A DNA stretch of 31,020 nt from a virus (IMGVR_UViG_3300025087_000245:1-31020); one strand, 5' to 3'; positions 1 to 31,020 are shown, numbered from the stretch's first letter. The notes: a model not told the origin generated them from the letters alone. Program-made: numbers and translations.

Positions 1-9
1 AATAATTTA

Positions 10-711
10 ATGGAAGGGTTCAGATTAACAACTCCTACTAATACTAAAATATCTGTAACCGCTCCGCGGGGTTTTGAAGGTGGGGTAGAGAAGGAAGACC
101 TGATAATTCCCAGAGCCAAGCTATTACAGGCAATGTCTCCTGAAATGCAGGAAGGTGGGTTTACTGTCGGCGAGATTATAAATTCGCTAACTAAAGAGTA
201 TCTTGCTGAGGAGTTTATACCTATATTTATGTTCAAAAACTGGATAAGGTTTAATCCGCGATCGAAAACAGAGCCAAACTTTAATAGCGAATATGAGGCA
301 GGGGCTATAATATGGAAATCGAACGATCCGAGAGATCCTCTTGTGTTGTCGGAATCAAAATTCGGCGCGAAAGGAGAAAAACCGCTAGCCATAACGTTCA
401 TGAACTTCTTCAGTGTTTTTGCTGGTTCGCAAACTCCTGTGATTGTGTCGTTTTGTAAGTCATCGTATCATGCTGGTCAAGAGCTATTGTCTCTGGCAAG
501 ATTTAGTGGAGGCGATATGTTTTCAAAAAAATACAAGTTATCCTCTAAGGACGAAACAAAAGACGGTTCAGTTTATAAGGTTTATGGAGTAAAAGCAGCT
601 GGTAAAGTCACGGAAGAAGAGTACGCAAAATGCGAGAATTTGTGGAAAGAGTTTTCGTACAAAAGAATTGAAGTACACGATATAGAAGACTCAGAGAAAG
701 CGCCGTTCTAG
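10..711 (+). CDS. Conserved phage protein next to the replication module (function unknown)
   Basis: A 233-residue soluble protein with no signal peptide or membrane segment. An N-terminal stretch (IIPRAKLLQAMSPE, then INSLTKEYL and FIPIFMFKNWIRFNPR) matches my memory of a phage protein family commonly encoded just upstream of primase/helicase genes. The C-terminal half is rich in Lys and Tyr and ends with an acidic tail, as seen in some DNA-transaction proteins, but I cannot name a function. Only nine bases precede the ATG, so no ribosome site can be judged. The frame is open to the window edge, so the true start may lie upstream. A role in replication or recombination is inferred from position only. 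Confidence 0.75.
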   Translation: MEGFRLTTPTNTKISVTAPRGFEGGVEKEDLIIPRAKLLQAMSPEMQEGGFTVGEIINSLTKEYLAEEFIPIFMFKNWIRFNPRSKTEPNFNSEYEAGAIIWKSNDPRDPLVLSESKFGAKGEKPLAITFMNFFSVFAGSQTPVIVSFCKSSYHAGQELLSLARFSGGDMFSKKYKLSSKDETKDGSVYKVYGVKAAGKVTEEEYAKCENLWKEFSYKRIEVHDIEDSEKAPF

Positions 712-717
712 TTTAAT

Positions 718-781
718 TGCGGTTAAATGGCTAGGCAGGTTTCCCCAAGTCACTCGAAAACTGCCTGCTTAGCCTACCGCA
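718..781 (+). promoter_or_regulatory. Strong compound hairpin filling the gap before the primase gene
   Basis: An outer 6-bp stem (TGCGGT at 718-723 with ACCGCA at 776-781) encloses an 11-bp stem (GGCTAGGCAGG at 729-739 with CCTGCTTAGCC at 764-774, one G-U pair). The loop is about 24 bases. There is no following T-run, so it is not a standard terminator. It ends 9 bases before the ATG of the primase gene, which has no recognisable Shine-Dalgarno site. A translational control element, an RNA processing site or a replication-linked structure are all possible. The pairing is seen directly; the role is inferred. Confidence 0.55.
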
Positions 782-790
782 TTTACTAAT

Positions 791-2866
791 ATGATAAATT
801 TTGCGCTTAAATATATAGAAAGAGGGTGGTCTGTTTTTCCTTGCATTGAGAAAAAACCATTAACAACGCACGGATACAAAGACGCAACGTCTGATCCTGA
901 AGTAGCAAAACAGAAATTCTCAAACAATCCGAATATTGGTATAGCAACTGGCAAAGTATCTGATATATTTGTACTAGACGTTGACGTAAAAGACGGAAAA
1001 AACGGTGACGATGTGTTAGCTAAACTAGAATCTGAGAATGGTGACCTTCCAAACACAATCGAATCGTTGACGTGTTCTGGTGGTAGGCACATCTATTTTA
1101 AGTACCCTAAAACAAAAATTATCGGGTGTAAAACAGATATATTAAGAGGGCTAGACATTAGAGGTGATGGTGGGTATGTTATCGCTCCTCCTAGCGTCGC
1201 TAATGGAAAATCCTACGAGTGGGAAGTATCTCACCATCCTGACGAAACAACCATTGCAGACGCTCCTGACTGGTTGCTCGATTTAATCATCTCTCCTAGA
1301 CCACATATAGATTTGTCAAAAGAAAGTGAAAAAATAGTTAAAAATAGAAACGATACACTTATGCGTATTGGTATGAATTTGAGGAGGTTAGGTCTTGAAG
1401 CTAAAAATATAGAATCTGTTCTGCAGAATATTAACGACACAAGGTGCACACCTCCACTAAGCAAAAAAGAAGTGTCAACCATCTCTCAGAGCGTAGCAAA
1501 ATACGCTACTAAAGACATTAATTCTCCCTTAACAGAGATGTGGAATGCGGAATTATTTTTAGATCAGTATTCAGAAAATATAAGGTATTGTCCTCTATTA
1601 GGTGGCTGGTTCGTTTGGGATGGAAGAAGATGGGGACAAGACGACACCATGCAAATAGAGAAGTTTTCAAAAACTGTTATTAAACAAATGATCGAGATAG
1701 GTAGAAATAGTGATAACAAGACATTAATTAAACACGCTATAAAATCTCAAAGGGCGCACGATATGAAAGCAATGCTTGATATTGCAAAATCCGATGTTGC
1801 TATATCGCCAACCAGTTTTGATACTGATTCTATGCTTTTAAATTTTAAGAATGGAACGTTCGATTTGGAATCAGGAGTGTTAAGCGCGCATGATAGAGAT
1901 AAAAATATCACAAAACTAATAGAGCAGGATTACGATGCTGCGGCGCAATGCCCTGTGTGGAATAACTTTTTAGATACAGTATTTAGTGGAGACAAAGAAC
2001 TGATTAGCTATATGCAAAGAGTAATAGGGTACTCTCTTACTGGTGAAGTTAGCGAGCAGTGCATATTTATATTGTATGGGTTTGGAATGAACGGAAAATC
2101 AACTTTTTTGAAACATATTTATAGGATTCTTGGGGACTATGCTATAAATACACCATCAACTACGCTGATGGAAAAGTTTAACGAAGGTATTCCCAACGAT
2201 TTAGCAAGGTTAAAAGGCACAAGATTTGTGACTAGCTCAGAAACAGGTAAAGGAAGAAAGTTAGCTGAATCTAAAATCAAACAAATGACAGGCGACGATC
2301 CTATTTCAGCTAGATTCTTACACAAAGAATATTTTGATTTTATGCCTACATTTAAGATTTTCTTATCAACGAACTATAAACCTCACATTTCTGGAACAGA
2401 TACTGGAATATGGCGTAGAATTAGAACTATACCATTCGAAAAGGTAATTACGGAACAAGAACGGGATATTAGTTTAGACTCAAAAATAACAGCAGAATAT
2501 GCGGGCATAATTAATTGGGCTATTGAAGGGTTTAAAAAATGGAAAGAAGGTGGATTAAAAACTGCTTCCAAGATTTTGGATAAAACAAAAGAGTACAAAG
2601 AAGATTCTGACGTTATAGGGATATTCCTAGATGAAAAATGTGTAAAAGGAGAAGGATTAATTTTATCAACTAGCGAAACGTTAAGGAGTATCCAAGAATG
2701 GTCAAAAGAAAATGGAATAACTTCGGTTAAGAGGCACGAATTTTTAGAGTACATGAACCGTATGGGATACGAAAAAGTAAGAAGTGGTGAAGATGGCAGA
2801 ATTTATTTTAAAGGGATAGGCCTTAAAAAAACTGATTTAGTATCGGATTACGAATCGCCATTTTAA
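791..2866 (+). CDS. Primase-polymerase / SF3 helicase fusion (phage P4/D5-type replication protein)
   Basis: Predicted cytoplasmic replication protein of 691 residues that would prime and unwind DNA at the fork. Residues 1 to about 160 form a bifunctional primase-polymerase (AEP) domain: GWSVFP at 12-17, the metal-binding DVD at 63-65, SGGRHIYF at 96-103 and the LDIRGDGGYVIAPPS signature at 121-135. A D5_N/P4-type linker follows. The C-terminal part is a superfamily 3 helicase with Walker A GFGMNGKST at about 430-438, a following TRFVTSSE strand, the FKIFLSTNYKP sensor region and GIWRRIRTIPF, which probably carries the arginine finger. The architecture and length are typical for phages and plasmids. 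The ATG at 791 fits the usual family start although no Shine-Dalgarno site precedes it; the hairpin at 718-781 lies directly upstream. Confidence 0.93.
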   Translation: MINFALKYIERGWSVFPCIEKKPLTTHGYKDATSDPEVAKQKFSNNPNIGIATGKVSDIFVLDVDVKDGKNGDDVLAKLESENGDLPNTIESLTCSGGRHIYFKYPKTKIIGCKTDILRGLDIRGDGGYVIAPPSVANGKSYEWEVSHHPDETTIADAPDWLLDLIISPRPHIDLSKESEKIVKNRNDTLMRIGMNLRRLGLEAKNIESVLQNINDTRCTPPLSKKEVSTISQSVAKYATKDINSPLTEMWNAELFLDQYSENIRYCPLLGGWFVWDGRRWGQDDTMQIEKFSKTVIKQMIEIGRNSDNKTLIKHAIKSQRAHDMKAMLDIAKSDVAISPTSFDTDSMLLNFKNGTFDLESGVLSAHDRDKNITKLIEQDYDAAAQCPVWNNFLDTVFSGDKELISYMQRVIGYSLTGEVSEQCIFILYGFGMNGKSTFLKHIYRILGDYAINTPSTTLMEKFNEGIPNDLARLKGTRFVTSSETGKGRKLAESKIKQMTGDDPISARFLHKEYFDFMPTFKIFLSTNYKPHISGTDTGIWRRIRTIPFEKVITEQERDISLDSKITAEYAGIINWAIEGFKKWKEGGLKTASKILDKTKEYKEDSDVIGIFLDEKCVKGEGLILSTSETLRSIQEWSKENGITSVKRHEFLEYMNRMGYEKVRSGEDGRIYFKGIGLKKTDLVSDYESPF

Positions 2867-2886
2867 TTTTATATAAGGGGGGTATC

Positions 2887-3096
2887 ATGGACACTATTAA
2901 TGACAGAATAGAAGACTATCTAGGATTAACGGAAGAATCGTTTTTACTATGGGTATTATTTACTGGAAAAAGTGATATGCCAGACTGGCTCCTAAGAACT
3001 TGTATTGCGCTGAATGACAGAAATGTATTAGATCCGCTGAAAGAAATGTTTTGGGATGAATATGTAGAAGAAATGGTGTTATATGGTAGAACATAA
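2887..3096 (+). CDS. Small hypothetical protein
   Basis: A 69-residue acidic protein, unrecognised, with Trp-rich hydrophobic patches (ESFLLWVLF, MPDWLLRTC) but no clear membrane span. A strong ribosome site (AAGGGGGG) sits just upstream of the ATG, 20 bases after the primase stop, so it is probably co-transcribed with it. No function can be assigned. Confidence 0.7.
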   Translation: MDTINDRIEDYLGLTEESFLLWVLFTGKSDMPDWLLRTCIALNDRNVLDPLKEMFWDEYVEEMVLYGRT

Positions 3097-3120
3097 ATCG
3101 TAATGTATAAAATATAAACC

Positions 3121-3149
3121 ATACATTTGATGTGAAAAAAGGAGAATTT
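3121..3149 (+). promoter_or_regulatory. Upstream leader with shared ATTTGATGTG motif (copy 1)
   Basis: ACATTTGATGTG followed by an A-rich stretch and AAGGAG leads into the gene at 3150. Nearly the same motif occurs before the gene at 3563. It could be an early promoter element or a conserved leader; there is no proof of promoter activity. Confidence 0.25.
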
Positions 3150-3503
3150 ATGATTAAAACTTATAAGGGACTAGAGTACACTATTTTTAATAACTTAGGA
3201 ACCTATTGTGGTTATGTAAAATTACCAGATAATCATCCGTACATTAAACTTATTCACTTAAAAAAAGATTATACTATGAATTTTGAAGTTGGATATGACG
3301 ACATGGACATTGAATGTCATGGAGGATTGACCTTTTCAAGGATAATTAAAGTCAACAACGAATATCTGCAAGGATTTAGTAGAGGCGCATGGATTGGATG
3401 GGATTATGGTCATTTTAGTGATAAAAATAAAGGTTTTACAGAAGAAAAAGTTGAACAAGAATGTAAAAATGTTATAGAGCAAGTTTTACTAAAACAGATA
3501 TAG
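3150..3503 (+). CDS. Conserved small phage protein (HGGLTF / GWDYGH motif)
   Basis: A 117-residue protein whose layout (CGYVKLPDNHPY near the N-terminus, CHGGLTFS in the middle, WIGWDYGHFSD near the C-terminus) matches a small phage family of unknown function that I recognise by its HGGLT and GxDxxH pattern. I chose the ATG at 3150 because AAGGAG lies at the right distance; an in-frame GTG at 3132 would overlap the ribosome site. It is soluble, with no signal peptide. The conserved His and Asp could bind metal, but that is speculation. Confidence 0.8.
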   Translation: MIKTYKGLEYTIFNNLGTYCGYVKLPDNHPYIKLIHLKKDYTMNFEVGYDDMDIECHGGLTFSRIIKVNNEYLQGFSRGAWIGWDYGHFSDKNKGFTEEKVEQECKNVIEQVLLKQI

Positions 3504-3522
3504 GTAGTTAAAATAAAAAAAT

Positions 3523-3562
3523 TATATTTGATGTGCTCGAAAGCGATAAAAGGAGAATCCAA
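3523..3562 (+). promoter_or_regulatory. Upstream leader with shared ATTTGATGTG motif (copy 2)
   Basis: ATATTTGATGTG followed by a short spacer and AAAAGGAGAATCC before the gene at 3563. It shares the ATTTGATGTG core with the leader at 3121-3149, suggesting a repeated regulatory element. Confidence 0.25.
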
Positions 3563-3688
3563 ATGAAACCAGAACGTAAAATAAACAAAGAGTTCGTAGA
3601 CGAAATTAGGTATTTAAGGACACGGTATCCTAACGAAGATTACGAATACAAAGAAAATGACGAAGAAACAAAAGAGCTGGAATTTTAG
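3563..3688 (+). CDS. Small highly charged hypothetical protein
   Basis: A 41-residue ORF starting MKPERKINKEFVDEIRYL, with a strongly acidic second half (many Glu and Asp). A good Shine-Dalgarno sequence (AAAAGGAG) lies 7-8 bases upstream. It is probably helical and soluble. No family is recognised; the ribosome site and coding-like composition support it as real. Confidence 0.6.
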   Translation: MKPERKINKEFVDEIRYLRTRYPNEDYEYKENDEETKELEF

Positions 3689-3731
3689 ATCATGAACAAA
3701 TTGAAAATTAAACAAAATGGGAGGTAGAAAA

Positions 3732-4055
3732 ATGAACTTTTACAGGCACGGCGATGTAAACTTATTTGAGGTAGATGAGATATTTGGCGAGATTGTTAAA
3801 CATGATGGAAAATATATTTTAGCGAGAGGAGAGGCTACGGGGAGCGTGCACGAACTGTCCGTAGAAAAAATAGCCAACCTGCTCATAAAAAAAGATAAAA
3901 ACGGGTATATGCAGTTCGAACTTTTAGAGGATGGAAAACTTATACATACTCATGACCATGAAATATTGACTATAAAAATTGGAAAATACGTCCAAATTCC
4001 AGAGAGAGAATTAGATCATTTCTCAAATTCCGTTGCTAGGAATGTGGTGGACTGA
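3732..4055 (+). CDS. Conserved small phage protein (RHGDV family)
   Basis: A 107-residue protein with the family pattern FYRHGDV at the start, HDGKYILARGEATGSVHEL in the middle, HTHDHEILTI and a closing IPERELDH. Such proteins (R-H-G-D, E-x-T-G-H, H-x-H/E) are common in phages and often precede DUF6745-like genes, as here. The conserved His and Asp residues suggest a small cupin-like or metal-binding beta fold, but the function is unknown. The ATG at 3732 has GGGAGG at good spacing; the ATG at 3717 has none. The stop lies directly before the next ATG, so the two genes are probably co-translated. Confidence 0.82.
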   Translation: MNFYRHGDVNLFEVDEIFGEIVKHDGKYILARGEATGSVHELSVEKIANLLIKKDKNGYMQFELLEDGKLIHTHDHEILTIKIGKYVQIPERELDHFSNSVARNVVD

Positions 4056-4056
4056 A

Positions 4057-5583
4057 ATGAGAATAACTAGAACTCCAATAAAAGCAACAGGAGGAATTAC
4101 TCTAGATGAAAAATCCAGAATGGAAGAGATAACTAAAAAATGGATCAAAATAGCTTTCAGAACAGATCCTATAAACAAAGAAAAAATAACCGATGCTATT
4201 TATCGGTTATACGAATCCGCAGGATTAAAATGTCCAAGAGTTGTAATAGTGCCAAGTCCTTTTATTGGTAAATTGGCAAGCGGCATAGCAGCTGCGGTGT
4301 GGTATATTAGAAAAAATGGTGCCACCCACGATTCCACATACGCTGCCACCCGCGCTGCCACACGCGCTGCCACAGACGATGCCACAGACGCTGCCACATC
4401 CGCTGCCACAGACGCTGCCACATACGCTGCCACATCCGCTGCCACACGCGCTGCCACATACGCTGCCACAGACGCTGCCACAGACGCTGCCACAGACGCT
4501 GCCACACGCGATGCCACACGCGATGCCACCCGCGCTGCCACCCGCGCTGCCACATACGCTGCCACATACGCTGCCACATACGCTGCCACACGCGCTGCCA
4601 CATACGCTGCCACAGACGATGCCACAGACGCTGCCACATACGCTGCCACAGACGCTGCCACAGACGATGCCACATCCGCTGCCACACGCGATGCCACATA
4701 CGCTGCCACAGACGCTGCCACAGACGCTGCCACATCCGCTGCCACAGACGCTGCCACATACGCTGCCACATCCGCTGCCACAGACGCTGATGTTAAAAAA
4801 AATTGGCTAAATTATTTAATAAAATTTTTTACACCAAATGAAGTAGATTTTACGATTAAATGTATCTCATCATCATGGAAGCTGTACCAAGGAGGAAATA
4901 TGTGGGCATATTTTATGCCATATGCGGAAGCAATGAGAGATGTTATCGGACTTACAGGACTGGATTGTTGGAAAAAATATCAAAGCTGGGAAGACTCTAG
5001 TAGAGAAGGAGGGTTTAGATTCATGCACAAAAAGTTTTGCATTGTTTCGGATTTTCCTGAAAAATTAACTATTGACGACAAAAACAGACCACACAACGAG
5101 CACGGGCCATCTCATAGGTGGAGAGACGGTTTTGAAATTTATTCCATTCATGGAGTGCTATTCCCAAAAAATCTATATCTGAAAATAATTTCTAGGGAAA
5201 TGGGAATGGCTGATATTTTAAAAATAGCTGATATAGATCAGAGAGTTCAGGCAATGAAATTTGCTAAAAACGGAGTAAGGGATTTTTATAAATCCGAAAA
5301 CGGAAAAATGATTGATATGTTTTACAAAAAAGATAAAAACGAACGAGAGATAAGATATGAACTTTGGGAGATTCCTTCTGGTAAAACTTTTAATAAAGCA
5401 GTTCACTTTATGGTTTATGAGTGCCCCTCAGCTAAATTACATGGAGAACAAAGGGAATACGCGAAAGGTGTGCCTCCGTTTAGAACAGTCGCGGAATGTA
5501 TGGCGTGGGGGATGTCGGATGATGTCCATACTCTAACTCCAGAAGAGTGGAAAAAGTTAGTTCCACTTGAACACGAATCGTAA
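4057..5583 (+). CDS. DUF6745-like protein with a 39-copy AATx tetrapeptide array
   Basis: About 508 residues in three parts. The N-terminal ~88 residues (MEEITKKWIKIAFRTDP, then AIYRLYESAGLKCPR and a PSPF turn) match a helical module seen in phages and actinobacteria (E-I-x-x-K-W-x-x-I, A-Y-x-x-A-G-L-x-x-P). Residues 89-244 are exactly 39 tandem tetrapeptides of the form A-T-x-A, where x is Asp, Tyr, Arg, Ser or once His. The C-terminal part carries the DUF6745-like sequence (NEHGPSHRWRDGFEIYSIHG, and later TVAECMAWGMSDD and TPEEWKKLVP). The function is unknown; an inert or adhesive scaffold is possible. The start at 4057 directly follows the upstream stop; TTG 4033 or ATG 4042 are alternatives. 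Confidence 0.85.
   Translation: MRITRTPIKATGGITLDEKSRMEEITKKWIKIAFRTDPINKEKITDAIYRLYESAGLKCPRVVIVPSPFIGKLASGIAAAVWYIRKNGATHDSTYAATRAATRAATDDATDAATSAATDAATYAATSAATRAATYAATDAATDAATDAATRDATRDATRAATRAATYAATYAATYAATRAATYAATDDATDAATYAATDAATDDATSAATRDATYAATDAATDAATSAATDAATYAATSAATDADVKKNWLNYLIKFFTPNEVDFTIKCISSSWKLYQGGNMWAYFMPYAEAMRDVIGLTGLDCWKKYQSWEDSSREGGFRFMHKKFCIVSDFPEKLTIDDKNRPHNEHGPSHRWRDGFEIYSIHGVLFPKNLYLKIISREMGMADILKIADIDQRVQAMKFAKNGVRDFYKSENGKMIDMFYKKDKNEREIRYELWEIPSGKTFNKAVHFMVYECPSAKLHGEQREYAKGVPPFRTVAECMAWGMSDDVHTLTPEEWKKLVPLEHES
4321..4788 (+). repeat. Exact 39 x 12-bp coding minisatellite
   Basis: 468 bases made of 39 units of GCC-ACA/C-NNC-GCT/GAT with no insertion or deletion. The third codon of each unit is GAC (14), TAC (10), CGC (9), TCC (5) or CAC (1); the fourth is mostly GCT with occasional GAT. 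The array is far more GC-rich than its surroundings. Because the unit is a multiple of three, copy-number change keeps the frame. The repeat has no stop in several frames on both strands, which creates long spurious ORFs. Confidence 0.97.
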
Positions 5584-5638
5584 TTGCCATGATGAAACTT
5601 TTAATAGTGACAAATGATATGGAGTCAGAGGAGATTAA

Positions 5639-5846
5639 GTGAAAGAGATTAAAGAAATGAGGCAATAACCGAAACATATCTGATTATGATGACGAGAGCG
5701 GTCTAGTAGAAGAACTTGAGGATGCTGTTTTAGCTGTGATAGAGCGAATTAATCGCGATGAGGATATACGCTGCTCTCAGCTGACAAGGCGGCACGATTC
5801 ATCAAGTGGTGGAGGAGATCAAAAGACTAAAAATTGGAGGCACAGA
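5639..5846 (+). pseudogene. Possible frameshifted small gene in the 5584-5846 gap
   Basis: A GTG at 5639 sits behind a good ribosome site (AGAGGAG, about 5 bases away) but its frame stops after nine codons (MKEIKEMRQ). One base away, another frame continues with coding-like sequence (ISDYDDESGLVEELEDAVLA, then VIERINRDED) and runs without a stop into the phosphatase gene at 5847. A single-base indel near 5657-5664 would join them. The segment after about 5770 looks like non-coding translation. Otherwise the gap holds only a 17-codon ORF at 5589 without a ribosome site. Confidence 0.3.
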
Positions 5847-6281
5847 ATGAAGCAAGCAATAATCGTTGATCTTGATGGCACATTAGCCAACTGCGATCAT
5901 CGTAGGCATTTTGTTGAGCAAAAGCCAAAAGATTGGAATAAATTCTACGCAGGAATTGAAAAAGATACTGTTAACAAATGGTGTAAAACTCTTCTCCAAA
6001 AATTCCATGACACTTTTATTATTATCGTTTCTGGTAGGCCAGATAATTACAGAGACATAACTCTGAATTGGCTTGAAGCTCAATCCATTTTCTATGATAA
6101 GATTTTTATGAGGAAATCAGGAGATTACAGGACGGATTATATTGTGAAAAAAGAGTTATATGAAGAACATATCAAAGGTGAATATGAGGTTATTATTGTA
6201 ATAGATGACCGCAAACAAGTCGTTAATATGTGGCGCAAAGAGGGTCTTGTCTGTCTTCAATGCGCCGAGGGAGAGTATTGA
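5847..6281 (+). CDS. HAD-superfamily phosphatase resembling polynucleotide kinase 3'-phosphatase domain
   Basis: A 144-residue soluble enzyme. HAD motif I is DLDGTLANCDHR near residue 10 (nucleophile and acid/base Asp), motif II is IIIVSGRPDNYRD, and motif III is the late VIDDRKQVVNMWR. The segment MRKSGDYRTDYIVKKELYE and the C-terminal DDRxxVVxMWR pattern resemble the phosphatase half of T4-type polynucleotide kinase, which removes 3'-phosphates from nucleic acid ends. No kinase domain is present. It could help heal nicked RNA or DNA, or act as a nucleotidase. The ATG at 5847 has GGAGG eight bases upstream; a longer in-frame GTG start at 5736 gives sequence that does not look coding. Confidence 0.85.
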   Translation: MKQAIIVDLDGTLANCDHRRHFVEQKPKDWNKFYAGIEKDTVNKWCKTLLQKFHDTFIIIVSGRPDNYRDITLNWLEAQSIFYDKIFMRKSGDYRTDYIVKKELYEEHIKGEYEVIIVIDDRKQVVNMWRKEGLVCLQCAEGEY

Positions 6282-6341
6282 AAAGAGTAGTTCCATGCTT
6301 ATTGAAAGATCAAAATCTGCTTCAGTGAAGGAGAAATCGAA

Positions 6342-6539
6342 ATGAAGCTAATGTGGCTACTGTTAATATCTGTATTTCTAAGTTCTTGTTGCAGCGGTAA
6401 ACACGGAATTACAAATAAACATATAGTCGATGAAACTAAATATTGTGAGAGTAATGGACTAGATGCGCGTTTGATACATTGTGAGTTTTGTGGAGATATA
6501 GTTTCTGTTGAATGTCTTCCAAAGGAGAATCATAAATGA
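6342..6539 (+). CDS. Small predicted lipoprotein
   Basis: A 65-residue protein with a signal peptide ending in a lipobox (LLISVFLSSC, lipidated Cys about residue 16). The mature part contains four more Cys residues, including a CEFCG pair, suggesting a small disulfide or metal knuckle. GGAG precedes the ATG. Its stop overlaps the next ATG (ATGA). It is likely envelope-anchored in a Gram-negative-type cell; superinfection exclusion is a common role for phage lipoproteins but is not shown here. Confidence 0.7.
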   Translation: MKLMWLLLISVFLSSCCSGKHGITNKHIVDETKYCESNGLDARLIHCEFCGDIVSVECLPKENHK

Positions 6540-6655
6540 AAACAATCGCAATACTGTTAATAGTAGGCGCAATGTTTGTTCTTTCGGAAGTAAGCGTTCT
6601 TATCCGCTCTGCTTTTAGGAAATATTCGGCAGATAAAAAGGAGAAAACTAAATGA
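6536..6655 (+). CDS. Small single-pass membrane protein
   Basis: A 39-residue ORF overlapping the previous stop and the next start by ATGA on both sides. It starts MKTIAILLIVGAMFVLSEV, one hydrophobic membrane helix, followed by a basic tail. Its ribosome site (AAAGGAG) lies in the end of the upstream gene. Translational coupling with two lipoprotein genes suggests an envelope micro-operon. No family is recognised. Confidence 0.65.
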   Translation: MKTIAILLIVGAMFVLSEVSVLIRSAFRKYSADKKEKTK

Positions 6656-7002
6656 AAACACTACTCACCGTAGTCATGTTGTTAACTGGGTGTTCACAAA
6701 TTATGGCAGAGGATAGACCAGAGACAATGAGTAAAAAAGAATATGACGGACGCCTAGAGAATAGAAAACGATTGGAAGATAATAGGGATAGGTATCTTGG
6801 AATTATATCCACCAGAACCGCGATCTACATCATTTACGATTGGAAAGAGTTTTGTGAGAAGTATGGGCATAATTTTTGCGACACTTCGGAATATAATAAA
6901 AAAAAAGAAAAGCATCTTCGTAGATGTATTCATTGCAAGGCATGGAAAATGTGGACAACAATTCCAAAAAAAGAAATGGAAGAAATCTGGTGGGAGGAAT
7001 GA
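6652..7002 (+). CDS. Predicted lipoprotein with Cys/His-rich domain
   Basis: A 116-residue protein with a short lipoprotein-like signal peptide (MKTLLTVVMLLTGCSQ, lipobox LTGC). The C-terminal half holds FCEKYGHNFC and HLRRCIHCKAWK, a pattern like the small zinc-knuckle domains found in phage proteins (C-x-x-x-G-H ... C-x-x-C). The combination of export and a zinc-knuckle domain is odd: either the domain works in the periplasm or the hydrophobic start has another role. The start overlaps the upstream stop, with AAGGAG upstream. Function unknown. Confidence 0.65.
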   Translation: MKTLLTVVMLLTGCSQIMAEDRPETMSKKEYDGRLENRKRLEDNRDRYLGIISTRTAIYIIYDWKEFCEKYGHNFCDTSEYNKKKEKHLRRCIHCKAWKMWTTIPKKEMEEIWWEE

Positions 7003-7169
7003 TATTTGGAGTTAGTTTGGCTATGAAAATCTGTAAGTGGGAACATGAAGAGATCGTATATCTTTGCAAAAGTTGCCCGATATGCGAAGCTAATATAGAG
7101 TTGGTGAAATTGCAGAAAACTATTTTTGAATTGATGAATATAAATGGGAGGAATCGTATAAATGGATAA
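6999..7169 (+). CDS. Small Cys-rich (zinc-ribbon-like) protein
   Basis: A 56-residue ORF starting at the ATG that overlaps the upstream TGA, with a strong GGGAGG site. Four cysteines in CKWEHE...YLCKSCPIC could bind zinc. It overlaps the next gene start by 8 bases. An in-frame ATG at 6924 lies inside the upstream gene and is less likely to be used. No family is recognised. Confidence 0.6.
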   Translation: MIFGVSLAMKICKWEHEEIVYLCKSCPICEANIELVKLQKTIFELMNINGRNRING

Positions 7170-7539
7170 GCGGTATATACTGATAAAGAATTTGCCTGAC
7201 ACAACTGCTGGGACGGTGTTTAAATTAAACAAAAATAACGATTCATATGAAGCTATTAATTCACACGGAAGAATTATTAAATTTTACCAACATGAGATTG
7301 ACAGAAATCCCGAATGGTTTGAATTCATAGACGATCAGTGGAGTCCGAATATAGGAGAAGAATACTTTTATTTTTTAGGACATGGGGATGTTTGTAGAGC
7401 GGAGCGTGGGGAGCTTTACGGTGAAATTGATTTTATGAAATACGGCAACTGCTTCCAAACCAAGGAGCAAGCCGCCGAAGCCGCGCGACGCGTCAAAGAG
7501 ACTTTACTGAAGTACCATGAAGAACTAAACCATGAATGA
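7162..7539 (+). CDS. Conserved phage protein with C-terminal GNCFxTKEQA domain
   Basis: A 125-residue soluble protein. The C-terminal half (EEYFYFLGHGDVCRA, then KYGNCFQTKEQAAEAARRVK) matches a short domain frequently seen at the C-terminus of small phage proteins (YYF...G.V ... GN.F.T.EEA..A). The N-terminal half (AGTVFKLNKNNDSYEAINSH) looks like a small beta domain. The function of the family is unknown. GGGAGG lies upstream of the ATG, which overlaps the previous stop. Confidence 0.75.
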   Translation: MDKRYILIKNLPDTTAGTVFKLNKNNDSYEAINSHGRIIKFYQHEIDRNPEWFEFIDDQWSPNIGEEYFYFLGHGDVCRAERGELYGEIDFMKYGNCFQTKEQAAEAARRVKETLLKYHEELNHE

Positions 7540-7882
7540 ACTACTTGCACATTTAGCTGGGGATTATATTCTCCAAAACGATTGGATGGCTTTAGGTAAA
7601 TATAGATCAAAAGGTATAGCCTTATTACATGGGATCGGATATACCATCCCTTTCTTATTTTTAACAAATGACATATTTTCTCTTTTTATTATAGGCTTTA
7701 CCCATTCAATTATAGATCACTGGAAAATGGCTAACTGGATAGGACAAATTCGTAATTGGAATTTTAAAACTCAAGATGGTTTTTCAGCTGAACGACCAAT
7801 ATGGCTAACAGTTTGGATTGGGATAATCACTGACAATACAATGCACTTATTTATAAATCATATAGTTCTAATGAAGAACTAA
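7532..7882 (+). CDS. DUF3307-like membrane protein
   Basis: A 116-residue membrane protein starting MNELLAHLAGDYILQNDWMA. The N-terminal H-x-x-G-D-Y-x-L-Q pattern, the LLHGIGYTIPFLFL helix and HSIIDHWKMANWI match DUF3307 family proteins, found in bacteria and phages, function unknown. Three to four hydrophobic segments are visible. It overlaps the previous gene by 8 bases without an evident ribosome site of its own beyond the coupled context. Confidence 0.85.
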   Translation: MNELLAHLAGDYILQNDWMALGKYRSKGIALLHGIGYTIPFLFLTNDIFSLFIIGFTHSIIDHWKMANWIGQIRNWNFKTQDGFSAERPIWLTVWIGIITDNTMHLFINHIVLMKN

Positions 7883-7901
7883 ACCAAAAAGGAGAATGAA
7901 A

Positions 7902-8159
7902 ATGCCAATAGATACAACGCCAGATAATGCTGGAATGATTCGCATGCCATCAGAAGATGAAATTCTTGAAAGGAACTTCTCTTATCACGCACCTAAAGGA
8001 AACCAAGCCGAAAGGTACTTAACGATTAGAGAAACTGCTAAAGCCTTAGCCAAATTAATAAATAAAATATGTCCTCCGAGCAGAGAACGATCTCTAGCGA
8101 TGACAAAACTAGAAGAATCGGTTATGTGGGCTAACGCCAGTATTGCAAGAAACGAGTAG
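7902..8159 (+). CDS. Acb2/Tad1-domain protein, putative anti-CBASS/anti-Thoeris nucleotide sponge
   Basis: An 85-residue soluble protein. The segment FSYHAPKGNQAERYLTIRET, then AKALAKLINKICPPSRERSL and a closing helix TKLEESVMWANASIARNE match a very widespread small phage family now grouped with Acb2/Tad1. Characterised members form helical-hairpin oligomers that sequester cyclic oligonucleotide or gcADPR signals so that host CBASS or Thoeris effectors are not activated. Ligand choice cannot be read from sequence. I chose the ATG at 7902 (AAGGAG about 7 bases away); the ATG at 7896 is too close to the site. The family call rests on memory of the motif, and binding here is untested. Confidence 0.75.
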   Translation: MPIDTTPDNAGMIRMPSEDEILERNFSYHAPKGNQAERYLTIRETAKALAKLINKICPPSRERSLAMTKLEESVMWANASIARNE

Positions 8160-8175
8160 ATTAATAAAACGATTT

Positions 8176-8292
8176 GCCAGATGCGGCGTGGATATAGTGA
8201 CACGCAAGATTTTAATAAAATCTATCTTCGAGCTAAAAAGTGTCATTCACTAATAAACAGAAGAATAGTCGGCGCAAACCCGACCTCTGGCG
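8176..8292 (+). ncRNA. tRNA-like RNA with extended variable arm (possible degenerate tRNA)
   Basis: All helices of a class II tRNA can be drawn: acceptor GCCAGA 8176-8181 with TCTGGC 8286-8291 (the seventh pair, T8182/C8285, is mismatched); D stem GCGTG 8186-8190 with CACGC 8201-8205; A8206 at position 26; anticodon stem AGATT 8207-8211 with AATCT 8219-8223 around a seven-base loop TTAATAA (T33, anticodon AAT, A37); variable stem TCTTC 8225-8229 with GAAGA 8260-8264, holding an inner AGTG/CACT hairpin; T stem GTCGG 8268-8272 with CCGAC 8280-8284 and seven-base loop CGCAAAC. Unusual points: a 44-base variable region, no GG in the D loop, CGC instead of TTC in the T loop, and no encoded CCA. 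A 38-codon ORF (8181-8297) overlaps but lacks a ribosome site. Confidence 0.5.
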
Positions 8293-8322
8293 GTTAGTTT
8301 TTTATTGGAGGAGGAATAAAAA

Positions 8323-8514
8323 ATGATAGTAATAAATGGAGTACTAATCGTTGTTTCTACAATTGGATATTGCGCATGGCTCTATTGTGTAAGTCAAATA
8401 GAACCTAACATAATCACAAAGATGTTAGTTTGTATAGGATTTGGGCTTTGTTATGGAACATGCCTAGTTGTGTGGATTAAAGAAATTGTGAAAGAAAAGA
8501 AACGTCAAAAATAA
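8323..8514 (+). CDS. Small two-helix membrane protein
   Basis: A 63-residue protein with two hydrophobic helices (VINGVLIVVSTIGYCAWLYC and MLVCIGFGLCYGTCLVVWI) joined by a short polar turn and ending in a basic tail (KEIVKEKKRQK). The ribosome site GGAGGAGG is very strong. The size and topology resemble class II holins, but it lies in the early arm away from the endolysin, so I do not call it one. Confidence 0.65.
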   Translation: MIVINGVLIVVSTIGYCAWLYCVSQIEPNIITKMLVCIGFGLCYGTCLVVWIKEIVKEKKRQK

Positions 8515-8525
8515 ATGGTGGATAA

Positions 8526-8699
8526 ATGAGAATAGAAGCAGAATCGCTGTATATAATAAAATTAAATGCGTTTGAAAGAACTTTAACTACTCTATATGAA
8601 GGATGTCCCAATGAACAAAAAGAGCCAATATCTGTTCAGGCTAGAGCAATTATCTTCGCCGCTTGCGTCATAACTGAAGCTATACACAATTCTAAATGA
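8526..8699 (+). CDS. Small hypothetical protein at the end of the + strand arm
   Basis: A 57-residue ORF (starting MRIEAESLYIIKLNAFERTL) that begins 11 bases after the previous stop with a weak GGTGG site. It is predicted helical and soluble. No family is recognised. It ends three bases before the convergent late-strand gene, and no terminator hairpin is seen between them. Confidence 0.55.
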   Translation: MRIEAESLYIIKLNAFERTLTTLYEGCPNEQKEPISVQARAIIFAACVITEAIHNSK

Positions 8700-8702
8700 A
8701 AA

Positions 8703-9161
8703 TTAAAATCTAAACTCCAATCCACTATAAAATCCGTATTCAAACTTCTTTTCATCAAAGTTATGTCCTGTAAATAGTCCTATATTTACTTTATCCCAAA
8801 ACTTCTGAGCTGTTTTAGGAACAAATAAGTTTGAATATTCTGTGAAAGTTGGGAAAGATAGAGCAATAAGTCTATCAATATGAATAGACCCGCCAAGAAC
8901 GCCTGTCCCTACCTTTTTTGCGTCAAAAGGAGTAACAAACCCAGCGTCTAACGTTAAAAATCTATACTCTACAAAAGGAGTAATAACCCCGCCTTTAGAA
9001 TCTCTGTTCTCAATAGAGAAGAAATATGCAGGTGTAGCTGATTCTAAAATTGTTAGTTTGGTTTGTTGACCAACATCGTTAAACAAGTCTCTGAAAGAAT
9101 ACGAATACCCAGCAGACACAATTCCTAAAAATAAACCTAACACTAATACCAGTTTTTTCAT
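8703..9161 (-). CDS. Putative outer-membrane beta-barrel or exported protein
   Basis: A 152-residue protein with a Sec signal peptide (MKKLVLVLGLFLGIVSAGYS) behind a good AAAGGAG site. The mature part has alternating hydrophobic beta strands (TPFVEYRFLTLDAGFVTP, NIGLFTGHNF, YGFYSGLEFRF) and ends in Phe, the C-terminal aromatic signature of outer-membrane barrels. Its size fits an eight-stranded barrel. It is the last gene of the late arm, after the lysis genes. A role in changing the host surface or blocking superinfection is inference. If the barrel reading is right, the host is Gram-negative. Confidence 0.65.
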   Translation of the reverse strand: MKKLVLVLGLFLGIVSAGYSYSFRDLFNDVGQQTKLTILESATPAYFFSIENRDSKGGVITPFVEYRFLTLDAGFVTPFDAKKVGTGVLGGSIHIDRLIALSFPTFTEYSNLFVPKTAQKFWDKVNIGLFTGHNFDEKKFEYGFYSGLEFRF

Positions 9162-9223
9162 ATAATCTCCTTTATTTTTAATATTGTTCTATTATTTAAA
9201 TATTTATGTAACATATAGTTTGC

Positions 9224-9412
9224 TTACTGTAACGGTTTTCCTATACCATCTCTTAAAGCGTATAGACCTAATCCAGCCAACACTTCATAAATCCATGGAG
9301 GAACAATTACTGGATGTCCAATAGCTGTAGATATAGGTTGAATAGCTCCTAAAACCACGCCAACGATTGCCACCCAAAACGTTTTACTTTGAAACTTACT
9401 TTTTTCTTCCAT
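9224..9412 (-). CDS. Holin-like small membrane protein
   Basis: A 62-residue protein starting MEEKSKFQSKTFWVAIVGVV, with one clear membrane helix and a second weaker one (WIYEVLAGLGLYALRDGI). The charged start followed by S-K-T-x-W-x-A-I-V-G is common in phage holin-like proteins near endolysins. I chose the ATG at 9412 because AAAGGATGG lies upstream; the frame stays open to an ATG at 9535 (41 extra residues) that lacks a ribosome site. It is encoded just downstream of the endolysin, supporting a lysis role that is not proven. Confidence 0.65.
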   Translation of the reverse strand: MEEKSKFQSKTFWVAIVGVVLGAIQPISTAIGHPVIVPPWIYEVLAGLGLYALRDGIGKPLQ

Positions 9413-9550
9413 ATTATCACCATCCTTTAATATTTTGTCTAGTTCATTCTTTGTTTTCAGTATAAACAATTTTCTCCTGAATCCGTCCTTCGGAATTCCT
9501 TTCAGTATCCATAAAATCATTTTTGCTTTTATCATATCTAAAAATTATAG

Positions 9551-9997
9551 TCATATTAATCTTGGGTGACTCCGTATCCCACAATAATTATTGAATCCCA
9601 TCCATTTTGATAGAGGACGTAAAATTACTTTTCCAGTTTCAAAGCTGCATTTAGGGTCATACCCTCTACACTCAATCACTGTATCTTTATCGTATATCAT
9701 TCCGCTATGATAAATTTGACCTGATTTTCCTCCTCTACCAAAAAATACCAAGTCTCCAATATCATACGTTGATACAGGAACAGTAAAATCAAATTGGTTT
9801 TGGCTGCCATCAGGCATTTTTAGTCCTATATGATTATAAATTCCTTCTACAATTTCAGAACAATCTAAAAATTCTGGGATATTCTTAAAATTTTTCCATT
9901 CATATCCATATTCATAAAGAATACCTATCAATTTACTAGAAAACATAACTAGCTTTTCTCTGATTGCTCTTTTTTCTAAAGACGTAAAATCTTCCAT
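9551..9997 (-). CDS. NlpC/P60-type endolysin (peptidoglycan hydrolase)
   Basis: A 148-residue protein with the NlpC/P60 cysteine peptidase layout: LDCSEIVEGIYNHIG with the nucleophile Cys at about 44, a GDLVFFGRGGK turn, the catalytic His in IYHSGMIYD, then VIECRG and a C-terminal SKWMGFNNYCGIRSHPRLI. Such enzymes cut peptide bonds in peptidoglycan. No signal peptide is present, so release would need a holin. Its ATG follows the stop of the small hydrophobic ORF at 9998 directly. The last 42 residues are duplicated as a separate ORF at 10137-10265. Confidence 0.85.
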   Translation of the reverse strand: MEDFTSLEKRAIREKLVMFSSKLIGILYEYGYEWKNFKNIPEFLDCSEIVEGIYNHIGLKMPDGSQNQFDFTVPVSTYDIGDLVFFGRGGKSGQIYHSGMIYDKDTVIECRGYDPKCSFETGKVILRPLSKWMGFNNYCGIRSHPRLI

Positions 9998-10066
9998 TCA
10001 TTTACCATCCCCATACAAAAAATAAGTTGCTACTCCAGCTAAAAAAATAACTAAAAGCATACTCAT
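9998..10066 (-). CDS. 22-residue hydrophobic peptide in the lysis cassette
   Basis: A tiny ORF starting MSMLLVIFLAGVATYFLYGD, essentially one membrane helix with a short polar tail. It starts inside the stop of the ORF at 10063 (ATGA overlap) and its stop abuts the endolysin ATG. It is too small for statistical support; the tight coupling argues for translation. It may be a pinholin-like or regulatory peptide. Confidence 0.4.
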   Translation of the reverse strand: MSMLLVIFLAGVATYFLYGDGK

Positions 10067-10140
10067 TGCAGTTTGTAAAACTCTTCAATAAAAAATGCGG
10101 CTAATAAACCTATAGTAATAATACAAAAAGTTATAATCAT
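10063..10140 (-). CDS. 25-residue hydrophobic peptide in the lysis cassette
   Basis: A tiny ORF starting MIITFCIITIGLLAAFFIEE, one predicted membrane helix and a short charged tail. Both ends overlap neighbouring ORFs by ATGA junctions, so it would be translated by coupling; no separate ribosome site is seen. Its function is unknown; its position suggests a lysis accessory peptide. Confidence 0.4.
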   Translation of the reverse strand: MIITFCIITIGLLAAFFIEEFYKLQ

Positions 10141-10265
10141 AATAGATTTGGATGGCTTCGGATTCCGCAAAAGTTATTATGTCCCATCCATTTCGCCAGA
10201 GGACAAAAAATAACTTTCTCCGTCTCAAAAACAGCTACGGTGTCAAAAGCTCTAACCTCTATCAT
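10137..10265 (-). CDS. Duplicated C-terminal fragment of the endolysin (42 residues)
   Basis: The ORF starts one base after the stop of the upstream gene, with GAGG as a possible ribosome site, and aligns without gaps to the last 42 residues of the endolysin at 9551: 26 of 42 positions are identical, including KWMG-NN-CGIRSHP. The DNA is also visibly related. It lacks the catalytic Cys and His, so it cannot be an active hydrolase. Either it is a remnant of gene duplication or it is kept as a small peptide; its intact frame and overlap with the following ORF favour translation. Confidence 0.65.
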   Translation of the reverse strand: MIEVRAFDTVAVFETEKVIFCPLAKWMGHNNFCGIRSHPNLL

Positions 10266-10266
10266 T

Positions 10267-10500
10267 TTAATCCTCATCCTCTGAATTTTTAGAAATTTGT
10301 TCTTCTTTTTTTATCCATAATTTACATTGTCCATAACGTGAAAAAATATTGCCATCACCATTGGCATAATAACTTGTTTGTCCTTCGCTTTCTTTTTCAT
10401 ACTTTGTACAAAATATCTGAACAGTGTCAAAGAATTTCATTAGTTCTGAAACATGATTTTCAATAATTTTATGCCTTCCTTCTCTTTGAGTATCTTTCAT
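10267..10500 (-). CDS. Conserved small phage protein next to lysis genes
   Basis: A 77-residue protein with the pattern FFDTVQIFCTKY ... GQTSYYANGDGNIFSRYGQC, which matches a small phage family (V-Q-I-F ... G-x-G-N-x-x-x-R-x-G-Q) of unknown function often found in the lysis region. It is soluble with a highly charged tail. It starts directly after the stop of the upstream gene and ends one base before the duplicated endolysin fragment. Confidence 0.7.
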   Translation of the reverse strand: MKDTQREGRHKIIENHVSELMKFFDTVQIFCTKYEKESEGQTSYYANGDGNIFSRYGQCKLWIKKEEQISKNSEDED

Positions 10501-10860
10501 CTAGTTTCTTCTCTCAATCATCATGTTTTTTATATCGCTAATCATCTGATAAATGTTCTTAATGTCGTCCTTAATTTCTTTGTTCCCTTCTCGAATAAAT
10601 TCGTTATTAAGCTGGTTATCCTTCTTTAGAACCGCCAAATCCGCTACTCTATCCGTTGAATCTTTTAAATGTTGCTGCAATATAGGAACTAAATCTTGCA
10701 CTTTGCTAAGTTCTCCCTTCAACTCCACTATTTTTATATCTAATTGTCTGCAAGAAACATAAGTCCCTCTCCACATTTTGTAGAGTTTCGGGACATTTTG
10801 AATACTGATGTATAAAAAGAATCCTGACCATCCTAGCTTATTAAAAATAAGATCATCCAC
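10501..10860 (-). CDS. Membrane-anchored coiled-coil protein (spanin-like layout)
   Basis: A 119-residue protein with one N-terminal hydrophobic segment (WSGFFLYISIQNV) followed by a long charged helical region (ELKGELSKVQDLVPILQQHL and onward) with heptad spacing. A short cytoplasmic start, one membrane helix and a periplasmic coiled coil resemble inner-membrane spanins, but the outer-membrane partner is not identified, so this is only a suggestion. Its stop abuts the ATG of the next gene. Confidence 0.6.
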   Translation of the reverse strand: MDDLIFNKLGWSGFFLYISIQNVPKLYKMWRGTYVSCRQLDIKIVELKGELSKVQDLVPILQQHLKDSTDRVADLAVLKKDNQLNNEFIREGNKEIKDDIKNIYQMISDIKNMMIERRN

Positions 10861-10886
10861 ATTGTGTATAAATAAGTATTACAGTC

Positions 10887-11291
10887 TCATTGCAAAGATA
10901 AATATTCATTTTCCAGTAAATCTAATTCTTTTTTTATGGAATCAGTTGTAGTTCCTACGGAAAAACCATCTTTAATGTCCAACAAAGAATTGAACATTTG
11001 TTCCTTTAACTTTCTTCTTAGAATTCTTATTTCGTTTTTCCTAATATCGTTTTTTTCTGAAATGCTTTTATCTACAATACTTTCATCGGCTAAGTTAATT
11101 TTTTTGTTTTGAATATTATTTATTTTTTCGTCTGGTACATAAATTTTAACGCAATCTGTTGGTATGTTGACTTCATATCCACCAACAGTGGCTTGTAAAA
11201 TTTTTCCAGTTCCTTTATTAAAAACAATAGTCCCAGAAAATAAACTGTCTGTAATGCTAAATAAAAACAAAAATAATATTAATTTTTTCAT
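10887..11291 (-). CDS. Exported hypothetical protein
   Basis: A 134-residue protein with a Sec signal peptide (MKKLILFLFLFSITDSLFSG). The mature part begins with a small beta region (TIVFNKGTGKILQATVGGYE) and ends in a charged helical segment rich in Lys, Glu and Ile. AGGAG lies five bases before the ATG at 11291; an in-frame GTG at 11297 is too close. The frame overlaps the fiber gene stop. It could be a fiber chaperone or an envelope protein; no family is recognised. Confidence 0.65.
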   Translation of the reverse strand: MKKLILFLFLFSITDSLFSGTIVFNKGTGKILQATVGGYEVNIPTDCVKIYVPDEKINNIQNKKINLADESIVDKSISEKNDIRKNEIRILRRKLKEQMFNSLLDIKDGFSVGTTTDSIKKELDLLENEYLSLQ

Positions 11292-11293
11292 AA

Positions 11294-12847
11294 TCACTCC
11301 TCATATGATTGAAGCCAAACAAAAGCCTCTCCTGTCGCATTGTCTTCTCTATATTTAAAAGTTCTATTAGCATTAACCGCTCTGCTAAAATCAAACTTTA
11401 TAGATCCCACATTGGACAGATTGTTCCCAAACTGATATTCGCCAGCGTCGCTCGCAACAATAATATCGGCAGGTCTAAATGACCATCTAAAGCCAGATCC
11501 AGCACCTGACCCATTACATTCAATTTTATACGCGCCTGGAGGTACTTGGTTCTCCATATTCAAAAGTGTTTCTCCAGACAAATCTGCTGCATAAAAAAGT
11601 TGAATAGCTGTAAAATAATAAACGATATGACCAATTTTGTAAGTAGGCACAATATTTGATGAGCTATTATTCCTAACATGACCTATAAATCGCCATTTAG
11701 TATAACCACTTGGCATTGTTGGCCCTATCAATATAGATACATCTGCGCTACTAGCAATTACGCTCATTGTACTCCCATTAGATATTGCAAATAGTTTATA
11801 CCATGTACTTGCAGCTTCGGATCCTGTATCTAATCCTCCATCTCCATTTATATTTAAAAAACACGATGTTGCTATATTTGCATAATAATCGGACATAATA
11901 TTCATACCTAAAGATGTGATTACTATTTCATTTGTTCCAGAGCCATTGGTTGTAATGACTAAATTGTACATGATAGAACCTGTAGAAGCAGATGCAGGCA
12001 CAGAAAAAGCGCCTGTCCCATCAAGAAATTGAGTAGAAACATTAGAGAGTTTTGGTAAAAACCCGTGTCTTACTGTAGTAGCATTATTAGTTGTATTATC
12101 CGCTAACGTTATTTCTGATTCTATTATAGAAGCTCCTAATTTTGTCACAGAAGATGGATCCATATCTGCGTCGTCAATAAATCCATCAGACTGAGACTGC
12201 AACAACTGGCTCGCCCCGTTAAACGCATTCCCCTGCTTTGTCACAGATGACGGATCCACATCTGCGTCGTCAATAAATCCATCAGACTGAGACTGCAACA
12301 ACTGGCTAGCTCCGTTAAACGCATTCCCCTGCTTTGTCACAGATGACGGATCCACATCTGCGTCCTCAATGAATCCATCAGACCCTGTCTGCAATAGTTG
12401 ACTAGCTCCGTTAAACGCATTCGCTTGTAGTGTGACAGAAGAAGAATTCTGACGAGCATTAGGAATTGTTCCTAAGGTTAAATTAGTTGCATTTAAAGCT
12501 GTAAGTGTGCTGCCAACACCAACAAAACCAGTAGAAGATGTAAGTGTGCCATAAGAAGTAGCAGAAGACAATGTAATAATCTGTAGACCATCAGTTAGTT
12601 GACCTCTTTTTGTTACGCTTGACGGGTCTACATCCGCGTCGTCAATTAATCCATTGCCATCAGCCTGCAACAGCTGGTTCGCTCCGTTAAATGTATTTGC
12701 TTGTAATGTAACAGAAGAAGAATCTAGCCTTTCATTAGGCAAAATACCAGTATTAAGATTTGCAGCACTGTTTCTAAACAAATGAGTTGCGTGTCCTAAA
12801 TTATAAAAACATACTAGAACAAATCCAGTTAATACTATTTTTTTCAA
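11294..12847 (-). CDS. Tail fiber / receptor-binding-like protein with internal repeats and a signal peptide
   Basis: About 517 residues. The N-terminal half is built of repeats of the type SSSVTLQANTFNGANQLLQ, then DGFIDDADVDPSSVTK, the kind found in phage fibers. The C-terminal half contains a globular phage-tail type domain (ASTWYKLFAISNGSTMSV, then PSGYTKWRFIGHVR) that probably contacts receptors. Unusually, the protein starts with a convincing Sec signal peptide (MKKIVLTGFVLVCFYNLGHA). I chose the TTG at 12847 because AGGAGGTGAT, a near-perfect Shine-Dalgarno site, lies before it; a GTG at 12856 overlaps that site. It may be a fiber or a non-virion exported adhesin. Confidence 0.75.
   Translation of the reverse strand: MKKIVLTGFVLVCFYNLGHATHLFRNSAANLNTGILPNERLDSSSVTLQANTFNGANQLLQADGNGLIDDADVDPSSVTKRGQLTDGLQIITLSSATSYGTLTSSTGFVGVGSTLTALNATNLTLGTIPNARQNSSSVTLQANAFNGASQLLQTGSDGFIEDADVDPSSVTKQGNAFNGASQLLQSQSDGFIDDADVDPSSVTKQGNAFNGASQLLQSQSDGFIDDADMDPSSVTKLGASIIESEITLADNTTNNATTVRHGFLPKLSNVSTQFLDGTGAFSVPASASTGSIMYNLVITTNGSGTNEIVITSLGMNIMSDYYANIATSCFLNINGDGGLDTGSEAASTWYKLFAISNGSTMSVIASSADVSILIGPTMPSGYTKWRFIGHVRNNSSSNIVPTYKIGHIVYYFTAIQLFYAADLSGETLLNMENQVPPGAYKIECNGSGAGSGFRWSFRPADIIVASDAGEYQFGNNLSNVGSIKFDFSRAVNANRTFKYREDNATGEAFVWLQSYEE
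12145..12432 (-). repeat. Three 96-bp tandem repeats in the fiber gene
   Basis: GTCACAGA recurs at 12145, 12241 and 12337, giving an exact 96-bp period (32 residues). Two units are nearly identical and the outer ones have diverged; a further degenerate copy lies at about 12618-12720. The frame is kept, so unit gain or loss would lengthen or shorten the fiber shaft. Confidence 0.9.
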
Positions 12848-12859
12848 TTCTATCACCTC

Positions 12860-15800
12860 CTAATATTTTAATGTTTCTGGACTAATTAAAAAAGTCTGAT
12901 TAATCAGCTTAACATTATTGTCCAACCCAGAATCGTAGTATTTTAATTGTAAATATTTTCCATCAACGCCTAAATCAATTTTTTCATTTTTTATCATAGG
13001 AATATACGAATACCCATCTCCTATAATAGAAAAAATTTCTCTTGTTGGAATAAACTCGCTAACCAAATTGAAATTACTTTTTAACCTTTTCTGAATATAG
13101 TAGGTAGGGCTATTTCCAAGAGCATTGTCCGTAAATGGAATATAGATGTAACGTCCTCTTAATGCAATGTCTCCTTGTAGAGCGTAAGTACTCAAAGCAA
13201 CTGAATTTTTAGGTAGAACTGCTATTCTGTTTACTACATCCATATTACCCTTAAACCTTTTTTCTAAAATAACTTCCTGATGATTTTGAGATTGTTCTGA
13301 AATTTTGTTATATGCTGAATAAATAAAATTTTCGTCAATAACTAAAGAAGTATCTCCAATCGTATTGTAATCCACATCAATGGCACCTACTATTCCTAGA
13401 GTACTTACGTTTATTCTCTTATACCTATAATTACCTTCATCAGCAACTATAACATTATCCAGATCAGATCCTATTCCAGTGGCTTGGTGATAAGATGTTG
13501 CACCTCTACCTAAAGTTCCATTCATTCTTAAAAATCCAAGATTATTTTGAGAGTGTACTTTTACTCTTTCGTTCATCATGTCAACTAAAAACAGTTCATT
13601 GTTTTCATTAATAGCGTGCTGATGAGCAATATTAAAATTCGTAGTTCCTGATCCTAAACTACCGAAAGTTGAAAGTATAACGCCAAAAGGTGACCTATCA
13701 AATTTTACCAATCTATTATTTGTTCTATCTGAAAAAAATATAAAATCTTTATTTGCCGTTCCATTAAGAGGAAAATAATCAGATTCTATAAAAGTTGTAC
13801 TTTGAATTACGCTATAATCAATATCGTCAACTGTAGCTATACTCGCTGTAGAAACAAGACCTAAAACAATAATTTCTCTTGGCGTAGTTCTTTCAAATTT
13901 CCTAGTAGTTACTTTATTCCCAAAATCGTTATAAACATCTACAATTAACTCCGAATCAGGCGATTTTTCCATAGTTAATAAAAGTTGTCCTGATTTCTTA
14001 TGCGCCATTGTTCCAAAATTAAATAGTTTTACAAATCTATAAAAATTAACAGGATTCCTATCTTTTTCTTGAACAATTCTTATGTTATCAATAGAGATAG
14101 ATGATATATTAATTCCGTTTACAACAAATCTAATTCCATAATATGAAAGTGTATCCGCAAACGGAATTTCTTCAGAATCTAAGTCTGTCCAATCTGATCT
14201 TACTGGAAATGAAGACAACTGTATTCTTACTTGTGTCCAGATATTGTTCGATGTGTTAAGCACACCACTAGTAATAGTTACTGAAGTAAAATTTGTGTCA
14301 AATGCAGATTGAGATTCGTCATTAACCTCTAAATCTACTCTTAAATTCGTAATGTTACCTATACTGGTAGTATATATTTGGAATGAGAGATAATCATTTT
14401 TTGATATTTTTGTTTTGTCATACCATTCACCAATAGAAAAAATATTCATCCTAGTCATTGAAGATTCAGTCACAGAACTGTTGATCCACATTCTAACCGA
14501 TCCTGTTCCTTCAATTACGTTTGTTATATTTCTATTTACTCTTGTTCCAACCCATTGAGAACTTAAGTCCATTGTGTCAACAACTAAGTTTTTAGGTGAA
14601 TCGTCTGTCTGCTCTTCTACGTCTAATTTGTGTACTCTCCCTCCAACAGATTCACCATAAAGTAGCTGCCCAGTACCGTTAGGATCATCAAAAGACGTAA
14701 AAGATTTAGCCAACAAACCACAAAACGGATACCATTGGTCTAACCTAATATCATAAACAATAACAGAATTGTTTATACCTTTAGGAAATTTATCAGGATC
14801 TTCGTAAGACAAAATATAATATTCTTTTTTTTTGTAGTAATGCCCAACAATGTTTTTATATGTGCCAGCTTTTATTAATCTGGTAATCAATGTTTTTATA
14901 TTGTTGCTAATAATTCTGGATTCTTCCACGCTTGTTATTCTTGATCTTCTGCCACCATCATACCTCCTTATTCCGTCTTGAGAAGCAAAAATAAGAAATT
15001 GACCTGTATTGATAGCACTCCTAGGAGCAACTACTCCAAACCCAGAAACTAATTCGCTTATAGCTTGATCTCCTGTCCCAGGACTTAAAACTGAAAAAGA
15101 TAAGTCTTGAATAGCATTCTGTTGACCAACAATTACTCTATCAAAAATAACATCTAAACTATTAATATCAGAAGTTCTAAAATCTAAGAATCTGTTCCAA
15201 GCGTAACTGGAGATAGCTAAATTGTTTAGAGGAGAATTTAACAAAGAATAATAAATTCTGCTTGGATAGTAAGTAGTACCTTGAGTTAAAACTTGAGTAG
15301 AAGTGTCTATTAAAGCTACGTTTCCAAGTAATAAATAATTGTTCTTTTGAGCTACATATTTAGCTCTAACATTAATTGAATCTGTGCTAAGAGTAGTTTC
15401 AACAAGCGGAGCAAACGAAGATGTGATAATATTAAATCTGTATATTGGATTAACTAAACCATCCCCAGTCATAATCACACTATCGTTTATCGTAGTAAAC
15501 GACCAGTTTTGGTGTAGATTAATTGCGCTAGACAATGTAATCCAAACAGAATTAGTGTCTCCTGTACTATACACAATCTGATCTCCTATAACTGCTATAG
15601 TTATAGCTCTTGAGTAACTACCAGTAGAAGCATAAGCTCTATACAAAGCGTCAACGGAATGCGATGATCTAGGCTGCTCAACAAAAGGTTCTGACCCAGA
15701 CCTTTTTACCATCGAACCATCAGAATTAGATATACAGTTGCACATATCAGAACTTTCGTTATCTAAAATGTTTGTCACGTCTGTCTGATCGTTTACTGCT

Positions 15801-15883
15801 CTTCCAAAATCAATAGGCCCTATCTGAATAGGTTCTGCGTACGATAAAGAACAAAAGAATAGGAATACTAGACTAGTCTTCAT
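12860..15883 (-). CDS. Large gp10-like tail protein with lectin-like and NHL beta-propeller domains
   Basis: About 1007 residues. The first ~400 resemble podovirus tail/stabilisation proteins (SDMCNCISNSDGSMVKRSG near the start, IRRYDGGRRSRITS later). Residues about 430-630 look like a galactose-binding beta sandwich ending SSISIDNIRIV. The last ~300 look like NHL-type beta-propeller blades (FIFFSDRTNNRLVKFDRS, LFLVDMMNERVKV). The protein therefore probably forms part of the tail hub and may bind glycans. It begins with a Sec-like signal peptide (MKTSLVFLFFCSLSYAEP). The ATG at 15883 overlaps the end of the upstream gene by 11 bases, with only a weak GGAA site. Confidence 0.75.
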   Translation of the reverse strand: MKTSLVFLFFCSLSYAEPIQIGPIDFGRAVNDQTDVTNILDNESSDMCNCISNSDGSMVKRSGSEPFVEQPRSSHSVDALYRAYASTGSYSRAITIAVIGDQIVYSTGDTNSVWITLSSAINLHQNWSFTTINDSVIMTGDGLVNPIYRFNIITSSFAPLVETTLSTDSINVRAKYVAQKNNYLLLGNVALIDTSTQVLTQGTTYYPSRIYYSLLNSPLNNLAISSYAWNRFLDFRTSDINSLDVIFDRVIVGQQNAIQDLSFSVLSPGTGDQAISELVSGFGVVAPRSAINTGQFLIFASQDGIRRYDGGRRSRITSVEESRIISNNIKTLITRLIKAGTYKNIVGHYYKKKEYYILSYEDPDKFPKGINNSVIVYDIRLDQWYPFCGLLAKSFTSFDDPNGTGQLLYGESVGGRVHKLDVEEQTDDSPKNLVVDTMDLSSQWVGTRVNRNITNVIEGTGSVRMWINSSVTESSMTRMNIFSIGEWYDKTKISKNDYLSFQIYTTSIGNITNLRVDLEVNDESQSAFDTNFTSVTITSGVLNTSNNIWTQVRIQLSSFPVRSDWTDLDSEEIPFADTLSYYGIRFVVNGINISSISIDNIRIVQEKDRNPVNFYRFVKLFNFGTMAHKKSGQLLLTMEKSPDSELIVDVYNDFGNKVTTRKFERTTPREIIVLGLVSTASIATVDDIDYSVIQSTTFIESDYFPLNGTANKDFIFFSDRTNNRLVKFDRSPFGVILSTFGSLGSGTTNFNIAHQHAINENNELFLVDMMNERVKVHSQNNLGFLRMNGTLGRGATSYHQATGIGSDLDNVIVADEGNYRYKRINVSTLGIVGAIDVDYNTIGDTSLVIDENFIYSAYNKISEQSQNHQEVILEKRFKGNMDVVNRIAVLPKNSVALSTYALQGDIALRGRYIYIPFTDNALGNSPTYYIQKRLKSNFNLVSEFIPTREIFSIIGDGYSYIPMIKNEKIDLGVDGKYLQLKYYDSGLDNNVKLINQTFLISPETLKY

Positions 15884-17579
15884 TTTGTTCCGAATAAGCA
15901 ATTCTAGCCGCTTTACCTGAAAATGGAGAAATATATTTACTAGGAGTTCCTAACGTTTTAGATAATCCCTTAGCTGTTAAATTAGCTAATGGAGATGATT
16001 CTATAGCATTAACAATAGTGCTATAGATACCAAAAGGGAGTCTTGATCCTCCTTTTTTAGCAACTACTGGTAATAATCCTATTCTTATTCTTATCAACAA
16101 ACTCTCTTTGGCGGCTAATTTTCCAAGTTCAGGATCAATAGAATATAACTGCCTCCTCAAATCATTAGCCATTGCTTCGTAAGCAGACGCTTTTAATGCT
16201 GACTTAGAATCTACTGTTTTTAAATAAATATTCCCAGCCAAATCATCCATATTTCTTTTTAATTCCATAGCTCTTGTAATATCAACTACTTCTCCGTTTC
16301 TTTTAATAATCCCTTCTTGCATATTATTAAGTTTAGACAGAAAACCTTCTTCTGAACCAATATCCGATTTTTTCTTTAGTTTATTTAGAGTATCTGTAGT
16401 TTCTCTAAGATTAATTGTCCCTTGCCTTTGACCACCACCAACACTAAATTCAGGTAATGGTTTTAGACCTCTAACTGCTTTTCCAATTTCAGACCGCACT
16501 TTAGTTGCCTCTTCATCAGGAGTAAATCCAACATCATATTTTCTAGTAAATCCGCCTAATTCGCTAGGAGGATACAAAGATTCTTTTTTAGTCGTTCTAC
16601 CAATTTCTACGCCAAACACATCTTTCTCAATTTCGGTTACCTCTCGAGTAGTTTTAGGAATATTTGTTTTTGTAATTTTTTCAGAAATCGTAAAAGGAGT
16701 TCTAATTTGTTGACCAGAAGGTATACTAGAAGGTTTAATTGTTTGAATACTAGCTGGTTTATATTCTAAAGAAGGAATACCTTTTATATCAACAGAAGGA
16801 ATTAAAGGTTTTTGAATTAAAGCTCTATTTTCTTCAGTTATAAATCTAATTTGATTTTCTATTCTTGATAATTCTTCTCCAGCTATGTCATACGCTTCTT
16901 TCCTATTTTTAAATCCAATTATTTCTGGAAAATCTTTTAAAGTTTGAGATCCTAGAGATGGTTTTTTTTGTTCAGCTAGCTTTTCAGCTATCTTTGCATT
17001 AGTATTTATAAAATGATTAGTTATACTTTCAGATAAATCTCGTCCGAACAGTTTTCTTAAATATCCTAATGCTTGCCCACCCATAGCTAATCCAGAGAAT
17101 GTAATTCCACCTTTTGCCATGTCTTCAACTGTTTCTTTTACTGGCTTTCTTTTTATAGCGCCTTCAGTAGCTTCGTAGGTTAATCCTGTCCCTAAACTTT
17201 TACTAACCGATCTTCCTAAAGGACCAAGCGCTCTTATAGCTGGACTTACGCCAAACGCTGCGCCGCCAGTAGCTTCTGCCGCACCTAACTTTAAAGATTG
17301 ACCAGCTAGTCTTCCGAAAGCCCTCCCTGTTGCCATTTGAGGTGTTAAAATTTCTCCATCTAAACTTCTTTCCGAAGGAATACCAAATTCTTCCGCAAAA
17401 GATGTTCCAAATTCTTTTGCTTCTGGCGTAGTTGCTATTTTTTTAGTAGCTTTTAAAATTGGTAAAAACGGAACAATATTCTCTTTAAGTTTAGAAGTTG
17501 CAGTTTCAGCTAGGGTTTTAGGCTCTTCTGTTTCTACTTCAAAAGTCCCCTGATCTGTTTCTATTTGATAAACAGCCAT
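15873..17579 (-). CDS. Putative DNA-ejection / internal virion protein
   Basis: A 568-residue protein starting MAVYQIETDQGTFEVETEEP, a start I associate with podovirus ejection proteins (Y-x-V/I-x-T-x-x-G-x-Y/F-x-V). The region at about 85-175 is rich in Gly, Ala and hydrophobic residues (AGQSLKLGAAEATGGAAFGV), as in proteins that cross membranes during DNA entry. The remainder is charged and helical. Its start overlaps the upstream stop (TAATG). Order and composition support an ejection role; there is no catalytic motif. Confidence 0.6.
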   Translation of the reverse strand: MAVYQIETDQGTFEVETEEPKTLAETATSKLKENIVPFLPILKATKKIATTPEAKEFGTSFAEEFGIPSERSLDGEILTPQMATGRAFGRLAGQSLKLGAAEATGGAAFGVSPAIRALGPLGRSVSKSLGTGLTYEATEGAIKRKPVKETVEDMAKGGITFSGLAMGGQALGYLRKLFGRDLSESITNHFINTNAKIAEKLAEQKKPSLGSQTLKDFPEIIGFKNRKEAYDIAGEELSRIENQIRFITEENRALIQKPLIPSVDIKGIPSLEYKPASIQTIKPSSIPSGQQIRTPFTISEKITKTNIPKTTREVTEIEKDVFGVEIGRTTKKESLYPPSELGGFTRKYDVGFTPDEEATKVRSEIGKAVRGLKPLPEFSVGGGQRQGTINLRETTDTLNKLKKKSDIGSEEGFLSKLNNMQEGIIKRNGEVVDITRAMELKRNMDDLAGNIYLKTVDSKSALKASAYEAMANDLRRQLYSIDPELGKLAAKESLLIRIRIGLLPVVAKKGGSRLPFGIYSTIVNAIESSPLANLTAKGLSKTLGTPSKYISPFSGKAARIAYSEQNED

Positions 17580-18526
17580 TATCTAATCCTTTTAAAACTT
17601 TTTATTTTTATGTCTTTAGGTAATTGGTTTAAAATTTCTTCTGGTATTTCTTCTAAAGCGCTACTATTTTTTTCATTTAACAAAGGTAATGGATTTGATT
17701 TTCTTACTCTTTTTTTTATTCCTTCCACAGGAGAATATGTTTCAGTTAAACCTAAATAGGAGCTCTCAAAATTATCTTTTTTATCTTGTAAAATATCTAT
17801 CATCTTTCTAATTCTATTTATATTTGTTTTTTCATCTTTGTCTTCTTCTGGCATAATAGGCCCAAAAACTTCTTTTTCAGTAGGTGTAAATGCCGTCCCG
17901 CCACGCTCCCTAACAAAATCCGCAAACCCTAATCTAAGCGTAGTTAATATATCCTGCTCTTCTTTTGGAAGAGTACCTATAATTTCTCTAAATTTATTAT
18001 ATGGAGAACTAAATAAACCAGTTACATTAATCCTTTTTTTTATAGCCAAGTTTAATCCAGATTCTATATTATTAGCCAATTTAGTTTGATTTATTAAATC
18101 AGCATACTGAGATTCAATTTTTGGAGGAACAGTATATCTATCCCCCGTTTTTTTTCTCTCTTCTTGCTCTATCCTATTCTGTTCTTTTATATCTTGAAGA
18201 TCAACCATTCTTTCTGTTTGATCTTCAAATCTTTTACCAAATCTAACATCTGACCTTTCTTCTCTTTCTAGTTGACGAGACTCTACTCTTTTTTCTTTTT
18301 CTAACTGATTAAGATAATCTCTTCTTTTAGTAACTAGCCCAAGCTCATCAGGAGTCACTAATTCGTTTGGATCTAACCCTGTTTTAACACCACTAAGAGC
18401 CTCTACTCTACTAATCGGTATTCTTTTTCTTCGTTCTTCTATATCTTTTAAAGCATAAGGAACATAAACATCCCTTATTCCACCCAAAAATCCGCCTAGT
18501 CCAGCTAAAATATTATCATCAGCCAT
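17579..18526 (-). CDS. Putative ejection / internal virion protein
   Basis: A 315-residue protein starting MADDNILAGLGGFLGGIRDV, a Gly-rich hydrophobic start, followed by long charged helices (RDYLNQLEKEKRVESRQLER). I chose the ATG at 18526 because TGGGAGG lies upstream; the frame remains open to 18628, but that extension has no ribosome site and lies inside the upstream gene. It overlaps that gene by 8 bases. The function is inferred from its place among three helical genes between the adaptor and the gp10-like gene. Confidence 0.6.
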   Translation of the reverse strand: MADDNILAGLGGFLGGIRDVYVPYALKDIEERRKRIPISRVEALSGVKTGLDPNELVTPDELGLVTKRRDYLNQLEKEKRVESRQLEREERSDVRFGKRFEDQTERMVDLQDIKEQNRIEQEERKKTGDRYTVPPKIESQYADLINQTKLANNIESGLNLAIKKRINVTGLFSSPYNKFREIIGTLPKEEQDILTTLRLGFADFVRERGGTAFTPTEKEVFGPIMPEEDKDEKTNINRIRKMIDILQDKKDNFESSYLGLTETYSPVEGIKKRVRKSNPLPLLNEKNSSALEEIPEEILNQLPKDIKIKSFKRIR

Positions 18527-19175
18527 TCGGATACCTCCCAAAAGAAAGTAAACTTGGTCTAGTAATTCTTTCATAATAAGGATCACGCAAATTAGAAATT
18601 TCAGACTGAATCTTAGGACGGTTCGCATACCGTAAAGCGCCTACTGTCCCAGCAGTACCAACCAACCCAAACAAACTGTTGTATAGAGCAGATTGGTAGT
18701 TTGTTTGAGGTAAATACTGCTGTTGCAAATCTATTCCTCTTTGCCCATACAAATCCGCAAGTTCTTCTTTCCTTCTGCCAGAAGCTATATTTGCCTGCAA
18801 TTCTTCACCCTCAGCTCCTTGTCTCATTTTCTGCAATGCTACCTGTCTAGCATACTGTTCTGCTTCTTGAAGGTCTAACCCAGCCATTTCAGCTCTTCTT
18901 TTAGCTGTTTCGTATACCAAATTTATTCTTTGACGATTAGCCCCAAACCTTTGTCTTGAAAATGTCCGTTCAGACTCGCTAATTAATCCTTTAGAAACTT
19001 CAGGAATACTTCTAGGATCAATACCAGACAATCCTGAAAAAAATTGTCCTCTTGTCCTAGCCAAAAGTTCTCTAGCTCTTTTTTGGCTTTCTAAAGTTTT
19101 AGGAGTCAATCCTTGCAGATAAACGTCTGTTCCTAGCTCTGACCTTCTACGTTCTTCTTGCAAATCTCTAGGCAT
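18519..19175 (-). CDS. Putative ejection / internal virion protein
   Basis: A 218-residue, strongly helical, Arg/Gln/Glu-rich protein (RINLVYETAKRRAEMAGLDL, then QEAEQYARQVALQKM) with a short Gly-rich hydrophobic patch near the C-terminus (LFGLVGTAGTVGAL). The ATG follows the upstream stop directly. Composition and position suit a podovirus ejection protein; no conserved motif is recognised. Confidence 0.6.
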   Translation of the reverse strand: MPRDLQEERRRSELGTDVYLQGLTPKTLESQKRARELLARTRGQFFSGLSGIDPRSIPEVSKGLISESERTFSRQRFGANRQRINLVYETAKRRAEMAGLDLQEAEQYARQVALQKMRQGAEGEELQANIASGRRKEELADLYGQRGIDLQQQYLPQTNYQSALYNSLFGLVGTAGTVGALRYANRPKIQSEISNLRDPYYERITRPSLLSFGRYPNG

Positions 19176-20435
19176 TTACACTACTCCTTTACTACTAACA
19201 GTTGGCTGACCATACTTTGATCCAATATAAGTTCCTGCGATTGTTCCTACTGTGCTTCCTATATCGTTAAAAAATTTATCCTGCTGCTGTTGTCTTCCAT
19301 AATCTCTTTCTGATCTTAATCGCGATTCCTGAATTCTGCTCTGCCTTTCTAAATCTCTGCGATATGATTCTTCTTCATACCTACGTCTTAAATCTGCCTG
19401 TGTTCTTCCAAACGATATTTGCTGCCTTTCTAAAGCTGTTCCACGCTCTGAAGCTAAACTTTCAGAAATTCCTCTACCAGCTTCTATCTCTTTTTTAAAA
19501 GTAGTCTGATACGCAGCATTTTGAAAAAACAGATCGTCTTCTTCCTGCAACCTTAAATATTCTTGCTCAGTTCCAGACTGAATTCCAGCCGCGCTTCTGG
19601 CTAATTCGCTCTGTAAATCGCCACTATAAAGTAACCCTCTAACATTAAGATTCTCAGCTATTTTAGGAGCTATTTGTTCTTGAAAGTATCTACCTCCATA
19701 CTCTTGCTCTCCTGCTAAAAATTCTTCTCTTCCTCTACCAAGTTCGCTTTCAAGTCCAGACTCGAACTGACTAAGTTCTTCTTCTCTCTGTCTCTTTAAT
19801 CCTCTACCTGAAACTATATCTTGAATGCGTTTTACATCTTCACCAGTTTCTGGAGATGTTTTTAAAAATTCACCATAAATATTACCCTCTCTTAAAGGAT
19901 TTATTACATCTATATTTAGAGGAATAGCACCTCTTTCTAATTGAGACGGTTCTGGCAACCTTTTATTATTTTTTAAATATTCAAGTACAAACCTTGCGTT
20001 TCTCTCCGCTAGAGGAATATCTTTTTCATTGCCCTTATCAGTCTTGTATGACTTTTTAAATTTATCTAGTAAAAAATTATATAGTTTCTGTTCATCTAAT
20101 CCTGTTTCTTTTATTCCACCCAATTCTCCATACAAATTTAGTCTCTCTTGTAACTCTTCATCGGTTAGTTCTGGCTCTTTCCCTATATCTGTTTGTCCCA
20201 AGAATTGTTCATACGCCTGTCTCTTAGAAGGTAACGAGCCAATTATCTGCTCAAGTAACGGAAGAATACCTTTACTTGGCTTCGTAGCTAACTTAGCTCT
20301 TGTTTCTGGAGATAAGTTACCTGTAGATTCTATCTCGTCAAGCAACGTATCTATATCTATTTGTCCACCACGCTCTCTAGCTAACGACTCTAAAACTTTC
20401 TTGTCAGAAGATTCAACTCTATATCGTCTAGCCAT
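19176..20435 (-). CDS. Putative ejection / internal virion protein, coiled-coil rich
   Basis: A 419-residue charged helical protein. The middle contains RYFQEQIAPKIAENLNVRGL with LYSGDLQSELARSAAG, and the C-terminus is an extended Arg/Glu/Gln coiled coil (YEEESYRRDLERQSRIQESR) ending in a small Gly-rich patch (VGTIAGTYIGSKYG). The patterns Y-S-G-x-x-x-x-x-L and the Gly-rich tail occur in phage internal proteins. The start overlaps the stop of the adaptor gene (TGATG). Confidence 0.6.
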   Translation of the reverse strand: MARRYRVESSDKKVLESLARERGGQIDIDTLLDEIESTGNLSPETRAKLATKPSKGILPLLEQIIGSLPSKRQAYEQFLGQTDIGKEPELTDEELQERLNLYGELGGIKETGLDEQKLYNFLLDKFKKSYKTDKGNEKDIPLAERNARFVLEYLKNNKRLPEPSQLERGAIPLNIDVINPLREGNIYGEFLKTSPETGEDVKRIQDIVSGRGLKRQREEELSQFESGLESELGRGREEFLAGEQEYGGRYFQEQIAPKIAENLNVRGLLYSGDLQSELARSAAGIQSGTEQEYLRLQEEDDLFFQNAAYQTTFKKEIEAGRGISESLASERGTALERQQISFGRTQADLRRRYEEESYRRDLERQSRIQESRLRSERDYGRQQQQDKFFNDIGSTVGTIAGTYIGSKYGQPTVSSKGVV

Positions 20436-21526
20436 CAGATATATGCTCCTCTACTATTTATTTCTGGTCTAAACTGTTTGTATCTAGGAACAGATGTCAT
20501 CATTCCTTTTAAATCGTTAATCCTAGCTCTTGCCAACGCTTGTTTATTAATCCATTTTGAATCATCTAAATCAGAAAGACGGTCTGCTTCCGCTAAATCT
20601 AAAATTGCAGGATCAAACTCTTCTGGAACTTCAGTAGAATCTTCATCTTCGTTTACCATGTCATACACTCTTTTTATGTATGTATATGGAAAAATATATG
20701 TGTCATTTGGATTCAAAAATAGTTGAAACCCTAAATTGTCCTGCTTCTTAATTTCGTATTCTGTTCCTGAAGGAACAGTAGATTTCGCAAAATTTATTAG
20801 TCTAATTCTTGTATCAGACTCAACTCTCTTAACATGATATCTGTCTTTTCCAACTATAAATAAATCCCCTTCTTCAACATTATCTAACCAAGATGTTCCA
20901 GACCCAGTAACTAAATCATCATCTTCAGTTAAACTTACTGATCCTGTAGTATAAGAACTCTCAAACTGGTTTTTTCCTAACATTAAAAACTGTTCTGGCT
21001 CACCAGTATTACTAATCTCAGAATTCAATTCTCTAATATGATGAAGCGATCTTTCTCTAATAATTCCATCATTAATCCAACTACCAAACTCTAGTATCTT
21101 CTTAACTTCGCTTGGAAAATAATAAAATCTGTTCCAAATCGTAAAAGTCCTAGAACTAGCCGTATCTTCTTTAATTGCAGAATAAAGAGTACATTCTGTA
21201 GCGGATACTCTACGTCTAATTCTGTACCAATTTTTACTATCTTGCGGTTGAAAATAACGTCCTTCCATTGCTGTAGTTATACTTGCCGCTCCACCAAAAG
21301 TAACCGTCCTACTATCAACAGTAATATTACAAGTGCCAGTAATATAATTTTCTATAGTTCTAATCTCTCCAGTTCTAATCAAATGTTGCCAATTAATACT
21401 AGAATTATTGCAAATCTCTTTATACGATTTATTGATCTTACGAGCCGCTAAAGTCCTATACTCAAGAACTTTTTTATCTAGTTTTATACGATCGCAAAGT
21501 TCGTCTATGAAACTTCCAAAAAGCAT
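20435..21526 (-). CDS. Head-tail adaptor / tail-tubular-A-like protein
   Basis: A 363-residue protein. The N-terminal helical part (YRTLAARKINKSYKEICNNS, then INWQHL) resembles adaptor proteins that bind under the portal. The middle has the small beta element GSVSLTEDDDLVTGSGTSWL, EEGDLFIVG and YHVKRVESDTRIRL, often seen as an insertion in these adaptors. The C-terminus is helical (LADLDDSKW-like segments). It lies between head genes and ejection genes, as expected. Family assignment is by pattern only. Confidence 0.65.
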   Translation of the reverse strand: MLFGSFIDELCDRIKLDKKVLEYRTLAARKINKSYKEICNNSSINWQHLIRTGEIRTIENYITGTCNITVDSRTVTFGGAASITTAMEGRYFQPQDSKNWYRIRRRVSATECTLYSAIKEDTASSRTFTIWNRFYYFPSEVKKILEFGSWINDGIIRERSLHHIRELNSEISNTGEPEQFLMLGKNQFESSYTTGSVSLTEDDDLVTGSGTSWLDNVEEGDLFIVGKDRYHVKRVESDTRIRLINFAKSTVPSGTEYEIKKQDNLGFQLFLNPNDTYIFPYTYIKRVYDMVNEDEDSTEVPEEFDPAILDLAEADRLSDLDDSKWINKQALARARINDLKGMMTSVPRYKQFRPEINSRGAYI

Positions 21527-21527
21527 T

Positions 21528-21944
21528 TTAGTCTTTTGTCCCTCTACTTTCTTGACCTTTAGGCGGAGATGTTACCCAGTTCCATCTTACCCGTATTGCC
21601 CCAGTCCCTGTTTTTGTAACTATCAAACCATATCCTAATTGTTCTCCTATTGGAAAATAATCACCAGTAGTATCAATATCATAAACCGTAGAAGTTGATC
21701 CTGAAAAACCAACCGCTGTGTCTGAAGAATTTCTGTATTGAAACTGCGCTGTATCAGCAGTAGTTCCAGAAGTCACAGTAATATCTGCAATAATAATAGC
21801 TGAAGTTGCTACTCTAAAATTAGCTGTAGTTCCAGAAATTTCTGTTGATCTCCATAATTTGTAATCTCTTAAATCATATCCAGCATACAATTTAGATTGA
21901 TACAAACTAACTAAAACCACTAAACTAAATAATATTTTCTTCAT
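21528..21944 (-). CDS. Small beta-rich head/decoration-like protein with a signal peptide
   Basis: A 138-residue protein. After a Sec-type signal peptide (MKKILFSLVVLVSLYQSKLY, cleavage likely at LYA-G) comes a compact beta domain (ATSAIIIADITVTSGTTADT, and YGLIVTKTGTGAIRVRWNWV near the end). The ending resembles the protein at 23730-24221 (GLFFFKTSG ... VKWRR), so the two may share a fold. AGGAGGG lies upstream of the ATG. A virion role follows from position; the signal peptide is unexpected for one. Confidence 0.6.
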   Translation of the reverse strand: MKKILFSLVVLVSLYQSKLYAGYDLRDYKLWRSTEISGTTANFRVATSAIIIADITVTSGTTADTAQFQYRNSSDTAVGFSGSTSTVYDIDTTGDYFPIGEQLGYGLIVTKTGTGAIRVRWNWVTSPPKGQESRGTKD

Positions 21945-21954
21945 AAATTCCCTC

Positions 21955-22173
21955 CTATTTTAATTTTTCTTCTAAAATTTTTAGTCTGCTATCAATCTCT
22001 TTTAAGGACTCTACAACCAAAGCCTCAAATCCTCTAAGAGTAAAAGCCCTTAAATCAGCTAGAGTCCTACACTGCATCATAAATTTTGAGCTAAAAGAAC
22101 TTAACGCTTGCGAGTATTCAGTATTAGCAAGAGTAAGAGTTAAATTTATTATTGTAGGAACAGAAATTGACAT
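21955..22173 (-). CDS. Small phage protein with a truncated beta domain and coiled-coil end
   Basis: A 72-residue protein. The first half (LTLANTEYSQALSSFSSKFM, then MQCRTLADLRAF) resembles a common phage head-associated beta domain with A-N-T-E-Y-S-x-x-L ... F-x-x-Q-x-R. The second half (LVVESLKEIDSRLKILEEKL) is a short coiled coil instead of the usual remaining strands, suggesting a fusion or truncation. No strong ribosome site is seen. Confidence 0.55.
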   Translation of the reverse strand: MSISVPTIINLTLTLANTEYSQALSSFSSKFMMQCRTLADLRAFTLRGFEALVVESLKEIDSRLKILEEKLK

Positions 22174-22175
22174 AA

Positions 22176-23313
22176 TTAGACTAACACCAGATTGCGCTTA
22201 AATAAACTCTCATACGCATTTTTGTATTGAACTATTTCTTTATCTAAACTGTAGTTCTCTTCTATTTCTTTTCTTGCATTCTTACCAATTAATCCACGAG
22301 TCTCCTTATCATCAATAAGCAATTCTAAATATTCAACCCACTCATCTTGATTAGAAGCTAAAAGCCCAGTTTTGTTGTGATCTATATTTAAATTGTATGG
22401 AGGAATATTGCTTGCAACGCAAGGTATTTCTAAAGACCCATACTCTTCCCACTTAATCTCACTTTTACAATTAGAAAAAGAATTGGTGTATAAAGGAGCA
22501 ATCCCTATATCTATATTCAACGATTTAAATTTCCACGGATACGATTCTACAGACATCCACTTTTCAATAATAATTCTATCCTTGTCTATCCCTTTTAACG
22601 AACCATCATAATGTTGTCCCATAATTACAAGTAATACATTTTTGTGTTTGTCCATAATTTTAGATATAGCTTCTTTTATTTCTATAAAATCTTCATAATG
22701 TGACCACCCACCCTGATACCCAATCCTAATATAATCGTCTTTAACTAAATTTATAGGAAACCAAGTTTCAAAATCAATAAAATTCTTTATAACCTTCACA
22801 TTCTTAGCTCCACGCATTTTAAACATTCCAGATAAAATAGGGCTTGGAGTAGTAATTAAATCAACTGCTCTGATTGTTTCTTTGAAAATTTCCATTTTTT
22901 CTTGGTTCTTCAAAATGTCAAATCCGTCTCGCCCATGTTCCCATAACGAAACCTTTTCATCATTATCCATTACCACATAAACAGACTTTGTTCCGTGATC
23001 CTTGTACGCAGGATTGTAAGGACTTATATCAAAAATATTATCATCATAATCTAAAACAAATTTTTTCTTTCCTTTATTTTCTAGCACATAGTCAAGATAC
23101 TTTTCGCTTGTAGCACATTGCGATACAATCACGTCACTTACGTCTGTCCATAGTTCCTGTTCATCCATATTTTTAAGCATGGAACTAGACGCGCAAGGAA
23201 AATAATCTTTTTTAGATAATTTTCTGAACGGCTGAGCAATCCTATAAAAATTGCAGCCATTCTTGTATCCTTCTACAGCATATACTTGTATTAAGCCGTT
23301 TAAAATTTTGCAT
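22176..23313 (-). CDS. Glycosyltransferase (GT4-like), apparent frameshift near the start
   Basis: The part from 23180 down encodes 334 residues of a GT-B-fold glycosyltransferase: IRIGYQGGWSHYEDFIEIKE with a Gly-rich turn, a VLLVIMGQHYDG strand, IGIAPLYTNSFSNCKSEIKW followed by EYGSLEIPCVASN, the donor-binding region. Upstream of 23180 the same frame continues with clearly homologous N-terminal sequence (QVYAVEGYKNGCNFYRIAQP) but has no ATG; the only ATG with a ribosome site (GGAGG, at 23313) is one base out of frame. One A too many in CAAAATTTT at about 23302-23310 would explain it; an ATT start is the alternative. It probably modifies virion proteins or host glycans. Confidence 0.8.
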
Positions 23314-23326
23314 TACCTCCAATCAA

Positions 23327-23671
23327 TCAATCAATTACCCTTAAATCTCCAACTTCGTTCTTAAACCTTTTCAGAAATTTGTCCTGCTCTTTTGCTCTGT
23401 CTTTGTACGGAATTCTAGGATCAAAATATTTTCCATACTCTTTATCAAACACTATCCATGTAGGAATACTAGCAATAGCTCTCCTAGTTCTACTATTTGA
23501 CCATCCATTATTAGCTAACCTATTTAGACTTCTTTGTTCTTTACAGTTTTTTAGAGTATCTTGTAGTTCCTGCATTCTTCTTTTTCTAACTTCAATCTTA
23601 TAAATATTAATTTGATTTATTAATCCAATCATTGATTTTGCTTCTTTATTATCGCAGCTTGCTAAATATGA
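23327..23671 (-). CDS. Hypothetical phage protein
   Basis: A 114-residue basic, helical protein starting MSYLASCDNKEAKSMIGLIN. The C-terminal half has SIPTWIVFDKEYGKYFDPRI. I chose the ATG at 23671 because GGAGG lies four bases before it; the frame is open to 23713, but that extension would run into the large hairpin. No family is recognised. It lies between the head-surface gene and the glycosyltransferase. Confidence 0.6.
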   Translation of the reverse strand, partial: SYLASCDNKEAKSMIGLINQINIYKIEVRKRRMQELQDTLKNCKEQRSLNRLANNGWSNSRTRRAIASIPTWIVFDKEYGKYFDPRIPYKDRAKEQDKFLKRFKNEVGDLRVID

Positions 23672-23687
23672 CATACTACCTCCAAAG

Positions 23688-23724
23688 TTAAGAGGGAGAT
23701 GACATTTTGCCATCTCCCTCTTAA
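23688..23724 (-). terminator. Perfect 14-bp hairpin after the head-surface gene
   Basis: TTAAGAGGGAGATG (23688-23701) pairs perfectly with CATCTCCCTCTTAA (23711-23724) around a 9-base loop, starting 5 bases after the stop of the gene at 23730. On the late strand the hairpin is followed by only a short AACTTT, so it may be a partial terminator, attenuator or RNA-stabilising end that lowers expression of downstream genes relative to the capsid genes. Confidence 0.65.
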
Positions 23725-23729
23725 AAATA

Positions 23730-24221
23730 TTATCTACGCCACTTAACTACTCCTCTAACTGCCTCTCCGCTGCTCCCTGATGTTTTAAAAAAGAACAATC
23801 CGTTTATAAACCGAATACCAACACCAGCAGCATCCGTTATATCGAAAGTCTTTTCATAATTTCCCCTACGAGGTTGAGCCGTACTAGCAGCAACATCTCC
23901 AGAAGTAATTGTTGCAGAGGATTCAAACATTACCGCAGGAGTAACTCTTTGTCCAGATTCAAACGTAGAATATGCAATAGATGCAGCAACAACCGTATCT
24001 AACACAATAGCCCAGTCCAAAGAAGTGTGAGCTCCAGAAGATAAATAAAATCCTCCAAACTCACCTGAACCTGTGGCGACAGTTCCAGAAGCAGCCGCAA
24101 TAGCTGTATAGTTCCATCCTCTACCACCAGCTACTAACCCTGATAAAATATCAGCATATGCTGCCCGATTCATTATAAATAATGAACCTATAAAAAAATA
24201 AAATAATAAGTATTTTTTCAT
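23730..24221 (-). CDS. Head-surface/decoration-like protein with a signal peptide
   Basis: A 163-residue protein directly downstream of the major capsid gene, the usual place for a head decoration protein. The mature part (WNYTAIAAASGTVATGSGEF, and a closing IRFINGLFFFKTSG) is small, beta-rich and Ser/Thr/Ala/Gly-rich, as expected for one. It begins with a clear Sec signal peptide (MKKYLLFYFFIGSLFIMNRA, cleavage likely AYA-D) behind a strong AAGGAGG site, so the start is well supported. A strong hairpin follows the stop. Confidence 0.7.
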   Translation of the reverse strand: MKKYLLFYFFIGSLFIMNRAAYADILSGLVAGGRGWNYTAIAAASGTVATGSGEFGGFYLSSGAHTSLDWAIVLDTVVAASIAYSTFESGQRVTPAVMFESSATITSGDVAASTAQPRRGNYEKTFDITDAAGVGIRFINGLFFFKTSGSSGEAVRGVVKWRR

Positions 24222-24233
24222 ATTATAGCCTCC

Positions 24234-25104
24234 TTATGCTGAAGCAGTTCCAGTAATCTTTCCACTGGAATTCTCTGCTAGATATTCAAGAGTGTATTCA
24301 CTCTCTACATAACCTCTTCTTTGGCCACCCACTTTACCAACCTCTTCAAAGAAAAGAGGTCTTAAAAATGCAACGCTAAAATACTCTTCTTGCAAAATAG
24401 AAACTTGAGTCGCAGGCATATTTCTTTCAAGATAAATGTCCATAGGCCCGAAATCGCTATCGTACCGATCTACAGCAACAGTACGTTTTTTGCCATTAGC
24501 ATCAATGTTTCTATTTAGTGGAGCAGTCCATGAAGAAATAGTTCTCTTATTGAACCCTCCAACATAAACAGCGTTCGGTTTACCGCCAGCTGTCCATATG
24601 TCTTGCAAAACGCTATTAAACACAGTTTCGTCTAATGGTAAACTGTTTGCAGAACCAGTATTAGTTGTAATAGCTGTAAGTATGCCATTAAGTGTTCTTG
24701 CTGTACCTGAAGCGCCTGAAGCAGAAGCTTGGTTTATAAGAGCTGAATTCATATCTCTTGCCAACTCTTTTGTTTTAATCATTCTCTGATGGTCAAACTC
24801 TGTTCCACTGACACCAGCTTTATTAACCTCGTCTTGTGTATAAGAGCTACTAAACTCTTTACGGGAAATTTGGGTATAGTTAGTAACCCTAACCCTCTCA
24901 GTAACATCACCACTAGCAAACGCCGCTGTTGATCCTTCTACCTCCGCATTTCCACTATCAGCTGCTTGTAGAGATTCTGTCAACCATTCATGAGTTCTAT
25001 GAGTAGCTGTTTTCTTCCCAATTCTAGACATAGTTACCGTTTCTTCTGGAGAAATATTGGTAATCAAATTTATTAAATCTTCTCTATTACCTACAGCTCT
25101 ATAA
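24234..25104 (-). CDS. Major capsid protein, 3' exon (DUF5309-like)
   Basis: About 289 residues with the DUF5309 capsid pattern: YRAVGNREDLINLITNISPE at the start, then ETVTMSRIGK, THEWLTESLQAA, EVEGSTAAF, a Gly/Ala middle, and PNAVYVGGFNKRTISSW later; it ends in a Ser/Thr/Ala-rich tail. The conserved N-terminal part is present in frame only from about 25104; upstream the frame hits a stop at 25110-25112. The frame has a TTG at 25067, but this would remove the conserved NRED segment. The likely true start is the ATG at 25863, joined after removal of the intervening sequence. Confidence 0.85.
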
Positions 25105-25843
25105 CTCAGTTATGTTATCATTGGCTTTCTATTTCCAATATCCACTTATTCCTAAGTGGCTCAGGTCATGTCATCCCTTTCGGGTGGGTTATTTGTGTCT
25201 TTTATATTTATTCAAGACTGACCGTCACACACGCCCGAGAAGCCTTTCGTAATCTTCTCTGCTGGCTCGAAGTTGTCCGTTCTGGATATTCTTCGAATTA
25301 AACCCATTCACAGATAAACAAGCATGATAAGCAGAATGACAAGAACGGCAAAGAATAACTCCATTCCAAACATCAAATCGTAATTCTTGATATTCCTGAT
25401 AAGATTTAATGTGATGTGCTACTCTTTGATTAGTTGATCCGCAATTCACGCAAAAAATATCTCTATTAAATATAAAGTCTTTCCAATTTTTATATCTAAC
25501 AGTTGTCCTTTCAAGTTGAACTGCTTTTGTTCTTCCGCCTTGCCAATTCGGATTATTTTCTCTAATTGTCCAGTATCTGCTCTTACCTTTAGATGCTAAG
25601 GACATTTTCAGTTTATGTTCTTCTGAAAATTTCTTTCCTTTTAAGTATGAACTTTGTGTTCGAGTTTTTATATTATGTTTATTTAACCAACTAAAAACTC
25701 TTGAAGAAGAAACTTTAAGTTCATCAGCAATATATTTCATTGTTCTACCATTACAAACATATTGCTGGTATAACCAATCTTTATCCTTCAATTCTGGACA
25801 CGGAGAATATCTCATGCTAATTTATTGGGACTCTTCCGAATCT
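25105..25843 (-). mobile_element. Intervening sequence in the capsid gene (probable self-splicing intron with HNH ORF)
   Basis: About 740 bases separate a capsid start codon with ribosome site (25863) from the rest of the capsid frame. The segment holds an HNH endonuclease gene and, after it, about 120 bases rich in hairpins on the late strand, for example CCACTTA-GGAA-TAAGTGG, ATTGG/CCAAT and CCC-GAAA-GGG. A join after 25844 to 25104 gives MGQNNYI-YRAVGNRED in frame and ends the insert with G, as in group I introns. The 5' end can also pair (TGGGAC with GTCCCA). Exact boundaries and class are not settled. Confidence 0.6.
25225..25815 (-). CDS. HNH homing endonuclease
   Basis: A 196-residue protein. 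The N-terminus has a helix-turn-helix (MKYIADELKVSSSRVFSWLN), then a NUMOD3-type DNA-binding motif (KGKKFSEEHKLKMSLASKGK). The nuclease part is CVNCG, VAHHIKSYQEY, WNGVILCRSCHSAYH, a zinc-structured HNH fold with catalytic His in the HHI. Such enzymes cut intron-less copies of their target gene to spread their intron. It lies inside the split capsid gene. No good ribosome site is present, which is common for intron-encoded endonucleases. Confidence 0.9.
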   Translation of the reverse strand: MRYSPCPELKDKDWLYQQYVCNGRTMKYIADELKVSSSRVFSWLNKHNIKTRTQSSYLKGKKFSEEHKLKMSLASKGKSRYWTIRENNPNWQGGRTKAVQLERTTVRYKNWKDFIFNRDIFCVNCGSTNQRVAHHIKSYQEYQELRFDVWNGVILCRSCHSAYHACLSVNGFNSKNIQNGQLRASREDYERLLGRV

Positions 25844-25863
25844 ATATAATTATTCTGTCCCAT
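25822..25863 (-). CDS. Major capsid protein 5' exon (start codon and first codons)
   Basis: The ATG at 25863 sits behind ATAGGAGG, a strong ribosome site, directly downstream of the scaffold gene. Read through, it gives only 13 codons (MGQNNYIDSEESQ) before TAA, so it makes sense as the 5' exon of the capsid gene, ending somewhere before the stop. A splice after the seventh codon region would restore the capsid frame. Confidence 0.6.
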   Translation of the reverse strand: MGQNNYIDSEESQ

Positions 25864-25886
25864 CTTAAAAACCTCCTATGAGAAGG

Positions 25887-26612
25887 TTATTTTGCCATAC
25901 CAGCTTCTTGAGCGTCAGAAATTCCTTTTAAAAGAGAAGATAAAGCTTCTTTTGGATCTTTACTTTCTTTCCAATTTATCAATTCTTCTCTACTCTGCGT
26001 TCTTGGCTGTCTTGATCCGCCAACTTCTAAAAATTGCTTTTCTTTTTCTGCGATAGCCTTTTCTCTATTAGAAAGATGTTCTTCATGCTTCATCAGTTTG
26101 TACGCTTTTTTAGCTCTAGTAAGAAGTCTCATAGACGCTTCTGGATCAACTTTTCTCATAAATTTTTTGATCTTTGGATAAAAAGTGTCTATATCAGACT
26201 TCTCTTGTTCAGCCATCTCCTCTACAAACTCTTCTGCATACGACAAATCAAGAGAATCTAGTTCAGCTTTACTTACTTCTTGGCTAATACCTTTATTAAT
26301 TTCTAGCCAAGCTTTAGACCGTTTGTCTCTACGGATAGCAGTAATCTGATCTTGTAAACTGTCAAGCTCGTCTTGCTGATCTCCAGTTAAACGTTTCTTG
26401 TTTTCAAGCTCATCTATCCTCTCTTGTTTCTCTCTAATTTCTGAAACCTGTTCTCGCAAATCAGAAATAGCTTTATCTTTTTTCTTTAGCAGATCAATAT
26501 ATTTCTCTTCACTTTTTAACGAGCCTTTTTCACCCTCGCTCGAATCAGGGGAGTTAAGAGAATCTTCAGATGACAAATCTGAATCTGTCATGTCTTCTTT
26601 TTCTGGCAACAT
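25887..26612 (-). CDS. Capsid scaffolding protein
   Basis: A 241-residue protein, very acidic at the N-terminus (SDLSSEDSLNSPDSSEGEKG), with a long coiled coil (KAISDLREQVSEIREKQERI), a helical middle and a basic C-terminal region. This composition and the position between portal and capsid genes are typical of phage scaffolds, which guide procapsid assembly and then leave. TGGAGG precedes the ATG. No protease motif is present. Confidence 0.8.
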   Translation of the reverse strand: MLPEKEDMTDSDLSSEDSLNSPDSSEGEKGSLKSEEKYIDLLKKKDKAISDLREQVSEIREKQERIDELENKKRLTGDQQDELDSLQDQITAIRRDKRSKAWLEINKGISQEVSKAELDSLDLSYAEEFVEEMAEQEKSDIDTFYPKIKKFMRKVDPEASMRLLTRAKKAYKLMKHEEHLSNREKAIAEKEKQFLEVGGSRQPRTQSREELINWKESKDPKEALSSLLKGISDAQEAGMAK

Positions 26613-26661
26613 TTAATAACCTCCAATTTTTATTTTTACCGTTTAATAGCGGCAAATCTTG

Positions 26662-26707
26662 TTTGGCGGTAAGTAACAAAAGTTCTACCTATCCTCTTAC
26701 CGCCAAA
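26662..26707. promoter_or_regulatory. Perfect 12-bp inverted repeat upstream of the scaffold gene
   Basis: TTTGGCGGTAAG (26662-26673) pairs perfectly with CTTACCGCCAAA (26696-26707) around 22 bases. It sits between the portal-side genes and the scaffold/capsid genes, in the only gene-poor stretch of the late arm (26613-26790). It could be an operator, RNA processing site or attenuator for the capsid operon; no T-run follows on either strand. Confidence 0.6.
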
Positions 26708-26711
26708 TGAG

Positions 26712-26771
26712 AACGCCGATCAAGACATTCTCTGAATTCATTGAGAATAATCGTTGATCGGCGTTTTTTTT
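26712..26771 (+). terminator. Strong intrinsic terminator pointing against the late genes
   Basis: AACGCCGATCAA (26712-26723) pairs with TTGATCGGCGTT (26754-26765), with a nested ATTCTC/GAGAAT stem inside, and is followed on the + strand by eight T (26764-26771). This is a textbook rho-independent terminator for + strand transcription, yet all genes here are on the - strand, where the hairpin is preceded by eight A and not followed by T. It may end an antisense RNA. Confidence 0.7.
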
Positions 26772-26790
26772 GAAGGCTAATTACTACTTT

Positions 26791-26826
26791 TTAATATTTT
26801 GGCTTTTTAGGTTTTTTCTTTCCCAT
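26791..26826 (-). CDS. 11-residue basic peptide MGKKKPKKPKY
   Basis: A tiny ORF with a perfect ribosome site (AAGGAGGATCAAT before the ATG), overlapping the 3' end of the methyltransferase-like gene in another frame. Seven of 11 residues are Lys or Pro-flanked Lys. Similar short basic peptides occur between portal and capsid genes in other phages as I recall. The strong site is the main support. Confidence 0.5.
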   Translation of the reverse strand: MGKKKPKKPKY

Positions 26827-27367
26827 ATTGATCCTCCTTATTACGAAAGAAGATAACCTTATTGTTTAGTATCGGCTTCTCTATCTCTTTCTTAAAATAT
26901 CTATCGTAAATTATTTCTTTTCCAAAATCTTCCTTGAATAAATTTATAGAAATTCGTTTAGAACAAACTTTAGAAATACCCTTTACAAAGTCTTCATCAA
27001 ACACAAAATCACATATCTCGTTCCCATTGTATAGATCAATTACAACATAATCAAACCGTTTGTCACATGTTTTTATAAAATCTTTTGCATCTATTTTTAT
27101 AAAATCGTGTCCTACATATTTGTTCTTTGGTTCTCTAATATCAATACCCAAACAACCCATAAACTTATATTTACCCCAAATTTTATATATCAGATTTGCA
27201 ATAGTTCCATTACCATACCCTAAAATTAAGATGTCTTTTGGTTGTTCTGGAGGTATCATATAGCTCCAGTATGTGTACCCAAATAATGTTTCTGACGGTT
27301 CTATTGATTGAATATAATTCAAATCCAGAGTAAGAGTTTCGCCTGTATCAAGATTTATTGTTTCCAT
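26807..27367 (-). CDS. SAM-dependent methyltransferase-like protein
   Basis: A 186-residue protein with a Rossmann-type methyltransferase core: motif I DILILGYGNGTIANLIYKIW, the acidic end of strand 2 in CLGIDIREP, then FIKIDAKDFIK and RFDYVVIDLYNGN, similar in order to spermidine-synthase-like folds. The substrate is unknown; it may modify DNA, a small molecule or a protein. Its first 13 residues (METINLDTGETLT) are almost identical to the start of the small gene immediately upstream, and the starts lie within a duplicated 40-bp segment. Confidence 0.75.
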   Translation of the reverse strand: METINLDTGETLTLDLNYIQSIEPSETLFGYTYWSYMIPPEQPKDILILGYGNGTIANLIYKIWGKYKFMGCLGIDIREPKNKYVGHDFIKIDAKDFIKTCDKRFDYVVIDLYNGNEICDFVFDEDFVKGISKVCSKRISINLFKEDFGKEIIYDRYFKKEIEKPILNNKVIFFRNKEDQYGKEKT

Positions 27368-27369
27368 TT
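27330..27369 (-). repeat. Direct repeat copy 1 (gene-start segment)
   Basis: Forty bases at 27330-27369 match 27493-27532 at 37 positions. Each copy spans the end of one gene and the start of the next (stop motif NGNNK, start motif METI-LDTGETLT). Confidence 0.9.
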
Positions 27370-27530
27370 TTTCCTAAACATTCTTCTAATTCGGAATAAC
27401 TCATGTCACCTTTCCATTTCCTACAAATACCACAAATCTGTCTTAAATCACTATCATAATCTGGAAAATTTTTGAACCTGTGCTTCTTCTTTGTAAGAGT
27501 TTCTCCAGTATCAAGTTTTATTGTTTCCAT
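27348..27530 (-). CDS. Small hypothetical protein with duplicated start
   Basis: A 60-residue protein. Its first 13 residues (METIKLDTGETLT) differ from those of the following methyltransferase-like protein only at residue 5, and its last residues (KNGNNKS) match the end of the upstream protein (RNGNNKT). The middle contains ICGICRKWKGDMSYSELEE, a possible Cys-based knuckle. It looks like a gene inserted or created through the 40-bp repeat. Confidence 0.55.
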   Translation of the reverse strand: METIKLDTGETLTKKKHRFKNFPDYDSDLRQICGICRKWKGDMSYSELEECLGKNGNNKS

Positions 27531-27532
27531 TT
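27493..27532 (-). repeat. Direct repeat copy 2 (gene-start segment)
   Basis: The second copy of the 40-bp segment described at 27330-27369. Recombination between the two would delete or duplicate the 163-bp unit and hence the 60-residue gene while keeping start and stop signals intact. Confidence 0.9.
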
Positions 27533-27756
27533 CTCTTCACTTCACTTTTAAGACCTGTTTCTTTCTTAACCTTCATATCACCCCTTAACGCTTTTATTAC
27601 ATCCTCGCTATCAGTATAAACGTACTCGTCGGCATTCATATTGTCTTTATGAACACAATATTTATACCCATTCTCAGCAAAATCTATATGAATAGAAGTT
27701 ATTTTTCCTTTACCTTTCTTCCCAGATTCTACCATACCACCATAATTATGAGCCAT
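27511..27756 (-). CDS. Conserved small phage protein
   Basis: An 81-residue protein starting MAHNYGGMVESGKKGKGKIT, with SIHIDFAENGYKYCVHKDN and YTDSEDVIKALRG. This pattern (I-x-x-x-x-G-G/Y-Y-x-V-x-H ... F/Y-T/x-D-x-E-D-V) occurs in small phage proteins near portal genes; function unknown. I chose the ATG at 27756 because TTGGAGGG lies before it; the frame is open to 27780 without a site. Confidence 0.7.
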   Translation of the reverse strand: MAHNYGGMVESGKKGKGKITSIHIDFAENGYKYCVHKDNMNADEYVYTDSEDVIKALRGDMKVKKETGLKSEVKRNGNNKT

Positions 27757-28021
27757 GTTTTCCCTCCAAAAGTTCCGCATATAATCTTCTTACATAACTA
27801 TCATTTTCTTTGTTTATACGTTCAGGACTTTTTAAACAAAATCTTATGCCAGCAATGACTCCGTCTTGGAATATACGAGTGTTCACATCTATATTCTGGC
27901 CTACTGCTGGCTCAAAATATATTAACTTATCTTCTAGTTCCTGCTTAAACCATTCCCATCCTTCACTAACCAAAAACTGTTCTGTTATTCTAACCTTCTC
28001 TTCTTTTGTATATTTTCTCAT
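27746..28021 (-). CDS. Conserved small phage protein downstream of the portal
   Basis: A 91-residue helical protein with EGWEWFKQELEDKLIYFEPA and IFQDGVIAGIRFCLKSPERI. A W-x-x-F/L-x-x-x-L start and a D-G-V-I-A-G-I-R segment ending in P recur in small phage proteins found between portal and capsid genes. Its start overlaps the portal stop (ATGA type) and its end overlaps the next gene. Confidence 0.7.
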   Translation of the reverse strand: MRKYTKEEKVRITEQFLVSEGWEWFKQELEDKLIYFEPAVGQNIDVNTRIFQDGVIAGIRFCLKSPERINKENDSYVRRLYAELLEGKHGS

Positions 28022-30063
28022 ATTACCTCTTGTGGAACTCTTTTGTTTGTAGGAATAATGTTCCTAGACAATGACTCCGCTTTCATCTCTTGCTCAAGAG
28101 CCATAACTCCTTCAACCGCTTTCTTTTGTCCTATATCAATATTCTGAACCCTACGCAATAAAAGTACAATCGCATTCTTCTCCTCAGAAGAAGCATTCTG
28201 AAATGTGTCTGTTTTTATGAACGATTGCATCTGAATCAAATAGTCTTGAGTATCTATTTGCGAGTCTGGAACAATATCGTATTGACCACTCATAATCCGT
28301 TCAATAGATTCTTGAGGAGATAATATGTTTGCTTCTTTCGGTTTTGGAATAACATTTTCTATATTAAAATCTTTCGATAATTTGTCTAACAATTTCCACT
28401 GATTAACACTACTCTCCAAAACTATTCTTGTTGACATGGCTCTTTCAAAATATAAAATAGAGTCCTGCCTCTTCTTAGCTTTTTCTGTTAATGGTTCATT
28501 TGCAAACATATAATCATAATTAAATTTCATCCCTTTTGGAAACAACTCTTGTAAACTCTTGTAATCGCTAGTTCCTAAAACTTTAACAATTATTTCTTTT
28601 GGCAACTTTTTCATGTTGTGCCACGTTAAATTCATTAACTCTTTAAAACCTTCTTGCATCCTATCATAAAGAACTTTAAACCTAATTTCACTCTTATTCG
28701 TTCTAAGTTCAGATTCTCCTAACGTTGTCTGACGTTCTGGAGCTCTACCTTGAAACAGTTCCGTCAATCCTGTCCTCCTCTGTGCATACTCCCAATACAA
28801 GTCAAACGATCTGTAATGCTGGAATATAGATCCATAATCGTAAGACGGTATGAAAATGTTTTGTCTTGGATTCGGAACTGGATACCACCCGTTAGGTGTC
28901 ATCTGGACAAGCTCAGGATCAAAACCGCCAGACGGATCGTAAAACGTAGGAGTCTTAACTAACTTCTCTACAGCATTAGAAACTTGGTTGTGCGCATAGT
29001 CCAGCTCTTCTTGCGATTGTTTTATTAGCCAACATAACGAATCGCCATACGGACGGTCTTCTCTCGGATACGGCTGAAATTTCCAAGCATACGGTCTGAT
29101 AGGATCACCACTTATTTCATCAATATCTTTATTCTCAACCTTTCTAAATATCTGACCTCCGTTAGGAGAACACCAAACAATCAACTCTACTAACTCAACG
29201 TCCCCGCTTTCTTTGTTCTTGTGAGGATATGTAACGTAACATTCCATCAGGTATCTCATGTTCCTAGAAAATCGTTCAGTAAGAGATGTTCTTGATACTA
29301 CATCCCTTGCTTGCATAATCTCGTTTATTCCAGATACATAAACCCCATTACCTTTTGATAGATTTTCTATTCCTTTATAATATTTTTTACCATCAGAATC
29401 GTTTAACGACTTCCTAATTTCCCAATCGTTCTCGTCTAACGGAATCAACTCAAATATATGATCTGTGTTCCGAACTTGAACACCAGAAGCACTCATCGGC
29501 AATATCAAATTTTCTACTGGTATCCTCTTCCATATAACCTTATTTCTTTGACCATAAATGCCACTCCCATAAATACATTTTATAGGTGCATTACCAGCCT
29601 TGTACGCAACATGAATAGCTTTATCTAACGTGTCTAACGAATCATCAATATAATTCAGTACAACCCAATTCATAACAGACTCTGCAAGTTTAGACGTTCT
29701 TACATCCTCTTTTCCTATCCCACGCACACTTACTATTTTGTTTGTATCCGCTTTTATTGAGCCAATAGTGTTAGCATGAGCAGTATCTACCAACGTTGGA
29801 GTTAGACCTACACAATAGTTGGACGCATTCTTCCACGGATCATTAACCCTTGACTTGTAACCAGCATAAGAATACTCCTCATACACACGCATTGCGTTCC
29901 AACCATACGATTCTCTGTCACGAATATCTTCCGCAAGTTTATTTATAATATAAACAGATAAGTCCATATCATCAATATCATTAACGATTGATTCCTCTTG
30001 TACCTGATCTTGTACCTGATCTTGTACCTGATCTTGATCTATCTGCCCAATCTCATCAACCAC
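28018..30063 (-). CDS. Portal protein
   Basis: A 681-residue protein with the layout of podovirus-type portals: an acidic N-terminal extension, a long helical/beta body (KNASNYCVGLTPTLVDTAHA, then NTIGSIKADTNKIVSV), a central region YRSFDLYWEYAQRRTGLTEL followed by FQGRAPERQTTLGESELR, and an extended C-terminal helical part. Twelve copies would form the ring for DNA packaging. The start is GTG 30063, with GAGGG about 9 bases away, overlapping the upstream methyltransferase gene. The first residues contain the 12-bp repeats described separately. Confidence 0.88.
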   Translation of the reverse strand: MVDEIGQIDQDQVQDQVQDQVQEESIVNDIDDMDLSVYIINKLAEDIRDRESYGWNAMRVYEEYSYAGYKSRVNDPWKNASNYCVGLTPTLVDTAHANTIGSIKADTNKIVSVRGIGKEDVRTSKLAESVMNWVVLNYIDDSLDTLDKAIHVAYKAGNAPIKCIYGSGIYGQRNKVIWKRIPVENLILPMSASGVQVRNTDHIFELIPLDENDWEIRKSLNDSDGKKYYKGIENLSKGNGVYVSGINEIMQARDVVSRTSLTERFSRNMRYLMECYVTYPHKNKESGDVELVELIVWCSPNGGQIFRKVENKDIDEISGDPIRPYAWKFQPYPREDRPYGDSLCWLIKQSQEELDYAHNQVSNAVEKLVKTPTFYDPSGGFDPELVQMTPNGWYPVPNPRQNIFIPSYDYGSIFQHYRSFDLYWEYAQRRTGLTELFQGRAPERQTTLGESELRTNKSEIRFKVLYDRMQEGFKELMNLTWHNMKKLPKEIIVKVLGTSDYKSLQELFPKGMKFNYDYMFANEPLTEKAKKRQDSILYFERAMSTRIVLESSVNQWKLLDKLSKDFNIENVIPKPKEANILSPQESIERIMSGQYDIVPDSQIDTQDYLIQMQSFIKTDTFQNASSEEKNAIVLLLRRVQNIDIGQKKAVEGVMALEQEMKAESLSRNIIPTNKRVPQEVI
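29998..30033 (-). repeat. Three perfect 12-bp repeats at the portal N-terminus
   Basis: TTGTACCTGATC (+ strand sense) occurs three times in tandem, encoding DQVQ-DQVQ-DQVQ on the late strand. It keeps the frame, so slippage would change only the length of the acidic/Gln-rich N-terminal tail. Confidence 0.9.
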
Positions 30064-30544
30064 TTTTTTTAACCCTCAACTTAACATTCATCTCTATAAT
30101 CCGCATCGTAGGATCACCTATATACTTTTCGTTGAAACTAATAATCTCAAAATTTCCAACAAATCCATAATGTCTCCCTAAATGTAACAATCCTAAATCT
30201 TCACAATAATAACAAAACGAATTCGCATTCCAAAAACTCTTGTGAGTCGGATCTTGAAATGCTCCCCTCCCATCTGTCGTCGGTATTCTCATCTCAACTA
30301 TCGCCCCATCTTTACAAATTCGCCATATCTCGTTCATCGTGTTTATCGGATTAGATAAATGTTCAATTATATCGTTCGCAATTATGTGATCTATACTGTT
30401 ATCTTCAAATTCCCAGTTACTACCCTCTAAATCTACTAAACGATCTACGGACTCAGATAACCTGTTATCAATACCAACATACCCCTCTATACTAACAGTT
30501 CCACACCCTAAATTTAATTTTGTAACTCTATCAGTATCAATCAT
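30056..30544 (-). CDS. Class I SAM-dependent methyltransferase
   Basis: A 162-residue protein with motif I KLNLGCGTVSIEGYVGID, the acidic IDN end of strand 2, and IDHIIANDIIEHLSNPINTM, followed by VEMRIPTTDGRGAFQDPTHK and SFWNANSFCYYC. This is a Methyltransf_11-like family widespread in phages and environmental bacteria. The substrate is unknown; protection of DNA or modification of surface glycans are both possible. It overlaps the portal start by 8 bases and the upstream gene by 4. Confidence 0.85.
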   Translation of the reverse strand: MIDTDRVTKLNLGCGTVSIEGYVGIDNRLSESVDRLVDLEGSNWEFEDNSIDHIIANDIIEHLSNPINTMNEIWRICKDGAIVEMRIPTTDGRGAFQDPTHKSFWNANSFCYYCEDLGLLHLGRHYGFVGNFEIISFNEKYIGDPTMRIIEMNVKLRVKKSG

Positions 30545-30822
30545 CTAAACTTCCCTCTTTTTTTATGCAAACCATCTCCATTAGAATTGTTGTCATGCAC
30601 AGCTATATCTTCTAACTTTTTCCACTCGTTTTTCTCATCCAGAAAATATCCGTTACTATTGTTTATTAAACTAACAACATACTCACCAGAATATTTTTGT
30701 TGCTTGATGTGATATGTGTCTGACCTATATAATATCGTCGGAAATATAACTCTGCCATTAGCATCCACAATTTCATAATCGCTCGTAAATCTTATAGGCA
30801 AAATAAATGGCATGTCTATCAT
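30541..30822 (-). CDS. Small hypothetical protein
   Basis: A 93-residue protein starting MIDMPFILPIRFTSDYEIVD, beta-rich in the first half (ANGRVIFPTILYRSDTYH) and charged in the second. The ATGs at 30822 and 30813 are both possible; the first follows GTGG and overlaps the upstream stop. It is unrecognised. It sits at the end of the DNA-packaging region just before the methyltransferase. Confidence 0.55.
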   Translation of the reverse strand: MIDMPFILPIRFTSDYEIVDANGRVIFPTILYRSDTYHIKQQKYSGEYVVSLINNSNGYFLDEKNEWKKLEDIAVHDNNSNGDGLHKKRGKFR

Positions 30823-30947
30823 ATCAGTCCACTCGTTTTTTTATCTTTTTTTTCACTCACAATTAAACACAGCTCCGTCAACACCTTCTCTATCCTCTCC
30901 AACTTCTCTTCAATTTTTTCTAAATATTCTTTTTTAGGCGTAGGCAT
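30819..30947 (-). CDS. Small coiled-coil protein
   Basis: A 42-residue ORF starting MPTPKKEYLEKIEEKLERIE, a short amphipathic coiled coil. A clear AGGAG site lies before the ATG at 30947, so I do not use the longer frame to 31016. It overlaps the last codons of the gene entering from the right. No family is recognised. Confidence 0.6.
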   Translation of the reverse strand: MPTPKKEYLEKIEEKLERIEKVLTELCLIVSEKKDKKTSGLI

Positions 30948-31020
30948 ATTTTTCACTCCTGTATTCGGGCGGTATATAAACTTTAGGTTTTGTTTCGTAT
31001 CTCGGTTGGATAACATTTAA
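30934..31020 (-). CDS. C-terminal end of a gene entering from the right (possible terminase)
   Basis: The - strand frame from the window edge stays open for 28 codons and ends ...PPEYRSEKYAYA-stop at 30934-30936. By gene order (upstream of the portal) the large terminase subunit would be expected, but no diagnostic motif lies inside the window, so the identity is inferred. The reading frame uses the same DNA as the start of the coiled-coil ORF in another frame. Confidence 0.45.
   Translation of the reverse strand, partial: LNVIQPRYETKPKVYIPPEYRSEKYAYA

Follow-up and report, generated by a model that had tools for sequence, protein, structure and literature searches.

Sec-type leaders on outer and tail genes of an uncultivated short-tailed phage, and where its virion may be completed

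In textbooks the assembly of tailed phages, tail completion included, takes place in the cytoplasm. We have analyzed a 31,020-base virus fragment (the window; 35% G+C) in which genes of a structural cluster on the minus strand appear to open with Sec signal peptides, and we ask whether these leaders are real, which proteins carry them and where such a virion would be finished. The phage is a tailed virus of bacteria, known here from environmental DNA alone, and is of the short-tailed type with an SU10-family capsid protein (255 bits against PF17236, above the family cut-off of 24.1). An export leader on the tail nozzle conflicts directly with the textbook route, because a filled head stays unclosed without the nozzle. 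The reading that we prefer, at a probability of about one half, is that the outer and tail parts have cleavable Sec signal peptides and the inner parts have none, and that the last steps of virion assembly take place in the periplasm or at lysis.

The features are summarized in Table 1, and genes are named below by their start positions. Sec-type leaders open six genes (24221, 21944, 15883, 12847, 11291 and 9161), each with the charged n-region, hydrophobic core and A-X-A-like site that our scorer takes as the pattern of a Sec signal peptidase I substrate. Most are 16-23 aa long, with a short hydrophobic core and an A-X-A end; of the six, the cleavage site is weak in 11291 alone. The first-pass annotation had claimed such leaders for the four structural genes 24221, 21944, 15883 and 12847, and all four proved to begin in this way. 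It had also named 11291 and 9161 as two further late genes of this kind: both do have leaders, but 9161 is probably an outer-membrane barrel and not a virion part, its product ending in the strand-like EYGFYSGLEFRF with a C-terminal Phe. By position 24221 is a putative decoration-type component, and 21944 and 11291 are, also by position, candidate parts of the virion. The nozzle has its NHL match at profile positions 722-841; the leader of fibre 12847 ends ...NLGHA/THLFRN, and residues 334-459 of this protein match phage tail fibres. Leaders are confined to the outer and tail class and are absent from the portal, scaffold, capsid protein, adaptor (a role presumed from gene order) and internal-virion candidates. 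The scorer marks none of these four candidates (15873..20435), one of which, 19176, has a weak match to phrog_4295 (internal virion). The lysis genes span 9224..9997 (-).

Table 1. Structural and lysis genes of the window, and leader-bearing genes of the distant relative G212:C117
Feature	Coordinates	Strand	Leader	Remarks
Portal protein	28018..30063	-	none	weak phrog_332/phrog_1216 matches; 63% identity to G001
Scaffold-type protein	25887..26612	-	none	before capsid gene; acidic helical sequence
Major capsid protein (main part)	24234..25067	-	none	PF17236 SU10_MCP E 1.3e-75; phrog_1328 E 6e-72
Decoration-type gene, 163 aa	23730..24221	-	MKKYLLFYFFIGSLFIMNRAAYA/D	directly after major capsid protein; ribosome site GGAGG
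Leader gene, 138 aa	21528..21944	-	MKKILFSLVVLVSLYQSKLYA/G	directly before tail adaptor gene; AGGAGG site
Tail adaptor-type protein	20435..21526	-	none	70% identity to G001 1359-2447
Four internal-virion (ejection) candidates	19176-20435, 18519-19175, 17579-18526, 15873-17579	-	none
Tail nozzle / stabilization-type protein, 1007 aa	12860..15883	-	MKTSLVFLFFCSLSYA/E (16 aa)	extra C-terminal NHL-type propeller
Tail-fibre-like protein, 517 aa	11294..12847	-	MKKIVLTGFVLVCFYNLGHA/T	TTG start; repeats
Small protein, 134 aa	10887..11291	-	MKKLILFLFLFSITDSLFSG	poor cleavage site
NlpC/P60 lysin	9551-9997	-	none	PF00877 E 5e-8
Holin-like membrane protein	9224-9535	-		PF04531 E 0.02
Candidate outer-membrane beta-barrel	8703..9161	-	MKKLVLVLGLFLGIVSA/G	lysis region
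G212:C117 gene after capsid protein	2312-3169		present
G212:C117 presumed nozzle	5199-8153		present	follows adaptor gene
G212:C117 two fibre genes	19935-20906, 20881-23655		present

The scorer, our own, combines n-region charge, hydrophobic core and cleavage site, and was calibrated on 105 labelled genes of E. coli K-12. It accepted 18/18 exported proteins, 3/4 lipoproteins and 3/55 cytoplasmic proteins, and also 12/28 inner-membrane proteins, so that a positive score may mean either a cleaved leader or an N-terminal anchor. The background was 7 of 648 genes in comparison phages that share the capsid family with the window, and 1 of 687 pseudo-starts inside window proteins. Leaders are found on 6 of the 21 late genes of the window (Fisher p 7e-7); the raw matches number 7/21, the holin-like 9224 being flagged too. 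Two relatives described below, G001 with six leaders and G212:C117 with four, give Fisher p values of 5e-7 and 5e-6, respectively. Chance hydrophobic starts are ruled out by the control genes, the pseudo-starts and the orthologues.

Excellent ribosome sites had been claimed for three of the four main genes, and AGGAGG-type sites are indeed present at 24221, 21944 and 12847. The nozzle gene has none. Its start overlaps the end of the upstream gene, an arrangement also seen for the nozzle genes of G001 and G212:C117, so that translational coupling is probable. In the leader genes, no ATG downstream of the cleavage site has a ribosome site that would allow a leaderless product, and apart from weak TTG codons, present in 12847 and G001:11078, there are no candidates for such a start. 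The production of leaderless proteins from internal starts was accordingly rejected.

The closer relative, G001 (IMG/VR contig 3300020202_000049), has 40,589 bases with repeated ends. Its capsid protein is 79% identical to that of the window, its adaptor 70%, its portal 63% and its nozzle 62%. Leaders are kept on 5/5 orthologues of the window leader genes. These include the orthologue of 24221 (37280-37744, 41% identity), that of 21944 (961-1359, 40%) and that of 11291 (11078-11521, leader MKRYALAFLLIPSILCA/E). G001 has an additional leader-bearing fibre gene (39985) spanning the ends of the record, and its scaffold-type orthologue (35614-36342) is leaderless like that of the window. The leader letters themselves are only 20-48% identical between the two phages, while the type of leader is kept. 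Under simulated neutral drift to equal divergence that type survives with a frequency of 3 to 28%, depending on the gene, which gives a joint chance of about 2e-5 for all five.

Conservation also extends past the predicted sites, where the mature starts of the nozzle (E-P) and of the fibre (THLFRN) are conserved between window and G001. This bears on the idea that the leaders are uncleaved signal anchors which hold nozzle, decoration and fibre proteins in the inner membrane, the heads being finished there. The readiness with which the scorer accepts N-terminal anchors would allow for it, as would the weak cleavage sites of 11291 and of the G001 nozzle. The length, short core and A-X-A end of most leaders are instead typical of the cleaved type, the residues that directly follow the site, in the nozzle and the fibre, are conserved, and the periplasmic domains of anchored proteins would still be separated by the membrane from heads in the cytoplasm. 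We regard anchoring as rather unlikely, although assembly at the membrane, which had been proposed earlier, still stands among the candidate explanations.

Comparison with homologues had been suggested as a way to see whether the leader is an added segment. Residues 33-390 of the G001 nozzle match positions 13-341 of the phrog_3287 (virion structural) profile with E 9e-20; the window nozzle, 62% identical to it, has no match of its own at 0.1. Since the match begins at residue 33, the leader lies outside the family. It is absent from 13/13 nozzle-family relatives with complete starts and also from the proteins annotated as 'phage stabilization proteins' in two Manatee Spring phages, one of the two having the motif NCI..DGS..KR.G found in the nozzle. 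Judged from these alignments, the leader is a segment added to the nozzle family. Gene order and N-terminal motif agree with a nozzle of the P22 gp10 / T7 gp12 type; the AlphaFold predictions were unusable, with pLDDT of 28 for the nozzle and 35 for the decoration protein.

A capsid-family search of 341 Elusimicrobiota genomes was positive in 16, with G212:C117 the best. This is a very distant phage of 65% G+C in an Elusimicrobiota genome bin, and its composition agrees with that of its own bin (r 0.86). Its scaffold-type, capsid and adaptor genes are leaderless, and its leader-bearing genes fall into the classes common to the window and G001, namely the post-capsid gene, the nozzle and the fibre or fibres. 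The first of its fibres matches many phage tail-fibre families as well as collagen repeats. We take its nozzle to be such on the basis of weak sequence likeness to the window nozzle (hhalign E 0.0065, probability 6%), gene order and the N-terminal motif FGGLNL.SD.T.I common with G001. A nozzle profile search of the 341 genomes found only G212, the other matches being NHL repeats of cellular proteins, and no further relatives of the G212 nozzle or capsid were found among viral contigs. Two more distant capsid relatives have a single leader each: in L019 on the gene directly before the adaptor, which is the place of 21944, and in L018 on an internal-virion-like gene. Among the other SU10-capsid regions listed from the Elusimicrobiota genomes, none has leaders on structural genes, and on these regions a habit of all Elusimicrobiota phages was rejected. 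With two relatives in agreement, the earlier claim that the leaders are real and the starts no annotation artefacts is well supported.

These relatives also bear on whether the leader genes encode virion proteins at all, or proteins for the host surface or for lysogeny, placed within the virion cluster. The barrel-like 9161 and the occurrence of the fibre repeats in a cellular protein speak for the latter. Against it, the orthologue of the nozzle has its match in a family of virion proteins, a leader-bearing fibre of G212 matches many families of phage tail fibres, and the places of the genes in the virion operon are kept in three phages, so that we consider it quite improbable.

The host is tentatively a member of the Elusimicrobiota. 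The repeats of fibre 12847 resemble a surface-type protein in the Elusimicrobia assembly L100 (65% over ~31 residues), with weaker matches in other phyla too. When 20 kb of window DNA was compared with the 341 genomes, 22 matches were found in 21 genomes, all short, AT-rich and no proof of host; 14 of the 22 lie in the DNA that encodes the leaders of 11291 and 21944, and among 12 match places inspected, 7 are the starts of cellular genes with Sec leaders. At the level of sequence, these matches show that the phage leaders resemble real cellular Sec leaders. In the 341 genomes neither a portal match nor a spacer linked the window convincingly to a host, a capsid search of genome contigs found nothing for the host, and composition is ambiguous (best r 0.53). 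G212:C117 is the only related phage with leaders that lies in a bin of this phylum. The candidate outer-membrane barrel suggests a host with two membranes.

The resemblance to cellular signal peptides at the DNA level, seen for several leaders, counts against reading the hydrophobic N-termini as no Sec signals at all but as elements with a role in the virion itself, such as peptides that insert into membranes at entry. Short-tailed phages have to breach membranes, and hydrophobic segments can do so; the n-h-c pattern and A-X-A sites are nonetheless common to five or six unrelated proteins, and this explanation appears very improbable. Sec export of the leader-bearing proteins is, on present sequence evidence, strongly supported; leader cleavage, the place of assembly and the host are inferred.

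The preferred reading can be spelled out as follows. The outer and tail components (decoration-type protein, nozzle, fibre and two small proteins) would carry cleavable Sec signal peptides, and after cleavage would build up in the periplasm, the host having two membranes. Heads filled with DNA and fitted with portal and adaptor would form in the cytoplasm. Once the holin opens the inner membrane, these heads would come into contact with the nozzle, decoration and fibre proteins in store, and virions would be finished either in the periplasm or at lysis. That the exported proteins are stored in this way and join filled heads only after the inner membrane opens is a tentative proposal, to which we give slightly less than even odds. 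Among the explanations offered by the first-pass annotation this late addition fits best, since leaders occur only on parts that would join the filled head late or from outside. The presence of holin and lysin genes and of a probable outer-membrane protein is counted in its favour. Counted against it are the following: the nozzle must close the filled head, so that efficient export would leave cytoplasmic heads open until lysis, and the lysin has no leader, so that the membrane would open only late.

Another reading is that the leaders are inefficient, so that most of the protein would remain cytoplasmic and be assembled in the normal way, while the part that is exported would have another job such as surface display, receptor blocking or superinfection exclusion. 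Such dual targeting would spare the usual cytoplasmic route, and it accords with the likeness of the fibre repeats to an Elusimicrobia cell-surface protein and with the probable outer-membrane barrel encoded by the phage. The leaders are well formed, though, with no good leaderless alternative starts, and it would leave unexplained why nozzle and decoration genes have leaders and the inner components none. We think it unlikely, if worth keeping in view; surface display, as first proposed, could suit the fibres and does not suit the nozzle.

We are aware of no tailed phage whose nozzle and decoration proteins carry Sec leaders. None of the open-licence papers searched described a signal peptide on a virion protein of a tailed phage, the matches concerning endolysins, filamentous phages or secretion systems. 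If completion after export is true, cytoplasmic defence sensors would have no access to the tail proteins, adhesins would be unable to act within the producing cell, lysis would be coupled to particle completion, and the closing and arming of the particle would be spatially separate from genome packaging. A periplasmic step, if shown, would be a new kind of assembly. The leaders also provide a sequence marker for finding the same trait in other uncultivated phages.

The nearest known systems are the SU10-type capsid phages (PF17236) with a phrog_3287 / P22 gp10-like nozzle. They share with the window phage the capsid family, the gene order portal-scaffold-capsid-adaptor-nozzle-fibres and the nozzle motif NCI..DGS..KR.G; they differ in that the nozzle of the comparison relatives has no leader and the adjoining genes almost none. 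In filamentous phages (Inoviridae) coat proteins are exported through Sec and then assembled at the inner membrane. The likeness lies in signal peptides on virion proteins and in assembly outside the cytoplasm, the latter conjectural for the window phage; the proteins and the particle are unrelated, and filamentous phages are extruded without lysis and have no terminase-filled capsid. The window, in contrast, encodes an icosahedral capsid protein and a portal, and G001 a large terminase. The surface protein of L100, with its SSSVTLMGNTFNGANQL repeat, combines a leader with repeats like those of fibre 12847, but it is cellular and has no phage context in L100. Lys44 of phage fOg44 is a signal-peptide endolysin that is Sec-exported ahead of lysis and stored outside the cytoplasm (PMC6116005). 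It differs in being a lysis enzyme and not a virion part, whereas in the window the lysin is leaderless.

The window capsid gene is split in two by about 735 bases, and this interruption, which separates a short first exon from the remainder of the gene, contains an HNH/NUMOD3 endonuclease gene and had no match among the Rfam intron families. In contrast, the capsid gene of the related contig G001 is continuous. Glycosyltransferase genes lie between the capsid and adaptor genes, within the virion cluster, a placement common to the window, G001 and two more distant capsid relatives, L018 and L019. G001 also carries a tyrosine-integrase-like gene, assigned by motif, with a CsgG/LpoB-like lipoprotein gene nearby; on the basis of these two genes, this phage may be temperate.

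Elsewhere in the window, one predicted protein contains, within its N-terminal half, many short repeats rich in Ala and Thr (AATDAATYAATR...) arranged in a long array, and it has a weak match to DUF6745.

Coordinates of the features discussed (window unless indicated)
Feature	Position	Strand	Remark
Repeat protein	4057-5583	+
Small gene pair	6342-6539, 6652-7002	+	lipoprotein-like leaders at starts (LSSCC, LLTGCS)
Nozzle	12860-15883	-
Glycosyltransferase	22176-23180	-
Capsid gene	25863-25067	-
Capsid first exon	about 25863-25837	-	encodes MGQNNYIDS
Capsid remainder	from about 25103	-
HNH/NUMOD3 endonuclease	25225-25815
Glycosyltransferase, L019	9964-11106
Tyrosine-integrase-like and CsgG/LpoB-like genes, G001	L013 14860-15831 and 16347-16883

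The window nozzle has an extra C-terminal part, an NHL-type propeller region (residues about 720-840; best PDB match, E 4e-17), and displays a weak match to a xyloglucan-binding domain; shorter nozzles lack both.
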